Shown here piece by piece: positions 1 through 64,000 of a DNA stretch of 64,000 nt. The position numbers and the translations under genes were made by a program. The notes below the pieces were generated by a model that saw nothing but the letters and a program-made list of their open reading frames with translations, did not search any database and was not told the DNA's origin. This stretch comes from Aurantiacibacter odishensis (lineage in GTDB: Bacteria > Pseudomonadota > Alphaproteobacteria > Sphingomonadales > Sphingomonadaceae), in contig NZ_QYOS01000024.1 in assembly GCF_003605195.1 (NCBI RefSeq), positions 62,001 through 126,000 on the forward strand, read 5' to 3'. Numbering within the stretch: position 1 is the stretch's first letter; each line of letters starts with the position of its first letter.

Positions 1-600
1 GAACAGTTCCTGCAGACCGTCGGCCACGGCGTTCGCCTGGATCGAGTTGCCGGTGACGAGCGCGGAGAACAACGTGCCGATACAGAACACCACTGCCAGC
101 CACGTCCATTTGGGGCCGAGGCCCATCATGATGTAGCTCATCGGGCCGCCGCGATAGACGCCGTCCGATGTCTTCTCGCGGTAACGGATCGCCAGCGATC
201 CTTCCGCAAAGGCCAGCGCCATGCCAAACAGCGCGGTGATCCACATCCAGAAGATCGCGCCGGGTCCGCCCAGCGCGATGGCAGTGGCAACGCCCGCGAG
301 GTTGCCGGTGCCCACCTGCCCGGAAAGCGCGGTGGAAAGAGCGGCGAAGGGCGAGATCTCGCCAGCGCCTTCGCCCTTGCGGCCCGCAAACAGACCCTTG
401 ATCGCGCTGCCCAGCTTCACCAGCGGATAGAACCGCAGCCCCACCATGAACCAGACGCCTGCCCCCAGCAGGATCAGTGCCAGCGGCGGGAAGGGGATGA
501 CTTCGGCGCCTTCCCAGGTGCCGCCCCACAACAGGTCGGAAATGTTGGTGACCGGTGCGACCAGTCGATCCCCCAGCGAAACTTCAGTCGGAGCTGCCAT
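1..600 (-). CDS. Sodium:alanine/glycine symporter (AGCS family), 3' part outside window
   Basis: Partial gene: the first 200 codons are read from an ATG at 600, and the rest runs off the left edge. AGCS proteins import alanine or glycine with Na+ or H+ across the inner membrane. The visible part has a first hydrophobic segment (about residues 36-58), the conserved stretch GQVGTGNLAGVATAI, and then a glycine/proline and FWMWITA region typical of the family. A further membrane segment starts near residue 175. The gene is transcribed away from secE. Family assignment is firm; the substrate is not fixed by the sequence. Confidence 0.9.
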   Translation of the reverse strand, partial: MAAPTEVSLGDRLVAPVTNISDLLWGGTWEGAEVIPFPPLALILLGAGVWFMVGLRFYPLVKLGSAIKGLFAGRKGEGAGEISPFAALSTALSGQVGTGNLAGVATAIALGGPGAIFWMWITALFGMALAFAEGSLAIRYREKTSDGVYRGGPMSYIMMGLGPKWTWLAVVFCIGTLFSALVTGNSIQANAVADGLQELF

Positions 601-877
601 CTATGTCCCTAAACCCTCATGCGTCCCTTCGATGAAGCGCATAGTGCTATCGGCGGCATGGCCCGCTGCATAGCCCCCACGTTACATTTGTAACCGATCC
701 GTGACGCGGAAGAGGTCTGCAAAGCCTTGCCAAGCATAACGCCCGCGCCTAAATAGCCAGCCGTCTTCCGACATTGGAAACTTCGCCAGCCCCTCCCGAT
801 CAGCAGATCGGGGCGGCGAGGAGCCCTACCCGGAAGCCACGACATAAAGTTTCAATCGAACAAGCGACGGACCGACC

Positions 878-1105
878 ATGGCCGAAGAACCGAAGAAAGT
901 TGCCACTCCCGCGAAGAAGCCGACGCCGGGCGAATTCATTCGCCAGGTACGTTCGGAAACCTCGAAGGTGGTGTGGCCCACGCGCGAAGAGACGGTGCGC
1001 ACCGCGATCTTCGTGTTCATCCTGGTGGTGATCCTGTCGCTGTTCTTCCTCGGCGTCGATTCGGTGTTCGGCTGGGTCGTGCAGCAGCTCCTCGCGCTGC
1101 TCTGA
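878..1105 (+). CDS. secE: Preprotein translocase subunit SecE
   Basis: Small single-span subunit of the SecYEG protein-export channel. The 75-residue protein has a charged N-terminus, the family motif with EFIRQVRSE followed by KVVWPTREE (about residues 19-40), and one C-terminal membrane helix (about 45-70). Length is normal for the short SecE of alphaproteobacteria. nusG follows 42 bp downstream, the classical secE-nusG pair. No tRNA-Trp gene, common upstream of secE in bacteria, is present in the 277 bp between the symporter gene and secE. Confidence 0.97.
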   Translation: MAEEPKKVATPAKKPTPGEFIRQVRSETSKVVWPTREETVRTAIFVFILVVILSLFFLGVDSVFGWVVQQLLALL

Positions 1106-1147
1106 TAGACGTCCCGCTCAACAGTTCAGGTTAGAAAAGAGAGATCC

Positions 1148-1687
1148 ATGGCTGCCCGCTGGTATATCATCCACGCCTATTCCGGTTTCGAGAACAAGGT
1201 GCGCGACGCGATCCTTTCCGAAGCAGAACGCCTCGGCCTGTCCGAAGGCGTGGAGGAAGTGGAAGTCCCCACCGAAACCGTGACCGAGATCAAGCGCGGC
1301 AAGAAGGTGCAGGTGGAGCGCAAGTTCATGCCCGGCTACGTGCTGGCCAAGCTGAACATGACCGACGACGTGTACCACCTCGTCAAGAACACCCCCAAGG
1401 TGACCGGCTTCCTCGGCAACAACAACAAGCCGCAGCCGATTTCCGAAAAGGAAGCCGCGCGTTATTTCGGCGGCGTGGAAGAGGCCAAGTCCGCACCCAA
1501 GAAGGACGTGCACGTCGATTACGAGATCGGCGACCAGGTCAAGGTGCTGGAAGGCCCCTTCGCCAGCTTCAACGGCGTGGTGGAAGAGCTCGATTTCGAC
1601 AAGGCCAAGGTCAAGGTCAGCGTGTCCATCTTCGGCCGCGCAACGCCTGTGGAACTGGACTTCGAGCAGGTCGAACTGGTCAAGTAA
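1148..1687 (+). CDS. nusG: Transcription termination/antitermination factor NusG
   Basis: NusG binds RNA polymerase and couples it to Rho or the ribosome. The 179-residue protein starts with the NGN domain ([14 protein letters not shown] near the N-terminus, [11 protein letters not shown] around residue 59) and ends with a KOW domain ([17 protein letters not shown], about residues 126-145). The ATG is preceded by a purine-rich site (AGAAAAGAGAGA). It is the second gene after secE. Unlike the common arrangement, rplK does not follow; a 5.4-kb stretch of copper-related and other genes intervenes. Confidence 0.98.
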
Positions 1688-1693
1688 GACAGT

Positions 1694-1715
1694 AGGGCGG
1701 GCTGCGGCCTGCCCT
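1694..1715 (+). terminator. Hairpin downstream of nusG
   Basis: A 9-bp stem (AGGGCGGGC pairing with GCCTGCCCT, one G-T wobble) with loop TGCG begins 7 bp after the nusG stop codon. The following bases (GCGCTTTCG) contain only a short T run, so this is a likely but not textbook intrinsic terminator for secE-nusG. Confidence 0.5.
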
Positions 1716-1806
1716 GCGCTTTCGATCCGGCCCCGGATTGACGGGCCATCGACCGATCACTAACTGCGCCCTCGCGAAGACCACGTTCTCGCCTTTGTTT
1801 TCAAGA

Positions 1807-1820
1807 CCGGGACGGCCCGG
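1807..1820 (+). promoter_or_regulatory. Possible guanidine-II (mini-ykkC) riboswitch hairpin upstream of sugE/gdx
   Basis: A perfect 5-bp stem, CCGGG/CCCGG, closes the tetraloop ACGG, immediately before the Shine-Dalgarno AAAAAGGAGG of the SMR exporter gene. Hairpins with ACGR loops are the hallmark of the guanidine-II class, which controls SugE/Gdx exporters. The class normally has two such hairpins. I cannot find a second clean ACGR hairpin upstream; the ACGG near 1740 does not sit in a good stem. The call is therefore tentative. Confidence 0.4.
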
Positions 1821-1837
1821 CGAAAAAGGAGGTTCCC

Positions 1838-2158
1838 GTGGCCTGGATCGCGCTTTTCTTTGCAGGTTTGTTCGAAATCGCGTGGGCGACTGCGATGAAG
1901 CAGTCGGACGGATTTACGCGCATCTGGCCGACGATCGTGATGGTCGTCACCATGCTGCTGAGCTTCGGCCTGCTGGCATGGTCCCTCAGGGTCCTGCCCC
2001 TGGGCACGGCCTACATGATCTGGACCGGGATCGGCGCGGTCGGCGCGTTCATCGTCGGCATCGTCTGGTTCGGAGAAGCGCTGAGCGCCTCGCGCGTGCT
2101 GGCGGCGATCCTAATCGTATCGGGCCTAGTGCTGATGAAGGTGTCGACGCCCACCTAG
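1838..2158 (+). CDS. gdx: Small multidrug resistance transporter, SugE/Gdx type (guanidinium exporter)
   Basis: A four-helix SMR-family protein of 106 residues. The start is a GTG with an excellent ribosome site (AAAAAGGAGG, 7 bp upstream). The N-terminal helix carries the essential glutamate in GLFEIAWATAMK (about residues 9-20), and the second half has GTAYMIWTGIGAVGAF, the pattern of the SugE/Gdx branch, whose characterised members export guanidinium in exchange for protons. EmrE-type polyspecific export is the alternative. An ACGG-loop hairpin just upstream fits guanidine control. The downstream neighbours are convergent copper genes. Confidence 0.85.
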   Translation: MAWIALFFAGLFEIAWATAMKQSDGFTRIWPTIVMVVTMLLSFGLLAWSLRVLPLGTAYMIWTGIGAVGAFIVGIVWFGEALSASRVLAAILIVSGLVLMKVSTPT

Positions 2159-2164
2159 CCGCTG

Positions 2165-2713
2165 CTATTCGCTCGGTGTCGGCGTGCCCGGATTCACTTC
2201 TGCTTCGAACTCGGGAACCGCGCGCGCCTCGGCTTCGGCCTGCGTCGCGGCCACGCCGTTCGCGTCGATATCCTCCAGCAGCCAGCGCATCTCGTCGATC
2301 TCGCGGCGCTGGGCGCGGATGATGTCGTTCGCCAGCTTGCGCACGCGCACGTCCTCGATGCCTGCACGCTCGCTGGTCATGATCGCGATCGAGTGGTGCG
2401 GGATCATGGCCGACATGTAGTCGCTGTCGTCGATCGTTGTCTGGCTTCGCACGAGGAACAGCGAGAGTGCGAACGTCACCACGGCCACGCCGATGATGAA
2501 CCAGTTCTTCGCCTTGTTCCTGTACATGCCCCACATGAAAGCGAGCATGACCACGGCCATGACCGCGCCCATCACGAACATCATCCAGAAGCGCGTCTCG
2601 CTCCAGAAGACATGGTCGATCACGTAGGTGTTGAGATACATCAGCCCCAGCATGATGAGCGTGGACGTGCCCACCATCGCCATGAAGCGCTTGTAGTTTC
2701 CCTCCGATTTCAT
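2165..2713 (-). CDS. DUF305 domain membrane protein (copper-associated)
   Basis: A 182-residue protein with three predicted N-terminal membrane helices (about residues 12-32, 42-62 and 70-90), then a DUF305 segment beginning DYMSAMIPHHSIAIMTS (about 98-114). The MxPHHxxAxxM histidine/methionine pattern is typical of DUF305 proteins, which are often encoded with copper-resistance genes. I chose the ATG at 2713 because AAGGAGG lies 6 bp upstream; the frame stays open further upstream but into csoR. It follows csoR by 20 bp on the same strand, so the two probably share the CsoR-controlled transcript. Molecular function is not established. Confidence 0.8.
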   Translation of the reverse strand: MKSEGNYKRFMAMVGTSTLIMLGLMYLNTYVIDHVFWSETRFWMMFVMGAVMAVVMLAFMWGMYRNKAKNWFIIGVAVVTFALSLFLVRSQTTIDDSDYMSAMIPHHSIAIMTSERAGIEDVRVRKLANDIIRAQRREIDEMRWLLEDIDANGVAATQAEAEARAVPEFEAEVNPGTPTPSE

Positions 2714-2733
2714 GGTGCCTCCTTCCGCTGGCG

Positions 2734-3006
2734 CTAGCGCTTTGCTTTCGCGAACAGGTCCACCAGTTCCCCGAACTTGGCGCGCTGTTCCTCGGCATCG
2801 CCCGACGCGATGGCCTCTGCCACGCAATGCGAAGCGTGGGTCTTGAGAATCTCGTCCTCGGCCTTCGCGAGGGCGGCTTTCACCGCCTGGATCTGGTGCA
2901 GGATGTCGATGCAGTAGCGATCCTGATCCACCATTGCGCGCACGCCGCGCACCTGTCCCTCGATCCGGCCGAGGCGGTTTATCAGTGACTTGGTTTGCTG
3001 GACCAC
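2734..3006 (-). CDS. csoR: Copper-sensing transcriptional repressor, CsoR family
   Basis: A 90-residue DUF156 (CsoR/RcnR) all-helical DNA-binding protein. Its metal residues are spaced C-x24-H-x3-C (Cys in RYCIDIL; His and Cys in THASHC), the Cu(I) ligand signature of CsoR rather than the H-C-H-H set of RcnR. The GTG at 3006 is preceded by AAAGGA at suitable spacing and gives the usual length; the longer frame would read through the operator. It is divergent from copA, with an inverted repeat between them, so it likely represses copA-copB and its own csoR-DUF305 unit until copper binds. Confidence 0.9.
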   Translation of the reverse strand: MVQQTKSLINRLGRIEGQVRGVRAMVDQDRYCIDILHQIQAVKAALAKAEDEILKTHASHCVAEAIASGDAEEQRAKFGELVDLFAKAKR

Positions 3007-3027
3007 GTGCTTTCGTCCTTTATTGAA

Positions 3028-3044
3028 ATACCCCCCTAGGGTAT
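3028..3044. promoter_or_regulatory. csoR operator: CsoR operator between csoR and copA
   Basis: The inverted repeat ATACCC-CCCTA-GGGTAT sits in the 51-bp gap between the divergent csoR and copA starts, 13 bp before the copA ATG. G/C-tract inverted repeats flanked by TA-rich ends are the known target type of CsoR proteins. Its position would allow control of both promoters. Confidence 0.75.
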
Positions 3045-3057
3045 GTAGGTAGCCTGC

Positions 3058-4779
3058 ATGAAGCAACCCCTCATATCCCGGCGCGGCCTACTGGGCACCG
3101 GCGCGCTAGCCGCTGCAGGCCTCGCCATCCCCTCTTGGGCACGCGGACAGTCGCTCACCCATGCGCGGCAGGGTTTCGGTGAGCTTTCGGGCGATACGAT
3201 CGACCTGTCTATCGGCGACCACCACTTCAGCACCGGCGGGCGCAGCGGCCACGCAATCGCCGTGAACGGCACGGTGCCCGGTCCGCTGATCCGCCTGCGC
3301 GAAGGGCAGGACGTGACGCTGAACGTCACCAACAACCTCGAGGAGGACAGCTCGATCCACTGGCACGGCCTGCTGCTGCCGTTCCAGTTCGACGGTGTGC
3401 CCGGCGTCAGCTTCCCCGGCATCCGTCCGGGCGAGACGTTTCAGTACACCTTCCCGGTGCGTCAGTCGGGCACCTACTGGTGGCACAGTCATTCCGGCCT
3501 GCAGGAACAGGCGGGGCATTACGGCCCCATCGTGATCGAGGGCGAGCACGCCCATCACATGCCGGACCCGCGCTATGACCGTGACTATGTCGTGCTGCTG
3601 AGCGAGTTTACCCCGCGCCACCCGCACGAGATCGCGCGGATGCTCCATGTGGGCGAACACTATTTCAACCGCCAGATGATGACGGTCGGCAGCGGCGAGA
3701 TGAGCCTCGAGGATCGCCTCATGTGGGGCGCAATGCGGATGAATCCGCGCGATATCTCGGACGTGACGGGCGCGACCTACACCTTCCTCGTCAACGGACA
3801 CGGCCCCGCTGACGATCTCGAATTCCTGTTCGAGCCGGGTGAGCGGGTGCGCCTGCGGATCATCAACGGCTCCGCCATGACGTTCTTCAATGTCCGCATT
3901 CCCGGCGTGGAAATGACCGTGATCGCCGCCGACGGGCAGGAAGTGGACCCGGTGCCGGTGGACGAGTTCCAGATCGGCGTTGCCGAAACCTACGACGTGA
4001 TCGTCCAGCCCAGCGACGGCAGCCACGCTTTCGTGGCAGAGGCGATGGACCGCTCCGGCATGGGGATCGCCAGCCTCACCTCGCACGCGGGCCACAAGGC
4101 CGAAGCGCCGCCACTGCGCGAGCCGGTGACGCTGACCATGGCCGATATGGGCATGGGTTCGATGGAAGGGATGGACCATTCCGGCATGGATCACGGCTCC
4201 GGCGATATGGACCATTCCATGCGCGACGTCTCGTTGCTGCCGGATGATGTTAAAGTTGGCCCCGGCATCGACATGGTTGCCCCTATGCCGATGGACCGCA
4301 TGGACTTCCCCGGCCTTGGCCTCGACACCGTGGACCACCGCGTGCTGCGCTATACCGACCTGAAGGCGAAGAACGCCAACCCGCACCGGATGCCAACGCG
4401 CAGCTTGGAGATCCACCTCACCGGGAACATGGAACGCTACATGTGGTCGTTCGACGGCAAGCAGTTCAGCGCCGTCACCGACGATCCGATCCGCTTCGGT
4501 TATGACGAGCGCGTGCGGGTTAAACTGGTGAACGACACCATGATGGCCCACCCCATCCACCTGCACGGCCATTTCTTCGAGCTGGTGAACGGTGCCGGGA
4601 TGATGAACCAGCCGCTGAAGCACACGGTGGTGGTGCAACCCGGCGGCACGGCAACGTTCGACCTGACGGCGAACGAGCCGGGCGACTGGGCCTTTCACTG
4701 TCACCTGCTCTATCACATGCATGCAGGCATGATGCAGACCGTCACCGTGCGACCCTTCCCAGAGGAGGGAGAAGTGTGA
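3058..4779 (+). CDS. copA: Copper-resistance multicopper oxidase CopA/PcoA
   Basis: Periplasmic multicopper oxidase that oxidises Cu(I). The 573-residue protein begins with a Tat signal (ISRRGLLGTG, cleavage after about residue 30). All copper-site motifs are visible: HWHGLLLP, WWHSHSGLQEQAGHYG, HPIHLHGHFFEL and HCHLLYHMHAGMM (about residues 99, 141, 500 and 544). A methionine/histidine-rich insert (about residues 360-390, repeats of MDHSGM type) is characteristic of CopA. It is divergent from csoR and overlaps copB by one base (TGATG), so it is the first gene of a copA-copB operon. Confidence 0.95.
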   Translation: MKQPLISRRGLLGTGALAAAGLAIPSWARGQSLTHARQGFGELSGDTIDLSIGDHHFSTGGRSGHAIAVNGTVPGPLIRLREGQDVTLNVTNNLEEDSSIHWHGLLLPFQFDGVPGVSFPGIRPGETFQYTFPVRQSGTYWWHSHSGLQEQAGHYGPIVIEGEHAHHMPDPRYDRDYVVLLSEFTPRHPHEIARMLHVGEHYFNRQMMTVGSGEMSLEDRLMWGAMRMNPRDISDVTGATYTFLVNGHGPADDLEFLFEPGERVRLRIINGSAMTFFNVRIPGVEMTVIAADGQEVDPVPVDEFQIGVAETYDVIVQPSDGSHAFVAEAMDRSGMGIASLTSHAGHKAEAPPLREPVTLTMADMGMGSMEGMDHSGMDHGSGDMDHSMRDVSLLPDDVKVGPGIDMVAPMPMDRMDFPGLGLDTVDHRVLRYTDLKAKNANPHRMPTRSLEIHLTGNMERYMWSFDGKQFSAVTDDPIRFGYDERVRVKLVNDTMMAHPIHLHGHFFELVNGAGMMNQPLKHTVVVQPGGTATFDLTANEPGDWAFHCHLLYHMHAGMMQTVTVRPFPEEGEV

Positions 4780-5777
4780 TGCGCGTCCTGCTTTTCGCCA
4801 CCGCCGCGCTGATCGCCGCACCCGCCGCCGCGCAGGACCATTCCGCGCACGAAAGCCACGACGCTCCGGCGCAGGAGGATCATTCCGCGCATGGCCAGAT
4901 GGACCACTCGCAGCACGACGGGATGGATCGCTCGCAACATGAGGGAATGGACCACTCGTCCATGAACCACGGCGAGATGGATCACGGCGAGATGGACCAT
5001 TCGCAGATGAACCACGGCGGCATGGAAATCCCCGAAGGCCCGCCTCCGCCGCGCGCTTTCGAGGGGCCGGCCCACGCCGCCGAGCTATTCTTCGACCACG
5101 AACGCATGGCTGCCGCCCGCGCCTACAACCACGTATCCCACGGCAACATGACCACCGGCACGGTGCTGGCCGAGCGGCTGGAAGCGCGGCTTTCCGACGG
5201 GCACGACGCCTACTTGTGGGACGTCAGCGCCTGGTACGGCACGTCCATCGACAAGGTCGTGCTCAAGACGGAAGGCGAGGGTGAACTGGATAGCGGCGCC
5301 GTCGAGGATGCCGAGATGCAGCTGTTGTGGGGCCACGCCATCGGCCCCTTCGTCGACCTCCAGGCCGGGGTGCGCGTGAACGTGGAGCCGCAAACCACGG
5401 CGCACCTTGCCGTCGGCGTTGCGGGCCTTGCGCCCTACATGATCCACTTCGACGCAGCGGCCTTCGTGTCCGACGACGGCGATATCACCGCGCGGATCGA
5501 GGCCGAGCATGACATGAAGTTCACGCAGAAGCTGATCCTGCAACCGCGTATCGAGGCGGAACTGTCCGCGCAGGACATTCCCGAACGCGGCGTGGGCGCG
5601 GGCCTGTCCAAGGTCGAGGTGGGCGCGCGATTACGCTACGAATTCGTGCCCGAATTTGCCCCCTACATCGGCGTGGAATACGAGGCCGCGACCGGGCAGA
5701 CGGCAGATTTCATCCGCGCTGCCGGAGACGATCCGGATGGCGTGGCCGTTCTGCTCGGCCTGCGGTTCTGGTTCTGA
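4779..5777 (+). CDS. copB: Outer-membrane copper-resistance protein CopB/PcoB
   Basis: A 332-residue protein with a signal peptide (MRVLLFATAALIAAPAAAQ) followed by a His/Met/Asp-rich segment (about residues 20-90, many MDHS, MNHG and HGEM units) that should bind copper. The remainder is the beta-barrel CopB domain ending in a C-terminal phenylalanine (GLRFWF), as expected for outer-membrane proteins. The ATG at 4779 overlaps the copA stop and has AGAGGAGGGA upstream; a GTG one codon earlier is possible. Partner of CopA in periplasmic copper handling. Confidence 0.92.
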   Translation: MRVLLFATAALIAAPAAAQDHSAHESHDAPAQEDHSAHGQMDHSQHDGMDRSQHEGMDHSSMNHGEMDHGEMDHSQMNHGGMEIPEGPPPPRAFEGPAHAAELFFDHERMAAARAYNHVSHGNMTTGTVLAERLEARLSDGHDAYLWDVSAWYGTSIDKVVLKTEGEGELDSGAVEDAEMQLLWGHAIGPFVDLQAGVRVNVEPQTTAHLAVGVAGLAPYMIHFDAAAFVSDDGDITARIEAEHDMKFTQKLILQPRIEAELSAQDIPERGVGAGLSKVEVGARLRYEFVPEFAPYIGVEYEAATGQTADFIRAAGDDPDGVAVLLGLRFWF

Positions 5778-5788
5778 CGGCGGGACAT

Positions 5789-5812
5789 CTTCGGCGGAAG
5801 CCTTCGCCGAAG
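5789..5812. terminator. Hairpin between convergent copB and CPBP protease genes
   Basis: An 8-bp perfect stem, CTTCGGCG/CGCCGAAG, with an 8-base loop lies in the 37-bp gap between two convergent genes. It lacks a clear T tract on either side, so bidirectional termination is plausible but not certain. Confidence 0.45.
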
Positions 5813-5814
5813 TG

Positions 5815-6633
5815 CTATCCGGTCATCCAGCCCAGCTTGTCGGCATAGGCGAGGCTCATCGAAACCGTGTCCACCGCGGCATGGGCGATGATCGCGGCCC
5901 ACAGGTTTCCGCCGCAGCGATTGCGGATATAGCCAAGCCAGAAGCCGACCGTTGCCGTTACCAGCATGCCGCCGAGGCCCTGGTAGGCATGCGGCAGGCC
6001 GAACAGCAGCGCCTGGATCACCAGCACAGCCCAAGGCCGACCGCGCAGTCCCGCCACTCGCTCCAGCCGGTCCATCAGGAAACCGCGGTAGAGCACTTCC
6101 TCCCCGAAGCCTGCGGCAAACCACGCGACCGCGACGATCCACAGCGCCAGCATGGCGGGGCTCTCGGTCACGAGATCGAGGATGAAAGCGGGGTCCGGTG
6201 CCTCGAGGCCGAGGGCCTCCGTCACCGGCGCGCCCAGCGCGAAGATCAGCAGCGTTACGCCGAGGCCCAGTGCGGCCCAGGCAAGGGTGGAGCGCCAGTT
6301 GGCAGGCGCTTCCAGACGGATCGCTTCGGCCCATCGCCCCTCGCGCCGCAGCCACAGCCACGCGATGAAGATACCGACCACGGCGCTGCAGACCACGGTG
6401 AACGCGACAGTGGCCGAGCCGAGATCCGGTTCGACGGTTCCGGCGCCGGGGTTCTCCATCGCCGTCGTGATCGTTTCGAACAGGGCGGGCAGCAACGGCA
6501 GCAGGCTGCCGAGGAAATAGGCGAGCGCCACGGTTATGAACTGGGCGATGAAGAGCGGCCAGCCGATTGCCTGCTTGAGCCGGTCTGCGGGTGTTGCCGA
6601 TGCGCCGGGCGCGGCAGGTGTCTGGTTGGTCAA
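5815..6633 (-). CDS. CPBP-family intramembrane glutamic endopeptidase
   Basis: A membrane protein of 272 residues with about seven to eight helices and the three CPBP (Abi/CAAX-processing) motifs: EEVLYRG (about residue 173), FGLPH (about 212) and HAAVD (about 251). These place the catalytic Glu and His residues within the membrane. Family members cleave prenylated or other membrane-associated substrates; the bacterial substrate is usually unknown. No ATG is available near the start. A TTG at 6633 preceded by AGGGGATC is the best candidate. It is convergent with copB. Confidence 0.85.
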   Translation of the reverse strand: MTNQTPAAPGASATPADRLKQAIGWPLFIAQFITVALAYFLGSLLPLLPALFETITTAMENPGAGTVEPDLGSATVAFTVVCSAVVGIFIAWLWLRREGRWAEAIRLEAPANWRSTLAWAALGLGVTLLIFALGAPVTEALGLEAPDPAFILDLVTESPAMLALWIVAVAWFAAGFGEEVLYRGFLMDRLERVAGLRGRPWAVLVIQALLFGLPHAYQGLGGMLVTATVGFWLGYIRNRCGGNLWAAIIAHAAVDTVSMSLAYADKLGWMTG

Positions 6634-7074
6634 TACGATCCCCTGTGTATTGCCGGGTTTCTGGACCCGGGAATCGCGACGCGCAAGGGACGGGCGCAGA
6701 CTTTCCTACATCGGCCGCGACCTGCCATTGCCGGGGTCATGCCGAAAAAGCCGTTCCCACACTTCCTGCTCACCGGAAAACCGAGCCGCAGCCGGAAGGT
6801 TACACGTCCAACAGGCGGAATTCGCCTATCTGCTTGTTTGAATGAAGAAATCAGGCAAAATGCGATTTTTCAAAAGCGCCACCTGGGCGTTCCACGTCAC
6901 CTGCGGCGCAAGGTGCAAGGCCCTTGCATCTTTCGCCGATTTCGCTATGTGCGCGCCTTCCCAGCTTACAGCTTGGAAATCCGCGCGGGAGCCGGTCCTT
7001 ACGATCGGCGCTGAACCGCTTAACATGAGCTTCGGCCTGAACCGCCGTGGCAACAGTGAGAAAAGGAGGCCACC
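6634..7074. other. 441-bp non-coding region upstream of rplK
   Basis: No supported gene. The region lies between the divergent CPBP gene and rplK and should hold both promoters and the rplK leader. Visible structures are a hairpin at 6653-6670 (CCGGGT/ACCCGG) and a perfect palindrome at 6914-6928 (TGCAAGG-C-CCTTGCA). Base composition drops to AT-rich around 6835-6875, a likely promoter zone, but I could not assign -35 and -10 boxes with confidence. No tRNA-like sequence is seen. Confidence 0.5.
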
Positions 7075-7506
7075 ATGGCCAAGAAGATCGAAGGTTACAT
7101 CAACCTTCAGGTGCCCGCCGGCACCGCCAACCCGTCCCCGCCGATCGGCCCTGCGCTGGGTCAGCGCGGCGTGAACATCATGGAATTCTGCAAGGCTTTC
7201 AACGCCGCCACGCAGGACCTTGAAAAGGGCGCCCCGATCCCGACGAAGATCACGGTCTATGCCGACCGTTCGTTCACCTTCGTCACCAAGAGCCCGCCCG
7301 CCAGCTTCCTCATCAAGAAGGCGATGAAGATCAAGTCGGGTTCCAAGGAGCCGGGCAAGGACATCATCGGCACGATCAAGACCAGCCAGCTGGCCGAGAT
7401 CGCCGAGCAGAAGATGGCCGACCTCAATGCGAACGACAAGGACCAGGCCGTGAAGATCATCGCCGGTTCCGCCCGTTCGATGGGCATCGAAGTGGTGGAG
7501 GGCTAA
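7075..7506 (+). CDS. rplK: 50S ribosomal protein L11
   Basis: 143 residues, the usual length. The N-terminus ([20 protein letters not shown], then [22 protein letters not shown]) and the C-terminal [10 protein letters not shown] match L11, which forms the GTPase-associated centre with 23S rRNA. The Shine-Dalgarno AAAAGGAGG lies 6 bp before the ATG. rplA begins 4 bp after the stop codon, so the two are co-transcribed. Confidence 0.98.
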
Positions 7507-7510
7507 GACC

Positions 7511-8203
7511 ATGGCAACGCTTACCAAGAAGCAGAAGACGCTGGCCGAGCTGGACAGCGAAAAGCTCTACACCGTCGACGAGGCACTCGCCACGCTGCGC
7601 GAGCACAAGGCCAAGTTCGACGAGACCGTCGAAGTCGCCATGAACCTGGGCGTCGATCCGCGCCACGCAGACCAGATGGTGCGCGGCATGGTCTCGCTGC
7701 CGGGCGGCACGGGCAAGGACGTGAAGGTTGCCGTGTTCGCACGCGGCGACAATGCCGAGAAGGCTCTGGCCGCCGGTGCCGACAAGGTTGGCGCCGAAGA
7801 CCTGATGGAAGACATGCAGAACGGTAACCTCGATTATGACCGCGTGATCGCCACGCCGGACATGATGGGCGTCGTCGGCCGTCTCGGTAAGGTGCTGGGT
7901 CCCAAGGGCCTGATGCCGAACCCGAAGCTGGGCACCGTCACCCCGAACGTGGAACAGGCCGTGAAGGACGCCAAGGGCGGCCAGGTCGAATTCCGCGTGG
8001 AAAAGCAGGGCATCATCCACTCCGGCATCGGCAAGCTCTCCTTCAAGGACGAAGACCTGAAGAAGAACTTCGAAGCGCTGACCCAGGCCATCGTCAAGGC
8101 GAAGCCCTCGGGCGCCAAGGGCAAGTACGTGCGCAAGGTGTCCGTCACCAGCACGATGGGCCCCGGCCTGAAGATCGACCTTTCGGAAGTCGAGGGAGCG
8201 TAA
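7511..8203 (+). CDS. rplA: 50S ribosomal protein L1
   Basis: 230 residues with conserved L1 blocks: [16 protein letters not shown] (about residues 43-58), [16 protein letters not shown] (about 127-142), and the C-terminal [16 protein letters not shown]1 shapes the ribosomal E-site stalk and in many bacteria represses its own rplK-rplA mRNA. A strong terminator follows 69 bp downstream, and rplJ-rplL-rpoB are absent, so the ribosomal operon stops here. Confidence 0.98.
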
Positions 8204-8272
8204 CCCGCGCTCAAGTAGCGAAGCGGTAGCGCAAAAAGGGAAATCCCTTTCCTACCGATCATTAGAAAAACG

Positions 8273-8304
8273 AAAGGGCCGGGGAAGCAATTCTCCGGCC
8301 CTTT
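8273..8304 (+). terminator. Strong intrinsic terminator of rplK-rplA
   Basis: A 14-bp stem (AAAGGGCCGGGGAA pairing with TTCTCCGGCCCTTT, one G-T wobble) with a GCAA tetraloop, followed by CTCTTTTTG. A smaller AAAGGG/CCCTTT hairpin lies just upstream near 8235-8250. This is the best intrinsic terminator in the window. Confidence 0.9.
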
Positions 8305-8332
8305 CTCTTTTTGCCAAGGTGTCTGCTAACGC

Positions 8333-10345
8333 ATGGCGATGGAATACCGCCGCGATATCGATGGTCTGCGCGCCGTTGCCGTTCTCGCGGTGGTCCTGTG
8401 CCATGCCGGCGTGCCGGGGTTTGCCGGCGGGTTCGTCGGCGTGGACGTGTTCTTTGTCATCTCCGGCTACCTAATCTGCGGCATCCTGGCGCGAGAGCTG
8501 GAGGCGGGCGAGTTCTCGCTGGCGGGGTTTTACGAACGGCGCGTGCGGCGCATCCTGCCGCCGCTGTTCCTGGTGATCGCGGCGTGCTTCGCGCTCGGCT
8601 GGTTCCTGCTGCCGCCGCCCGCCTACCTCGACCTCGCGCGCTCGGCGATCCCGGCGGCGCTGTTCTGGTCGAACCTGCATTTCCGCAATGAAGGCAGCGA
8701 CTACTTCGCCATCGATGCGGAATTCCAGCCGCTGTTGCACACCTGGTCGCTGGCGGTGGAGGAGCAGTTCTACATCGCCGTGCCGCTGGCCATGTGGCTG
8801 GTGTGGACGATAGGACGCCGCGCCGCCCTGCCAGCGGCGGTGCTGGCAACGGCAGCTTCCTTCGCCTGGAGCGTGCACATGGTGGATACGACGCCCACGG
8901 GCGCCTTCTACCTGCTCCAGTCGCGCGCGTGGGAGCTGGGCGTGGGGGCCGTGCTGGCGCTGGGTGTTGCCCGCATTGCCCTGCCGCGCTGGCTGGCCGA
9001 GGCGGTCGGTGTGCTCGGAATCTTCGCCATCGCCTACGCGACCTATCGCTACGACGGGACCACGCCCTTTCCCGGTGCGGCAGCGCTGGCCCCGGTGCTG
9101 GGCGCAGCGGCGATCATCTGGGCTGGACAGCATCACGCGACGCTGACCAGCCGCCTCCTTTCCCTCGGTCCGATGGTGTGGGTGGGGCTCGTCTCCTACG
9201 CGCTCTACCTGTGGCACTGGCCTGCGCTGGTACTGGTACGGCATCTCTATGTCAGCGTGGAGATTCCGGTGCCTGCAACCGTGCTGGCCCTTGCTGCATC
9301 GCTCCTGCTGGCGTGGCTGAGCACGCACTGGGTCGAGCATCCGATGCGCCGACGCGGCAAGAGGGCCGTGATCGGACGCAACGCTGCCTTCGTGCTGGGC
9401 GGCCTCGCGGCTCTGGCAATTGCCGGGATCGCCAGCCTCGTGGTCCGCAGCGAAGGGGCTTGGTCGCGCGCGCCCGACGCGCGTGCGGTAATAGAGGCGG
9501 CGACGACGCGCAGCGCGCTGGAGGAGCAATGCCGCGCAAGCTGGCGCGAGGCCGGGGCGCCTTGTGAATTCGGCACAAGCGGCCGCGAGCCGCAGGTGTT
9601 CCTGTGGGGGGACAGCCATGCGGCCTCGCTACTGCCCGGCCTTGACGACCTGCTGAAAAAGAACGGTGTCGCCGGGGCCGCTGCCGTATCCACCGGCTGC
9701 CCGCCGCTGCCTGGCTATCGGCGCGCAAAACACGGTGAGGACATGGACTGTGCTGCCATGAACGCCGCTGCCGTGCGCCTGCTGGAGGAGCGCCCCGATG
9801 CCTACCGGACGGTAATCCTTGGTGCGCGCTGGATCACTCACATCGCGCAAGCCAACGCGCCCGGCGAAAGTGGCAGCTACGATCCGCTGGTGTCGGTCCA
9901 AACGGGCGAGCCGGTATCGCCGGACAGGGCGGCCGCGGTAGTGGAAGAGGCGCTTGGCACCCTGGCCGGTCAGATCACCGCAACCGGCAGGAGCGTGATC
10001 ATCGTCGCCGGCATTCCCGAGCAGGGGAGTGACGTTCCTGGCCGCTATCTCGCGTCACGCTTCGGCGGGCTTACCGGGCTCGAACCGGTCCCTCTCTCCG
10101 CCGCAACCGCGCGCGAGGCACCCGCGCAGGCGATCCTGCGCAGGCTGGACCAAAGGCCCGGTGTGACTGTCGTCAATCCGTTGATAGCCATGTGTGACGC
10201 GAACTGCCCGGCGGAACAGGGCGGCATCTTGCTCTACCGCGATGGCAATCATCTGACGGTTTTCGCATCGCGATCACTCGTGCCCGAAATGCTGGGCAAG
10301 CAGCTAATCTCTCCGCTTTATCAACATGATGAACGCGTTAATTAA
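8333..10345 (+). CDS. O-acyltransferase, OafA/YrhL family with C-terminal SGNH domain
   Basis: A 670-residue membrane protein of the acyltransferase-3 family. The N-terminus reads YRRDIDGLRAVAVLAVVLCH, then GGFVGVDVFFVISGYLI, the standard family start, followed by about ten membrane helices to residue about 370. The C-terminal periplasmic SGNH-like domain has GDSHA (about residue 424) and a late DGNH (about 639), the catalytic Ser and Asp/His elements. Such fused proteins transfer acetyl or similar groups to lipopolysaccharide or other glycans. The start at 8333 or the ATG two codons later are both possible; neither has a strong ribosome site. Stand-alone gene. Confidence 0.88.
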   Translation: MAMEYRRDIDGLRAVAVLAVVLCHAGVPGFAGGFVGVDVFFVISGYLICGILARELEAGEFSLAGFYERRVRRILPPLFLVIAACFALGWFLLPPPAYLDLARSAIPAALFWSNLHFRNEGSDYFAIDAEFQPLLHTWSLAVEEQFYIAVPLAMWLVWTIGRRAALPAAVLATAASFAWSVHMVDTTPTGAFYLLQSRAWELGVGAVLALGVARIALPRWLAEAVGVLGIFAIAYATYRYDGTTPFPGAAALAPVLGAAAIIWAGQHHATLTSRLLSLGPMVWVGLVSYALYLWHWPALVLVRHLYVSVEIPVPATVLALAASLLLAWLSTHWVEHPMRRRGKRAVIGRNAAFVLGGLAALAIAGIASLVVRSEGAWSRAPDARAVIEAATTRSALEEQCRASWREAGAPCEFGTSGREPQVFLWGDSHAASLLPGLDDLLKKNGVAGAAAVSTGCPPLPGYRRAKHGEDMDCAAMNAAAVRLLEERPDAYRTVILGARWITHIAQANAPGESGSYDPLVSVQTGEPVSPDRAAAVVEEALGTLAGQITATGRSVIIVAGIPEQGSDVPGRYLASRFGGLTGLEPVPLSAATAREAPAQAILRRLDQRPGVTVVNPLIAMCDANCPAEQGGILLYRDGNHLTVFASRSLVPEMLGKQLISPLYQHDERVN

Positions 10346-10450
10346 ACAAGTTACTGTTGATATAATCTTCGACTTCTGTTCACATGGTCTTCATTGGGTC
10401 TCTTGGGGCGATGGTGCTCCGGGACTTTCTCACCAAAGGGGACACCGGCC

Positions 10451-13400
10451 ATGAATCGCGCATTCGTCACAAAACTTGCAGGCTCCATTTCCGTCGTCGC
10501 AGCTTCCGCCGTGCTGGCACAAGCCGCCCACGCACAGGGTGCGGGCCAGCATGCCGGCCTCAAGGTTCTGGACGAATCCGGCGTGGTCGTGACGGATGGC
10601 ACTGACCTGCTCCTGCCGCCGCCGGAAGGGGCGTACGATTCCACGCAGGATGTTACCGGCGTCGGCCAGATGGTGACGCAGCCCGATCCCAATTCGTTCG
10701 CCGTCGGCCTTTGCACCGGCACCCTCATCAACCCGCGCACGGTCATCTTCGCGGCGCACTGCGTGAACGATATTGCTGCCGAAGATTACGGTGCGGCCAG
10801 CGGCGGCGTGCCGATCAGCTTCGGCTTCAGTGCCGACAACCTCCCCGCCGCGCGCGACTGGCTGGGCGTGTTCGGCAACACGCCGTACCAGTCGAACCCC
10901 GATCTCAATATCTACAACGTAGAACAGGTCTGGTACGATCAGCGTTCGGTGGAACTGGGCTTCCTCGAAGCCGACGTCGCGCTGGCCACACTCGATACCC
11001 ACGCCGATGGCGTACCGATCTGGACGATGCTGTTCTCTCCCCTGACCGAAGAGACGCATGTCCTGATCAACGGCTACGGTCGTTCGGGAACGGGCTCGGC
11101 CGGTGACGTCAACGGTGTCGATTTTCGCCGCCGGATTGCCGAGAATGTCGTTTCCGTCCTCGGTTCGCTGAACGACCGGAACGAGTGGTTGTTCGGCCCC
11201 GGTGACTATGGTCTTCCGCAAAACCTCTATCAGACCGATTTCGACAGCCCGGAAGGCGAAGCGGGCTTCGGCGTTACCAGCTTCGATTTCGACGTGTTCA
11301 ACGGCACCGCGCTGCCCAATGAAGGCTCCACCGCTGGGGGCGACTCAGGCGGCCCGCTGATCGCAGACGAGAAGTTCGACGTTCCCGTGATCCTCGGCGT
11401 CTTGTCGGGCGGTTCGCGCTTCTTCGACGCGCAGCCATCCTCCAGCTACGGCACGACCAGCTTCTACCAGCCGCTGTTCATGTTCTGGGAATCTATCGTC
11501 GCGAACAACAGCTATGTCTATGTCAGTGCAGAGGGCGGGACATCCAACTGGAACAATCCCAACCACTGGGTGCAGGATATGGACCCGGCCTATGCCGTAG
11601 AAGTCGACGGTGAGCTTCAGAATGCCCTGCCGGGCTTCGCGCAGCCCGGTATCTCCGGGGAGACGCCGCAGTTCGGTGAAGTCTGCTTCCAGGCCGATTG
11701 CACCGACCTTGCCGATGGCAGCGTTCCGCTGGAAAGCACGGGGCTGAACAGCATTTACGTTCCCGGCGGACCCGGCACGACCGGCTTCGTGCCGGACAAC
11801 GTCGTGGGCGATCCCTCGCAGGGCATCAAGGCGCGCTACTACGAGGTGACTCTGGACCAGGCAGGTGCAACCATCCTCGGCGACAGCAAGACCATCGACC
11901 GCCTGAACATTGCAGGGCAGGCTGCCCTGCTTGTGCGCGGCGGTGGTGATCTGTTCGTCTGGGGCGACTACACGCAGACCGGCGGCCTTCTCGACCTCGA
12001 CGGCAGCCTGCGCACGGGTGAGGCCTTCATCAACGCCGGTTTCCTGTCGGGCACGGGCTTCTTCGACCCGACCTACCTCACGGTGGCACAGGGCATCATC
12101 GCACCCGGTGACATCGGCAAGCCGGGCACGCTCACCATTGCGGGCGATGTCATCCTCTCCAGCGCGTCGGTCACGATTTTCGACCTGCTGAAGCGTGGCG
12201 GCGACACGCTGGCCATCGTCGGTGATGCCGACAACGCCGGGATCGCCTCGCTGGGCGGCACCGCGGCTTTCGCGCTGGGCACCAAGGGTCAGACCCCGCG
12301 CTGGGGCCAGAGCTTCGAAGTCCTCACTGCCGAGGGCGGCGTGCAGAACGAGTTCGATACCGTGGTGACGATGGGCGTGGGCGTGCTCTATCCCGAACTC
12401 ACCTACAATGAGTTCGACGTGACGGCTGAGATCAAGGCCGGCTCCTTCGTGAACTACCTCTCCACCAGTGGCATCAGCGACCAGTATGCGCTCGCCTTCG
12501 GCAACGCCTTCGACAGCCTGCGCATGTCGAACTACGCCGACCTATCCGGGATCTACGGTGCCATTGACGTGATGGGTGCGGCTGATGTGGCCGCTGCTTT
12601 CGGTGCCAACTCGGTGGCCGCCACGGGCAACCTGTCAGTTTCCGACGAGCGACAGGGCAGCTACGTTCGCACGCTGGTGGGCGATCGTCTGTCCATGCTC
12701 GGCCAGAAGCAGAACGCCGGGCGTATCCGCCTGTCGGGTACCACCGCGGGCTACACCGGCACGGGCGAGGTTTCGCCTGCCGCCGCGTCGCAGATGTCGT
12801 TTGCCAGCAACTACCATGGCGGCAACATGGAAGGGCTGGTCCTGCCAGATCACATCAGCGGCTTCATGTCCGTCGGTTATGATCGCAAGAACGAACTGGG
12901 CGGGACGGACGCCGTCGACCAGAGCGGCACCTGGAACATGGCGATGGGCCTGGAAATGGCGATCGACGATGACAGCGTGGTCGGCACGGCAGTCGGTTAC
13001 TCGCGCGGGCAGCGGCAGATGTCGGGTGCGCTTGCCTCGCTCGATACCAGCCAGATGGCGCTCTACGGTTCGCACCAGCTTGGCGGCGGCATGTATGTCG
13101 GCGGGCAGGCGTCCTTCGCCTTTACCAAGCTCGATGCCAGCAGCCGCGTGAACAGCAGCCTCGCCGCCGGTTTCGCGGTCGACAGCACGGCCAGCTCCTA
13201 CGCTGCCGATGTGGAGCTTGGTTACAACCACCAGCTGGGCGACCTCACGCTCACCCCGCGCACGCGCATCGGTTATTCGCGCTATGCGGTAGACGGGTTC
13301 CAGGACAGCCGAGCGCAATTCGCCATGGCCGTCGACGGCGTGAGCCGTGCCGGTGTCGACTGGCGCACGGGCCTGAAGGTCGCCGGCGAAACCCGCATGG

Positions 13401-13678
13401 GCTTTGCCAGCGACTGGGTGGTGCAGCCGGAGATCCAGGCCGAATATGTGCGCCGCCTCAGCGGTAACAGCACCGATATCGACCTGCACTTTGCCGAGGC
13501 TGCCCACGTGAACCTCAACCTGCCGGTCAACCTGCACGATGCCTCCTACGGCGAGGTGCGCGGCGGCGTGAACTTCAGCAACGGGCCGATCACCATCGGC
13601 GCCGCTGTGGAAGCCCGCGTGGCACAGGACACCTATCGCGACGACCGCGCGACGGTGAACTTCAGCTTCAGCTTCTGA
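10451..13678 (+). CDS. Autotransporter with trypsin-like serine protease passenger
   Basis: 1075 residues from the ATG at 10451, which begins a clear signal peptide (cleavage after AQAAHAQ). The passenger starts with an S1 (chymotrypsin-like) domain: TVIFAAHC holds the catalytic His, the Asp is likely in EADVALATL, and GGDSGGPL (about residue 300) holds the Ser. A beta-helix-like low-complexity stretch follows. The last about 280 residues form an autotransporter beta-barrel ending in NFSFSF. It is probably exported to the outer surface and may cleave itself or external proteins. A frame extension upstream adds 19 residues without a signal, so I rejected it. Confidence 0.88.
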   Translation: MNRAFVTKLAGSISVVAASAVLAQAAHAQGAGQHAGLKVLDESGVVVTDGTDLLLPPPEGAYDSTQDVTGVGQMVTQPDPNSFAVGLCTGTLINPRTVIFAAHCVNDIAAEDYGAASGGVPISFGFSADNLPAARDWLGVFGNTPYQSNPDLNIYNVEQVWYDQRSVELGFLEADVALATLDTHADGVPIWTMLFSPLTEETHVLINGYGRSGTGSAGDVNGVDFRRRIAENVVSVLGSLNDRNEWLFGPGDYGLPQNLYQTDFDSPEGEAGFGVTSFDFDVFNGTALPNEGSTAGGDSGGPLIADEKFDVPVILGVLSGGSRFFDAQPSSSYGTTSFYQPLFMFWESIVANNSYVYVSAEGGTSNWNNPNHWVQDMDPAYAVEVDGELQNALPGFAQPGISGETPQFGEVCFQADCTDLADGSVPLESTGLNSIYVPGGPGTTGFVPDNVVGDPSQGIKARYYEVTLDQAGATILGDSKTIDRLNIAGQAALLVRGGGDLFVWGDYTQTGGLLDLDGSLRTGEAFINAGFLSGTGFFDPTYLTVAQGIIAPGDIGKPGTLTIAGDVILSSASVTIFDLLKRGGDTLAIVGDADNAGIASLGGTAAFALGTKGQTPRWGQSFEVLTAEGGVQNEFDTVVTMGVGVLYPELTYNEFDVTAEIKAGSFVNYLSTSGISDQYALAFGNAFDSLRMSNYADLSGIYGAIDVMGAADVAAAFGANSVAATGNLSVSDERQGSYVRTLVGDRLSMLGQKQNAGRIRLSGTTAGYTGTGEVSPAAASQMSFASNYHGGNMEGLVLPDHISGFMSVGYDRKNELGGTDAVDQSGTWNMAMGLEMAIDDDSVVGTAVGYSRGQRQMSGALASLDTSQMALYGSHQLGGGMYVGGQASFAFTKLDASSRVNSSLAAGFAVDSTASSYAADVELGYNHQLGDLTLTPRTRIGYSRYAVDGFQDSRAQFAMAVDGVSRAGVDWRTGLKVAGETRMGFASDWVVQPEIQAEYVRRLSGNSTDIDLHFAEAAHVNLNLPVNLHDASYGEVRGGVNFSNGPITIGAAVEARVAQDTYRDDRATVNFSFSF

Positions 13679-13778
13679 ACGCTGCGATAGCGATATCGAG
13701 AAGGGGGGCGGGGAAACCTGTCCCCTTTTGCGTGCTTGCCCATACCGGCTCTTCACGAAGTAATGGTCGGGGTTTTTC

Positions 13779-13803
13779 GGAAACTTGACCCAAGCGCCGC
13801 GTT
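13779..13803 (+). promoter_or_regulatory. Possible EcfG-type general stress promoter
   Basis: GGAAAC at 13779 and CGTT at 13800 (GAAAC-N16-GTT) resemble the alphaproteobacterial EcfG promoter (GGAAC-N16/17-CGTT) and lie just before a small membrane protein gene of the kind often in that regulon. The -35 box is one base off consensus. Confidence 0.3.
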
Positions 13804-13825
13804 GATTTTCCGAAAGGAAATTCCA

Positions 13826-14062
13826 ATGGCCGGAAGATTGATGTTCATTCTCGTCGCCGTAGCGGTAATCTTCGGACTGTCCGTTTGGGTGGATAATCGC
13901 ATAGCCGCAGGGGCGGGTGCGCTCCTGCTGCTAGGCGCTCTCATCTACGGCTATGTGCAGACCAAGCGCACAACACCCGCGCAGGACGTGCGCTCCGAAC
14001 GTGGGGCACGGAAGTTGCGAGAGGAAATCGTCGAAGACGAAGAAAGGCGCGGAACGCGCTGA
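13826..14062 (+). CDS. Small two-helix membrane protein of unknown function
   Basis: 78 residues from an ATG preceded by AAAGGAAA. Two hydrophobic segments (about residues 4-21 and 27-45) are followed by a charged, cytoplasm-like tail rich in Arg and Glu. I do not recognise the family. It is isolated between the autotransporter gene and a convergent CinA-like gene, with a possible stress promoter upstream. Confidence 0.6.
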   Translation: MAGRLMFILVAVAVIFGLSVWVDNRIAAGAGALLLLGALIYGYVQTKRTTPAQDVRSERGARKLREEIVEDEERRGTR

Positions 14063-14088
14063 CCGAGGCCCCGCTTTCGACGCGGGCT

Positions 14089-14856
14089 TCAGATTCCGCC
14101 CGGCGTGAAATCGAAGCCTGCTTCGGCCAGCGCTTCGCTGAGCGTATCGACCGCGCTTTCCAGCACTTCGCGGCTGGTGGAGCGGATCACGAAGTTCGAG
14201 CCGACCCGCCCCTCGCGGAAGAACGGATAGCTGCCGATCTGACAGCCTTCGTGTGCCTTTTCCACTTCGCGCAGGATATCGGCGACTTCGGTTTCCGGAA
14301 TGAACCCGCCCACGGTTTCGCTGATCAGCGGCGCTCCGCCCTCCAGTTGGCCTGTCAGCCCGTCGAGCATCTGCGCGGTGATGTGCGGCACACCCGCCAT
14401 CAGGAACAGGTTTCCGTGGCGAATGCCGGGTGCGCCCGACATGCGGTTGGGGATGAGGTCGGACCCTTCGGGCACCCGCGCCATGCGCAGCCGCGCCTCG
14501 GTGAGGCCGCCGGGCCTGTCCTTGTAGTATTCGCGCAGGATGGCGTGCGCTTCGGGATGGATGACCACGGGCACGCCCAGCGCGGCGGCCACCGCATCGA
14601 CGGTGATATCGTCGTGCGTCGGCCCGATCCCGCCGGTAGTGAAGACGTAGTCGTATGCGGCGCGCAGGGCGTTCACCGCTGCGGCAATGGCCTCCATGTC
14701 ATCCGACACCACGCGCGCCTCGGTCAGGCGAATGCCCTGCACCTGCAGCCAGCTGGCGACCTGTGCGATGTTCTTGTCGGCGGTGCGGCCCGAGAGGATT
14801 TCATCCCCGATCACCACCATTCCGGCGGTCCAGACCTTTTCTGCTGCTTGGCTCAT
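14089..14856 (-). CDS. CinA-like molybdopterin-binding domain protein
   Basis: 255 residues corresponding to the N-terminal (MoCF/MogA-like) domain of CinA only; the C-terminal nicotinamide deamidase domain is absent. Motifs: GDEILSGRTADKN (about residues 17-29) and TTGGIGPTHDDIT (about 68-80). Proteins of this size are common in alphaproteobacteria and are annotated as competence/damage-inducible protein A; the true role is unclear. Its ATG overlaps the stop codon of the upstream monooxygenase (ATGA), implying translational coupling. Confidence 0.85.
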   Translation of the reverse strand: MSQAAEKVWTAGMVVIGDEILSGRTADKNIAQVASWLQVQGIRLTEARVVSDDMEAIAAAVNALRAAYDYVFTTGGIGPTHDDITVDAVAAALGVPVVIHPEAHAILREYYKDRPGGLTEARLRMARVPEGSDLIPNRMSGAPGIRHGNLFLMAGVPHITAQMLDGLTGQLEGGAPLISETVGGFIPETEVADILREVEKAHEGCQIGSYPFFREGRVGSNFVIRSTSREVLESAVDTLSEALAEAGFDFTPGGI

Positions 14857-16361
14857 TCGGCGGCAATCTTCTCGTGTTCGGCCGCGCCTTCGTGTTGCGA
14901 GGCGGTGGGCGCTTCGCAAAACCGGAGCACGCCGTCGGCGACCGGGCGGCTCTGGAAGTCCCGACGGTCTTCCAGGTAGTTGTGTGCAAGGGTCCAGGGG
15001 CGCTCTGCCGCGACCTTGGGCATCATGTCCTTCGCTCGGTTGAGATAGCCGGAGGTGTAGTCCCACGGCTCCACGGCTTCGGGCTCGTCCTCCGGCGCGA
15101 GTTCGGGAACGGCGATGTCCGCCCCGCGCCGCGCCATTTCATTCAGCACTTCGCAGGCATAACGCGCATTGCAATCGGCCCGCAACGTCCAGCTGGCGTT
15201 GAGGTAGCCGAAGACGAAGGAGAGGTTCGGCAAGTTGGAGAACATGGTGCCGCGGTAGAAGAAGTGCTCCGGCCACTCGACCGCCTCGCCATCCTTCGAA
15301 ACCTCGACCTTGCCTGCCAGCACTAGCCGCAGGCCCGTGGCGGTGATCACCACGTCGGCCGGCACGTAGTCGCCCGATTCCAGCTTGATCCCGTCTGCAT
15401 CGAACCCGGCGATGTGATCGGTAACAACGCGCGCCTTGCCCGCTTTCATCGCCTCGAACAGGTCGCCGTCGGGCACCAGGCAAAGGCGCTGCTGCCAGGG
15501 GTTGTAGGGCGGCTCGAAATGCTTCGGGTCGTAATGCGGGCCTAGCTCGTCTTTCAGGCGGCCCCTGATGAGTTCTGCCAGCCGCTCGGGCTTGCGCCGC
15601 GAGAGGTTGAAGAAATAGCTGCGCAGCGCGATGTTCTTCCACCGGGTGAGGCGGTATGCGAACTTCTCCGGAAACCAGCGCAGAAAACGCTGGCTCCACA
15701 CGTCCTGCCGTGGCCCTGCACCCATCCATGTGGGCGTGCGCTGAAGCATGGTGACGCTTTTCGCCTTGTCGGTCATGGCGGGCACCATCGTTACCGCGGT
15801 CGCGCCCGAGCCGATGATAACCACGTCCTTGCCCGAATAGTCGAAATCCCGAGGCCAGAACTGCGGGTGCAGCACCTCGCCGCCGAAGTCGCCGATACCG
15901 GGAATGTCGGCCTCGTGCGGCTTGTCGTAATCGTAATAGCCGCTGGCGAAGTAGAGCCAGCGCGCGGTGGTGACGGTCTGTCTGCCATCGGCTCCGCGCG
16001 CCGTGATCGTCCAGCGCGCCGTCATCGAATCCCAGTCGGCGGAGAGTACTTCCTGACCGAAACGGATGTTCTTGCGGATGCCGCGTTCGTCGGCGATGCG
16101 ATTGAGGTATTCCAGGATGCTCGGCCCGTCGGCGATCGCATCCTCGTGCCGCCACGGCTCGAAATTGAAGCCCAGCGTGTGCATGTCGGAATCGGAACGC
16201 ACACCGGGATAGCGGAACAGGTCCCACGTGCCGCCGATCTCGTCGCGCCGTTCGAGGATGGTGTAGCTGCGGTCAGGGCACATCATGCCGACGTGCGCGG
16301 CCATGGAAATGCCCGATATGCCTGCGCCGATAATGCAAATGTCGGTGTCTGGCTGGGGCAT
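14853..16361 (-). CDS. FAD/NADPH-dependent monooxygenase, Baeyer-Villiger type
   Basis: 502 residues. Dinucleotide-binding motif GAGISG (about residues 12-17) for FAD and GSGATA for NADPH. Between them lies FGGEVLHPQFWP (about 157-168), a full match to the type I Baeyer-Villiger fingerprint FxGxxxHxxxWP. Such enzymes insert oxygen next to a ketone carbonyl to give esters, or act on sulfur or nitrogen. The ATG at 16361 has AGGAAT upstream and skips a 12-residue non-homologous extension. It follows folD by 94 bp on the same strand, and an esterase-type substrate route cannot be excluded. The substrate is unknown. Confidence 0.87.
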   Translation of the reverse strand: MPQPDTDICIIGAGISGISMAAHVGMMCPDRSYTILERRDEIGGTWDLFRYPGVRSDSDMHTLGFNFEPWRHEDAIADGPSILEYLNRIADERGIRKNIRFGQEVLSADWDSMTARWTITARGADGRQTVTTARWLYFASGYYDYDKPHEADIPGIGDFGGEVLHPQFWPRDFDYSGKDVVIIGSGATAVTMVPAMTDKAKSVTMLQRTPTWMGAGPRQDVWSQRFLRWFPEKFAYRLTRWKNIALRSYFFNLSRRKPERLAELIRGRLKDELGPHYDPKHFEPPYNPWQQRLCLVPDGDLFEAMKAGKARVVTDHIAGFDADGIKLESGDYVPADVVITATGLRLVLAGKVEVSKDGEAVEWPEHFFYRGTMFSNLPNLSFVFGYLNASWTLRADCNARYACEVLNEMARRGADIAVPELAPEDEPEAVEPWDYTSGYLNRAKDMMPKVAAERPWTLAHNYLEDRRDFQSRPVADGVLRFCEAPTASQHEGAAEHEKIAAE

Positions 16362-16455
16362 TGAATTCCTGTCTGTCTGCGCGGCGATGCTAGGCACTAC
16401 TCATAGGGCGAGAACTCCGATCGGCAAAGGGTGGCTTTGGCCCGTGAGCCTCTGT

Positions 16456-17316
16456 TCAACCGGATAGGGCCTTCGCCGCCTGCACCGTGTTGGCCAGCAG
16501 CATGGCGATCGTCATCGGCCCGACGCCGCCCGGCACCGGGGTGACGGCGCGGGCGTGCTGCACCTCGTCGAAGGCGACATCGCCCACCAGCTTGTTCTTG
16601 CCGTCCTTGCCCTCGATCCGCGTAATTCCGACATCGATCACGATGGCGCCTTCCTTCACCCAGTCGCCTTTCACCATTTCCGGGATGCCGGTGGCCGCGA
16701 CGATGATATCCGCCTGGCGTGCCTTGCCGGGCAGGTCGCGGGTCTTGCTGTGGGCGATCGTGACGGTGCAGCCTAGGGCGGTGAGCATCATGGCAACGGG
16801 CTTGCCGACGATGTTGGAGCGGCCGATCACCAGCGCATCGAGACCCTCGAGGTCCGGCTCCACCGATTGCAGCAGCTTGATGCAGCCGTGCGGCGTGCAG
16901 GGCCAGATGCCTCCTGTTCCGGTAGATAGTCGACCGACGTTCACCGGATGAAATCCGTCGACATCCTTGGCTGGATCGATGGCGTCGATCACCGCGCGCT
17001 CGTCGATATGACCGGGCAGGGGGACCTGCACGAGGATGCCGTGGACGTGCTCGCTGGCGTTCACCCGGTCGATCAGCGCGAGCAATTCCTCCTGCGTGGT
17101 GCTTGCGGGCAGGCGATGCTCGGTCGAGCGCATGCCGACCCTGTCACACGCCTTTACCTTGTGCCGAACGTAGACGTCGCTCGCCGGGTCGTCGCCCACG
17201 AGGATAACGGTGAGGCCGGGCCGGTTGTGGCCGGCCGCCACCAGCGCCTCCACATCGGCCTTCGTCTGTTCGTCAATGCTGCGCGCGAGGGCGCGCCCGT
17301 CGATTGTTTCTGCCAT
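16456..17316 (-). CDS. folD: Methylenetetrahydrofolate dehydrogenase/cyclohydrolase, copy 1
   Basis: 286 residues. FolD oxidises 5,10-methylene-THF and hydrolyses the product to 10-formyl-THF. Key residues are present: YVRHK (catalytic Lys), [13 protein letters not shown] and [10 protein letters not shown]. The NADP loop reads IAHSKT, the common form. It is last of the metF-purU-folD-folD run and lies 42 bp after the second copy. The two copies look about two-thirds to three-quarters identical, so this is an old duplication rather than an assembly artefact. Confidence 0.93.
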
Positions 17317-17358
17317 GTGCAAACATTCGACCAGCGAATGCCGCTTGGCAAGCGAAGC

Positions 17359-18285
17359 TCAATCGGCGGTGTACATGCTCCGGTCGGGCGCGTCGGCGTA
17401 ATCGTCCCCGCGCTCGGCAATTCCATACCCCATGAGATTGCGCGCGGCCTGCACCGTGTTGGCCAGCAGACAGGCGATGGTCATGGGGCCGACGCCGCCG
17501 GGGACGGGGGTCACGGCCCTGGCGTGCTGGACCTCGTCGAACTTCACGTCGCCCACAAGCTTCGTCTTGCCGTCCTCGCCCTCCTTGCGGGTGATGCCGA
17601 CATCGATGATCACCGCGCCATCCTTCACCCAGTGGCCCTTTACCAGTTCCGGTGCACCAGCAGCAGCAACGATCACGTCCGCCTGGCGGCAGATTTCGGG
17701 CAGGCCGGTGGTGTAGATGTGGGTGACGGTGACGGTCGCCTCGGCATCCAGCAGCAGGTTTGCCACCGGTTTGCCGACGATGTTGGACTTGCCGATCACC
17801 ACCACGTCCTTGCCCGTCAGATCGGGGATGACGCTTTTCAGCAGCATCATCACGCCCAGCGGAGTGCAGGGCACGATGCCACCCGTACCGGTGCTGAGGC
17901 GGCCGACGTTGACCGGGTGGAAGCCGTCCACATCCTTTTCGGGCGAGATCGAACGCAGCACGAGGCGCGTATCGATGTGATCGGGCAGCGGCACCTGGCA
18001 CAGGATGCCGTGAACGTCGTCGTCCTTGTTGAGACGGTCGATCAGCGCCAGCAGGTCTTCCTGCGAGGTATCGGCGGGCAGGCGATGCTCGGTGGAACGG
18101 ATGCCGACCTTTTCGCACGCCTTGATCTTGCGGCGGACGTAGACTTCGCTGGCGGGGTCCTCCCCCACCAGGATCACCGTCAGGCCGGGGGCGGAGTGCC
18201 CAGCCGCGACCAGCGCGTCGACCTCGGCCTTGGTCTTTTCGTCCAATTGGCGCGCGATCGCGCGGCCATCGATAATGTCCGCCAT
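17359..18285 (-). CDS. folD: Methylenetetrahydrofolate dehydrogenase/cyclohydrolase, copy 2
   Basis: 308 residues, a paralogue of the adjacent folD, with [18 protein letters not shown] and [10 protein letters not shown] all conserved, so both activities should remain. It differs in two ways. The cofactor loop is VTHIYTTG instead of AHSKT, which removes residues that normally contact the NADP 2'-phosphate. It also has an extra C-terminal tail of about 20 residues ending SMYTAD. The ATG at 18285 starts the conserved MADIIDGRAIA; a longer frame exists. It follows purU by 25 bp. Confidence 0.92.
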   Translation of the reverse strand: MADIIDGRAIARQLDEKTKAEVDALVAAGHSAPGLTVILVGEDPASEVYVRRKIKACEKVGIRSTEHRLPADTSQEDLLALIDRLNKDDDVHGILCQVPLPDHIDTRLVLRSISPEKDVDGFHPVNVGRLSTGTGGIVPCTPLGVMMLLKSVIPDLTGKDVVVIGKSNIVGKPVANLLLDAEATVTVTHIYTTGLPEICRQADVIVAAAGAPELVKGHWVKDGAVIIDVGITRKEGEDGKTKLVGDVKFDEVQHARAVTPVPGGVGPMTIACLLANTVQAARNLMGYGIAERGDDYADAPDRSMYTAD

Positions 18286-18310
18286 TTCCGGCAAAACTCC
18301 CGTCAACTTG

Positions 18311-19159
18311 TTATTCGAATACGACCGTGCGGTCGCCGTTCAGGAAAACCCGATCCTCCAGGTGCGCGCGCACGGCTTTCGCCAGCACGCGCCGTTCCAC
18401 ATCGCGGCCCTTGGCGACAAGATCGTCCGGGCTTTCGGCGTGGCTCACGTTCTCCACGTCCTGCGCGATGATTGGGCCTTCGTCCAGATCGTCTGTCACG
18501 TAGTGGCTGGTTGCCCCGATCATTTTCACGCCGCGGGCATAGGCCTGATGGTAAGGCTTGGCGCCCTTGAAGCCGGGCAGGAAGGAGTGGTGGATATTGA
18601 TGCAGCGGCCAGACAGGTGCTTCGACATGTCATCCGAGAAGATCTGCATGTAGCGCGCCAGCACGACGAGGTCGGCGCCGGTCTCCTCCACGATCTTGCG
18701 AACCTGCGCTTCCTGCTGCAGCTTCGTCTCCTTGGTGATCGGCAGGTGGTGATAGGGAATATCGCCGATCAGCGAGGTGGTCAGCTTCTCTCGCGGATGA
18801 TTGGAGATGATCGCGGGCACCTCCATGTTGATCTCGCCGATGCGCATCCGGTAGAGCAGGTCGCCCAGGCAATGGTCGAACGCGCTCACCATCAGGATGA
18901 CCTTCGGCACCCAGCCGGGTTCGCGCAGGTCCCACTCCATCTCGAAATTCTCGGCAATGGCGGAGAAGGCATCGCGCAGGGACGCGACGTCGTTATCCTG
19001 CGGATCGAACACCAGCCGCATGAAAAACCGCCCGGTTCTCCGGTCGGAGAACTGCTGCGCTTCCTCGATGATGCAATCGCGATCGGCCGTGAATGCAGTC
19101 ACGCGCGCCGAGATGCCGGTGCGGATGGGGCAGGCTAGGCGGAGCGTTGCCGTCGCCAT
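18311..19159 (-). CDS. purU: Formyltetrahydrofolate deformylase
   Basis: PurU hydrolyses 10-formyl-THF to formate and THF. The 282-residue protein has an N-terminal ACT domain (LRLACPIRTGISARVTAF; about residues 1-80) and a C-terminal formyltransferase-like domain with INIHHSFLPGFKGAKPYHQAY (split here as positions about 208-228) and the catalytic Asp in TSHYVTDDLDEGPII. Its ATG shares one base with the metF stop (TAATG), so metF and purU are translationally coupled. In this context it would recycle THF by releasing formate. Confidence 0.94.
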   Translation of the reverse strand: MATATLRLACPIRTGISARVTAFTADRDCIIEEAQQFSDRRTGRFFMRLVFDPQDNDVASLRDAFSAIAENFEMEWDLREPGWVPKVILMVSAFDHCLGDLLYRMRIGEINMEVPAIISNHPREKLTTSLIGDIPYHHLPITKETKLQQEAQVRKIVEETGADLVVLARYMQIFSDDMSKHLSGRCINIHHSFLPGFKGAKPYHQAYARGVKMIGATSHYVTDDLDEGPIIAQDVENVSHAESPDDLVAKGRDVERRVLAKAVRAHLEDRVFLNGDRTVVFE

Positions 19160-20034
19160 TACTGGTGCCGTGCGTCGTAATCGTTGATCCATTCGGCAGA
19201 GGCGGTGAGCGCGCCGAAGGGGTAGAAATGCAGGCGCACGCGACCGTGGCGTTCGGTCAGCTTCTGGCCGAGGCTGTCCACCAGCTTGTCCGGACCAGCC
19301 TTGCCGACGAGATTGGTGATTGAAACACCGTACTTCTTCATCACGCTGGCAGACGCGCCAACGCCGCAACGCTTGGCAAAGCCGAGCAGGCGCTTGATCC
19401 CGGCGGGGCCGGGCACGCCAAGGCGCACGGGTACGTCGATGCCGCGCTCGCGCATTTCGGCGAGCCATTCGACGATGGCATCGTCATCGAAAGCGAACTG
19501 GGTGACGACCAGCGGCGTCATGCCGTGGGCGCGCACCGCGTCGATCTTCTTCTGCATCCACACCCACAGGTCATCCTTGCTGACGTTGGGGTGGCCTTCG
19601 GGGTGTCCGCCAACGCCGATCACTTCGTAGCCGTACTTTTCCAGCAGGCCGGTCTCGATGATCTGCAGGCTGTCCTCGAACGGGCCTTCGGGTTCGGGCG
19701 GGTCGCCGGCGATCACGAAAATGCGCTTGGCCTTCGCGCGCTCGGCTGTTTCGCGCAGGTAATAGTCCAGTTCCTCGTGGCTCTTGATGCGGCGCGCGGA
19801 GACGTGGGCGATCGGCTCGAAACCCAGTTCGCGCACAAGGCACGACGCCTCGATGCGCTGCTCGATTTCTTCACCGGGAAGGAAGGTGACGGCGATCTGC
19901 GTGTCGGGACGGATCAGCGGCGCGGCCTCGCGCAGGCCATCGATCTCTTTTGCCGTCATTTCCAGCGAATAGCCATCGACCATGTTCTCGGCCGGCTTTT
20001 CCCAATTGGGATGGATCGTCTCGTAAGATGCCAT
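19159..20034 (-). CDS. metF: Methylenetetrahydrofolate reductase
   Basis: A 291-residue flavoprotein interconverting 5-methyl-THF and 5,10-methylene-THF. It has the MTHFR TIM-barrel fold signatures: VTFLPGEE near the N-terminus, HVSARRIKSHEEL (about residue 77), FVIAGDPPEPEG, GVGGHPEGHP and VVTQFAFDDDAIV. The start at 20034 is preceded by AGGAGAG. It is the first gene of metF-purU-folD-folD, divergent from the O-demethylase operon. In sphingomonads that use LigM-type demethylases, MetF runs in the oxidising direction to dispose of methyl-THF. Confidence 0.93.
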   Translation of the reverse strand: MASYETIHPNWEKPAENMVDGYSLEMTAKEIDGLREAAPLIRPDTQIAVTFLPGEEIEQRIEASCLVRELGFEPIAHVSARRIKSHEELDYYLRETAERAKAKRIFVIAGDPPEPEGPFEDSLQIIETGLLEKYGYEVIGVGGHPEGHPNVSKDDLWVWMQKKIDAVRAHGMTPLVVTQFAFDDDAIVEWLAEMRERGIDVPVRLGVPGPAGIKRLLGFAKRCGVGASASVMKKYGVSITNLVGKAGPDKLVDSLGQKLTERHGRVRLHFYPFGALTASAEWINDYDARHQ

Positions 20035-20119
20035 GTCACTCTCCTGGTGCGGACTGCCCGCCAACCACTCCGGCAGGCCCGAATTATTGTCGAGATAGGC
20101 CCTAGCCTAAAGTGACAAA

Positions 20120-20133
20120 TTCGTATAGATGAA
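20120..20133. promoter_or_regulatory. Putative IclR operator, site A
   Basis: TTCGTATAGATGAA lies in the divergent region between metF (start 20034) and the alpha/beta hydrolase (start 20174). Its reverse complement matches the site upstream of iclR at 13 of 14 positions. Confidence 0.6.
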
Positions 20134-20173
20134 ATTTTCAAGAACGCGAAGAAAGTGAGGGGAAGCCGCCGAA

Positions 20174-20875
20174 ATGCTCATGTTCCTGCCTGGTCTCATC
20201 TGCGATTCGCGCATCTATGCGCCGCAGCAAGCCGCCTTTCCCGACGGACTGGTGGTGGATGGCTATGGCATGGCCGACTCGCTGGCGGAGATGGCGCGGA
20301 TCGCGCTCGCCCAGGCGGATGAGCGTGGCGTTGAGAAGCTCGACGTGTTCGGCCATTCGATGGGCGGGCGCGTCGCGATGGAGGTTTTCCGCCTTGCGCC
20401 GCAGCGCGTCCGGCGCCTCGCGCTGGTGTCGACCGGCATTCACCCCGTGGGCGAGAACGAGCCGGCCAAGCGCGCCGATCTGCAACAAGTCGGCTACGAC
20501 AACGGGTTCGAGGCGCTGGTCGATACCTGGCTGCCGCCGATGGTGGCAGACGCCAATCGTGATACTCCCGAATACGCCACGATGCGCGACATGTGCCTGT
20601 CGAAAGGCCAGGCCACGTTCGACGCGCAGATCAAGGCGCTGCTGGGCCGCCCGCCCTTCGACGACCTTCTCAAGCAGGTGCGCTGTCCGACGCTGGTGAT
20701 GACCGGCGAACTGGACGCCTGGGCGCCCCCTTCGCAGCACGAGACGATCGCGGCGGCCATTCCCGGCTCGAAACTGGTGGTGGTGCCCGGCGCGGGACAC
20801 ATGATCCAGCTCGAAGCGCCCGACGCGGTGAATGCCGCCATCGCCGACTGGCTGGCCCAGCCTGCCGGGGATTAG
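20174..20875 (+). CDS. Alpha/beta hydrolase
   Basis: 233 residues; the nucleophile elbow GHSMGG (about residues 60-65), Asp in TGELDAWAPP (about 180), and His in GAGHMIQLE (about 204) form a complete catalytic triad of a soluble esterase or lyase-type hydrolase. It starts just downstream of the putative IclR site A and precedes the O-demethylase gene by 68 bp, so it is probably in the same transcript and may unmask a methoxylated aromatic substrate (inference). An ATG two codons later is an alternative start. Confidence 0.85.
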   Translation: MLMFLPGLICDSRIYAPQQAAFPDGLVVDGYGMADSLAEMARIALAQADERGVEKLDVFGHSMGGRVAMEVFRLAPQRVRRLALVSTGIHPVGENEPAKRADLQQVGYDNGFEALVDTWLPPMVADANRDTPEYATMRDMCLSKGQATFDAQIKALLGRPPFDDLLKQVRCPTLVMTGELDAWAPPSQHETIAAAIPGSKLVVVPGAGHMIQLEAPDAVNAAIADWLAQPAGD

Positions 20876-20943
20876 GCCCGCCGACGACTGAATTCTCGAA
20901 TACCTGAACTATCGCAACCTTCCCCAGAGAGAGGAACTGAAAG

Positions 20944-22368
20944 ATGAGTGAGACACTGCAACAGAAGCTGGACAGCAAGGGCGACATCGTCGAATTCCTG
21001 CGCAACCAGCAGCTTGGCCCGAACCCCTATCCCGGCGTTCCGGCGGAATATTCAAACTGGCGCAACGAACAGCGCGCCTGGGCCGAAAGCGCCGTGCTTT
21101 TCAACCAGAGCTATCACATGGTGGAACTCTACGTGCGCGGCCCCGATGCCATGGCGCTGCTGGAATACACTGCCATCAACAGTTTCAAGAACTTCGCCGT
21201 GAACAAGGCGAAGCAGTACGTTCCGGTCACCCCGGACGGCTACGTGATCGGCGACGTGATCCTGTTCTACCTCGACGAGAACGAGTTCAGCCTCGTGGGC
21301 CGTGCCCCGGCAATCGAGTGGGTGGAATTCCACGCCCAGTACAAGAAGCCCGACGGCAGCAAGTGGGACGTCGAAGTCGAGCGTGACGAGCGCACCGCAA
21401 TGCGTAACGACGGCAAGCGCAAGAACTATCGTTTCCAGCTTCAGGGCCCGAACGCCATGAAGATCCTGGAAAAGGCCATGGGCCAGACCCCGCCGGACCT
21501 GAAGTTCTTCAACATGGCTCACGTCGACATCAACGGCAAGGACGTGATCGCGCTGCGTCACGGCATGGCTGGCCAGCCGGGTTACGAACTGTTCGGCCCC
21601 TGGGCCGATTACGAAGCCGTGCACTCCGCACTGGTGGAAGCCGGCAAGGACCACGGCCTCGCGCTGGTGGGTGGCCGCGCCTATTCGTCGAACACGCTGG
21701 AATCGGGCTGGCTGCCTTCGCCGCTGCCCGCGTTCTACACCGGCGACAGCGAGATGATGAAGGACTTCCGCACCTGGGCATCGGGCAAGTCCTATGCCGG
21801 CATGTGCTCCATCGGCGGCAGCTACGTTCCCGACAGCATTGAGGGCTACTACCTCACGCCGTGGGACATCGGCTATGGCCACATCGTGAAGTTCGACCAT
21901 GACTTTGTCGGTCGCGAAGCTCTCGAGAAGATGGCTGATCAGAAGCACAAGCAGAAGGTCACGCTGGCTCTCGATAACGAAGACATGATGCGCGTCCTCT
22001 CCTCGCTCTATGCCGAGGGCGACCGCGCCAAGTACTTCGAGTTCCCGAGCGCCGTTTACGCCATGCACCCGTTCGACGAAGTAAAGAACGAAGCTGGCGA
22101 CGTGATCGGCGTCTCGACCTGGGTCGGCTACTCCTCGAACGAAGGCAAGATGCTCACCCTCGCCATGATCGATCCCGACGAGGTCGAAATGGGCAAGGAA
22201 GTGAAGCTGGTGTGGGGCGAGCCGAACGGCGGCACCTCCAAGCCGACGGTCGAGCCGCACGTGCAGACCGAGATCAAGGCCGTCATCAGCCCGGTTCCCT
22301 ACTCCAACGTCGCCCGCACGGCCTATGCCGACAGCTGGCGCGCCAAGGGTGTCGGCGCCAACGCCTGA
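20944..22368 (+). CDS. Tetrahydrofolate-dependent aryl O-demethylase, LigM/DesA-like (GcvT fold)
   Basis: 474 residues, similar in length and blocks to LigM of Sphingobium (about 471 residues), which moves the methyl group of vanillate or 3-O-methylgallate to THF. Shared features: PEYSNW- or AEYSNW-like opening, NKAKQYVPVTPDGYVIGD (about residues 88-105), LRHGMAGQPGYE (about 202-213), SNTLESGWLPSPLPA (about 244-258), FDHDFVGREALE (about 317) and a C-terminal VEPHxQ...ISPVPYS. DMSP demethylase DmdA is shorter (about 370) and less likely. The exact phenolic substrate is not defined. Ribosome site GAGAGGAA precedes the ATG. Divergent metF, purU and folD genes would dispose of the methyl group. 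Confidence 0.88.
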   Translation: MSETLQQKLDSKGDIVEFLRNQQLGPNPYPGVPAEYSNWRNEQRAWAESAVLFNQSYHMVELYVRGPDAMALLEYTAINSFKNFAVNKAKQYVPVTPDGYVIGDVILFYLDENEFSLVGRAPAIEWVEFHAQYKKPDGSKWDVEVERDERTAMRNDGKRKNYRFQLQGPNAMKILEKAMGQTPPDLKFFNMAHVDINGKDVIALRHGMAGQPGYELFGPWADYEAVHSALVEAGKDHGLALVGGRAYSSNTLESGWLPSPLPAFYTGDSEMMKDFRTWASGKSYAGMCSIGGSYVPDSIEGYYLTPWDIGYGHIVKFDHDFVGREALEKMADQKHKQKVTLALDNEDMMRVLSSLYAEGDRAKYFEFPSAVYAMHPFDEVKNEAGDVIGVSTWVGYSSNEGKMLTLAMIDPDEVEMGKEVKLVWGEPNGGTSKPTVEPHVQTEIKAVISPVPYSNVARTAYADSWRAKGVGANA

Positions 22369-22393
22369 TAACGCGTTTCCCGGTTGGGAGGGG

Positions 22394-22428
22394 AAGGGGC
22401 GACTTGCGCAAGCAGGTCGCCCCTTTTG
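22394..22428 (+). terminator. Terminator of the hydrolase/O-demethylase operon
   Basis: A perfect 10-bp stem, AAGGGGCGAC/GTCGCCCCTT, encloses a loop that can itself fold (CTTGCGCAAG). It is followed by TTGCT, a short T run. It begins 26 bp after the O-demethylase stop codon. Confidence 0.7.
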
Positions 22429-22465
22429 CTTGCGACAAGTGCCCCGATTGCGCCATGCTGCGCGA

Positions 22466-23101
22466 ATGGTTGCACGACTTTTTCTTTTCTTCGCGGCTCT
22501 TTGTCTCTCTGTGCCTGCCTTCGCGGACGATCACGACCCGTCGCTGGAGGGGCACTGGGCCTTCCGCATCGGTGATGCGACGATCTTCGTTTTTTCTCTC
22601 GAGCAGCAGGACGATGGCGGCTGGGAAGGCGCGTGGACCCGGCCGGCCGAAATCGACAGCAACGGCGTTATCTTCCGCGCCATGGCCGGGCAACAGACCG
22701 TGCGCCCGCTATCGACTTCCGAGCGTGATGGCGGGTTGCAGCTGACTTTCGCCGGTCCCGGCGATACCGCGCGCAATGATGTTCTGCGGTTCCGGCAGTC
22801 CGGGGAGAACCGCGCCGAGCTGAACTACGTGGGGATCCCGGGCGATCCCTACCCGCTCGTCCGCGTTGCACCGGATACGCCTCTGGGTCCGTTTGACGAG
22901 GTGCGTATCTACGATCGCGACCACGCGGTGACCGAAGCAGAATACGTGGCACAGGCCGAAGAGCCGTCCGTAGCGGAGGCCGCAGGCGTTGTTGAAGAAG
23001 CGGATCCCGGGAATGCCGAGGAAGCGACGGAGGCTGACGAGGAAGCCCAGAGCGATGAGGAGCCTCCCCGCATCACGGCCGATTTCCTTGACGACCTATA
23101 A
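22466..23101 (+). CDS. Exported acidic protein of unknown function
   Basis: 211 residues from the ATG at 22466, which starts a signal peptide (hydrophobic LFLFFAALCLSVPAFA, cleavage before DDHDP). The middle part looks like a beta-rich domain beginning LEGHWAFRIGDATIFVFSLEQ. The last about 50 residues are strongly acidic (Glu/Ala/Asp rich). I do not recognise the family. It lies after the O-demethylase terminator and is convergent with iclR, only 3 bp away, so linkage to the pathway is uncertain. Confidence 0.65.
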   Translation: MVARLFLFFAALCLSVPAFADDHDPSLEGHWAFRIGDATIFVFSLEQQDDGGWEGAWTRPAEIDSNGVIFRAMAGQQTVRPLSTSERDGGLQLTFAGPGDTARNDVLRFRQSGENRAELNYVGIPGDPYPLVRVAPDTPLGPFDEVRIYDRDHAVTEAEYVAQAEEPSVAEAAGVVEEADPGNAEEATEADEEAQSDEEPPRITADFLDDL

Positions 23102-23104
23102 GCC

Positions 23105-23884
23105 TTAGCCGCCTTCCAGCAGCGAGGCGGTCTTGTCGAGCATGTTGCGGACACGCTGCTCCGTAGCGTCATCCACGCGGACCTTGGGCATGGCGACCGA
23201 GATGGAACCCACCGGATTGCCGTCGATCATCACAACCCGCGCGATCCCTTCGATCCCGCGGGAGAATTCCTCGTTGGTGGTGGCAAAGCCGGTTTCGCGG
23301 GACTCGGCAATCTGCGCGCGCAGTGCTGTTTCCTCGGTCACGGTCATCGGGGTGAACGCTTCGCGCGTCGTTTCCGCGAAATAGCGATCGAGGTCCTCTT
23401 CCGGCAGGGCCGCCAACAGCACCTTGCCCGCCGCCAGCGCGTGCATCGGCAGGCGCTGCCCGCTGGGGACGGAATAGCGCAGGGCCTGTTCGCTGCTCTC
23501 GGTAACGATCGCCTCGATTTCCCAGCCCTCGCGAATGAAGAAGCTGGTGGTTTCGTCCAGTTGCATCCGCAGCGTGCGCACCAGCGGTGCGGCGCGGTCG
23601 CGCAAGGTGTAGTGCCCGCCGGTCGTCTGGAGCCGCGCAAGGCCCGGCCCGGCGGAATAGCGCCGCCCATGCCGCTCCAGGTACTCCCGCTCCACCAGCG
23701 TGGAAAGCAGGTAGGAGAGACTGGACACCGGAATGGCCAGCGCTGTCGCGATCTCCTGCGCAACCAGCGGGCGATCGTGAGCGACGACATACTCGATGAT
23801 GTCGAGCGTGCGCGTGGCCGATTTTACCTGGCTGTTTTGCGCAGGAGCACTCGATGCCGCAGTTCTGGTGGTCGCTTCCGCCAT
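23105..23884 (-). CDS. IclR-family transcriptional regulator
   Basis: 259 residues: an N-terminal winged helix-turn-helix (about residues 22-85; RTLDIIEYV, then IPVSSLSYLLSTLVEREYLER) and a C-terminal IclR effector domain (ending SISVAMPKVR). IclR regulators often control aromatic catabolism and respond to pathway intermediates. A candidate operator lies 11 bp upstream of its start, with related copies before metF/hydrolase and the MetE-like gene. It therefore probably controls this one-carbon cluster and itself. Confidence 0.92.
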   Translation of the reverse strand: MAEATTRTAASSAPAQNSQVKSATRTLDIIEYVVAHDRPLVAQEIATALAIPVSSLSYLLSTLVEREYLERHGRRYSAGPGLARLQTTGGHYTLRDRAAPLVRTLRMQLDETTSFFIREGWEIEAIVTESSEQALRYSVPSGQRLPMHALAAGKVLLAALPEEDLDRYFAETTREAFTPMTVTEETALRAQIAESRETGFATTNEEFSRGIEGIARVVMIDGNPVGSISVAMPKVRVDDATEQRVRNMLDKTASLLEGG

Positions 23885-23895
23885 GCGAAAGCTAT

Positions 23896-23909
23896 TTCAT
23901 ATATACGAA
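23896..23909. promoter_or_regulatory. Putative IclR operator, site B
   Basis: TTCATATATACGAA, 11 bp upstream of the iclR start codon, in the 50-bp gap after the MetE-like gene. Near-palindromic and nearly identical to site A. Position suggests autoregulation. Confidence 0.6.
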
Positions 23910-23934
23910 AATTACGCAAGAGTGAAAATACGGG

Positions 23935-25062
23935 TCAGCCAAGTCTTTCGTCAGCGATATCCGCCCCATCGCGAAGCGCGCGCAGTTTGGCCCATGCCAC
24001 CTTCGGATCGATCTTGCCATATCCGGCGAAAGTGCCGAAGCCGCAGTCCGTACTGGCGATCACCCGGTCCTTGCCCACGATGGCCGCGAACCGTTCGATG
24101 CGCTGGGCGATAAGCTCTGGCGTCTCGACGTAGTTGGAGCAGGTATCCACCAGACCGGGTGCCAGCACCTTTTCGGCAGGCAGGTCCGCTTTCGCCCACA
24201 CCGCCCACTCGTGTTCGTGGCGGGGGTTGGCGGCTTCGAACAGGATGGTGGCGGGGCGCGCGCTCAGCACGACGTCGAGAATCGTCTCCAGCGGAATGTC
24301 GTGCGTGTGCGGCCCTTCGTAGTTGCCCCAGCAGACGTGCATCCTCATCATCTCTGGCGCGATGTTCTGCGTCGCCTCGTTCAGCGCGTCCACATTGGCG
24401 CGGATCGCGGCGAGGAACTCGCTCTCGCTCATGTCCTGGTAGCCGGTGTGCCGGCTCATCGCGAGGTCCGGGCAGTCTAGCTGAAGTTGCAACCCGGCAT
24501 CGACGATCGCCTCGTACTCGGGCCGCATGGCTGCCGCGAGATCGGCAAGGTAGGCGTCGTGGCTGGGATAGTACTGATTCGGCTGGAACGCCGTGATCAG
24601 GCCCGGCGATGCCGAATTCAGGAACGCTTCGGTGCCGTTTCCCTCAGCTTCCAGTGCGGCTTTGAAGCGGCGGATATCGTCGTGAAGAGGTTGCAGGTTG
24701 ACCAGTTCCACCTTGTCGATGGCGCTGGCCCGCGTGAACTCCTGGCTGCCCATGATGTGCGACAGTTTCTTGGCAAGGTCCGGCACCTCGGCAAGGTCCT
24801 TCGCGGGCTTGCGCGGCGTGTGTCCGCCAAAGCCGGAAAGCCGCTCGATGATGTAGGTGGAATAGCCCACCTTGCCCAGTTCGCCGTCGCTGACGACAGA
24901 CACGCCCGCCGCCACCTGTTGGCGCACCGCCTCGGTGACGGCGTCCTGCACCACGCGGTCGAACTCCTCCGCGTCGTATGGCTCCCCCTTGTCGCGAGCG
25001 AGAAGGAGTGGAACGAGTTGCTCCCCGCGCGGCAGGCTGCCGACATGGCTGGTCTTGATCAT
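23935..25062 (-). CDS. Single-domain cobalamin-independent methionine-synthase-like methyltransferase
   Basis: 375 residues, matching only the catalytic C-terminal barrel of MetE (full MetE is about 750). All zinc ligands are recognisable: His and Cys in MHVCWGNYEG, Glu in ILFEAANP, and Cys in STDCGFGTF. Related proteins include epoxyalkane:coenzyme M transferases and uncharacterised methyltransferases. Beside an O-demethylase that yields methyl-THF, a role in passing methyl groups to a thiol acceptor is plausible but unproven. It has its own upstream copy of the putative IclR site and precedes iclR on the same strand. Confidence 0.85.
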   Translation of the reverse strand: MIKTSHVGSLPRGEQLVPLLLARDKGEPYDAEEFDRVVQDAVTEAVRQQVAAGVSVVSDGELGKVGYSTYIIERLSGFGGHTPRKPAKDLAEVPDLAKKLSHIMGSQEFTRASAIDKVELVNLQPLHDDIRRFKAALEAEGNGTEAFLNSASPGLITAFQPNQYYPSHDAYLADLAAAMRPEYEAIVDAGLQLQLDCPDLAMSRHTGYQDMSESEFLAAIRANVDALNEATQNIAPEMMRMHVCWGNYEGPHTHDIPLETILDVVLSARPATILFEAANPRHEHEWAVWAKADLPAEKVLAPGLVDTCSNYVETPELIAQRIERFAAIVGKDRVIASTDCGFGTFAGYGKIDPKVAWAKLRALRDGADIADERLG

Positions 25063-25073
25063 TTGCGCCTCAT

Positions 25074-25087
25074 TTCATGCACGTGAA
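25074..25087. promoter_or_regulatory. Putative IclR operator, site C
   Basis: TTCATGCACGTGAA lies 11 bp upstream of the MetE-like start codon, the same spacing as site B to iclR. The outer TTCAT and GAA are shared with sites A and B; the centre differs, so this is the weakest of the three. Confidence 0.45.
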
Positions 25088-25147
25088 GCTTTCGCAAGGC
25101 CGAACTTTGAAGGTGACGATGATCCTCAAGACCGTTGCCCATAATCG

Positions 25148-25159
25148 TAACGCTCGTTA
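25148..25159. promoter_or_regulatory. Putative MarR operator O1
   Basis: TAACG-CT-CGTTA, a perfect inverted repeat, 42 bp before the start of the NTF2-like/SDR/DUF3237 operon and in the gap to the divergent MetE-like gene. Same motif as sites at 33777, 36977 and 40062. Confidence 0.65.
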
Positions 25160-25201
25160 ACGTCCGTCGGAAATGCTCATGGATGAGCAGGGGAGAGAGA
25201 A

Positions 25202-25591
25202 ATGAGCCGAACGCCCGAGGAAGAGGCGAACCTGGCGCTGGTGGTGGCGATGTTCGAAAAGATGCTGGTGCCGCTCGATAGCAGCCGCGTCGACGATTAC
25301 ATTGCCGAGGATTACATCCAGCATCACCAGAACGTGGAGCCGGGGCGGGAGGCGCTGAAGAGTTTCCTCGACTGGGCGAAGGGCCAGCCCGGGGAGGCGG
25401 AGCAGATTCTCCACCGCGCATTCGTGGATGGCGACCACGTGATGCTGCACTACCACGTGATCCGTCACGAGGGCGATCCGGGCTTCGCCGTCATGGACAT
25501 CTTCCGTGTGGAAAATGGCAAGATCGCCGAGCACTGGGACGTGATGCAGGATGTCGATCCGGGCCGCCTCAACCCTCTGTCGCCATTTTGA
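25202..25591 (+). CDS. SnoaL/NTF2-like protein
   Basis: 129 residues. The SnoaL-type cone fold is suggested by an initial helix, YIAEDYIQHHQNVEPGREALKSFL (positions about 38-60), and a final beta strand block with GFAVMDIFRVENGKIAEHWDV (about 98-118). Family members include isomerases, cyclases and cofactor-free lyases; the reaction here is unknown. It is the first gene of a three-gene operon (10 bp to the SDR) behind operator O1. The ribosome site is GGGGAGAGA. Confidence 0.8.
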   Translation: MSRTPEEEANLALVVAMFEKMLVPLDSSRVDDYIAEDYIQHHQNVEPGREALKSFLDWAKGQPGEAEQILHRAFVDGDHVMLHYHVIRHEGDPGFAVMDIFRVENGKIAEHWDVMQDVDPGRLNPLSPF

Positions 25592-25601
25592 GGAACTGCC
25601 G

Positions 25602-26351
25602 ATGAGATTCAAAAACAAGATCGTCCTCGTCCTCGGCGGCAATTCCGGCATGGGCCTCGCCGCGGCGCAGGCCTTTGCAGCCGAGGGTGGCAAGGTGCAC
25701 CTCACGGGCCGGGACCAGTCGACCATCGATAGCGCGGTCGCCAGCATCGCGGGCGCAATTGGCTACAGGTCCGACATTTCCGATCCCGCAGCGACCGAGC
25801 AGGTCGTGAAAGCCATCGAGGACACCGATGGCCGGATCGACGTGCTCTACATCAATGCCGGCGTCGGCGGGTTCGCACCCTTGCGGGGCATTACCGAAGA
25901 GGCGTGGGACCATACGCACTCGATCAACCTTCGCGGCTGCGTGTTCGCCTTGCAGAAGGCGGTGCGGATCATGGGCAGGGGCGGCTCTGTCGTCGTTACC
26001 GGTTCGATAGGCGCCCACGGCGCGCTGGAGGGCAACGGGGCCTATGCTGCGGCAAAGGCGGGGCTGTTCATGGCGATGAAGGTGTTCGCCAAGGAACTGG
26101 TGGCAGAGGGCATCCGCGTCAATGTGGTCAGCCCCGGCCCCATCGACACGCCGCTGCTCTATCGCAATCCCGGCATGACGGACGATCAGGTGGCGCGTCT
26201 GAAGGAAATGATGATCGCCAACATCCCGATGAAGCGGATGGGCGAGAGCGAGGAAGTGGCGAAGGCCGTATTGTTCCTCGCCAGCGACGATGCGAGCTTC
26301 ATCAGCGGCGCGAACCTCTTCGTCGACGGCGGCCTGATAGAACTGGGATAG
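25602..26351 (+). CDS. Short-chain dehydrogenase/reductase
   Basis: 249 residues with the Rossmann motif GGNSGMG (about residues 12-18), NAG in INAGVGG, the catalytic Ser in VTGSIG, and YAAAK (Tyr/Lys pair, about 151-155). The C-terminal FLASDDASFISGANLFVDGG is typical of classical SDRs. It likely oxidises or reduces an alcohol/ketone in the pathway. The ATG at 25602 follows GAGGAA; the longer frame overlaps the preceding gene. DUF3237 follows 2 bp downstream. Confidence 0.9.
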   Translation: MRFKNKIVLVLGGNSGMGLAAAQAFAAEGGKVHLTGRDQSTIDSAVASIAGAIGYRSDISDPAATEQVVKAIEDTDGRIDVLYINAGVGGFAPLRGITEEAWDHTHSINLRGCVFALQKAVRIMGRGGSVVVTGSIGAHGALEGNGAYAAAKAGLFMAMKVFAKELVAEGIRVNVVSPGPIDTPLLYRNPGMTDDQVARLKEMMIANIPMKRMGESEEVAKAVLFLASDDASFISGANLFVDGGLIELG

Positions 26352-26353
26352 AC

Positions 26354-26884
26354 ATGACCGACTTCAAAGACACTACCCCCTTCAACGGGCCGTTCAGCGA
26401 ACTGGACAACCCGCGCATGGAATTCGTCATGGAAGTGCGGCTGACTTTTCCCGAAGTCTACACCATCACTCCCCATCCGAACGGCGGAATGCGCAGCGCC
26501 GTGCTAGTGAAGGGCGGCACCTTCGAGGGACCGCACCTGAAAGGGCGCGCCGTGCCCGGTTCGGGCGGGGACTATGCGTACTTCCGGCCGGACGACGTAG
26601 CCGTGTTCGATGCGCGCTACTTACTGGAGGAGGACGACGGCACGGTGATCCTTCTGCACAACAAGGGTTTCCTCTGGGGCCGCCAGCCCGATACCATGCA
26701 GCGCCTTCGCGACTGGGCCTTTGCCGATGGCGAGCCGGTGCCACATCCGGAGTATTACCTGAGAGGCAACCCCACGTTCGAATGCGCCGTGGGCAAGCAC
26801 GACTGGCTGACAAAGCACGTCTTCATCGGGGTGGGAGAGCGCCGCAGCGACGGCAACAGGTTGCGGTATTACGCCCTGACTTGA
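26354..26884 (+). CDS. DUF3237 family protein
   Basis: 176 residues. Recognisable DUF3237 blocks: FEGPHLKGRAVPGSGGDYAY (about residues 54-73), FDARYLLEEDDGTVILLHNKG (about 83-103, read in two halves) and a C-terminal VFIGVGERR. The fold is a small beta barrel of unknown activity; such genes often sit in catabolic clusters of sphingomonads. It is the last gene of the O1-controlled operon, 2 bp after the SDR. Confidence 0.82.
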   Translation: MTDFKDTTPFNGPFSELDNPRMEFVMEVRLTFPEVYTITPHPNGGMRSAVLVKGGTFEGPHLKGRAVPGSGGDYAYFRPDDVAVFDARYLLEEDDGTVILLHNKGFLWGRQPDTMQRLRDWAFADGEPVPHPEYYLRGNPTFECAVGKHDWLTKHVFIGVGERRSDGNRLRYYALT

Positions 26885-27013
26885 GTTGCAGACACTGAAA
26901 ACACTCAACTTTCTGAATTCGTTCCCGATTTGACTCGCGAATACCTCCCAAAGGCTGTATCCCTTTCGACTTGGAGCGATCATTTCCGCGTCGCCCGGAA
27001 AGGCTGATGCAGC

Positions 27014-28024
27014 ATGCATCGCGTTGCCAACTTCGATGTTGCCAGGCAATTTCACAGCAAGCGCCTGGGCTTGTTCATGAAGATTATGTTCGGCTTGGGC
27101 TGCGCGCTTGCCATGGTGGGCATGCGCGTGATGCTGGACGTGTGGGCCGAAGCTTCGGGGCCGTTCGCGCTGGTCTATCCCACGGTGCTGATCGCCACCC
27201 TGTTCGGGCACTGGCAGGCGGGCATCACGGCATTCACCGCCAGTTTCCTGTGGGCCTGGTATTTTGCCCTTGCCCCGATACGGGCATGGGGCTTCGAAGT
27301 CGCGACAGACCCGTCGCGCGTTGCCATCAATGCCTCAGCCGTCTTGATCGTGCTGGTGCTGGCCGAGGCGTTCCGGCGCGCAGTATCCAATGCCCTCAAC
27401 GAACGCGACCAGGAGATCGAGCGGCGGGTCATCCTGCAACAGGAACTCGAGCACCGGACCAAGAACAACTTCGCACTCGCCGCCAGCCTGCTGGAAATGC
27501 AGAAACGGCGTGAGGAGCAACCGGAGGTATCCGCCGCGCTGGAAACCGCGATTGCCCGCATTCACTCGTTCTCCTCTGCCTATTCGAACCTTGCCCTGAC
27601 GCAAGGGGAGGGGGCGATGGTCTCGATGCAGGATTACCTCGTCGACGTGGTCGACCGGGTGACGCGCGGCGCGTTCATGGAAAACGTGCGGGTGGAGGTC
27701 GACAGCGGCACCGCCGATTGCGTGATGCCGCGCGAGGTAGCCGTCGCCATCGGGCTGTTCACGAACGAGGCACTGACGAACTGCGCGAAATACGCCTTCC
27801 CTGACGGGCGGGACGGTAAGGTCACGGTGAAATTCGATGGCAGTGGCGACACATGGTCGCTGGCGATCGAGGATAACGGCGTCGGCACTTCCACTAGCGC
27901 GCAAGGCTCCGGCATCGGCGAGCGCCTGTTCGCTGCCTTCGCACAGCAGGCGCAGGCGGAATATCGCGTCGATGCAAAACCCGGCGGACGGGCGCTACTG
28001 CTCGCCAGCCACTCCGTGAATTGA
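27014..28024 (+). CDS. Membrane sensor histidine kinase, DUF4118 plus HisKA_2/HWE type
   Basis: 336 residues. Four N-terminal membrane segments (about residues 20-125) resemble DUF4118. A coiled segment leads to the phosphoacceptor LEHRTKNNFALAASLLEMQ (His about residue 144), typical of HisKA_2 kinases. The ATPase domain has TNEALTNCAKYAF (N box) and IEDNGVG (G1). No response regulator is adjacent, which is common for this family in alphaproteobacteria, where it often feeds the general stress response. The signal is unknown. Confidence 0.88.
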   Translation: MHRVANFDVARQFHSKRLGLFMKIMFGLGCALAMVGMRVMLDVWAEASGPFALVYPTVLIATLFGHWQAGITAFTASFLWAWYFALAPIRAWGFEVATDPSRVAINASAVLIVLVLAEAFRRAVSNALNERDQEIERRVILQQELEHRTKNNFALAASLLEMQKRREEQPEVSAALETAIARIHSFSSAYSNLALTQGEGAMVSMQDYLVDVVDRVTRGAFMENVRVEVDSGTADCVMPREVAVAIGLFTNEALTNCAKYAFPDGRDGKVTVKFDGSGDTWSLAIEDNGVGTSTSAQGSGIGERLFAAFAQQAQAEYRVDAKPGGRALLLASHSVN

Positions 28025-28192
28025 AGCGACTTTTGGAGGGCTGAAGTCCTTTGCCGCAATCAGATTGCTCATGTCCGCCGCCTCCGTGAGTCCACAGGGT
28101 GATGCGTCGTCGTATGGACTCTCCTGCAAATTGACTTAGTCTTTCCTCCCGGCAGCCCGACAAGAGGCTGCGTCAAGGAGAGGGGAACAATC

Positions 28193-28714
28193 ATGACTGC
28201 ATATCTTGCGCTCGCATTTTCGGTGGGCCTGCTGGCCATTCTGGACACCTGGCTGTTCGGGGTTCCGCTGGCGAGCTTCCTGCCCGGTCTCGTATGGATC
28301 AGCTTCGTCGCCTGGGGCTGCCACTTCCATTCGGGCGGCGGCATCAAGGGCATGACGACGGCGATTGTCGGCATGAGCTTCGGCGCGCTTGTCGGCATGG
28401 TCGCCGTGATCCTAGCGGGCGGCGCGCTGGCTGGTCTGGGCGACCTTGCTGCACCCGTGGCCGTGGGCCTCGGTGCTCTTGTGATCTGTCTCGCCAGCGC
28501 CGTGCCGTTTCTCGCGACGATCCCTGCCAGCGTCTATGGCTTCGCGTCGATCGCCGGACCGATACTGCTCGCTGGAATGGCTCCGACGGAGGCTATCGTG
28601 CCGACCGTCGTATCCATCATCATCGGCGCCGTGTTCGGCATCGTCTCGGAGAAGCTCGCCGGTGCGCTGACGAAGAAGGACGTTGCCGCAGCCGCGGCCG
28701 AACCTGCTGAATAA
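28193..28714 (+). CDS. DUF1097 family membrane protein
   Basis: 173 residues with about five membrane helices. The start (AILDTWLFGVPLASFLPGLVW, in the first 45 residues) followed by FHSGGGIKG fits the DUF1097 (YcdZ-like) pattern. Function unknown; possibly an inner-membrane transporter. Ribosome site AAGGAGAGGGG, and a possible -35 TTGACTT near 28132. It is single-gene, ending at a hairpin. Confidence 0.75.
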   Translation: MTAYLALAFSVGLLAILDTWLFGVPLASFLPGLVWISFVAWGCHFHSGGGIKGMTTAIVGMSFGALVGMVAVILAGGALAGLGDLAAPVAVGLGALVICLASAVPFLATIPASVYGFASIAGPILLAGMAPTEAIVPTVVSIIIGAVFGIVSEKLAGALTKKDVAAAAAEPAE

Positions 28715-28732
28715 GGCACTGTTGCCTGAAAT

Positions 28733-28769
28733 GGCGAACGGGGGCCCGCTTCGGCAGCCTCCGTTCGCC
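28733..28769. terminator. Hairpin between convergent DUF1097 and DoxX-like genes
   Basis: A perfect 9-bp stem, GGCGAACGG/CCGTTCGCC, with a GC-rich loop in the 61-bp intergenic gap. No T tract; probably a bidirectional terminator. Confidence 0.55.
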
Positions 28770-28775
28770 TGCGGG

Positions 28776-29198
28776 CTATCTTGTTCTGGCGGAAGAAAGC
28801 GAGTGGTCAGGCGTGCCTCTCCAAACGAGGAGCGGCACGAAATAGTGCCGCCAGGGCCAGGCCAGCACCACGTTGAATACTACGGTCAGCGCGCCGAAGA
28901 CATACTCGATCAGGCCTTCATCCAGCACGAAGTTCCAGTAGACGATCACGAAATTGATCGGCGCAATGGCGATGACGCTCAGCGGCATCAACCGATTGGC
29001 GAGGATCAGCAGGCCCAGTACGATCTCGGCCACTTTCACGCAGGTCATCAGGCCGGAATCGATCATCGCGAGAGAGAAATCGATCGCGGCCTGTTCCTGT
29101 CCCAGCGGCTGCCACGCGGGATCGATGAAAGGCATCGCGCCGGAATAGACCCACCAGCCGCCGAAAATTACCCGGCTGGCGTGATAGAGCCACTTCAC
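28776..29198 (-). CDS. DoxX-like four-helix membrane protein
   Basis: 140 residues from a GTG at 29198 that overlaps the stop of the upstream gene (GTGA). Four hydrophobic segments (about residues 5-22, 48-66, 70-90 and 100-118) with the pattern of DoxX-like proteins (GGWWVYSGAMPF, then VKVAEIVLGLLILANR). Function unknown. The longer upstream frame is rejected because it lies inside the preceding gene. Translationally coupled to the periplasmic protein upstream. Confidence 0.65.
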   Translation of the reverse strand: MKWLYHASRVIFGGWWVYSGAMPFIDPAWQPLGQEQAAIDFSLAMIDSGLMTCVKVAEIVLGLLILANRLMPLSVIAIAPINFVIVYWNFVLDEGLIEYVFGALTVVFNVVLAWPWRHYFVPLLVWRGTPDHSLSSARTR

Positions 29199-30235
29199 CT
29201 GACGGGCACTCCCTCGCTCGGTTCCTCGCCCTGTTCGATCCAGGCCTGCGCGCGCTCTTCGGCGAAGCGCGGGCTGGTGGCGGTGATGTAGCCGCGGATC
29301 TGCACGTTGCCCTCGTGGCAGGCATATTCGTACATGCCGTAATCGTCCTCCCGCAGCCACGGCAGGTCGATCTTGTAATGGCCTTCCATCACGACGGGGT
29401 CGCGCACCCAGGCTTCGTAGTGGATCTGGTTGTCGTTCATCAGAGTAAGGTGTTCGGTAATGCGGAGCTGATCCGAATTGGGTGCGGGCCCCATGGACAT
29501 GCCGGGACGGAAATTGGTGGTTTCGATCACCAGCTTATCGCCTTCCCAGTGCCCCGCCGAATAGCCGAGGTCATACTGCACGTCGGGCGCCGGAGGCTCG
29601 CGCCCGTCGAGGTAGACGAGCCGCGTCTCGTGGATCATCTCGAGGCTGATCGCGACAAGGCCGGGTGCCTGAAAGATCTCGATCCCGCCGTTGTAGGCGC
29701 CGGGCAGCATGGAACCGGGCATGCCCCGCGTCAGGCAGCGGTCGAAGATGCCGAAATCGTTCATGCTCTCGAACACGTCGGTGTTCCAGCTCGTGCGCTC
29801 GTTCGCCTTCCATTCCTGCCCCTGTGCGGTCAGCGGCGGGTAGCGACCGTTGGCGGGTTCCACCACCATGCTCGACTGGCGCAGCGGATGGCCGAATTCG
29901 GCCCAGTGGCCCATTGCCATCAGGCCCGCCTTGTCCTCTTCCTCGTACCGGTCAAGATCGCTGTCCGCGCGGGCGAAGGCACGCTCGTATTCCTCGTCTG
30001 TCAGGAAAGCACGTTCCCCCAGCGCGGGGCTGCGCTCGCGCGGGGTGCGGCCGAGGTAATCGACCGGCCACTTGCCGCGAAGGTCCGGATCGCCCCACTG
30101 CGTGCGCGGCATCGTCCAGCCCTCTGGCGGCGGTTCGAACCGCGCCGCCATCTGTTCCTCGAACGATGAGTCCTGCGCGCCCAGCGGCGATGCCGCCAGC
30201 GCGCACGTGGCCAATGCCAGCACGAGTTTTCTCAT
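29195..30235 (-). CDS. Exported conserved protein of unknown function
   Basis: 346 residues with a signal peptide (cleavage after ASPLGAQ). It contains PRTQWGDPDLRGKWPVDYL (about residues 43-61), CLTRGMPGSMLPGAYN, GYSAGHWEGDKLVIETTNF (about 226-244) and a late EYACHEGN. These blocks belong to a large uncharacterised periplasmic family common in sphingomonads and acidobacteria, often beside oxidoreductases. Two Cys residues (in RCLTRG and YACHEG) may form a disulfide. It is first of a two-gene operon with the DoxX-like protein. Confidence 0.7.
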   Translation of the reverse strand: MRKLVLALATCALAASPLGAQDSSFEEQMAARFEPPPEGWTMPRTQWGDPDLRGKWPVDYLGRTPRERSPALGERAFLTDEEYERAFARADSDLDRYEEEDKAGLMAMGHWAEFGHPLRQSSMVVEPANGRYPPLTAQGQEWKANERTSWNTDVFESMNDFGIFDRCLTRGMPGSMLPGAYNGGIEIFQAPGLVAISLEMIHETRLVYLDGREPPAPDVQYDLGYSAGHWEGDKLVIETTNFRPGMSMGPAPNSDQLRITEHLTLMNDNQIHYEAWVRDPVVMEGHYKIDLPWLREDDYGMYEYACHEGNVQIRGYITATSPRFAEERAQAWIEQGEEPSEGVPVR

Positions 30236-30473
30236 GCACCTCTCCCCTCTGGGCAGAGCCTATGCGGCATCGCGCGGCGCGGCAAGACTGCGCGCTGCAA
30301 TCGCTTCGGCACATCCAGGATGCAGTTCGTCGCCGCAAGCCTGCGGCCCGATGAACCGTGCTTCCACGGCCGGTTCAGCGCGCACGTGCGACATTGGCAA
30401 TCAAATGAGCCGAGGACCCGCGAAATCGGTCCCTCCAAGGCGTGAATGAAACCTGGGCTGAAGGAGGCCCCCG

Positions 30474-32234
30474 ATGACTGTCCAGACCCGCATCTCAAGC
30501 CGACTAGGAGCGGTATCCGCACTCGCCCTGGCGCTTGCAGCCTGCGGGCCGGACGAGACGGCGGGTACCGACCAGCTTGCGCTTACCAGCGCGCTTGGCC
30601 CCTACAACTACTCGCTGGAGGAAGAGGACTGGGACGCGGGCGGTGACGTCCTGCCCGAGGCCCTGCCGATGCAGGCGGACTACCCCGGCGGCCCCGGCCC
30701 GAGTTACGCGCCCGCGCCATCGTGGAACTACGCTGACGGCGGATATTATGACGATGGCTATGCCAGCGGGTGGGACGATAGCGACTATGGCTATTACGAC
30801 GCCGGATATGCCGACGACTACTACGACAGCTACGGCGACGATTACTATTACGACGATACCGTCGGCAGCGATCAGTATGCATGGCTGGCGCTGGCCGCGC
30901 TGATCGGCGGCCTGCTGGCGGACTCGCCGCCCGACTACGGCTATTATTACGACGGCGCGCAGCCGTGGGCGTGGCGCACGCATGACGGGTACTACCGTTA
31001 TGCCGAGCCGGTGCGCGGTGGCTATCGCTACTACTATTACGAACCGCGCTCGACCCGTCCCTTCCTCGTGCGCGATCCGCTCTACAGCTACGGCTATCGC
31101 GAGAGCCGCCTCGTCGTCGTCTACGACCGTGACGGGCGTATCCTGCGCGACAGCCGGGCGCGAGACCGCCGCCGCGTGGCCGCCAGCTACTTCGACAGGG
31201 GCGAGCGTCTCTACACAGCGGCGCATCGGGGTGACAGGTTCGGCGTCTCAGCGCCGCTATGGCAACAGCGTCGCAGCGCATTCAGGGCAGAACAGGATCA
31301 CTGGGAGCGCGCCCGCGCACAGCGCAGTGAATGGCGCGACTGGAATTCCTCGCACGAGAAGGCTGCCGAACGGCGCTGGGAGCGTGAACGCCGCGCGCGG
31401 CGCGTCGCGGCCAACCGCTTCGATAGCTGGCGTGAAGAAGGCTACCGCAACGAGGCTCCGCGCCTTTATCGCGAACGCACCGGGGATCGGCCCCGGATCG
31501 AGCGTGCATCGCTGGTTCGCGAGCAGGAGCGCGCGGATCGGCAGGCAGAGCGCCGCCGGGCAGATCGCGAACCCGTGCGCGCGGATAATCGCGAGCGGCG
31601 CCGCGAAGTCCGCAGGGACCGCGAGCGTATCGAGCGTAGTGCCGGCTTTGCCCGTGCCGAAGTCCAGCGGGGCGAGCGTCGCCAGGCCGCCTTGCGCGAT
31701 CGCGGACAACGACAGGATGCCGAACGCGACGACCGACGCCGCGAGTTCGCACGTCAGGAACGCGCCCAGAACGCCCGGGATCGTCAGCATTCCGAGCGCA
31801 ACCGGCAAGTGCGCGAACAGCGCGCATTGGCCCAGCGAGAACGTCGCCAGCAGGAACGTGCTCAGGAGCAGCGGGCCCAGCAGCAGGACCGCCGCCAGCA
31901 GGCGCAACGTGAGCGGCAACGCGCCGAGAACGACCGTCGCCAGCAGGAGCGCGCGCAGGAAGATCGTCGCCAGCGGCAGCAGGCCCAACGTCAGCAAGCC
32001 CAGCGAGAGCGCCAGCAGGCGGAGCGCCGTCAGCAACAGCGCCAGGAGGCCCAGCAGCAGCGTCAACGCCAACAGAGCGAGCAGGCCCAGCGTGAACGCC
32101 AGCAGCGTCAGCAAGCCGAGCGCCGGGCAGAGCAGCAAAAGCAGGCGCAGCGAGAGCGTCAGCGGGCGGAGAGTAATCGCAACGAACGGAGCGAGCGCGG
32201 CAACGGTCGCGGGCGGGACAGGCGCGGCGATTAG
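30474..32234 (+). CDS. Low-complexity lipoprotein: Tyr/Asp-rich then Arg/Gln/Glu-rich
   Basis: 586 residues. A lipobox LAAC puts the acylated Cys at residue 24. Residues about 80-130 are extremely rich in Tyr, Asp and Gly. A hydrophobic or glycine patch (ALAALIGGLLAD) follows, then a YRYYYYEP segment with a short ordered part (LVVVYDRDGRIL). Residues about 260-586 are almost only Arg, Gln, Glu, Ala and Asp, predicted to form a long charged helix or be disordered. Ribosome site AAGGAGG. No enzymatic motif; a periplasmic scaffold or polyanion/metal-binding role is speculative. The long antisense frames here are coding shadows. Confidence 0.75.
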   Translation: MTVQTRISSRLGAVSALALALAACGPDETAGTDQLALTSALGPYNYSLEEEDWDAGGDVLPEALPMQADYPGGPGPSYAPAPSWNYADGGYYDDGYASGWDDSDYGYYDAGYADDYYDSYGDDYYYDDTVGSDQYAWLALAALIGGLLADSPPDYGYYYDGAQPWAWRTHDGYYRYAEPVRGGYRYYYYEPRSTRPFLVRDPLYSYGYRESRLVVVYDRDGRILRDSRARDRRRVAASYFDRGERLYTAAHRGDRFGVSAPLWQQRRSAFRAEQDHWERARAQRSEWRDWNSSHEKAAERRWERERRARRVAANRFDSWREEGYRNEAPRLYRERTGDRPRIERASLVREQERADRQAERRRADREPVRADNRERRREVRRDRERIERSAGFARAEVQRGERRQAALRDRGQRQDAERDDRRREFARQERAQNARDRQHSERNRQVREQRALAQRERRQQERAQEQRAQQQDRRQQAQRERQRAENDRRQQERAQEDRRQRQQAQRQQAQRERQQAERRQQQRQEAQQQRQRQQSEQAQRERQQRQQAERRAEQQKQAQRERQRAESNRNERSERGNGRGRDRRGD

Positions 32235-32249
32235 GCCGCGCCTTGCCGG

Positions 32250-33740
32250 TCAGCCCTTGCGCACGCTCGCATCCAGTTTTGCGCGTCCCACCCAGGTGCC
32301 GTGAACCTGGCTGCGCAGCGCCTTGCCGGTCCTGATCCTGGCGACCGGACCTTTCTCGACGGCGTCCGCTTCTACCACCCAGAGTTCGCTGAAATAGTCG
32401 GAGGGGTCTCCCGCACCCGGAGGGCCGTTGGGAATGTCGATCATGGTGAGCAGCCAGCCACCATGGCCATCGGCGGCGTCGACCACGTGCGCGGGTTCGC
32501 TGATGGCGGCACCGGGCGGGGTTTCCATCATCGATAGCTGGCCTGTGTTCGGGTTGATCCGCAGCAGCGCGTTGAAGTTCGCGCCGACAGGTCCGCCCAG
32601 CATCGGCGGGCCTTTCGCCTCGGGGTTCATGCTGAGATACCACGCGCGGTCGTAGGGGCGGCCCTGCACCGCGTCTTCCACCCGGCACAGGTCCCCCGGA
32701 GGGCCGAGCGGACGTTCGGCGATCGCCAGCGTGTCGGCGCTCATGTCCACGCTCCAGCGCGTCATCGCGCCCTGGATTTCCTGTTGCGGAATGTCGATCC
32801 CGCCCGCCTCGCGCATGAACTGAAAGGCATTGGTATTGGTGAGGCACAGGTCGACGTGCACCGTATCCCCTTCCTCGAAGGCATTCACCTCGTGGAAGCA
32901 GGAGACGCCGATTGGCCCCTCGATCCATTTCATTTCGGACACATCGCCATAGCGCGGCATGATCCCGAGGTAGCTCGGCAGGTCCTGGTGGTGCGCCCAG
33001 TGTGCGCCGCCTTCCTTGATCCGGTCGAGATCGGCCAGGGTCGGGAAGATCGGGAAGATCGCGTAATTCTCGGTAATCACGAAATCATGGATGGTGGAGC
33101 AGTACGGCTGGTCGAACCATTGTTCCTTCACAAGATTGCCGTCCTTGTCGGCAATGGCATAGGCGACATCCAGCGTACACAGCCCGCCCGCCTCGTATCC
33201 GAAGAAGAACATCTCACCTGTTTCAGGGTCGATGCGCGGGTGGGCGGTGAAGGTTTCGCTCCTCAGCTTGCCTCCGTAGTCCCAGCGGCCCTCGGTCTCC
33301 AGCGTGTGCGGATTGATCTCGTAGCCGCGCCCGTCCTCCTTGGTCATGAACAGGCGACCTCCATGCCACACCGGGGTAGTGTTGGCGACGGTGCGGTCCT
33401 TGCCCTCGACGCTCGGATCGTCGGTGAAGGGGTTGCGGTATCGCCCGAACAGGGCGCGGCCTGCTTCCTTCTCGGCAAGGTAACGCTCTGTCTCGACATA
33501 CCTGATGGCGAAATCGACCTTGCCGGCCTTGATCGAGAAGGCGGAAATCATCCCGTCGTGATTGAGCGCGATATCGTCCTCGAACATGGGTTCGTGCGCG
33601 TTGTCGGGCACGGCGCGGAAGAAGGTGCCTTCTATCGCGGACGGGATTTCTCCCTCCACCTCGAGGTTTTCCAGCCGGTATTCCTGTTGCCGGGGTGTAT
33701 TCGTACCGATAAAATGAATGGTCTGCGGAAAAGCGCCCAT
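32250..33740 (-). CDS. Lignostilbene-dioxygenase-type carotenoid cleavage oxygenase (LSD1)
   Basis: 496-residue non-heme iron enzyme of the carotenoid oxygenase family. Four His ligands are in TAHPRIDP, STIHDFV, CFHEVNAFEEGD and SQVHGTW. Tyr101 (in GRYRN) and Lys134 (in TKEDG) fall at the same positions and 33-residue spacing as the pair that, from memory, binds the substrate 4'-hydroxyl in Novosphingobium NOV1, arguing for a phenolic stilbene substrate cleaved to two aldehydes. It is divergent from marR with operator O2 between them, 36 bp from this start. Convergent with the lipoprotein gene. Confidence 0.88.
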   Translation of the reverse strand: MGAFPQTIHFIGTNTPRQQEYRLENLEVEGEIPSAIEGTFFRAVPDNAHEPMFEDDIALNHDGMISAFSIKAGKVDFAIRYVETERYLAEKEAGRALFGRYRNPFTDDPSVEGKDRTVANTTPVWHGGRLFMTKEDGRGYEINPHTLETEGRWDYGGKLRSETFTAHPRIDPETGEMFFFGYEAGGLCTLDVAYAIADKDGNLVKEQWFDQPYCSTIHDFVITENYAIFPIFPTLADLDRIKEGGAHWAHHQDLPSYLGIMPRYGDVSEMKWIEGPIGVSCFHEVNAFEEGDTVHVDLCLTNTNAFQFMREAGGIDIPQQEIQGAMTRWSVDMSADTLAIAERPLGPPGDLCRVEDAVQGRPYDRAWYLSMNPEAKGPPMLGGPVGANFNALLRINPNTGQLSMMETPPGAAISEPAHVVDAADGHGGWLLTMIDIPNGPPGAGDPSDYFSELWVVEADAVEKGPVARIRTGKALRSQVHGTWVGRAKLDASVRKG

Positions 33741-33776
33741 GACCAGTTCCCTCCCAATGATTCTTGGCGATAACGC

Positions 33777-33788
33777 TAACGGTTGTTA
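33777..33788. promoter_or_regulatory. Putative MarR operator O2
   Basis: TAACG-GT-TGTTA (one mismatch to a perfect repeat) in the divergent LSD1-marR promoter. A further half site TAACG lies 6 bp upstream at 33771 and another near 33814. Likely autoregulatory. Confidence 0.6.
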
Positions 33789-33839
33789 CGATTGGTGCAA
33801 GATCGCTTCATTGATAACGGTCAATCAGGGAGAGTGAGG

Positions 33840-34370
33840 ATGGTGGGGGATACCGGGGAAGCCTTGAGGCAGGGCGGAACGGTGCATTCGGGTGAAACCG
33901 ATGACGTGGTGCTGCTTCACCGCTTGCTGAAGCTCACCAACCGGTTGATGGCACCGTTCTCCATCCACCTGTCGCACCGTTACAAAATTAGCGTGAACGA
34001 ATTCCGCCTGCTGATGACCATCGGCGCGTTGGGCCGCACGGCCAGCCACGAGGTGGCAGAGCTGACCGGCGTCAATGCCATGAGCATCAGCCGCGCCGTT
34101 GCCACGCTGCAGAAGCACGGCCGAGTGGTGGTTGAGCGGGACGAGAGCAACAAGCGGCGCAAGTGGCTCAGCTTGTCGGACGAGGGCGAGCGTCTGTACG
34201 AGATCATGCGGCCGCAGACCGAGAGGGTGGCCCATTACCTGTTCGGCAAGCTGGAGAAGGTCGAGCTTGAAGGCTTCGCGAATATCGTCGAACGCCTGAT
34301 CGAACGGCTCGATGCCGAGGACGAGGACGGCAATTCGTTGTTCCTCGAGCGCACGAAACCCGAAGAATAG
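33840..34370 (+). CDS. MarR-family transcriptional regulator
   Basis: 176 residues. The winged helix (about residues 55-125) includes NEFRLLMTIG, then ASHEVAELTGVNAMSISRAVATL, and the wing with DESNKRRKWLSLSDEGE. MarR proteins usually repress aromatic catabolism genes and release DNA on binding a phenolic ligand. The ATG at 33840 has AGGGAGAG upstream; a TTG-started extension would run through the operator. It is the only regulator within 25-45 kb, so it is the best candidate to bind the four TAACR-NN-YGTTA sites. An NTF2-like gene follows 16 bp downstream. Confidence 0.9.
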   Translation: MVGDTGEALRQGGTVHSGETDDVVLLHRLLKLTNRLMAPFSIHLSHRYKISVNEFRLLMTIGALGRTASHEVAELTGVNAMSISRAVATLQKHGRVVVERDESNKRRKWLSLSDEGERLYEIMRPQTERVAHYLFGKLEKVELEGFANIVERLIERLDAEDEDGNSLFLERTKPEE

Positions 34371-34386
34371 CGCCGAAGGAATGACC

Positions 34387-34812
34387 ATGACCGAAGAACA
34401 GCGCCGCGCGATCGAGGCCGATGTGACGCGCCTGATTCACCAGTATGTCTGGGCAAACGACGCGCAGGACTGGCAGCAGTGCGCTTCTCTCTACACCAAG
34501 GATGCCGTGTTCCGCCGCCCCAGCGGCGGCGACCCGGTGGCGGGACGCGACGCAATCCTGGCCAGCTTCACCGCCCGTCCTCCGCGTTCGCAGCGGCACG
34601 TGATGGCGAACACCCTGGTCGAGGTGGTGAGCGAAACCGAGGCGCGGGCGAAAAGCGTGATCGTGCTCTACATGGGCGATGCAGCGGAAGAGGGGCTGCC
34701 GGTGCAGGATCCCAAGTCTCCGCTGATCGGCACCTTCGAGGATCGCGTGGTGCTGACCGACAACGGCTGGCGCTTTGCCGAACGAACCGGCGGACTGGAC
34801 TTCAGGCCCTAG
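34387..34812 (+). CDS. SnoaL/NTF2-like protein
   Basis: 141 residues with the SnoaL-like pattern: helix (RRAIEADVTRLIHQYVWAND), ASLYTKDAVFRRPSGGDPVAGRDAI (about residues 34-58), and a terminal DNGWRFAERT. Related sphingomonad proteins include cofactor-free gamma-formaldehyde lyases that turn lignin dimers into stilbenes, so its position with marR opposite LSD1 is suggestive. Of two candidate ATGs, the one at 34387 has GAAGGA at proper spacing. Its 3' end overlaps the convergent MFS gene by 11 bp. Confidence 0.8.
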   Translation: MTEEQRRAIEADVTRLIHQYVWANDAQDWQQCASLYTKDAVFRRPSGGDPVAGRDAILASFTARPPRSQRHVMANTLVEVVSETEARAKSVIVLYMGDAAEEGLPVQDPKSPLIGTFEDRVVLTDNGWRFAERTGGLDFRP

Positions 34813-36022
34813 CTTCCGCCGCTTCACGCCGCCTGAGGGCTGCGGGCACGAGCAGGGCTATCACCACGCAGGCGAGCGCGGGCAGGGCGGCCACGCCGAG
34901 GAAGTCCTTCGGCGCGACGGAGGTTGCCAGCATCCATCCCCCCAGCGGAGGGCCGGCGAAAGCACCCAGCCGCGCCACCAGCACACCGACACCGACTGCG
35001 CTCGACAGCATCCGGGCGGGAAACAGGTAGGCGGCAAGGCCGGGCAGCACCATTCCTCCGGCATTGGCCCCGCCAACGCCCACCATCAGCAGCAGGGTCC
35101 ACCGCGCCGGGTCGGGCGCGGTCAGCCAGATCGCTGCGAAACTTGCGGCCATCGCGCCGAACAGCAGGACCAGCGTCAGCCCCTTGCGCCACCTGTCCAG
35201 CAGCAGGCTTGCGGCAATGCCGATGCCCAGGCCCGCGAGGTTCGCCACCCCGGTAATCCGCGCCGCGGCGTCCATCGTCAGGCCCGCGCCGGGCAGGACG
35301 GTGGGCAGCCAGCTGTTCAGGAGATAAAGGTTGCCCGCGTTGAAGGCGAGCATCGCTGCGAACACGGCGAAAGGGAACAGCCAGGGCGACTTGAGCAAGG
35401 CCAGTTGCGGAAGCGGTTCCTTCGCCGTTTCTTCGGAAGCTTCCCGACCTTCGCCGACACCGGGAATGCCGGGTTCGAGTATCGGCCATAGCGCGGCGGC
35501 CAGCACGATCGCAAAGGCACCGGGGACGAGGAACAGCCCCTCCCATCCCAGCAGGTCGACGATCTCGGGGGCGAGCAGCCCGGCCAGTGCGAGGCCCACG
35601 GGAATACCGGCTGAAACCACCGCCATGATGGTCGCGCGCAGACGCTGCGGCGCCAGTTCCGCCGAAAGGGCGCTGACATTGGGCAGGCAGGCCCCGAGCG
35701 CGAGGCCGGTTACCAATCGCCAGACGAGGAAGCCGGATATGGTGGTGGCGCTCGCCGTCCCGAGGGTGGAAAGCCCGGTGACGAGACATCCGGCCACGAT
35801 CAGCGTCCGTCGTCCGTAACGGTCGCCCAGCGGCGCGATCAGGGCGCCGCCTGCACCAAGGCCGATCAGCAAGGCGGTGAACACCCAGCCGAACCCGGCG
35901 GGGTCGAGGCCCAGCGCCCCCTCGAGCCGGGGAACGGCCAGCGCCATCGCGGCGATGTCGAAGCCTTCCATGATGAAGATCCCCGCCAGCAGGGCGAGGG
36001 AGAGCATGGTGCGCCCGGTCAT
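34802..36022 (-). CDS. MFS transporter, aromatic acid:H+ symporter type
   Basis: 406 residues, twelve predicted helices. Helix 1 carries MEGFDIAAMALAVP, matching the AAHS-family DGFD-type motif, and the loop 2-3 motif is GDRYGRRTLI. Transporters of this group import benzoate-, vanillate- or protocatechuate-like acids. The ATG at 36022 lies 10 bp after the stop of the tandem NTF2-like gene, so both are transcribed from the O3 promoter. Substrate inferred from family and context only. Confidence 0.85.
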   Translation of the reverse strand: MTGRTMLSLALLAGIFIMEGFDIAAMALAVPRLEGALGLDPAGFGWVFTALLIGLGAGGALIAPLGDRYGRRTLIVAGCLVTGLSTLGTASATTISGFLVWRLVTGLALGACLPNVSALSAELAPQRLRATIMAVVSAGIPVGLALAGLLAPEIVDLLGWEGLFLVPGAFAIVLAAALWPILEPGIPGVGEGREASEETAKEPLPQLALLKSPWLFPFAVFAAMLAFNAGNLYLLNSWLPTVLPGAGLTMDAAARITGVANLAGLGIGIAASLLLDRWRKGLTLVLLFGAMAASFAAIWLTAPDPARWTLLLMVGVGGANAGGMVLPGLAAYLFPARMLSSAVGVGVLVARLGAFAGPPLGGWMLATSVAPKDFLGVAALPALACVVIALLVPAALRRREAAEARA

Positions 36023-36032
36023 CCCGGCCCGC

Positions 36033-36932
36033 TCAGGCGACACGGCGCAAATCTCCGCCGCCAACCAGCGCTTCGTCGCGCCCGTCCCAAGGGGAGGGCA
36101 TGCGGTAGGGCACCGTGAGGAAATCGGCCTCGACCTGTTCGATTGCGCCGTCACGGATGCGGAAGGCTTCGGCGAGGTAGTAGCTATGCGGGCGGCGCAC
36201 CGGGCTGTTTGCCGTGGTGCCATCGGTCAGCGTGTATTCGCCGATGCGGCCCGAATGGTCGATGAAGCCGTAGGCCAGCACGATCCCGCGCTCTGTATCC
36301 ACCAGTGGGAAGCGGCGCGCGCGCAGGTCGTCGTCGTAGCGATACCAGCCGAGTGCGAACTGCTCCTCGCAGCTCAGACGCGCGACAGGCAGCGGGAAAT
36401 CGGCGTTGTTGGTGGTCTGCACCCCGTTTTCCACGCGGTTGCAGCTTGGCCAGAACTTCGTGTTGATCGTGCCGTCGTTGCGCTCGATCGTCTCGAAGTA
36501 GCCATCGGCCACGCGCACCAGTTCCGCGCGGGTGGAGCGGGCGCCATCGGGGATCAGCGCTTCCATCACCGGCTTGCGCTCGAAATGCTGCGGTCCAAAG
36601 GGGAAGCCCTCGTCCTTGTTGCGGGCCACCACGGTCTCGATGCCGGTGATCTGCCCGCTCGCCACTTCCAGCCGGACGCACGCGGGGTTCAGCGCGTCGG
36701 TTTCCTCCACCGCGGTGAACACGGCCACCTGTCCGCGAGAAGGTTCCGCAAAGCGCAGGTCGTAATCGTGCCTGGCGGTGATCGTGTTCCACAGCCCGTC
36801 GCCCACGGCTAGTCGCACGTTGTTTTCGGTATTGAAGACGCCCGGCGCAATCGGCGCGCGCGACGGGTCCCTGGCGACGAGCGCCGCCAGATAGGCGTCC
36901 AGAACGCCGTACAATTCCTCACGACTGGCCAA
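36033..36932 (-). CDS. Two-domain NTF2-like protein of unknown function
   Basis: 299 residues, apparently two related halves. Each begins with a helix of the form ELxxVxDxYxxxxxxxD (about residues 6-22 and 139-155) followed by a beta-rich part, as in NTF2/SnoaL proteins; the second half contains CNRVENGVQTTNN and a long strand region with RGIVLAYGFIDHSG. It resembles DUF8021-type proteins. No signal peptide. It is the first gene of an operon with the MFS transporter, divergent from the VAO-type oxidase with operator O3 between them. Function is unknown; a lyase or isomerase is possible. Confidence 0.65.
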   Translation of the reverse strand: MASREELYGVLDAYLAALVARDPSRAPIAPGVFNTENNVRLAVGDGLWNTITARHDYDLRFAEPSRGQVAVFTAVEETDALNPACVRLEVASGQITGIETVVARNKDEGFPFGPQHFERKPVMEALIPDGARSTRAELVRVADGYFETIERNDGTINTKFWPSCNRVENGVQTTNNADFPLPVARLSCEEQFALGWYRYDDDLRARRFPLVDTERGIVLAYGFIDHSGRIGEYTLTDGTTANSPVRRPHSYYLAEAFRIRDGAIEQVEADFLTVPYRMPSPWDGRDEALVGGGDLRRVA

Positions 36933-36976
36933 GACCCTCTCCCATAGCTTGACTCGGGGCCGTGCTACCTGAAAAG

Positions 36977-36988
36977 TAACGAACGTTA
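36977..36988. promoter_or_regulatory. Putative MarR operator O3
   Basis: TAACG-AA-CGTTA, a perfect inverted repeat, central in the 98-bp divergent gap: 44 bp from the NTF2-like start and 42 bp from the VAO-type oxidase start. Confidence 0.65.
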
Positions 36989-37030
36989 AAGTCGCGTCGA
37001 TCAGGCGCGTGGGAGAGGGACGGGAAAATT

Positions 37031-38593
37031 ATGGCGGATACACCGCTGCCACCGGGAATGTCGGCCATGCGGCTGGACGAGGCGCGCCGGGCGCTGGAAA
37101 GCGCGCTGGGTTCGGACAAGGTCTTTTTCGAGCCTCTCGACAGGCGCAGCTACCAGGACAAGTTCGCGGTGGACGATGCGCTGCATCATCCCGCGGGCGC
37201 GGTCTCGCCGGAATCGGTTGAGGAAATCCAGGCGGTGCTGGCGATTGCCAACGAATACCGCCTGCCGGTCTTCCCCATCGCGCGCGGCAAGAACCTTGGC
37301 TACGGCGGCACCGCGCCGGTGATGGCAGGCTCCGTCGTGATGGACCTGTCGCGCATGAAAAAGATTGAGTTCGATGCCGAGAACGGCACCGTCCTGCTGG
37401 AGCCGGGTGTCGGCTTCTACGATCTCTACGATTACATCCAGCGCAATAACCTGCCCTACTGGCTCTCCACCCCCGGAAACAGCTGGGGCAGCGTTATGGG
37501 CAACGCGCTGGATCGCGGCGTGGGCTACACGCCCTACGGTCAGCATACCGAGAACATCTGCGGCCTTGAAGTCGTGCTGGCCAACGGCGAAGTGGTGCGC
37601 ACCGGCATGGGCGCTTTCACCGGCGCGCCGACGTGGCAGACCTACAAGTACGGCTTCGGCCCCGCTTGGGACCAGATGTTCGTGCAGTCCAACTTCGGTA
37701 TCGTGACGAAGATGGGCATGTGGCTGATGCCCGAGCCTGAAAGCCTGATGGGCATGGACGTGGAGTTCGACCGGCCCGAGGACCTGAAAGTGATGGTCGA
37801 CACCATCGCCCCGCTGCGCCGTGAACGGCTGCTGACCCAGTCGCCCAGTATCGGCAACTGGATGCGCGCCGCTGCCGTGCTGACAACGCGCGACCAGTGG
37901 ACGGACGAGCCGGGTGCGCTGTCCGACAGCGTGATCGACGCGATCCGCCGACAGTTCAACATCGGGTGGTGGGGCGTCAGCCTGCGCCTTTACGGCCGGG
38001 AGGACGTGAACAAGGCGGCTTACAAGGTGCTGGAAGAGGCGATGGGCAATGTTGGCCCCATGTCCATTCGGCCCACATCATGGCGCAAGGGCGAACCGCT
38101 GGAATACACCGGCTGGACCGGCACGCCGATGACGTTCCCGATGCAGAACGTGAACTGGTACGGCGGGCGCGGTGGGCACATCGGCTTCTCGCCCATCATC
38201 GAGCAGGACGGCGACAAGGCGCTGGCCCAGTTCCGCCGCACCTACGCCCGCTACCAGGAATACGGCATGGACTACCAGGGCAGCTTCGCTTTCGGAGAGC
38301 GGCACATGGTCAACGTGAACGCCATGATCTTCAACAAGGACGATCCGGACATGATGGCCAAGGTCGATCCCTTCTTCCGCACGCTGGTGGCGGACGCGAA
38401 GGAGCAGGGTTACGGCGAATACCGCACGCACCTCGATTACATGGACCTTGTCGCGGATTCGTACGACTTCAATGGCGGCTCGATGAAGCGGATGAACGAG
38501 GCCGTGAAGGACGCTCTCGACCCCAACGGCATCATCGCGCCGGGCAAGAGCGGTATCTGGGGCACCCAATGGCAAGACGGAGGCGCGGCATGA
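37031..38593 (+). CDS. VAO/p-cresol-methylhydroxylase-type FAD oxidoreductase
   Basis: 520 residues. FAD-binding segment with ARGKNLGYGG (about residues 86-95) and VLLEPGVGFYDLYDY (about 120-134), and the 4-phenol oxidase C-terminus with EYRTHLDYMD and NGIIAPGKSGIW. Relatives oxidise vanillyl alcohol, eugenol, 4-alkylphenols or p-cresol at the benzylic carbon. A cytochrome c gene overlaps its stop (ATGA), so electrons probably go to cytochrome, as in p-cresol methylhydroxylase and eugenol hydroxylase, rather than directly to oxygen. No signal peptide is seen, so periplasmic export would need the partner. First gene behind O3. Confidence 0.88.
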   Translation: MADTPLPPGMSAMRLDEARRALESALGSDKVFFEPLDRRSYQDKFAVDDALHHPAGAVSPESVEEIQAVLAIANEYRLPVFPIARGKNLGYGGTAPVMAGSVVMDLSRMKKIEFDAENGTVLLEPGVGFYDLYDYIQRNNLPYWLSTPGNSWGSVMGNALDRGVGYTPYGQHTENICGLEVVLANGEVVRTGMGAFTGAPTWQTYKYGFGPAWDQMFVQSNFGIVTKMGMWLMPEPESLMGMDVEFDRPEDLKVMVDTIAPLRRERLLTQSPSIGNWMRAAAVLTTRDQWTDEPGALSDSVIDAIRRQFNIGWWGVSLRLYGREDVNKAAYKVLEEAMGNVGPMSIRPTSWRKGEPLEYTGWTGTPMTFPMQNVNWYGGRGGHIGFSPIIEQDGDKALAQFRRTYARYQEYGMDYQGSFAFGERHMVNVNAMIFNKDDPDMMAKVDPFFRTLVADAKEQGYGEYRTHLDYMDLVADSYDFNGGSMKRMNEAVKDALDPNGIIAPGKSGIWGTQWQDGGAA

Positions 38594-39018
38594 AGCGGCT
38601 GGCAACGATCGCGGGCGCTGCGGCGCTTCTCTCAGGCGCGGGCGTGGCGCTGGCGCAAAGCGCAGCGGGCATCGACGACGAGACCGAGGAAGCCGCCGCC
38701 GCGCAGGCCGGGCCACCGCCGATGCCGCAGCCCGTGACCATGGCGAAGCGCCCGGATGCGACAGGTGGAGAGGCTCTCTATGTCGAATACTGCGCCATGT
38801 GCCACACCGCGAACGGCATGGGCACCGGCCTGCTGGCGCGGCGCGTAGATACGCCGATCCTGGAAGAGCGCGACAACCTGGCAGCGGCCTACGTCATGGT
38901 TGCCGCCCGCAATGGCATCGGCAACATGCCCGCCGTGCCGCGCGGCGAACTTTCCGACGAGGATTTGCAGGCGATTGCCGATTATCTTGCCGCAGGGCCG
39001 CACGAGGTGACACCATGA
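38590..39018 (+). CDS. c-type cytochrome subunit
   Basis: 142 residues: signal peptide (cleavage after GVALAQ), a short Ala/Pro-rich linker, then a class I cytochrome c domain with CAMCH heme site and an axial Met likely in GNMPAVP. It overlaps the flavoprotein stop and the next gene's start by ATGA junctions at both ends, indicating a tightly coupled three-gene unit. It is the probable electron acceptor of the VAO-type enzyme. Confidence 0.88.
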   Translation: MKRLATIAGAAALLSGAGVALAQSAAGIDDETEEAAAAQAGPPPMPQPVTMAKRPDATGGEALYVEYCAMCHTANGMGTGLLARRVDTPILEERDNLAAAYVMVAARNGIGNMPAVPRGELSDEDLQAIADYLAAGPHEVTP

Positions 39019-39533
39019 AGGTTACGCGGCGCAATGTCATGGCGGGTGCGCTGGCGGTGCCTGCAATCGCGGCACTGGGGGAGACCGCGTGGGCGCAGCC
39101 CTCTTCCGTAGTCGGAGTCTTCGACGCGCAGCTCCCTGCCGGGCAGCGGTTCGCAAGCTTGCTGCGAGACGCCGGAAAGGGTGCTCGAACAGTAGAAGGC
39201 GACCGGATCAGGCTGGCACGCGACATTCTCGCCAGCCGCCCGCCGATGCTGGCCGGGGTCACGCGCAGCGCCGATGCCCTGCTGTTTGCCGAAGTGGCGG
39301 CAGAGTGCGGCTACGAAACGACGCTTGAGTTGCGCGGCAACCGCCTGGGCTGTTCGGGCTTCACCTGCAATCCGGATTGGAACCCGCTCAGCCGCCAGAT
39401 CGTGGGCGCGGGTGCAGATTGGCTCGGCGCATTTGCCGCTTTCGTCGCCAATCCGTCAGCACCCGTGCCCACCGCGGGCCGGGTCGATGTCGCGGCCACC
39501 GCGCTTGCCTGGTTGCTGGTGCGCCGCGCCTGA
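39015..39533 (+). CDS. Tat-exported protein of unknown function
   Basis: 172 residues beginning with a twin-arginine signal (TRRNVMAGALAVPAIAALGE, cleavage after AWA). The mature part is about 145 residues with a paired-Cys element, GCSGFTC (about residues 118-124), and no recognised cofactor motif. It is the third gene of the VAO-type flavocytochrome operon (ATGA overlap). It may help export or assemble the flavoprotein, which lacks its own signal; this is inference. Confidence 0.65.
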   Translation: MKVTRRNVMAGALAVPAIAALGETAWAQPSSVVGVFDAQLPAGQRFASLLRDAGKGARTVEGDRIRLARDILASRPPMLAGVTRSADALLFAEVAAECGYETTLELRGNRLGCSGFTCNPDWNPLSRQIVGAGADWLGAFAAFVANPSAPVPTAGRVDVAATALAWLLVRRA

Positions 39534-39536
39534 GGG

Positions 39537-40034
39537 CTACTTGCGGATGATAAGGCTGTCGGGGCGCTTGCGCGGTTTCCAGTCGCCATGGCCGGGGAAG
39601 CGTTCCAGCACCTTGCCGTCCCATAGCCGTACCACGCGCTCCCTGAAACGCCACTTCCCGTCTTCGCCTTTCACCGCGTGATCGTCGTAATAGCCGCAGA
39701 AGCGCAGTTCGTAGGGCGGCTCGTCGTGGCATTCCGTGACGAAAGCGAAGCCGCGCATTTTCACGGTGCCGTCGCCTTGCGGGAAATACTGCACCTGCGT
39801 TACGTGATGCTGCCTGCCGGGGAAGCCGGGGGCACTGGCATAGTGGTTCATCAGGCCGCGAATGCCATCGTGCCCGCGCCAGATGTCCGGGTCCTCGAAC
39901 ACTTCCTCGCGCATCTCGCAGTCGGGCGTGAAGCATTCCACCAGAGCCTCCGCATCGCCGGTGTCGAGTGCCCAGCTGTAGGCGGCGATCAGGTCTTGCA
40001 GACCCAGCCGGTCTTCGATCGAAACAGTCGTCAT
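39537..40034 (-). CDS. SnoaL/NTF2-like protein
   Basis: 165 residues. Start: DRLGLQDLIAAYSWALDTGD, then FTPDCEMREEVFEDPDIWRGHDGIRGLM (about residues 35-62) and a C-terminal half ending in WRFRERVVRLWDG. This is the SnoaL_4 pattern seen in ring-hydroxylating dioxygenase small subunits and lyases; no large subunit is nearby, so a stand-alone lyase or isomerase is more likely. It is convergent with the Tat protein gene and divergent from the NmrA-like gene with operator O4 between. Confidence 0.8.
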   Translation of the reverse strand: MTTVSIEDRLGLQDLIAAYSWALDTGDAEALVECFTPDCEMREEVFEDPDIWRGHDGIRGLMNHYASAPGFPGRQHHVTQVQYFPQGDGTVKMRGFAFVTECHDEPPYELRFCGYYDDHAVKGEDGKWRFRERVVRLWDGKVLERFPGHGDWKPRKRPDSLIIRK

Positions 40035-40061
40035 GTCTTCTCCCTCATATTGCGCCAATCG

Positions 40062-40073
40062 TAACATTCGTTA
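40062..40073. promoter_or_regulatory. Putative MarR operator O4
   Basis: TAACA-TT-CGTTA (one mismatch) in the divergent gap, 27 bp from the NTF2-like start and 52 bp from the NmrA-like GTG start. Confidence 0.6.
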
Positions 40074-40125
40074 TGATGAGCGCAAGCAGCGCGCGTACGA
40101 AAAGCGGCTGCCATGGGAGAGTTGA

Positions 40126-41034
40126 GTGGCAAGAATCATCGTTTCCGGGGCGTCCGGCCAGTTCGGCCATGCCGCCGCTTCGCAGCTTCTGGACATGGGT
40201 GAGGACGTCATCGCGCTGTCGCGCAGCACCGACAGGCTGGCGGACCTTGCCGAGCGCGGCGCCGATGTGCGCGCGGCCGATTTCGACAGTCCCGAGGGGC
40301 TGGAAGAGGCGATGGCAGGCGGGGACAAACTGCTGCTAATCTCCACCACCATGGTGGGAGAGCGCGCCCGCCAGCACGGCAATGCCATTGACGCGGCAAA
40401 GGCGGCGGGCGTGAAGCATGTGGTCTACACCTCGCTGCTTGGCGCGCGCAAACCCGGCAATCCTTCGGTCGAGGGGTTCGACCATATCGCGACCGAGGAA
40501 AAGCTGGAGCAATCGGGCATCGCTTATACGTTCCTGCGCAACAGCCTCTATGCCGAGGCCGTGGCCACCGCGATGGCGATCCCCGCGCTGGCTTCCGGCC
40601 ACAAGCCGGAGAACGCGGGCGAGGGCCGCGTGCCGGTGGTCAGCCGGGACGATTGCGTCGCCATCGCCGTCGCCGTGCTGACGCAGGAAGAGCATGAGAA
40701 CAAAGCCTACGACGTTACCGGGCCGGATCTGTGGACCCTGCCTGATGCCATGGCGCTGGTGGCACAAATGGCCGGCAAGCCCATCGAGGTGCAGCAGGTC
40801 GATGACGAGGGGATGTTCGCCTATTTCGATTCGCTGGGCGTGCCGCGCAAGTCCGCCGAGGTCGACCCCAACGGACCTATCCCGTGGGCGAGCGAGGGCA
40901 TGGTGACCTTCGGCCAGTCCATCCGTGAGGGATACATGAATATCGAATCCGATGATGTTGAGCGCATCACCGGCAAGCCGCCGCGCTCCTTGCGCTCCGT
41001 CTTCGAACAGCACCAGGGAGCCTGGCCCGCATGA
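40126..41034 (+). CDS. NmrA-like NAD(P)-binding oxidoreductase
   Basis: 302 residues from a GTG with GGGAGA upstream. N-terminal GASGQFGHAA nucleotide-binding motif (about residues 7-16), VVYTSLLGARKP (about 103) and TEEKLEQSGIAYTFLRN, the usual markers of the atypical SDR/NmrA group that includes quinone oxidoreductase 2 and phenylcoumaran benzylic ether reductase-like enzymes. The substrate is unknown, though a reductive step on a lignin dimer is conceivable. Its stop overlaps the PQQ dehydrogenase start (ATGA). Confidence 0.82.
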   Translation: MARIIVSGASGQFGHAAASQLLDMGEDVIALSRSTDRLADLAERGADVRAADFDSPEGLEEAMAGGDKLLLISTTMVGERARQHGNAIDAAKAAGVKHVVYTSLLGARKPGNPSVEGFDHIATEEKLEQSGIAYTFLRNSLYAEAVATAMAIPALASGHKPENAGEGRVPVVSRDDCVAIAVAVLTQEEHENKAYDVTGPDLWTLPDAMALVAQMAGKPIEVQQVDDEGMFAYFDSLGVPRKSAEVDPNGPIPWASEGMVTFGQSIREGYMNIESDDVERITGKPPRSLRSVFEQHQGAWPA

Positions 41035-43253
41035 GCCGCCTTCTCGCATTCGTCGCCGTCATCGGCCTTTCCGCCTGCACCGCCTCTGCCGTGGACGGGC
41101 CCCGGACCGGCACCCCGCTCGCTACGCAGGATGCGCCGCTCGGCGCAGGCGTGGATTGGGACAATCCCGGCGGCGACTGGGGCGAAAGCCACTTCTCGCG
41201 GCTCGAGTCCATCAACTCCGGGAACGTGGCGCGCATGGGCCTTGCGTGGGAATACGACATGGGCACCGCCCGCGTGCAGGAAGCGACTCCCGTCGTGATC
41301 GACGGGGTGATGTACACCTCCGGAAACCTTGGCCGGGTCTATGCGCTGAACGCGGTCACCGGCGAGGAGCTGTGGACCTTCACCCCGGATCTCGACATGC
41401 AGGTGAACCGCTTTGCCTGCTGCGATCAGGCCAACCGCGGCGTGGCCGTGGCCGATGGAAAGGTAATGGTCGGCGCACTGGACGGCAAGCTGTGGGCGCT
41501 CGAAATGGCGACTGGTGAGCCTGTGTGGAACGTCGACACCATCGTCGATCATACGCGAGGCTACACTTCCACCGGCGCGCCCGAAGTGGCAGGCGACATC
41601 GTGGTGATCGGCAACGGCGGCAGCGAATACGACGCGCGCGGCTATGTTTCTGCATACAATATCGCCGATGGGTCGCTGGCCTGGCGCTTCTACACCGTGC
41701 CGCGCGATCCCGAAACCGGACCGCAGGAAAACCCAGAACTCGACGCCGCGCTGGCCACCTGGAGCGAGGAAACCCGATGGGATATCGGCGGCGGCGGAAC
41801 GGCGTGGGATGCCATCGTCTACGATCCGCAGTTCGATCAGGTGATCGTGGGCACCGGCAACGGCGGGCCCTATCCGCAGGCAATCCGTTCGCCCGGCGGC
41901 GGCGACAATCTCTATCTCAATTCGCTGGTGGCGCTGGACCGCGAGACAGGGCGAATGAACTGGTATTTCCAGGAAACCCCGCAGGACAACTGGGACCTGA
42001 CGGCCACGCAGCCGATGATCCTCGCCTCGCTGGACGTGGAGGGCGAGCAGCGCCCGGTCATCCTGCACACGCCCAAGAACGGCAATTTCTACGTGGTTGA
42101 CCGCGAGAACGGCCACGCCCACGCTGTCAATCCGCTGGTGCGCATGAACTGGTCCGACGGTTTCGATACCGAGACGCAGAAGCACAACGTCACGCTGGCG
42201 GAATCGGATTATTCGAATGGGCCGAAGATCGTCTATCCCGGCTCTCCGGGTGCGCGCAACTGGTATCCCGCCGCCTTCGATCCCACCCGCGGCACCTATT
42301 TCGCCCACGTGCTGGACATGGGGAACCTGCTGTTCCTGACAGGCCCTGCGGACGATGTGGAATACAAGGAAAAGGCGCTGAACGCGGGCGCGGCGATCAT
42401 TTTTACCAGTGATTTGCAGGCCGCCGCCGAAACCCTGCCGCCACCCTTGCGCGCTGCCGTGATGGCGGAAGCGGCGTGGAAATGGGTGCTGGACAAGCCT
42501 TTCGAAAGCCAGCTTCGCGCCATCGATCCGCTGACGGGCGAGACCAAGTGGGCGGTGGAAAGCCTTGGCTGGCAGGACCGGCACGGCGTGCTTTCCACGC
42601 AGAGCGGCCTCATCTTCCACGGCGACGTGGGCGGCACGCTTTATGCGCGCGACGCCGATACGGGTGAAGCGCTCTGGAGCATCGAGACAGGCTCTACCAT
42701 CATGGCCGCGCCGATGACCTACATGGTGGACGGCGTGCAGTATGTTGCCGTGCAGACCGGCTGGGGCGGCGGCGGTTGGGGCTTTGTGCCGCGCTATGCG
42801 GCGGCCTACCAGAAGGGCAATGCCAATCGCATCCTAGTCTTCCGGCTGGACGGCGGAGAGGTGGCGATTCCGGAGGACCTGCCACCGCTGCAACCCGCGC
42901 CGGAGCCACCTGCGCAATATGCAGATGCCACGCCGCAAATGATTGCGGCGGGTGCCGCCCTCTTCACCGAGAACTGCACCATGTGCCATTCCAACCAGCC
43001 GCGCGCCCCGCTGCCGGACCTCAGGCGCATGAACCGCGGCGTGCACGCCGGTTTCCAGCAGATCGTGCGCGGCGGGCTGTTCGTCAGTCGCGGGATGCCG
43101 CATTTCGAAGACCTGCTGAGCGAGGACGAGGTAAAAGCGATCCACGCCTGGCTGATCAGCGTGCAGGGTCCGCTGCGCGAACGCGAATTGCAGTTGCAGG
43201 CAGAGGGCCTGCCGCTTGACACGCAATCGCTCACCATCCTGTCGAATTATTGA
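41031..43253 (+). CDS. PQQ- and heme c-dependent alcohol dehydrogenase, lipoprotein type (calcium-type site)
   Basis: 740 residues. Lipoprotein signal (lipobox LSAC, Cys16). An eight-bladed propeller with the vicinal disulfide CC at residues 130-131 that stacks on PQQ. Catalytic Asp is in NWDLTATQP (Asp322), followed at +2 by Thr, as in calcium enzymes. The C-terminal cytochrome domain has CTMCH (about residue 653). Type II quinohemoproteins oxidise primary alcohols in the periplasm. It lies between the NmrA-like and aldehyde dehydrogenase genes in the O4 operon. Confidence 0.9.
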   Translation: MSRLLAFVAVIGLSACTASAVDGPRTGTPLATQDAPLGAGVDWDNPGGDWGESHFSRLESINSGNVARMGLAWEYDMGTARVQEATPVVIDGVMYTSGNLGRVYALNAVTGEELWTFTPDLDMQVNRFACCDQANRGVAVADGKVMVGALDGKLWALEMATGEPVWNVDTIVDHTRGYTSTGAPEVAGDIVVIGNGGSEYDARGYVSAYNIADGSLAWRFYTVPRDPETGPQENPELDAALATWSEETRWDIGGGGTAWDAIVYDPQFDQVIVGTGNGGPYPQAIRSPGGGDNLYLNSLVALDRETGRMNWYFQETPQDNWDLTATQPMILASLDVEGEQRPVILHTPKNGNFYVVDRENGHAHAVNPLVRMNWSDGFDTETQKHNVTLAESDYSNGPKIVYPGSPGARNWYPAAFDPTRGTYFAHVLDMGNLLFLTGPADDVEYKEKALNAGAAIIFTSDLQAAAETLPPPLRAAVMAEAAWKWVLDKPFESQLRAIDPLTGETKWAVESLGWQDRHGVLSTQSGLIFHGDVGGTLYARDADTGEALWSIETGSTIMAAPMTYMVDGVQYVAVQTGWGGGGWGFVPRYAAAYQKGNANRILVFRLDGGEVAIPEDLPPLQPAPEPPAQYADATPQMIAAGAALFTENCTMCHSNQPRAPLPDLRRMNRGVHAGFQQIVRGGLFVSRGMPHFEDLLSEDEVKAIHAWLISVQGPLRERELQLQAEGLPLDTQSLTILSNY

Positions 43254-43261
43254 GACCGACC

Positions 43262-44731
43262 ATGACCCCAGAGAACGTCAACATCGCACATCCGGACAAG
43301 CTGTTCATCGGCGGCGAATGGGTGAAGCCGCAGTCGAACAATTCCATCGAGGTGGTGAACCCCGCCAGCGAGGACGTGGTCGCGCGTGTCGCCCATGCCG
43401 GAAACCGCGACATGGACGCAGCCGTCGCCGCCGCGCGTCATGCCTTCGACAACGGCCCGTGGCCGCGCCTTTCTCCGCAGGAGCGGCAGGCCAAGCTGAT
43501 GGAGATGGTCGACTACCTCGAAACCCGCGTGCCCGAACTGGCGGCGGCGTGGACGGCGCAGGTCGGCGGGCTTGCCAGCGCGGCTGGCCCGATGCACGCA
43601 GGCGGCGTGGCTGGGCTGCGCGGTATTGCCAGCCTCGGCGAACGCTTCGCATGGACAGAGCAGCGCCCCGGCATGGCGGTAGACACCGTCACCGTGGTGC
43701 GCGAGCCCGTGGGCGTTGTCGTCGCCATCGCGCCGTGGAACGGGCCGTTCGCGATCATGGCCAACAAGGCGTTCTACGCCCTGATCGCGGGCTGCACCGT
43801 GGTGATGAAGCCGTCTCCCGAAACCCCGCTGGAAGCCTATATCATCGCCGAGGCGGCGGAGGCCGTGGGTATGCCGGCAGGCACGGTCAGCCTCGTCCCC
43901 TCAGATCGCGACGCGGCGGACCACCTGATCCACTCGACGCACATCGACAAGATCACTTTCACCGGCTCCACTGCGGCGGGCAAGCACATTGCCAGCGTTG
44001 CGGGCGGCAACATGGTGCGCGCGACGTTCGAACTGGGTGGCAAGAGCGCGGCGATTATCCGCGACGATTTTCCCATCGATGCGGCGGCGAACATCCTCGG
44101 CAATACCATCACGGTGATGAGCGGACAGGTGTGCGCCATGTTGAGTCGCGCCATCGTGCCACGCGCCCGCCACGACGAACTGGCGGAGGCCATCGCGGGC
44201 GTGATGAAAGGTGTGAAGATTGGCCATCCGGAGGACGAGAACACACAGCTTGGCCCCGTTGCCATGCACCGCCAGCTCGAACGCATCGAGATGTATATCG
44301 AGGCGGGCAAGGCGAGCGGCGCGGACCTCGTGACAGGCGGCCATCGCCCCAGCCACATGAACAAGGGCTATTACATAGAGCCGACGCTGTTCGCGAACGT
44401 CGATAACAAGAGCAAGATCGCGCAGGAGGAGATCTTCGGCCCCGTCCTGTGCCTGATCCCGGCGGAGGACGAGGAGGACGCCATCCGCATCGCCAACGAG
44501 AGCGACTACGGCCTCAATGGCTCCGTCTTTACGGGCGACGCGCAGGCCGCCTACGATATCGCGCGCCGCGTGCGCACGGGCGTCGTCGGCCAGAACGGCA
44601 TGCGTATGGAATGGACCGCGCCCTTCGGCGGCTTCAAGCAATCCGGCATCGGCCGCGAGGGCGGCGACGAGGGGATCTGGGGCTATGTCGAGACGAAGAC
44701 GATCCTGACGGATGCGAGCGTGAAGGTCTAG
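43262..44731 (+). CDS. NAD(P)-dependent aldehyde dehydrogenase
   Basis: 489 residues. Glu in FELGGKSAAI (about residue 259), catalytic Cys in SGQVCAM (about 293), cofactor motif FTGSTAAGKH, and the C-terminal EEIFGPVL. It would oxidise aldehydes produced by the adjacent PQQ dehydrogenase or by stilbene cleavage (vanillin-like). The ATG at 43262 is 8 bp after the PQQ gene stop; a TTG four codons upstream is rejected. Last gene of the O4 operon. Confidence 0.92.
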   Translation: MTPENVNIAHPDKLFIGGEWVKPQSNNSIEVVNPASEDVVARVAHAGNRDMDAAVAAARHAFDNGPWPRLSPQERQAKLMEMVDYLETRVPELAAAWTAQVGGLASAAGPMHAGGVAGLRGIASLGERFAWTEQRPGMAVDTVTVVREPVGVVVAIAPWNGPFAIMANKAFYALIAGCTVVMKPSPETPLEAYIIAEAAEAVGMPAGTVSLVPSDRDAADHLIHSTHIDKITFTGSTAAGKHIASVAGGNMVRATFELGGKSAAIIRDDFPIDAAANILGNTITVMSGQVCAMLSRAIVPRARHDELAEAIAGVMKGVKIGHPEDENTQLGPVAMHRQLERIEMYIEAGKASGADLVTGGHRPSHMNKGYYIEPTLFANVDNKSKIAQEEIFGPVLCLIPAEDEEDAIRIANESDYGLNGSVFTGDAQAAYDIARRVRTGVVGQNGMRMEWTAPFGGFKQSGIGREGGDEGIWGYVETKTILTDASVKV

Positions 44732-45191
44732 CCGCCGGGCTGAACCACTTCGGTAGCCTGCGAAAACACCACCTGCCAGCGCCCGTCACGCAGCTCGTAA
44801 TAGTCGGTGTGACGGTGCGGGGGGTGGGTAGCACGTTGTCGCCCACTCGCACCGACAAGTCGGATTCGTAGCGGACGGCCCCTGCATCGCCCACGACCTG
44901 CACACGGAATTCTCCCACAGGCTCGAACACGAGATAGCGGAAGTCGCCGTTGCGCTGCGGGTCGAGGTACTGCGATTTCGTCCATGTCTCGCCACGCGGG
45001 TTCACCAGTTCGAAGTCTTCGGCGTGACGCGCGTAGGCGGTTTCCCAATCGCCCTCGACGAATGCGGTCAGCCGTTGACGTTCGATACTGGCTAGATCGA
45101 CGTCTGCCGCGAGAGCGGACTCCTGGCGTCTCGCGTCGGCTGCGTTGCAGGCAGCCAGGAGAAGGGATTACGACAAGATTGCCACTGACAT
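44728..45191 (-). pseudogene. Broken NTF2/DUF4440-like lipoprotein gene
   Basis: A coding remnant with two lesions. From an ATG at 45191 (ribosome site GAGGAGAA) the frame reads MSVAILS, then a TAA stop at 45168-45170, then resumes as SLLLAACNAADA, a lipoprotein signal. The frame continues with RQRLTAFVEGDWETAYARH and VNPRGETW to a C6 run (G6 at 44819-44824 on the plus strand). There, one missing base shifts the frame to HRHTDYYELRDGRWQVVF, the expected domain end. Both lesions sit in otherwise coherent sequence. A sequencing error at the C run cannot explain the stop codon. Confidence 0.7.
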
Positions 45192-45217
45192 TTCATCTCG
45201 GTTCTCCTCGTTCCTGA

Positions 45218-47398
45218 TCAATCAATCCCGATAGCCGCCAATATCGCCTCGTCCGGATCGAGCGCGGTGTCGCCCGCCGGGAAGCCGTTCTGCTCCAGCA
45301 TGTAGACCGTTACCGCCAGATAGTCGGGATCGCTCAAAGAACCCGGCGCGCCCATCGGCATGGCCTCGCGGGTGTAGGCGAACAGTTCCGCCACGCTGCG
45401 ACCGCGCCAGCGGCTCATGAAGGCGGCCCCGCGAATGGGGGCGACGCCGCCCGCGCCTTGCAGGTCCGGCCCGTGGCAGGCGGCACAGGCGCGCTGGTAG
45501 ACGGCGAGTCCCGCTTCGGCCTGCGCTGCGGAGAACACCCCGCTGGAGGCCGCGCGGCTGAAGCCGCCGATATTGCCGCCCGGTGGAGGCGCGTCGGCCG
45601 ATCCCATTGCGCCCGCCGGGTTCACCTGTTCCCGCTCCGGCCCGCGATGGCCGATGCCCGCGTCGGGCAGGGCGAAGACGAACAGCGTGTTCTGCCGACC
45701 GTGCAGGAGTTCGGGCGTGAAGTTGTCGCTCAGCCAGAAGCCTGTCGAGAACGCGACATACTGCTGCCCGTCCACCGCGAAGGTCGCCGGATAGCCCGTG
45801 ACCGAGGAGCCGACGTTCATCGACCACAGCACTTCGCCGCTGCGTTGATCCATCGCCAGCACGAAGCCTTCCGCATCGCCTGCAAACAGCAGACCGCCGC
45901 CGGTGGTGAGCAGCGACTGTGTGCCCGCGCGCTGCTGGTAGGTCCACTCACTCCTGCCCGTCACCGCGTTCACCGCGTGGATCGCGCCGATCATGCCGCC
46001 CGCCTCCGGGTTGGCGTAGGCGCGCGTGGCGATGCCGTAGATGCCCGTGTCGCCTTCCGCCGGGTCCAGCGCGGACATTTCCGCGCAGGTGTTGGTGAGG
46101 GGGAAATACATCGTCTGCGTCAGCGGGCTGTAGGCGGGGGCGTAATAGTTCGCGCCGCCGGTGGGGGCGGGGCAGATAGTGATGTTCTCGCCGTAGCGGC
46201 TAGGGATGGTCTCTGGGTTCACCGTCACCCGCCCGGTCGCGCCGTCGATGTGGCCGACGAGGTTCTGCTGCAGCGTGGGACGCGCCCAGAGAAACTTCCC
46301 CGTCTCCCGGTCCAGCGTGTAGATCACGCCGGTCTTGCCAGGCACGCCCGACAGCGTGCGATAGGTGCGGCCCGGCTCGATATCGGGGGCCATCCATTCC
46401 ACGTCTGCCGGATCGGGCGCGACCTGCTGGTCTATCAGCATGCGCGGGAAGGTGTGGTCCATGTCCCACTGGTCCACCAGGTGCTGGTAGTGCCAGACGA
46501 TCTCGCCCGTCTCCACGTCCAGCGCCAGAGTGGAATTATGGTAGAGATAGGTCTCGTCATTGCCCGCCAGCCTGATCTTGGGCGTCGGCGCGCTGACCGA
46601 TGTGCCCATGAAGATGAGGCCGAGTTCAGGATCGAAGCTGGGGATCATCCACGCGCCCACCTGCTGCCGGTCCGCCAGCGGCACGCCGCCCCATGTGGCA
46701 TCGTTGGGATCGGACCCTTGCGCGATGATCGGCGTGCGCCACACCTCTTCGCCCGTTTCGGCGTTATGCGCGACGATCACGCAGGCCGCCGGCCCGCCCT
46801 CCGGCTCGCATGATCGTCCGGTGATGGCGAGGCCATTGGCAATGATCGGCCCGCTCGATTGCTTTGCGCCTTGTCGATAGTCGAGGATCTGCGTCTCCCA
46901 CGCGAGTTCGCCCGTGCGAGCATCGAGCGCGTAAAGATAGTTGTCCGCGGAATTGCCGATGATCAGGTGTCCAAAGATCGCCAGATTACGGGTGGTATCG
47001 TAGACTGGCAGGTAGTTGCCGATATCCTCTGGCAGGTCGCGCGCATGACGCCAGATCAGCTGGCCGCTTTTCGCGTCGATGGCGTGGATGGTGTCTGCCG
47101 GTCCGGGGAAATACATGATCCCGTCGCGCACCAGCGGCGTGCCTTCCTGGTGGCCGGAGTTGAGCGGCATGGCCCAGACGAGGCGCAGGTTCTGCACGTT
47201 GGTGATGTCGATCTGGTCCAGCGGGGAATAGCCCCAGCTATCCAGCGTGCGCCGCCAGCTGAGCCAGTCTGCCGGATCGGGTTGCTGGATTTCCGCATCG
47301 GTAACGGGTGCGAAATCTGACCCCGTCTTCGCCGCCACCTGCGTTATCGCCAGCGCCGCCAGAGCGCAGCCGAGCGCGAGTTTCCCGAGTTTTGCCAT
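45218..47398 (-). CDS. PQQ- and heme c-dependent dehydrogenase with DxD (lanthanide-type) site
   Basis: 726 residues with a signal peptide (cleavage after about QVAA). The propeller lacks the usual CC; instead it has GRSCEPEGGPAAC (Cys197 and Cys206), a feature of a distinct quinohemoprotein branch. The catalytic region reads DQWDMDHTFPRML: Asp312 with Asp314 at +2, the extra aspartate required in known lanthanide-dependent enzymes (XoxF, PedH). C-terminal heme site CAACH (about residue 637). The start at 47398 begins the signal peptide; the longer frame is not supported. Divergent from the TonB receptor. Confidence 0.88.
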   Translation of the reverse strand: MAKLGKLALGCALAALAITQVAAKTGSDFAPVTDAEIQQPDPADWLSWRRTLDSWGYSPLDQIDITNVQNLRLVWAMPLNSGHQEGTPLVRDGIMYFPGPADTIHAIDAKSGQLIWRHARDLPEDIGNYLPVYDTTRNLAIFGHLIIGNSADNYLYALDARTGELAWETQILDYRQGAKQSSGPIIANGLAITGRSCEPEGGPAACVIVAHNAETGEEVWRTPIIAQGSDPNDATWGGVPLADRQQVGAWMIPSFDPELGLIFMGTSVSAPTPKIRLAGNDETYLYHNSTLALDVETGEIVWHYQHLVDQWDMDHTFPRMLIDQQVAPDPADVEWMAPDIEPGRTYRTLSGVPGKTGVIYTLDRETGKFLWARPTLQQNLVGHIDGATGRVTVNPETIPSRYGENITICPAPTGGANYYAPAYSPLTQTMYFPLTNTCAEMSALDPAEGDTGIYGIATRAYANPEAGGMIGAIHAVNAVTGRSEWTYQQRAGTQSLLTTGGGLLFAGDAEGFVLAMDQRSGEVLWSMNVGSSVTGYPATFAVDGQQYVAFSTGFWLSDNFTPELLHGRQNTLFVFALPDAGIGHRGPEREQVNPAGAMGSADAPPPGGNIGGFSRAASSGVFSAAQAEAGLAVYQRACAACHGPDLQGAGGVAPIRGAAFMSRWRGRSVAELFAYTREAMPMGAPGSLSDPDYLAVTVYMLEQNGFPAGDTALDPDEAILAAIGID

Positions 47399-47503
47399 CA
47401 GCCCTGATTCCTCTCCCGGCTCTTTAGTGCCAAAGGCGGGGTGACGCGGCAAGCATTCGCCGCTAGACAGCCGGACAAAATCAATTTCAACCGTGAGTCA
47501 TCC

Positions 47504-49510
47504 ATGAAATACCTGCTTCTCGCCAGCGCCGCAGCTACCCTTTCCGCCGTTCCCGCCATGGCGCAGGATGAGCCCGTGGGCGATCCCATCATCGTGCTGG
47601 GCGAAGGACTGGAAGATACGCCTTCCGTCCCTGCCTATTCGGTGATCGAGCTGGACCGCGAGCAGATCGTCACCACAGCATCGGGCACGCTGGAGGACAC
47701 GCTGAATTCCGTTGCCGGTTTCCAGCAGTTCCGCCGTTCCGACAGTCGCAGTTCCAACCCCACGGCGCAGGGCGCCACCTTGCGCGCGCTGGGCGGCAAT
47801 GCTTCCAGCCGGGCGCTGGTACTGCTGGACGGGGTGCCGATGGTCGATCCGTTCTTCGGCTACGTGCCGTTCAACGCCATCGCGCCCGAGCGGCTTTCCT
47901 CGATCCGCGTAACGCGCGGTGGTGGCACCGGGCCGTTCGGCGCGGGCGCGCTGGCCGGCGCCATCGAACTGACCAGCGCCGATCCGCAGACGCTGGGCCT
48001 CGTCAGCGGGCAGGCGCTGGTAAACGATCGCGGCGGCACGCAGACCTCCGCCACCATCGCCCCGTCATGGGATGGCGGTTATGCCGTTGCCAGCGGCCGT
48101 TGGGACCGGGGCAAGGGCTTCTACACCACGCCGGAGGCTGACCGCGTGCCCGCCACTGCGCGCGCCGCCTACGACAGCTGGTCCGCCAGCGGCCGCGTGG
48201 TGCAACAGCTTGGCGACAACCTGGAAGTGCAGCTTCGCGGCCTCGCGTTCGAGGATAATCGCACCCTGCGCTTCGAAGGCGCGGACAGTCGTATCCGGGG
48301 CGAGGACGTGTCGCTGCGTGTCGTTTCTCGCGGGCCGTGGCAGGTGGATGCGCTGGCCTATGCCCAGTGGCGCAATTTCTCCAATGTCATCATCTCTTCC
48401 ACCCGCTTTGTGCGCGTGCTGGACCAGAAGGATACGCCCGCCAGCGGTCTTGGCGGCAAGATCGAGGTGCGCCCGCCCTTGGGCGAGAACCACACGCTGC
48501 GCCTTGGCGTGGACTATCGCCGCAGCGAGGGCGACCTGTTCGAGGACGCCTACTCCGCCTTCAGCGGCAACCTGACCGAGAACCGCTTTGCCGGGGGTAA
48601 CAACGACGATCTCGGCCTCTTCGCCGATTACGACTGGAACTACGGCCCGATCACGCTGACGGGTGGCCTGCGCGCGGATCGCTATTCGATCAACGACGGT
48701 TTCTACCGCGCGGTGGAGCCCGATGGCACCGTGGTGACCGATGATACCTTTGCCGACCGGTCCGACTGGGAAGTGACCTGGCGCGCCGGTGCCCGCCTGC
48801 AGATGAGCCGCAAGCTCACTCTGCGCGCGGCGGCCTACAGCGGGTTCCGCCTGCCCACCATCAATGAACTTTACCGCCCCTTCGTGGTGTTCCCCGTGGT
48901 GACGCAGGCCAACGCCGAGCTGGAGCCGGAGCGGCTGGAAGGCTGGGAATTCGGCATGGACCTGGCCGCCGCCGACTGGATGCGCCTCTCCGCCACATTC
49001 TTCGATAACAAGGTGAAGAACGCCATCGCCAACGTGACGCTGGCACAGAACCTGCGCCAGCGCCGCAATCTCGACGCGATCGACGCGCAGGGGCTGGAGC
49101 TGGCCGCCTCCGTCGATGCCGGGCAATTCGGCTTCGACGGCACGCTGACCTTCCTTTCGCCGGAGATCGAGGGCACCGGCCCCGCCTCCGTGCTGGACGG
49201 CAACCTGCCGCCGCAGACGCCCACTTTCGCCGCCAGCGCGACGGCCAGCTGGGAGCCAGCAGAGGGCGCCTTGCTGGCGGCAACGCTGCGACACGTCGGC
49301 AAGCAGTTCGAGAGCGATCAGGAAACAGAACCGCTGCCCGCCGCCACCACCGTGGACCTGTTCGCGCAGGTGCCGCTGTTCGGCGCGCTATCCTCCGTCG
49401 TGCGGGCGGAGAACCTGCTCGATGAAACGGTCGTCACCCGCAACAGCGGGGGCGACCTCGATCTCGGTGCGCCGCAGACATTCTGGATTGGCCTACGCTA
49501 TGGTTTCTGA
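47504..49510 (+). CDS. TonB-dependent outer-membrane receptor
   Basis: 668 residues from an ATG that begins a signal peptide (cleavage after AVPAMAQ). A TonB-box-like DPIIVLG follows, then the plug domain (LEDTLNSVAGFQQFRRSDSR, and LVLLDGVPMVDPFFG) and a beta barrel ending in LRYGF. Substrates of such receptors in sphingomonads include aromatic dimers and metal complexes; uptake of lanthanide complexes for the adjacent DxD enzyme is a speculative option. It begins a plus-strand run with an aldehyde dehydrogenase 54 bp downstream. Confidence 0.92.
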   Translation: MKYLLLASAAATLSAVPAMAQDEPVGDPIIVLGEGLEDTPSVPAYSVIELDREQIVTTASGTLEDTLNSVAGFQQFRRSDSRSSNPTAQGATLRALGGNASSRALVLLDGVPMVDPFFGYVPFNAIAPERLSSIRVTRGGGTGPFGAGALAGAIELTSADPQTLGLVSGQALVNDRGGTQTSATIAPSWDGGYAVASGRWDRGKGFYTTPEADRVPATARAAYDSWSASGRVVQQLGDNLEVQLRGLAFEDNRTLRFEGADSRIRGEDVSLRVVSRGPWQVDALAYAQWRNFSNVIISSTRFVRVLDQKDTPASGLGGKIEVRPPLGENHTLRLGVDYRRSEGDLFEDAYSAFSGNLTENRFAGGNNDDLGLFADYDWNYGPITLTGGLRADRYSINDGFYRAVEPDGTVVTDDTFADRSDWEVTWRAGARLQMSRKLTLRAAAYSGFRLPTINELYRPFVVFPVVTQANAELEPERLEGWEFGMDLAAADWMRLSATFFDNKVKNAIANVTLAQNLRQRRNLDAIDAQGLELAASVDAGQFGFDGTLTFLSPEIEGTGPASVLDGNLPPQTPTFAASATASWEPAEGALLAATLRHVGKQFESDQETEPLPAATTVDLFAQVPLFGALSSVVRAENLLDETVVTRNSGGDLDLGAPQTFWIGLRYGF

Positions 49511-49564
49511 AGTGGTAAATAGTTGAAAGCCGCCTAGGCTGGCCATCGAACAGGGGAGAGCGTG

Positions 49565-51004
49565 ATGGGCAAAATGGAAGTCATCAACCCGCGCACCGGG
49601 GTGTCGGACCATGCCATAACACCGGCCAGCCGGGACGACGTGGCGGCAAAGGCCGCCGCGCTGCGCAAGGCCCAGCCCGCCTGGGAAGCGATGGGTGTTG
49701 GCGGGCGGTGCGGCGTGATGGCGCGCTGGTTGCAGGCGGTGAAGGCGCGGGCTGCCGATATCGGGGAGGCCGACGCCCACGACACCGGCGGCTGCCACAC
49801 CAGCTACCTTCAGGGTTTCATTACCATGGGCAATATCGGCGGCTGGCTGGAGGACGCGCCCAAGGCCTTCGCCGCGCTGGACTTCGACGCGATGAGCCCC
49901 TCCATGCCCAGCGTGCGTGTGCAATCGCAGGTCGTGGCCTATCCGCTGGTGGGCGTCATCAGCCCGTGGAATGCGCCGCTGATGCTGGCGTTGCTGGATG
50001 CAGTGCCCGCGCTGTTCGCGGGCTCCGCCGTCCTGCTCAAACCCTCCGAAGTCACGCCGCGCGTGATCGAAACGCTTTTCGAAACCGTACGCGAAGTGCC
50101 CGAACTTGCCGCCGTCTTCGATTACGTCGCCGGGCCGGGCGAGGTCGGACAGACGGTGATCGAGCAGGCGGACACGATCTGCTTCACAGGCTCCGTCCCC
50201 ACGGGGCGCAAGGTGGCCGTGGCCTGCGCGGAGCGGCTGATCCCTTGCCACCTCGAACTGGGCGGCAAGGATCCGTGCATCGTCACCCAGAGCGCCGATA
50301 TCGAGCGCGCGACCACCGCCGTGCTGCGCGGTGCCGTCTATGCGACCGGCCAGGTCTGCTACTCGGTGGAGCGGGTCTACGTGCACGAGGCAATCCACGA
50401 TGCCTTCGTCGTCAGGCTGCTGGAGAAAGCGGGAGAAGTGCGCCTCAACGCCGGGAACCCGCGCGCCGGGCATATCGGGCCGTTCACCCACGGGCCGCAG
50501 GCGGATATCGTGGCGGGCCACATCGCTGATGCCGTCGCCAAGGGCGCGAAGGTGGAATGTGGCGGCGAGGTCGAGAATATCGGCGGTGGCCGCTACCTGC
50601 GTCCCACGGTGCTGACGGGCGTGACGCACGACATGGCGATCATGCAAGACGAGACGTTCGGCCCTACGATCCCGGTCATGGCATTCTCCGATACGGAGGA
50701 GGCCGTGCGCCTCGCCAACGATACGCAGTTCGGCCTCACCGCCAGCGTGATCGCGGGGACCGCAGAGGAAGCCGAGGCTATCGGGCGGCGGCTGAACGCG
50801 GGCGGGATCTTCCTGCAGGACACGTTCCTCACCTTTGCCAAGATGCGCACCTTCGGCACGGACAGCTTCGGCTGGTCCGGCCACGGGAGCCCACGCATCG
50901 GGCCGGAGAGCCTGCGCCGGTTCCTCAGGCGCAAGAGCCTGCTGACGCAGACCGGCGAAGTCGCGGATATCCGCAATGATCACCATCTGGGAGAAGACGC
51001 GTGA
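49565..51004 (+). CDS. NAD(P)-dependent aldehyde dehydrogenase
   Basis: 479 residues; cofactor motif CFTGSVPTGRK (about residue 203), Glu in HLELGGKDPC, catalytic Cys in TGQVCYS (about 263), and the C-terminal ETFGPTIPV. It is clearly distinct from the first aldehyde dehydrogenase, which has Met-Ser-Gly-Gln around the Cys. The ATG at 49565 follows GGGAGAG. Its stop overlaps the Zn alcohol dehydrogenase start (GTGA), so alcohol and aldehyde oxidation are coupled in one operon. Confidence 0.92.
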   Translation: MGKMEVINPRTGVSDHAITPASRDDVAAKAAALRKAQPAWEAMGVGGRCGVMARWLQAVKARAADIGEADAHDTGGCHTSYLQGFITMGNIGGWLEDAPKAFAALDFDAMSPSMPSVRVQSQVVAYPLVGVISPWNAPLMLALLDAVPALFAGSAVLLKPSEVTPRVIETLFETVREVPELAAVFDYVAGPGEVGQTVIEQADTICFTGSVPTGRKVAVACAERLIPCHLELGGKDPCIVTQSADIERATTAVLRGAVYATGQVCYSVERVYVHEAIHDAFVVRLLEKAGEVRLNAGNPRAGHIGPFTHGPQADIVAGHIADAVAKGAKVECGGEVENIGGGRYLRPTVLTGVTHDMAIMQDETFGPTIPVMAFSDTEEAVRLANDTQFGLTASVIAGTAEEAEAIGRRLNAGGIFLQDTFLTFAKMRTFGTDSFGWSGHGSPRIGPESLRRFLRRKSLLTQTGEVADIRNDHHLGEDA

Positions 51005-52119
51005 AGATCACCGCAGCCCTCTCCGGACGGGGCGGCGAAGCGCCGCAATTGGTCGAACTGGAACAGGAGGCCCCGCGCGCGGGCGAAATGCGCATTCGCC
51101 TTGTCGCCACCGGCATCTGCCATACGGACCTGCACGAACATCCCGGCAGGCACTCGCCCCAGCCGATCGTGCTGGGACACGAAGGCGCGGGCGTGGTGGA
51201 GGAACTGGGCGAGGGTGTGACGGACTTTGCCGTGGGCGACCACGTGATCCTTTCGGGCAATTCCTGCGGCCAGTGCCCAAGCTGCCTCGCCGGTCTTCCG
51301 ACATACTGTGACCTGGCCATGCCGCTGTGCTTCGGCGGCAAGCGGCTGGATGGCTCCACCGCGCTTTGTGCGGGCGACGAGACGGTGCATTCGCACTTTT
51401 TCGGCCAGTCCAGCTTCGCCACCCATTCCATCGTGCCCCAGCGCACGGCGGTGAAGATGGCGAAGGACCTGCCGCTGGAAAAACTCGGGCCGCTGGGCTG
51501 CGGTGTGGTGACGGGCGCTGGCGGCGTGATCGAGGCGCTGAAAGTCGGCTTCGGCGATACCATCGCTGTCTTCGGCACCGGCGGCGTGGGCCTGTCCGCC
51601 GTGATGGCGGCCAAGCTGGTGGGCGCGAAACGCATCGTGGCGGTGGACCTGTCTGACGAGCGGCTGGAAATGGCGCGCGAATTCGGCGCGACCGATACCT
51701 TCCGCGGCGACCAGGACGGGCTTGCCGATGCCATTCGCCAGGTGACCGGGCGAGGGGTGGACTACACTTTCAACACCACCAATGCGGGCGCGGTACACAC
51801 CCTTGCGCTGGAAGTGCTGGCGATGAATGGCATGGCCGGGTTCGTGGCCGCGCCGCTGCCGGACAAGGACGGGCCGTGGTCGCCGCAGATGTTCGCGATG
51901 CTGGCGGGCGGACGGCAGCTTCGCGGCATCCTTGGCGGCGACGCCAACCCGCGCACTTTCCTGCCGCAACTGGCTGAGTACTGGCGGCAGGGCCTGCTGC
52001 CGTTCGACCGAATGCTGAAATTCTATCCCTTTGCCGATATCGAGCGCGCCTTCGCCGACGCGAAAAGCGGCGTCGCGATCAAGCCTGTCCTGCTGATGGA
52101 GAGCCAAGATGACGCCTGA
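51001..52119 (+). CDS. Zinc-dependent alcohol dehydrogenase (MDR family)
   Basis: 372 residues from a GTG overlapping the preceding stop. Catalytic zinc ligands: Cys in [12 protein letters not shown] (about residue 40) and GHEGAGV (about 60). Structural zinc site C-x2-C-x2-C-x7-C in [20 protein letters not shown] fold GTGGVGLSA (about 196). The pattern resembles aryl- or class-III-type alcohol dehydrogenases. It would interconvert an alcohol and the aldehyde used by the upstream enzyme. It overlaps the esterase gene by 11 bp. Confidence 0.92.
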
Positions 52120-52972
52120 CATGCGAACCGAACTGAAAGCGCTGGGAACGGAGCTTTCGCCCGAACTGCTGGGCGGCACGCAGGCCATGATGAAGGCGTT
52201 GAACAAGGGGCTTGCCGCAGAAACGCAGGTAACGCGCGATCTCGCCTATGGCCCCGACGAGCGGCATCGGCTGGACCTGTTCACCCAAGGCTCTCCTTCC
52301 GGCGCGCCGGTGCTGGTGTTCCTGCACGGCGGCGGCTTCGTGATGGGGGACAAGCATTCCGAAGGCTCCCCGTTCTATTCCAACATCGGCGATTTCGCCG
52401 CCCGCATGGGCTGGGTGGGCGTGACGGCGACCTATCGCCTTGCGCCTGCCCACCGTTTCCCCAGCGCCGTGGAGGACATGCGTCTGCTGGCCGAATGGCT
52501 GCGGTTGAACGTGGCTGAACACGGCGGCGACCCGGCGAAGATCGTGCTGATGGGCCAGAGCGCAGGCGCCAGCCACGTGGCGAACTACCTCGCCCACGCG
52601 CGCGACCACGCGAAGGGCATTGCCGGGGCCGTGTTCCTCAGCGGCATCTACGATACGCGCACCAGTGCGCAGAACGATTTCAACAAGGCCTATTACGGCG
52701 ACGACGAGAAGGGCTGGGGACCGGCTTCCGCGCTGGCGGGGCTGCTGGCATCGGGCGTGCCGATGCAGTTCAGCGTGGCGGAATTCGATCCCGACGATTT
52801 CCAGAAGCAGGCTGCGCAATTGGTCGCGCAATGGTCAGCAACCAAGGGCCGCCTGCCCGAGATGCATTACCTCACCGGCCACAACCACCTGACACCGGCC
52901 CTCTCGTTCGGCAGCAGCCAGACGGAGGTGGAGCGCATGGTGGCAGGTTTCGTGGATAGGGTGACGGGCTAG
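52109..52972 (+). CDS. Esterase/lipase, hormone-sensitive-lipase-like alpha/beta hydrolase
   Basis: 287 residues. Oxyanion motif HGGGFVMGD (about residues 72-80), nucleophile GQSAGASH (about 149-156), Asp in EFDPDDF and a late His in GHNHLTPA. Short-chain ester hydrolysis is the expected activity, e.g. of a hydroxycinnamate or acyl ester entering the pathway (inference). Last gene of the TonB-aldehyde dehydrogenase-alcohol dehydrogenase-esterase run; starts inside the upstream gene. Confidence 0.88.
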
Positions 52973-52978
52973 CCCTCC

Positions 52979-53095
52979 TCAGGGCCAGTAGGCTTCCTTG
53001 CGGCGACGCTTGCGGACGCGCTGCATCTGCCAGTAGGCGACGAGGCATCCGATAACGACCAGGGCGATAAGGGCGATCCCCACGAGTTCACGCAT
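52979..53095 (-). CDS. 38-residue single-helix membrane protein
   Basis: A short frame, ATG at 53095 to TGA at 52979. It encodes one hydrophobic helix (ELVGIALIALVVIGCLVAYW) followed by a basic tail (QRVRKRRRK) ending in YWP. The positive-inside charge makes it a plausible bitopic inner-membrane protein. The upstream purine run GGAAAG is a weak ribosome site. It lies between the esterase and DksA-like genes and otherwise fills an unexplained gap. I do not recognise the family. Confidence 0.5.
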   Translation of the reverse strand: MRELVGIALIALVVIGCLVAYWQMQRVRKRRRKEAYWP

Positions 53096-53185
53096 TTCAC
53101 TTTCAACTTTCCGGTTTCCCCCCGGTCACATGGCTTTCAACACATGGACCAGGGGATGTATCCGGAAAATCCCGTGAATTCGCCG

Positions 53186-53506
53186 CTATCCCTTCTTCGC
53201 GCAGTTTATGCAGAGTGCTGATTCGGGTCGCGCTTCCAGCCGCCCGTCGGAAATCTCCTCCCCGCATTCGACGCAATAGCCGTATTCGCCCTTCTCGATG
53301 CGATCGAGCGCGCGCTTGGTAGAGGTGATCTCGCGCGTCACCAGCCTGCCCTGCGCTTCCAGGCTCTCGTCATCCTCCATCTGCACGGCGCGTTCGCTGG
53401 AATCGGGATCGTGCGGCTCGTCCAGATCGCGCTCGATCCGTTCGAGACGGCTTTCCAGTTCGCGCAACTGTTCTTCCAGGCGGGCCTTGTACTTGTCGTC
53501 GCTCAT
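53186..53506 (-). CDS. DksA/TraR-family zinc-finger protein
   Basis: 106 residues: a charged N-terminal coiled coil (RLEEQLRELESRLERIERDL, about residues 7-26), an acidic stretch, and a C-terminal zinc finger C-x2-C-x17-C-x2-C (CVECGEEISDG to CINCAKKG). DksA-type proteins enter the RNA polymerase secondary channel; short ones like this are usually of uncertain target. Its ATG overlaps the stop of the second dioxygenase gene (ATGA), an unusual coupling of a regulator-type protein to a catabolic enzyme. Confidence 0.88.
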   Translation of the reverse strand: MSDDKYKARLEEQLRELESRLERIERDLDEPHDPDSSERAVQMEDDESLEAQGRLVTREITSTKRALDRIEKGEYGYCVECGEEISDGRLEARPESALCINCAKKG

Positions 53507-54933
53507 GCTGCTTTCTCCGAAGGAACCCAGCAGCCGTGAAAGGCCATGGGCATGGCAAAGGGTAGCTTGATGGTCGCCAGCGGCGGCTTGCTCACGTCGT
53601 TGCCGTCGAGGATCAGCAGGTCGGCCCGCTTTTCTTCGAACCGGTCGACCACGGTCAGGATATAACCGTCGCCTTCGGGCGCATCGGGTGCGCGGGGGAT
53701 GAAGACAGGCTCCTGTGCGGCGGCACCGGCCAGTTCGTGGACCCGCAGTTCGCCCCCAAGGCCAGACTGGTCCCACATGATCTGGCCCACGCCCATCTGG
53801 GGAAAATCGCGCAGGGCGAAATAGCCGATGGAATGTTTCGACATGGCAAAGCGATCGTCGATCTTGGGCATGTCGCCCAGCGCACCCTCGACTGGGTGCA
53901 GGCTGACGGCCTCGTCTTCCGGTTTCGACAGGTCGAAGACGATGCGGGTGATCTGGGTGATCGTCTCAGGCATGGTGGGGAAGCGGCCGGACTTGTCGGC
54001 GAAGAAGCTGAAGCAATTGCCCGGCGATGCCGGCGTATCGAGGATCACGCGGTCGCCTTCGGTGTAGGCGTTCATCACGTGCCCCATCACGAGGCCGGGA
54101 ATGTCGAACCAGCGCATGTCCCTGGCCGGGTCCCCGTCGCGGGGCATCACGCCCCACTTGCTCGGCAGGTCCGGATCGTATTCGTAATAGGCCCCACCTT
54201 CGCGCAGGCGGGCTTCGTCGGCAACCAGTGGCATGATCGGGAAGACGAGGTGCTCGCGCGTCACGCCCCAGTCGTGGCTAAGACCGGGGAAAGGCGTTTC
54301 GAACATCTGTTCGCGCACCAGCTTTCCGTCCTTGTCGAACACGTGGAGGCTGGCAGTCGTGCTCGGCTCTCCGTCGGCAAAGACGCCGTAGCTCCACCAT
54401 TCGCCGGTTTCCGGATCGATTTTGGGATGCGCGGTCAGCGCCGTGCTCTTGAGATCGCCGAAATCGCCGACGCCTTTCGTTTCCAGCGTGTTCATGTCGA
54501 GTTCGTAGGGGCGGGAATCCTCGCGCAGTGCATAGAGCTTGCCGTGATGCTCGAATGCGTAGGTGTTGCCGGTGTTGTCGCGCTGCGGAAGGTTGGAGAC
54601 GCTGGGATCGTCGGTGTATTTGTTGCGGTAGTGGCCGTAGAGGCGTCGCCGCGCGCCGCGCTCTGCCTTCAGGCGCTCGGTCTGCACATAGCGGCTGCGG
54701 AAGGACACGTGGCCGTCCTCGAAACGGAACGCGCTTACCATGCCATCGCCATTGAGGATGATGTCATCCTCCAGGCTGGGATACTGGCGATCGCCCCCGC
54801 TGCGGAAATAGGAGCCTTCCAGTTCCGGCGGGATTTCACCTTCCACTTCGCATTCGAACACGTCGGCCTCAAACCGCATGGGCTTGCGCTCCTGCAGCCC
54901 GAAACTGGCGAAGGGGTGAAATACTTCCGGCAT
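53503..54933 (-). CDS. Lignostilbene-dioxygenase-type carotenoid cleavage oxygenase (LSD2)
   Basis: 476 residues with the four iron His ligands in TAHPKIDP, GLSHDWGV, GHVMNAYTEGD and AFHGCW. It is clearly diverged from LSD1. The Tyr of the HYRN motif is kept, but the Lys that contacts the phenol in stilbene-cleaving enzymes is replaced by Arg (LREDSRP), after a two-residue insertion. Substrate preference may thus differ. ATG at 54933 with GGGAGAG upstream. Divergent from an NTF2-like gene 80 bp away; no TAACR-type operator in that gap. Confidence 0.87.
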   Translation of the reverse strand: MPEVFHPFASFGLQERKPMRFEADVFECEVEGEIPPELEGSYFRSGGDRQYPSLEDDIILNGDGMVSAFRFEDGHVSFRSRYVQTERLKAERGARRRLYGHYRNKYTDDPSVSNLPQRDNTGNTYAFEHHGKLYALREDSRPYELDMNTLETKGVGDFGDLKSTALTAHPKIDPETGEWWSYGVFADGEPSTTASLHVFDKDGKLVREQMFETPFPGLSHDWGVTREHLVFPIMPLVADEARLREGGAYYEYDPDLPSKWGVMPRDGDPARDMRWFDIPGLVMGHVMNAYTEGDRVILDTPASPGNCFSFFADKSGRFPTMPETITQITRIVFDLSKPEDEAVSLHPVEGALGDMPKIDDRFAMSKHSIGYFALRDFPQMGVGQIMWDQSGLGGELRVHELAGAAAQEPVFIPRAPDAPEGDGYILTVVDRFEEKRADLLILDGNDVSKPPLATIKLPFAMPMAFHGCWVPSEKAA

Positions 54934-55013
54934 TGCTCTCTCCCGTGTTACCCCTTGATTGAAATGCCTATAGCGCCGCATTGCAAGCGCGCATTTGACG
55001 GGAGACAAAATCA

Positions 55014-55583
55014 ATGAGTGCAAGTCAGGGCGCGTGCTGGCCGGACGGGGTGCCGCAAGTGATGCCGGCAGAGGACCGCGGCGAGATCGAGGAACTTTAC
55101 GCCCGCTATGCCTGGGGCATAGACCTGGCGGACGAGGAGCAGGCCATCGCCACCTTCGCCCGCGATGCCGAGTTCGATCACCTGTGGCAGGGCCGCGTGA
55201 AAGGGCACGATGCCATCCGTGAGAACCTGCGTTCGCTGTGGTACGATCGGCAGCACTGGTGGTATGGCCGCCAACACTTGATGAACCAGTTCATCATGGA
55301 CCCGCATCCCGAAGGCGCGCGGGTGCGCTGCTTCTTCCAGATCGTGCAGTGGAACGCCGACTATCGTACCAATTTCGTGTTCGGCATCGGTACGCGGGAC
55401 GACCGGCTAATCAAGGAAGACGGTCGCTGGAAGTTCTGGCGGCTGACAGTGAACGCCTGGACTGAGGTGGACCAGGTGCCGTGGAAGGGCGAGCGCAAGC
55501 TGCCCCAGCGCCCGCCCTATCGCAGCCTGCCCGCCGACACCCGGCCCTTCGACGAGCAGACGAAGGACCCCTTCGAGGATTAG
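55014..55583 (+). CDS. SnoaL/NTF2-like protein
   Basis: 189 residues. The SnoaL-type core includes EEQAIATFARDAEFDH (about residues 41-56), GRVKGHDAIRENLRSLW, and a late RWKFWRLTVNAWTEVD. The N-terminal about 15 residues and Pro-rich C-terminal tail are extra. It is divergent from LSD2, which makes a lyase-then-dioxygenase pair an attractive guess, by analogy with sphingomonad gamma-formaldehyde lyases that generate stilbenes. Ribosome site GGGAGA. It overlaps the convergent ppx by 4 bp. Confidence 0.8.
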   Translation: MSASQGACWPDGVPQVMPAEDRGEIEELYARYAWGIDLADEEQAIATFARDAEFDHLWQGRVKGHDAIRENLRSLWYDRQHWWYGRQHLMNQFIMDPHPEGARVRCFFQIVQWNADYRTNFVFGIGTRDDRLIKEDGRWKFWRLTVNAWTEVDQVPWKGERKLPQRPPYRSLPADTRPFDEQTKDPFED

Positions 55584-57067
55584 GCTTCGACGATCCCCTC
55601 GCAGCCGAGCCACCCGGCGAGCTTCGCCAGTTCGGTCTCGACCTGTTCGGACACCAGCTGCGCGCGGCCCGGCTCCAGCCATAGCTTCAGCACGTCGCCC
55701 TCGCGCGTCAGCCTGCTCGACAGCAGTGACAGGCGCGAGCCTGCGCCGAGGCGGCGGCAGAGGCGATAGGCGAGGCCCCAAGCGGTCGCCTCGTGAAGCG
55801 CCTCCTGGCTCGCCACCGCTTCGAGTTCGGGCATCGGCGCAAGCTGGCCGTTCGCCCCGCGCAAGGCCGCAGCCAGCATGGCGCGGCCCTTGTGCGTGAT
55901 GCCCAGCCAGCGCTTGTCGAGCGCCCAGTCTATCGAGTGCTTTAGCCGCATGTTCGGCTCCAGCCGCCACTGCGCCTGCGCCAGCATGTTCGCCGCCAGC
56001 CGCAAACGCTCGCTGCCGTTGGTGCCGGAGCGGGCGGCGTCGGATGTCCACGCGGCGATCTGCGCGGCCATTGTCTGCGATGCGCCGCGCGGTTCGGTGA
56101 AGTGCGAAATCGCCGCCAGCAGCGGGTCCAGCTTCTGCGCGCCGTCCGACAGGTCTCGGTAGAGCACCCCCTCGCGAAGGCCCCACGACGAAAACACGAG
56201 GCCTTCCGGTTTCAGCGCCGCCAGCAGCGGGCGCAGCATGGCGGCAGCGTTGGGCAGACCTTCCGCGCGGTTCGCAGAAATGCCGGGAATGTTGGCCAGC
56301 TTCTCGGGCGATATTTGCGCCAGTTTCTTGGCGTACTTGTCCGCTTCGGCAACGGACAGGGTGAAGCCCTGCGGATCGGTGAGCGGGTAATTGGTCTTGT
56401 GAATGGCGTAGGCTGCCAGAGCGCGCCATGTTCCGCCCACCATGAACAACGGGCCGGGATGCACGCTAGCCCAGTCGGCGCGTCCCATCTCGCCCTTGAT
56501 CGTCTTGTTGAACGCCTTGGTCCCGCTTTCGCGCAGGGCTGGCAAGCGCAGGGTGCCGAGCGGCAGGCTGACGCCGTGCGAAGCCTCGCCATTGCCGATG
56601 GCCACCAGTTCCAGGCTGCCGCCGCCAAGGTCCGCCACCACCCCCGTCGCGCCGGGAAAGGCGCCGATCACGCCGTAGGCGGAGGTGATTGCCTCCTCCT
56701 CGCCGGAAAGCACTTCCACCTTGAGGCCCAGAGCTTCCACCTGCTTGACGAATTTCGGCCCGTTCTTCGCATCGCGCACGGCAGCGGTCGCGACGGTGCG
56801 CACGTTCGTCACCTCGATATCCTTGAGGATGGTGGCAAAACGGTTGAGCCCGCGCATGGCGATTGCGATGGCCTCGGGCGGCATCTTCCCCGTTCGCGCG
56901 AGATCGCGGCCAAGCTGCGCCGTCACCTTTTCGTTGAGCCAGACGTCGGGCGCGCGCTGCGGGCCGGAATAGACCACCAGTCGCACCGTGTTGGAGCCGA
57001 TATCGATCACCGCGCGCTGCGGTCTTACGGCATTCTTCGCCCGCTGGCTGGCGAAGGTCGCCGTCAT
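55580..57067 (-). CDS. ppx: Exopolyphosphatase / guanosine pentaphosphatase family
   Basis: 495 residues. N-terminal RAVIDIGSNTVRLVVYS (about residues 18-34) and VVADLGGGSLEL (about 137) are the phosphate-binding loops of the ASKHA-fold Ppx/GppA family; the C-terminal part (from about residue 320) resembles the HD-like domain. It releases terminal phosphates from polyphosphate. Its ATG overlaps the ppk stop (ATGA), forming a ppk-ppx operon for polyphosphate turnover. Confidence 0.93.
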   Translation of the reverse strand: MTATFASQRAKNAVRPQRAVIDIGSNTVRLVVYSGPQRAPDVWLNEKVTAQLGRDLARTGKMPPEAIAIAMRGLNRFATILKDIEVTNVRTVATAAVRDAKNGPKFVKQVEALGLKVEVLSGEEEAITSAYGVIGAFPGATGVVADLGGGSLELVAIGNGEASHGVSLPLGTLRLPALRESGTKAFNKTIKGEMGRADWASVHPGPLFMVGGTWRALAAYAIHKTNYPLTDPQGFTLSVAEADKYAKKLAQISPEKLANIPGISANRAEGLPNAAAMLRPLLAALKPEGLVFSSWGLREGVLYRDLSDGAQKLDPLLAAISHFTEPRGASQTMAAQIAAWTSDAARSGTNGSERLRLAANMLAQAQWRLEPNMRLKHSIDWALDKRWLGITHKGRAMLAAALRGANGQLAPMPELEAVASQEALHEATAWGLAYRLCRRLGAGSRLSLLSSRLTREGDVLKLWLEPGRAQLVSEQVETELAKLAGWLGCEGIVEA

Positions 57068-59259
57068 ACGGCTCCCTTGCGCAGCGTCAGCTTGGGAATG
57101 CGATCTTCCTTCAGCGCGTCTCCGCGGCCGGACAAGGACGGGTTGGTCATGAAGTATTCGTGACAGTTGAATCCGTCTTCCTCAAGTCCGGGCTCGCTTT
57201 CCACGCGCTCGTAATCCCCGGTTTCGCCGTCCAGCAGCCAGCTCTGCTCTGTATCGAGAAGGTTCGCCAGCAGCACCTGTTCGAGCACCTGATCGTGCAC
57301 GGTATCGTTGATAATCGGCACCAGCGCCTCCACCCGGCGATAGAGGTTGCGGTCCATAACATCGGCGCTGGAGATGTAGACCTTGGCCTTGTCGCTGGGC
57401 AGCGGCTGGCCGTTGCCGAAGGCGTAGATGCGGCCATGCTCCAGGAAGCGGCCGATGATGGATTTCACCGTGATATTGTCCGAGAGGCCGGGCACACCGG
57501 GGCGCAGGCAGCAGATGCCGCGGCACACTATCACCACCTGCACGCCCGCCTGGCTCGCTTCGTACAGCTTGTCGATCACGGTCTTCTCGGTGATCTGGTT
57601 CAGCTTCCACCAGATCGTGGCGGGCTTGCCCTCGCGCGCGAAAGCGATCTCCGCCTCGATATCGGCCAGCAGCCTGTCGCGCAGATTCAGCGGGGATATG
57701 GCCAGCCGTTCCAGCCGGTCAGGCTCGACATAGCCGGTGATGAAATTGAACAGCTTTGCCGCATCGCGCCCCAGCGCGGGATCGGCAGTGAAGTAGCTGA
57801 GATCGGTGTAGATCTTGGTGGTGACGGGGTGATAGTTGCCCGTGCCGAAATGGCAGTAGGTGCGATAGCCGCCGTCTTCCTGCCGCACTACCATGCTGAT
57901 CTTGGCGTGGGTCTTCCAGTCGATGAAACCGTAGATCACCTGCACACCGGAGCGTTCCAGCTCGCCCGCCCACTTGAGATTCTGCTCCTCGTCGAAGCGG
58001 GCTTTGAGTTCCACCACGGCTGTCACGGACTTGCCGTTCTCCGCTGCCTCGCACAGCGCGTTGATGACGGAGGATTGCTGGCCCGCGCGGTAGAGCGACT
58101 GCTTGATCGAGACGACGTTGGGATCGGCTGCCGCCTGGCGCAGGAAATCGACCACCACCTCGAAGCTCTCGTAAGGGTGGTGGATCACCATGTCCTTTTC
58201 GTGGATGGCGGCGAATACGTCGCCGTCGTGCTCCATCACCCGTTCGGGATAGCGGGGGGAGAAGGGCGGGAACTTCAGGTCCGGGCGGTCCTCCTCCACC
58301 ACTTCGGCAAGGCCGACGATGCCCAGCATCCCGCTGGTCTTGGTGATGGAGGCCTGCTCCAACTCCAGCTTGTCGCGCAGCAGCTCCTCGGCCTCGGCAT
58401 CGAAACCCTCGTCGATTTCCAGCATGATCACCTGCCCACGACGGCGGCGCTGGATAGCGCTGCGGAAATAGCGCACGAGGTCCTCGGCCTCCTCCTCCAC
58501 CTCGATATCGCTGTCGCGCAGCACGCGGAACACGCCGTCGCCGGTGATGGTGAAGCCGGGGAACAGCAGGTTGGCAAAGCGCACCACCAGCCGCTCGATG
58601 GCGACGTAGATCGCCTCGTCGCCGGCGACCTCTTCAGGGATGCGGACGAAGCGCGGCAGGGCGCTGGGGATCAGCACCATCTCGACAAGCTGGCTGCCGT
58701 CCTCGTTGCGCGTCAGATTGAACAGCGCCCCGATGCCGAGGTTGGCGACGAAGGGGAAGGGGTGCGCGGGGTCGATCGCCTGCGGGGTGATGACCGGCAT
58801 GATGTGGTCAAGGAAATACTGCCGCAGCCACGCGTCGGATGCCTCGTCCAGCCGGTCCTCGCCCTTGATGTGGATCCCCTGCTCGGCCAGCAGCGGCAGC
58901 AGTTCCAGCAGGGCGGCCTGCTGCCGTTCCTCCAGCTCGCGGAACCGGGCGCCGAGCGCGGCAAGTTGCTGTTTGGGCGTGCGCGCATCGAGCGACATTT
59001 CCGCCACCCCGCTGCGTACCTGTCCCGCAAGCCCGGCCACGCGGATCATCATGAACTCGTCGAGATTGCTGCCGGAGATCGAGAGAAAGCGCATCCGCTC
59101 CAGCAGCGGGTAGGACGCCCGCCGCGCCTCTTCCAGCACGCGTTCGTTGAACGACAGCCACGACATCTCGCGGTTGAAATAGCGTTCCTCGGGAGGAAGC
59201 TGTTCCGGATCGATCGCGGCGGATTGCTCGGCTTCGGGCGTATCGGGGGCGGTGCTCAT
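57064..59259 (-). CDS. ppk: Polyphosphate kinase 1
   Basis: 731 residues, normal for PPK1. N-terminal FNREMSWLSFNERVLEEA (about residues 28-45), KQSLYRAGQQS (about 382), and the active-site block CHFGTGNYHP (His about residue 456), with later RGICCLRPGVPG and YISSADVMDRN. It makes polyphosphate from ATP reversibly. It is the first gene of ppk-ppx and is unrelated in function to the adjacent secretion genes. Confidence 0.96.
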   Translation of the reverse strand: MSTAPDTPEAEQSAAIDPEQLPPEERYFNREMSWLSFNERVLEEARRASYPLLERMRFLSISGSNLDEFMMIRVAGLAGQVRSGVAEMSLDARTPKQQLAALGARFRELEERQQAALLELLPLLAEQGIHIKGEDRLDEASDAWLRQYFLDHIMPVITPQAIDPAHPFPFVANLGIGALFNLTRNEDGSQLVEMVLIPSALPRFVRIPEEVAGDEAIYVAIERLVVRFANLLFPGFTITGDGVFRVLRDSDIEVEEEAEDLVRYFRSAIQRRRRGQVIMLEIDEGFDAEAEELLRDKLELEQASITKTSGMLGIVGLAEVVEEDRPDLKFPPFSPRYPERVMEHDGDVFAAIHEKDMVIHHPYESFEVVVDFLRQAAADPNVVSIKQSLYRAGQQSSVINALCEAAENGKSVTAVVELKARFDEEQNLKWAGELERSGVQVIYGFIDWKTHAKISMVVRQEDGGYRTYCHFGTGNYHPVTTKIYTDLSYFTADPALGRDAAKLFNFITGYVEPDRLERLAISPLNLRDRLLADIEAEIAFAREGKPATIWWKLNQITEKTVIDKLYEASQAGVQVVIVCRGICCLRPGVPGLSDNITVKSIIGRFLEHGRIYAFGNGQPLPSDKAKVYISSADVMDRNLYRRVEALVPIINDTVHDQVLEQVLLANLLDTEQSWLLDGETGDYERVESEPGLEEDGFNCHEYFMTNPSLSGRGDALKEDRIPKLTLRKGAV

Positions 59260-59282
59260 CGGTCCTCGAAAATGTCAGGGAA

Positions 59283-59307
59283 GGGCAGGGTGAATCGGCG
59301 CCTGCCC
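59283..59307. terminator. Hairpin between virB11 and ppk
   Basis: A perfect 7-bp stem, GGGCAGG/CCTGCCC, in the 49-bp gap. On the minus strand it is followed by TTCCCTGACATTTT, an interrupted T-rich stretch; it may end the virB transcript. Confidence 0.45.
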
Positions 59308-59308
59308 G

Positions 59309-60367
59309 TCAGTTCCAGGTTTCCACCAGATCGCTGGCGCGCGCAATGGCGGCGATGCCGCGCTTGCCCTCTGCGCGTTTCAACTGGACGATCACGTCGA
59401 TCACGCTGGCGGCGTAGGCGATGGTGTCGCTGCGCGTCAGGCCGATGCCGGTCTGCATCACCATCAGGCTAAGCTGCTCCAGTGCACCGCGCAGGGAATT
59501 GGCGTGAATGGTGGAGAAGCTGCCGGGATGGCCGGTGTTGATCGCGCGCAGGAAGCTGACGCTCTCCGCGCCGCGCAGTTCGCCCAGCACGATCCGGTCG
59601 GGCCGCAGGCGCAGGGCAGATTGCAGCAATTCGTTGGCCGTCACCTTGGCCTCGCCCAGTTCGCCCTTCACGGCGACGAGGCCTACGGCGTTCGCGCCGG
59701 GGAACTTCAGTTCTGGCGTATCCTCCACCATAACCACCCGCTCCTCACGCGGGATTTCGCCCAGCATGGCGTTGAGGAAGGTGGTCTTGCCGGTGGATGT
59801 GCCGCCGGAAATGAGGATGGTCTTCTTTGCCTTGATCGCGGCGCGCAGGAAATCGATCGGCGCATCCTGCGGATCGGGCATGTCCGCCTCGCTCGGCTGC
59901 ACGAGCGGACCGGCGTCGTAGGCATCGAGCGGCAGGTCCAGCCGGCGGTGGCGGCGCACGGCCATGGCCCAGTGCTTGCGCGTGGCGGGCGGACCGCAGA
60001 ACTGGATGCGCGCCCCGTCGGGCAGGGTCGCGCCCAGCAACGGGTGTTCGCGGTTGATGCCCTGGTGGCTGATGCGCGCCACCTGTTCGGCCAGACGCTG
60101 GATCAGCTTGTCGTCGACCGCATCCAGCTCAACACGCTGCATTCCGGGATGGGCGGCATCCTCCACCCACATCTCGCCCGGCTTGTTGACGAGGATTTCT
60201 GTTACGGTGTCCCGCTCCAGCCAGTCCTTGAACGGCGCGAGGTAGGCGTCGAGGTAGACCGAGCCGCTGGGAACCTGCGGCGCATCGGCAGGAGGCCCTG
60301 CCGCGATCGGCGCGCCTTCGTCGTCACGCTCCGGCTTGTCGCCAAGGTGGTGGATTTCGGCGGTCAC
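59309..60367 (-). CDS. virB11: Type IV secretion ATPase VirB11
   Basis: 352 residues. Walker A SGGTSTGKTTF (about residues 189-199), Asp/Glu-rich VVMVEDTPELKFP, and LRPDRIVLGELRGAES, then GHPGSFSTIHANS: the canonical secretion-ATPase signature. It powers substrate translocation and pilus dynamics at the inner membrane. The start appears to be a GTG at 60367, with a weak GAGG upstream, 8 bp after virB10. Last gene of the visible operon. Confidence 0.94.
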   Translation of the reverse strand: MTAEIHHLGDKPERDDEGAPIAAGPPADAPQVPSGSVYLDAYLAPFKDWLERDTVTEILVNKPGEMWVEDAAHPGMQRVELDAVDDKLIQRLAEQVARISHQGINREHPLLGATLPDGARIQFCGPPATRKHWAMAVRRHRRLDLPLDAYDAGPLVQPSEADMPDPQDAPIDFLRAAIKAKKTILISGGTSTGKTTFLNAMLGEIPREERVVMVEDTPELKFPGANAVGLVAVKGELGEAKVTANELLQSALRLRPDRIVLGELRGAESVSFLRAINTGHPGSFSTIHANSLRGALEQLSLMVMQTGIGLTRSDTIAYAASVIDVIVQLKRAEGKRGIAAIARASDLVETWN

Positions 60368-60375
60368 GGCTGGCC

Positions 60376-61527
60376 TCAGCGAACCTGCGGAGCCTGACTG
60401 AAATCGAGATCGCGCGCGGTGTAGACGCGGATCGGTTCACCCATGCGCACGCGCACGGTGGGCGGACGCTGGCCATCCTGCTGCAGGGCCGTGCTGGCAG
60501 CAGACTCGCCGCCACCCAGGATGACCGAGGCGCCGCCGCTGGCAACGGTCGTCAGCCCGCCGATCACCGACAGGAGCATGGCGCTGCCGAAGCGGCTGAA
60601 GAAGTGCGTGTTCACATCGCCCTGAAGGCCCGCCGTGCCATCGAAGCTGGTGGCCGGGCTCTGGATCGAGACGGTCACGCCATCGGGACGAATCACGCGC
60701 TGCCAGATCACGTAGGCGCGGCGCTGGCCCGCTTGGAGGCCGGACTGGTACTGGCCGACAAGGCGGCTGGAACGCGGGATCAGCACGCGGCTGCCGTCGA
60801 AGCTGCGCACGTCCTGGCTCACCACGGCGCGCACGAAACCGGGCACATCGGTGTTGATCGCGGTTTCGAGGATCGCGGGAATCATCGTGCCCTGCGTCAC
60901 CGTGGTGGCGGGGTTCACGTCCTGCATGGCAACGGCCGGGCCACCGCCGACGCCGCCGATGCGGGCGGCAAACTCGTTCGCCGCGCCGCCGCCGGGTGTA
61001 ACGGCGTTGCCGGGCGTCGCCGCCGCAGCAGCTTCGGCAGCAGCGGCATTGGCCGCGGCAGAGGCGGGGGCGGTGCCGCCGTCGAACACCAGCGTGGGCG
61101 AGGAATAGGGATTGGTGGCCGGGCCGACAGCCGTGGTGCCGTCGGGCGCGCGGGCCAGAACCGGCGCGGGGGAGGGATCGGCCTGCGGCACGGCGCCTGC
61201 ATTGGCGCTGGGCAGACCGTCTGTGGGCGCAGCAGCCATGTCCACCGGCGCGGGCGGTGGCGGAGCGGGCTGCGCGGCCTCTGCACCGGTCGCGGCATCG
61301 TCCCCGCGTCCGGCGTTCAGGCCCCACAGCGTTGCAGCGCCCAGCAGGGCGACGAAGCCGACGCCTGCCAGCAGGCCGAGTGCGTCCTTGTTGCCCTTGC
61401 GGTTGGCCACCGCCGGGTAGGAGGTGCGGCTGGCAAGGTCGATGATCTCGGTGGTTTCACCGTCGCGCGGGTCCGCATCGTTGGCGTGACCGACGTTCTT
61501 CTCGGGAAGGCGCATGGCAAGTTTCAT
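60376..61527 (-). CDS. virB10: Type IV secretion channel protein VirB10
   Basis: 383 residues: short cytoplasmic N-terminus, one membrane helix (ALGLLAGVGFVALLGAATLW, about residues 49-68), a Pro/Ala-rich periplasmic region, and the TrbI/VirB10 C-domain with TQGTMIPAILETAINTDVPG and VLIPRSSRLVGQYQSG. It spans both membranes and, with VirB7 and VirB9, makes the core complex. The ATG at 61527 has GGAGAA 7 bp upstream; the longer frame is rejected. Confidence 0.93.
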   Translation of the reverse strand: MKLAMRLPEKNVGHANDADPRDGETTEIIDLASRTSYPAVANRKGNKDALGLLAGVGFVALLGAATLWGLNAGRGDDAATGAEAAQPAPPPPAPVDMAAAPTDGLPSANAGAVPQADPSPAPVLARAPDGTTAVGPATNPYSSPTLVFDGGTAPASAAANAAAAEAAAAATPGNAVTPGGGAANEFAARIGGVGGGPAVAMQDVNPATTVTQGTMIPAILETAINTDVPGFVRAVVSQDVRSFDGSRVLIPRSSRLVGQYQSGLQAGQRRAYVIWQRVIRPDGVTVSIQSPATSFDGTAGLQGDVNTHFFSRFGSAMLLSVIGGLTTVASGGASVILGGGESAASTALQQDGQRPPTVRVRMGEPIRVYTARDLDFSQAPQVR

Positions 61528-61550
61528 GGTGCTGTTCTCCGTTACGCCGG

Positions 61551-62342
61551 TCAGGCGCCCTGTTGCTGTGCGGTACCGTCGGCATTCGCCGCGCCGACGG
61601 TGCCCTGGTTCACCAGCAGTGCCGCATTGTCGCCGGACCGCAGGATGATCTCGCCCGGCACGATGTCGAGCACGATGGTATCGCCGCGCACGGCGAAGTT
61701 GACAGGGCCTTCGGTACCCTCGTGATCTTTCACCAATATGGCAGGCATGGGTGTGCCCGTGGGCCAGGCGAGGAAGGTGGCGGTGCCATCGTCGTAGATG
61801 CGTTCGGGCAGCAGGGCGCGATCGCCACTGGTGGCCCATTCAAAGTTCAGGCGCGTGGGATCGAGCACGGCATAGTCGTCGTTCGCGGCGGCCATTTCCA
61901 CGGCATTGGGCTGCTCGCCCGGATTAGCGGAGGCCATCTGCGTTTCCTCTTCCACCGGCTCCACCTCGATAGGGTAGGTGAAAGTGAGGACGTAGAGCGG
62001 CGTGCGGTTCGTGGGGCTGGAAACCAGATCGAACAGATAGGTGTGGCGGTTCGTCACCACGGTCATGTTCGTCGTGGCCCGCGGGGCCAGCGGCTTCACG
62101 AACAGCAGGTTCGCGCGGCGGTTGGGCGTGACCTGCCAACTCTGGCTGTCACCGATGGCGACGTTCTCGATCACTTCGCCTTCGCCGAACTGGATGGTCG
62201 ACTGGACGTTCACCTTGCCCTCGATCCGCACGACCTGCGTGGGATCGTAGAGGCGTTCGACCAGGCGCGGGTCCTGCGCGGCGGCGGGAGCGGCCAGGAG
62301 GGCGGATGCCAGCAGCATCGCGGCGATGCCATTACGCAACAT
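61551..62342 (-). CDS. virB9: Type IV secretion outer-complex protein VirB9
   Basis: 263 residues with a signal peptide (cleavage after AAPAAAQ). The N-domain has DSQSWQVTPNRRANLLFVKP (about residues 67-86) and TNMTVVTNRHTYLFDL; the C-domain ends in a beta-rich NFAVRGDTIVL part, as in VirB9/CagX proteins. Its ATG overlaps the virB6 stop by one base. It forms the outer-membrane ring with VirB7 and VirB10. Confidence 0.92.
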   Translation of the reverse strand: MLRNGIAAMLLASALLAAPAAAQDPRLVERLYDPTQVVRIEGKVNVQSTIQFGEGEVIENVAIGDSQSWQVTPNRRANLLFVKPLAPRATTNMTVVTNRHTYLFDLVSSPTNRTPLYVLTFTYPIEVEPVEEETQMASANPGEQPNAVEMAAANDDYAVLDPTRLNFEWATSGDRALLPERIYDDGTATFLAWPTGTPMPAILVKDHEGTEGPVNFAVRGDTIVLDIVPGEIILRSGDNAALLVNQGTVGAANADGTAQQQGA

Positions 62343-63547
62343 TACATTTTCTCCGAGGAACGGACGGGTGCGCTCTTGAAACGGCTGCCAATGCCGCGCG
62401 CACGCGATGGGGTGGTGGAGCCGCTGCGGCCCTGCTCGGCACCGCCACCTGCCTGCACGATCTTCGTCTCGCGCACGGTGGAAGTGCCGCCGGTATCGTT
62501 CGCGGCCGCAAGGGTGTTCGCCGTCACGCGGATATCGCGCGAGGCGGGAGGAGTGGACTGAGCGGCACGATCACGCGCGGTGGTGCTGGTAATGGTTGGC
62601 GCAACCGGAGCGGCGGCGGGCGCGCTGGCGGTGTTGAACCCGCCGCGTTCGTCCGCACGGTCACTGGTGGCGAGGCCGAATACGTTCCAGCCGCTCACCA
62701 TCGTGGTCGTGACCTTCAGCACCATGAACATCAGCGCCAGGTGCACCGCGCCGATCATGAAGAAGGCCATGGCCGGGCGCACGTCAATCTGGCCGGGCGT
62801 CGCCATCAGGCTGGAGAGAACCGGCACGGCCAGTTCCAGCATCAGCGATCCGCCCAGTACCGCGAAGAGCGGGGCCAGCGCCATCAGGGTAACGCCTTTC
62901 AGCCAGCCCACGAACAGGCCGCGAGTGCCGTCGAACAGGGCGAGCAGGATGAAGATCGGGCCAAGGCCCATCAGGATGGCGAGCGCGATCTTGCAGGTGG
63001 CCAGTACGCCCACGGTGCCCAGCAGCAGCATGGTGCCGCCCGACCACAACAGGCCCGGCGGAGAGAAGATCGAGGTGTCGTTCGCCATCGCATCGCCGCC
63101 CGATGCTTCCATCAGCGAGAGCATGACGACGTCCAGCTTGTCGGCGAAGATGGTGGTGGCGGAGCCGTCTGTGCCCATGATCGAGGTGGCGATCCAGTCC
63201 GGCGCGCCGACGGCGAGGTTCCAGAACACCGCCTGGAAAGCGATCCAGCTGGTGGCAAAGGTGGCGACAAGGCCCACCGTCACCATCTTGGGCGTGAGGG
63301 CAGACAGGCCAAGGCGCGTGCGCCCGGTGATGAGGCCGAAGCCGATGAAGGCGACGAACAGCGTCAGCGCCAGCGTGAGCGTGGTGCCCATTGCGCCGTT
63401 GGCGAACAGGTTGTTGAACGCGGCCTGCGCCATCTCGCTGGCGGCGCAGTCCACGCCGCGAAGGGACGCGCCGATGCCTGCGCCCACGCCTTCCATGGCG
63501 CGCATGCATTCGACGCCTACGCCGCTGGTGGGAGTGGTGACGCTCAT
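62342..63547 (-). CDS. virB6: Type IV secretion inner-membrane protein VirB6/TrbL
   Basis: 401 residues. About six membrane helices between residues 35 and 300 and a hydrophilic Ser/Thr/Ala-rich C-terminal tail (about 100 residues), the VirB6/TrbL layout. The short N-terminal part contains two Cys (VECMRAMEG, GVDCAAS). The ATG at 63547 overlaps the virB4 stop (ATGA). It is expected to line the inner-membrane channel. virB9 follows directly; no virB8 is present between them. Confidence 0.88.
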   Translation of the reverse strand: MSVTTPTSGVGVECMRAMEGVGAGIGASLRGVDCAASEMAQAAFNNLFANGAMGTTLTLALTLFVAFIGFGLITGRTRLGLSALTPKMVTVGLVATFATSWIAFQAVFWNLAVGAPDWIATSIMGTDGSATTIFADKLDVVMLSLMEASGGDAMANDTSIFSPPGLLWSGGTMLLLGTVGVLATCKIALAILMGLGPIFILLALFDGTRGLFVGWLKGVTLMALAPLFAVLGGSLMLELAVPVLSSLMATPGQIDVRPAMAFFMIGAVHLALMFMVLKVTTTMVSGWNVFGLATSDRADERGGFNTASAPAAAPVAPTITSTTARDRAAQSTPPASRDIRVTANTLAAANDTGGTSTVRETKIVQAGGGAEQGRSGSTTPSRARGIGSRFKSAPVRSSEKM

Positions 63548-64000
63548 TCCGCGGCCTGCCAGTTGAAGCTGTCGTCGTCGTCCTGCGGCTGGCCGGAACC
63601 GGGCCACGGACGGTTCGTAAGCGCAGGATACCACTGCGCGGGATCGTCTCCCACGGCTTCGCGCAGCAGGTCGAGGCGGCGTACGCTCGATTCGCGGCCG
63701 GAGAGGATGGTCAGCACTTCGGGCGCGCCAGACAGGTCCAGCCGCACCACGACGCTGGCATCGGGCTGGCGCACGAGGAAGCAGCGGCTGTGCGCGGGCA
63801 GAGACTTGATCAGCGCAAGCTCGTGCTCGGTCAGACCGAAGCCTTCGCAATAGTCCTCCGCACGGGCGCGGGCGTTGGGCATGAACACCATGGTGGCCGT
63901 CTGCTCCACCAATGCGGTGGAAATGCGGCTGTCCAGCGCATCGCGGGCGGACTGCGTGGCAAATCCGACCAGTGCGTTGCGTTTACGCAGCGTCTTCAGC
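63544..64000 (-). CDS. virB4: Type IV secretion ATPase VirB4, C-terminal part only
   Basis: Partial: about 152 codons at the 3' end; the gene begins beyond the right edge. The visible start LRKRNALVGFATQSARDALDS is the late RecA-domain block of VirB4 (FxTQSxxD), followed by ALIKSLPAHSRCFLVRQ. VirB4 energises substrate transfer. It is translationally coupled to virB6 through ATGA. Confidence 0.88.
   Translation of the reverse strand, partial: LKTLRKRNALVGFATQSARDALDSRISTALVEQTATMVFMPNARARAEDYCEGFGLTEHELALIKSLPAHSRCFLVRQPDASVVVRLDLSGAPEVLTILSGRESSVRRLDLLREAVGDDPAQWYPALTNRPWPGSGQPQDDDDSFNWQAAE

Follow-up and report, generated by a model that had tools for sequence, protein, structure and literature searches.

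The window, that is, the whole stretch of DNA analysed here, comprises 64,000 nucleotides of the genome of Aurantiacibacter odishensis. Three genes that a preliminary description had pointed out in it are indeed present, at the following coordinates:

32250-33740, minus strand: LSD1, lignostilbene dioxygenase, assigned by sequence to the LSD5/PinU/NOV2 group
33840-34370, plus strand: marR, putative cluster regulator, with a presumed ATG start and an in-frame TTG upstream at 33783
34381-34812, plus strand: gene of an NTF2-like (SnoaL_4) protein, 10 bp after marR

The families matched are RPE65 for LSD1 (385 bits), MarR_2/MarR for the regulator (about 32 bits) and SnoaL_4 for the NTF2-like protein (77.5 bits). 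The mechanical open reading frame of the last gene begins at 34312, and the ATG at 34381 agrees with the homologs. This gene and marR probably belong to the same operon. The arrangement had been proposed to be a compact module; instead, the trio lies within a cluster of 15 genes under four putative operators, spanning roughly 20 kb (about 25.1-44.7 kb of the window). The other genes of the cluster are as follows:

25202-25591, plus strand: SnoaL_2 protein
25602-26351, plus strand: short-chain dehydrogenase
26354-26884, plus strand: DUF3237 protein of the PinX-type decarboxylase class, 69% identical to the pin-cluster copy of Novosphingobium capsulatum
34802-36022, minus strand: MFS transporter, its nearest NCBIfam model (aromatic acid/H+ symport) scoring below the cut-off
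36033-36932, minus strand: conserved orphan protein, no Pfam family above the cut-off
37031-38593, plus strand: VAO/PCMH-family flavoprotein, 45% identical to the PinW-position protein of N. capsulatum
38590-39018, plus strand: small cytochrome c, its gene overlapping the flavoprotein gene by 4 bp
39015-39533, plus strand: conserved protein without a Pfam family, related proteins being present in 30 loci; the gene caller missed the copy in the window
39537-40034, minus strand: second SnoaL_4 protein
40126-41034, plus strand: NmrA/QOR2-type reductase, 46-47% identical to its counterparts at the PinZ position in Sphingobium sp. SYK-6 and N. capsulatum
41031-43253, plus strand: PQQ-dependent dehydrogenase with a cytochrome c domain
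43262-44731, plus strand: aldehyde dehydrogenase, 66% identical to the pin-cluster copy of N. capsulatum

Residues 1-112 of the orphan protein model as an NTF2-like fold, and the start of the protein at 39015 looks, by eye, like a Tat signal. Genes were called with a home-made codon score, which is poor on some loci (e.g. L045, L046, L024, L027); the family counts per locus are, therefore, lower bounds, as genes were missed at some loci.

LSD1 carries Y101, K134, N120 and the four iron histidines (His167/218/283/480), all of which are invariant across the 81 aligned sequences, namely 80 loci (from 80 of the 100 relatives scanned that were kept) and the window. It scores 854 bits against the NOV2-type NCBIfam model (cut-off 650) and only 433 bits against the other lignostilbene model (cut-off 800). 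Its membership of the stilbene-cleaving dioxygenase class, advanced earlier, is thus supported by the iron ligands, Tyr101/Lys134 and the NOV2 score. The likeness to NOV1 that had also been suggested holds for Tyr101, Lys134 and the four histidines and breaks down at two other positions. The NOV1/LSD4 clade is recognised by Phe59 together with a small residue (Ser, Gly or Ala) at LSD4 position 283; LSD4 itself has Phe at position 59 and Ser283 preceding the third iron His (PMC8191317), whereas LSD1 has Leu59 and Phe282 there. The NCBIfam models and these two residues rule out a NOV1-type enzyme, and on its sequence LSD1 belongs with the stilbene dioxygenases of the LSD5/PinU/NOV2 group.

The spread of the trio was surveyed in 119 genomes drawn from the family, the present one included, at cut-offs of E <= 1e-120 (LSD), E <= 1e-35 (MarR) and E <= 1e-15 (NTF2). 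Matches were found in 18, 14 and 24 of the 119 genomes, respectively. In 12 of the 119, the three genes fall within about 4.5 kb of one another (coordinates read by eye), so the arrangement is not a matter of chance. In all 12 family genomes whose LSD is at least 72% identical, the NTF2-like gene lies within 2 kb of marR. Among the loci, 39 have matches to both LSD and MarR; the gap listing omits 4 of these, whose gaps fall outside 0-600 bp.

A palindrome, TAACRNNYGTTA, is present in four divergent promoters of the window, that of LSD1 and marR among them:

25148-25159: TAACGCTCGTTA, upstream of the SnoaL_2-SDR-DUF3237 genes and of a divergent MetE-like gene
33777-33788: TAACGGTTGTTA, putative operator between LSD1 and marR
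36977-36988: TAACGAACGTTA, between the orphan gene at 36033 and the flavocytochrome genes
40062-40073: TAACATTCGTTA, between the SnoaL_4 gene at 39537 and the reductase gene at 40126

The strict form, TAACnnnnGTTA, has 215 copies in the 1.64 Mb of the 80 named loci and the window, 214 of them outside called genes, although related loci are not independent, so that the sites cannot be counted as 215 separate events. Shuffles that kept only the single-base content gave a mean of 8 (two runs). TAAC heads the 256 half-sites in enrichment, at 37-fold over composition, the next reaching 9-fold; among spacings 0-8, only 4 stands out. Two to five strict sites are present in 61 of the 66 loci of the LSD5 clade, and one or two in 5 of the 15 loci outside it. 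As many as 157 strict sites lie more than 600 bp from the LSD start, that is, outside the region where the motif was first seen. In SYK-6, all five chromosomal strict sites fall between 3,003,783 and 3,021,206, a 17.4-kb stretch around LSD5, while in the present genome 4 of 13 loose sites fall in this cluster. Genome-wide, the motif is no commoner than a backward-read control (13 vs 19 in the own genome, 5 vs 10 in SYK-6, 9 vs 16 and 7 vs 9 in two others); only its placing is special. The MarR control that had been suggested thus gains computational support: as for an autoregulated repressor, a conserved palindrome is found in the divergent promoter of marR itself and in the candidate target promoters, and the cluster genes are apparently under common regulation. 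DesR-type control was set aside, as the DesR inverted repeats given in PMC6888825 are unlike TAACRNNYGTTA. Scanning 33600-34900 for sigma-70 promoters yielded a single match (9/12), to which no weight is given. PMC10866074 describes pchF/pchC genes that are induced and, in the passages concerned, makes no mention of the present cluster.

Among the nearest known counterparts is the LSD5/lsdF region of SYK-6 (SLG_27970-27980). Its LSD5 is orthologous to LSD1 (63%), its MarR (58%, gene at 3,005,661), DUF3237 protein (75%) and flavoprotein (70%) resemble those of the window, and it likewise has SnoaL genes and five putative operators, along with a GMC gene. It differs in gene order and in having an LdpA-like gene, whereas a PinZ-like reductase and the PQQ dehydrogenase are absent from the SYK-6 stretches compared. 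No GMC oxidase gene is found in the window cluster; an operator-linked one (40% identity) is located on another contig. The SYK-6 genome (G001) and that of N. capsulatum (G012) were assigned from loci L041 and L078, which lie in them, and the SYK-6 LSD numbers by matching chromosomal order to the locus tags in PMC8191317. As of 2021, the eight lignostilbene dioxygenases of SYK-6 had yet to be given physiological roles, though LSD4 was tied to DCA (PMC8191317). A role for LSD5 was not found in the papers searched, nor was a description of the regulon or operator in the literature searched (PMC papers under CC0, CC BY and CC BY-SA).

A similar logic is known from the phcCDFG/LSD7 beta-5 locus of SYK-6, where a GMC oxidase, a DUF3237 decarboxylase and an LSD act together (PMC12997858). 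The relatives of these genes are, however, separate here, at 49565-55583 of the window and at 376-389 kb of contig C18, and the DUF3237 protein of the cluster is 39-44% identical to those of SYK-6 in the phcFG position (PhcF/PhcG copies and PinZ were assigned by position and identity).

On balance, these computed features, namely gene content, conservation, the palindromes and their placing, the homologies and the fold, suggest that the trio is probably part of a MarR-repressed catabolic regulon, which would serve a pinoresinol-like route for a carbon-carbon linked dimer. The roughly 20-kb cluster, common to many related bacteria, probably breaks down a two-ring plant compound. We infer the following course, from binding and effector to reaction order, substrate and the role of the NTF2-like protein. 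MarR would sit on the TAACRNNYGTTA palindromes in the divergent promoters and leave them on binding a dimer-derived phenolic. A carbon-carbon linked guaiacyl/syringyl dimer would then have its side chain oxidized to a carboxylate via the GMC or PQQ dehydrogenase and the aldehyde dehydrogenase, and the DUF3237 protein would decarboxylate this to an alkene. The flavocytochrome may convert a para-alkylphenol to a quinone methide, on which the NTF2-like accessory protein perhaps acts. LSD1 would cleave the final stilbene or butadiene into two aldehydes, and a neighbouring LigM/DesA-type demethylase would feed the monomers onward.

Certain observations argue against this explanation, among them the halt at lariciresinol in SYK-6 and the low identity of the reductase to PinZ, both taken up below. 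LSD1 groups with LSD5 in the tree, while PinU groups with LSD6; the SYK-6 stretches and the window cluster do not share the reductase, the PQQ dehydrogenase or the GMC gene; 5 of the 66 clade loci are without an operator, and the motif shows no genome-wide excess. Furthermore, the NTF2-like match occurs without an adjacent trio in 12 further genomes of the 119, and a MarR match is absent from 4 of the 18 family genomes that carry the LSD. The sharply placed operator and the regulator gene make the role of LSD5 directly testable in SYK-6. Lignin funnelling could thereby gain a further class of dimers, and the regulator with its operator might serve as a dimer sensor. A tentative extension, possible though rather doubtful, is that a so far undescribed sphingomonad regulon makes and cleaves a stilbene or butadiene from a dimer of no assigned pathway, with several proteins of the NTF2 fold (34381, 39537, 25202 and 36033, the last by its N-terminal part) and the flavocytochrome working on quinone methides, and a non-LdpA NTF2 family deformylating or dehydrating them. 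If so, the orphan LSD5 of SYK-6 would gain both a role and a regulator.

By sequence, the cluster appears akin to the pinoresinol (pin) pathway. The pinUZXWV genes of Novosphingobium rhizosphaerae LY (PMC12607616) were compared through its relative N. capsulatum NBRC 12533, in which 25-45 kb of contig C18 fits the published pin-gene locus tags; the pinX-pinU spacing agrees, while the called genes between the pinW and pinX positions are one more than the tag spacing. Homologs of PinU, PinX, PinW, PinV and PinZ are clustered in the window at 37-69% identity, as LSD, DUF3237 protein, flavoprotein with cytochrome, and NmrA reductase. Within the same range are the PQQ dehydrogenase (58%), orphan protein (53%), aldehyde dehydrogenase, SDR and SnoaL_2 protein. 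In PMC12997858, pinU is given as the LY homolog of SLG_27970 (LSD5), and SLG_27980 as the SYK-6 pinY homolog. Of the palindromes, the 32-kb pin region of N. capsulatum has a single strict copy, placed 46 bp before the pinW-position gene, and a loose one; neither the NTF2-like gene nor the second SnoaL_4 gene is found in these 32 kb. These identities and the strict palindrome favour an ordinary pinoresinol pathway that has merely diverged by lineage; such an account is nonetheless unlikely. The MarR is a different one (29%), and the LSD belongs to another subclade: the LSD5 clade excludes PinU with a support of 0.996. PinZ-type proteins compared share 72-77% with one another, well above the identity of the window reductase to them. 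Orthology of LSD1 to PinU and of the reductase to PinZ was accordingly not found in the tree and the identities. The best PDB matches of the reductase, QOR2 and triphenylmethane reductase, had suggested a non-PinZ protein; this was dropped, as the PinZ model has the same nearest structures in the part of PMC12817470 seen and the two proteins align at 46-47%. Moreover, SYK-6 converts pinoresinol only to lariciresinol (PMC12607616). As this organism carries both the regulon and PinZ and stops there, lariciresinol is an unlikely substrate, at least in SYK-6, and the regulon probably acts on another dimer.

A distinctly unlikely explanation is that LSD1 serves the beta-1 pathway in trans, cleaving lignostilbene made by an LdpA encoded elsewhere, while the other cluster genes serve something else. 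An LdpA homolog is indeed present at C19:267846-268574 (430 bits to SpLdpA 8abv), and only three LSD-family genes occur in the genome, none of which groups with LSD6/LsdA. SYK-6 LSD5 lysate cleaves hydroxystilbene and prefers lignostilbene over DCA-S (PMC8191317), and, about 3 kb from ldpA, a PQQ dehydrogenase gene is preceded at 65 bp by a sequence one base off the strict operator. However, no operator is found upstream of ldpA itself, and the beta-1 route as published (PMC12997858) offers no role to the DUF3237 and flavocytochrome genes of the cluster.

The LdpA/LsdA beta-1 pathway of Novosphingobium aromaticivorans and SYK-6 likewise combines an NTF2-fold protein with an LSD, though LdpA is of another NTF2 family and its homolog here lies on another contig. 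The NTF2-like protein is modelled with a scytalone-dehydratase/LinA-like fold, which cannot decide on LdpA, because the Z scores of many NTF2-fold proteins differ by only a few units. Foldseek ranks NaLdpA 17th (TM 0.45 on target); with VIA-align, LdpA is not among the best 50 rows, an absence that proves nothing. Nor does it appear among the best 60 of 66 PDB sequence matches or the best 60 of 98 profile matches, and full-length similarity was not seen in these searches or in the profile alignment. Thus, the proposed LdpA-type gamma-formaldehyde lyase is not borne out by sequence or length, and an LdpA homolog lies on C19; within the regulon explanation, which is fairly likely as a whole, the protein would be an accessory one of the dehydratase/isomerase class. 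That it forms, with LSD1, a compact MarR-controlled pair making stilbene from a beta-1 or phenylcoumaran dimer for cleavage is highly improbable: the shared superfamily, a profile E-value of 1.4e-4 against LdpA-type proteins (single comparison) and the constant proximity to marR speak for it, but the probability of that match is 52 at 21% identity, the protein has 143 residues against about 242, and the 32-kb N. capsulatum pin region has LdpA without the NTF2 ortholog. The loss of lyase active-site residues, named earlier as one half of a refutation, is seen in part: the LdpA C-terminal portion is missing, while Asp27 (35 of 35 aligned sequences), which pairs by eye with an LdpA Asp, and His73 (34 of 35) are kept. 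In the profile alignment, His73 falls on LdpA position 97, which varies (His/Gln) between the PDB sequences 8abt and 8abu, perhaps through an active-site mutant.

LSD1 lies opposite marR, which is followed by the NTF2-like (SnoaL_4) gene, as in the preliminary description:

32250-33740, minus strand, LSD1, lignostilbene dioxygenase
33840-34370, plus strand, marR
34381-34812, plus strand, NTF2-like gene

This trio belongs to a cluster of 15 genes (window ~25.1-44.7 kb), which is read here as a pathway for dimers under a putative operator, resembling the pinoresinol (pin) pathway of Novosphingobium rhizosphaerae LY.

LSD1 is one of three RPE65-family genes in the genome, all on contig C18 and two within the window. 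The Tyr101, Lys134 and four iron His noticed earlier are indeed present in its alignment and, together with Asn120, are conserved in all 81 aligned sequences (the window counted in). The proposed likeness to NOV1 holds for Tyr101 and Lys134, but LSD1 scores 854 bits with the NCBIfam NOV2 model, above its cut-off of 650, and its residue 59 is Leu as against Phe59 in LSD4; the other NCBIfam lignostilbene model is not passed (433 bits, cut-off 800). Among the 81 sequences, 78 have Leu and 3 have Ile at residue 59; immediately before the third His, 71 have Phe and 10 have Tyr. As described in PMC8191317, the LSD4 equivalents are Phe59 and Ser283, LSD5 and LSD6 have Phe at 283, and the Ser283 to Phe change in LSD4 lowers kcat/KM ~70- to 90-fold by its Table 2, an order of magnitude by its abstract. 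When the eight LSDs of SYK-6 are numbered by chromosomal position, the closest to LSD1 is LSD5 (SLG_27970, 63% identity). Both fall in one clade of 66 in the FastTree tree (support 0.996), while PinU is placed with LSD6 (0.87).

The suggested MarR control is borne out computationally by a palindrome, TAACnnnnGTTA, first spotted in the LSD-marR gaps. The window holds exactly four copies of this putative operator, in the LSD1-marR gap and in three further divergent gaps of the cluster. Across 1.64 Mb there are 215 copies, 214 of them outside called genes, while shuffles give 8; no tested rearranged half-site exceeds 30 (TAAC is first of 256), and the other spacings from 0 to 8 all give at most 9. 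The stricter form, TAACRNNYGTTA, has 2-5 sites in 61 of the 66 LSD5-clade loci and one or two sites in 5 of 15 loci outside the clade; 157 sites lie more than 600 bp from the LSD start, remote from the place of discovery. Genome-wide counts show no excess over a backward-read control in the genomes counted (this one, SYK-6 and others), so the evidence for the operator is its placing, not its number. All five chromosomal sites of SYK-6 lie inside 17.4 kb around LSD5; the cluster takes 4 of 9 sites in Aurantiacibacter suaedae, 4 of 7 in Alteraurantiacibacter aestuarii and 4 of 13 loose sites in the present genome, where further loose sites are found ahead of a GMC oxidase (C23:46018) and of an operon with a paralog of the NTF2-like gene (C23:57958). 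That stretch, C23:46018-62291, is a second one with operator-like palindromes, beside a TonB receptor; the paralog is 38% identical.

In a locus scan across named genomes, 80 loci out of 100 relatives were retained. Many Erythrobacteraceae loci conserve the LSD, marR, the NTF2-like gene, an MFS gene, an orphan gene, a flavoprotein, a cytochrome, a small protein, SnoaL_4, an NmrA reductase and a PQQ dehydrogenase, with SnoaL_2, SDR, DUF3237 and often GMC on the other flank. MarR is matched in 39 of the 80 loci (two of them, L069 and L073, at 30-32% only), the NTF2-like protein at 60 bits or more in 34, and the orphan protein (window 36033-36932) in 38. A MarR ortholog (55-100%) was found in 12 of 15 genomes queried, the remaining three having matches of 28-35% only. 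Residues 1-112 of the orphan protein model as NTF2-like. Window 20944-22368 encodes an O-demethylase (NCBIfam DesA model 831 bits, cut-off 800; LigM 601, cut-off 580), surrounded by MetE-like, FolD-like and MetF-like genes, the latter two named by eye.

The pin pathway was compared through a relative, N. capsulatum NBRC 12533. Its C18:25-45 kb carries a cytochrome, flavoprotein, DUF3237, PQQ dehydrogenase, orphan, SnoaL_2, SDR, ALDH, TonB receptor, MarR-like gene, LdpA, SDR, reductase and LSD. From DUF3237 to LSD, order and spacing match the R9J51 tags given in PMC12997858 for the pinX, desV, ldpA, ldpB, pinZ and pinU homologs; from pinW to pinX there is one gene call more than the tags fit. 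The DUF3237 protein is 43% and 39% identical to the two SYK-6 copies in phcFG position, near the 42% and 38% published for PinX. Window proteins match this cluster at 69% (DUF3237), 66% (ALDH), 58% (PQQ dehydrogenase), 54% (SnoaL_2), 53% (orphan), 52% (SDR and LSD), 47-49% (reductase), 45% (flavoprotein) and 37% over 54 residues (cytochrome). PinY is described in print as a GMC oxidase, and PMC12997858 names SLG_27980 as its SYK-6 homolog, which by its tag adjoins LSD5. By these matches and SLG_27980, the regulon carries most of the enzyme repertoire of the pin pathway. The published pin genes may partly be under the same control as the LSD5 regulon. In N. capsulatum, the gene in pinW position has a strict palindrome (C18:27087) 46 bp upstream, and the MarR there is only distant (29%). 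In the SYK-6 LSD5 regulon, a cytochrome (3001690-3002109) accompanies a flavoprotein (3002106-3003632) with 44% identity to the PinW-position protein; the table of PMC12997858 gives no SYK-6 pinW or pinV homolog.

SYK-6 carries both the regulon and PinZ. Because SYK-6 stops at lariciresinol, according to PMC12607616, and LSD5 is absent from the LSD genes that PMC8191317 reports as induced on DCA, neither compound is an obvious substrate.

The NTF2-like protein had been likened to LdpA. By profile alignment its His73 does pair with LdpA position 97, and a lyase role would be compatible with Asp27 (35 of 35 aligned sequences) and His73 (34 of 35), but nothing more than superfamily ties the two families. 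LinA and scytalone dehydratase use an Asp-His pair of this sort for catalysis. PDB searches gave weak scytalone-dehydratase-like and isomerase matches with the single protein (best 60 of 66) and the same classes with a 35-row profile (best 60 of 98); the LdpA structures are, by title, 8abt and 8abv. Structure comparison of the AlphaFold model (pLDDT 95.5) puts 3ef8, a putative scytalone dehydratase, first, with a Foldseek E-value of 1.8e-9 and a VIA Z of 18.8 (rmsd 2.1 over 133). Further putative dehydratases are close behind, as are LinA (Z 18.0) and bile-acid 7-alpha dehydratase (17.6), all about one Z unit or less below it; nuclear transport factor 2 has a Z of 16.9, and NaLdpA is at Foldseek rank 17. 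Matches to the protein are not confined to the trio: 24 of the 119 family genomes have one, and 12 have the adjacent trio. We regard the protein as an accessory protein of the dehydratase class.

An LdpA homolog is encoded elsewhere in the genome, at C19:267846-268574 (430 bits to 8abv). An SDR adjoins it, and no LSD lies close by. A PQQ dehydrogenase ~3 kb away is preceded by a sequence that differs from the strict operator in one base.

Beta-5 functions appear in two places. One, C18:376-389 kb, has two GMC genes, an ALDH and two DUF3237 genes; C18:376284-388804 there is a phcCDFG-like locus that also has SnoaL genes. The other, window 49565-55583, matches the SYK-6 LSD7 locus (ALDH 65%, ADH 71%, hydrolase 54%, SnoaL 66%, LSD 39%), with the SnoaL_4 gene divergent and the second LSD having Arg for Lys at position 134. 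Both loci fit PMC11323797, which describes the SYK-6 route as common among Erythrobacteraceae outside Novosphingobium.
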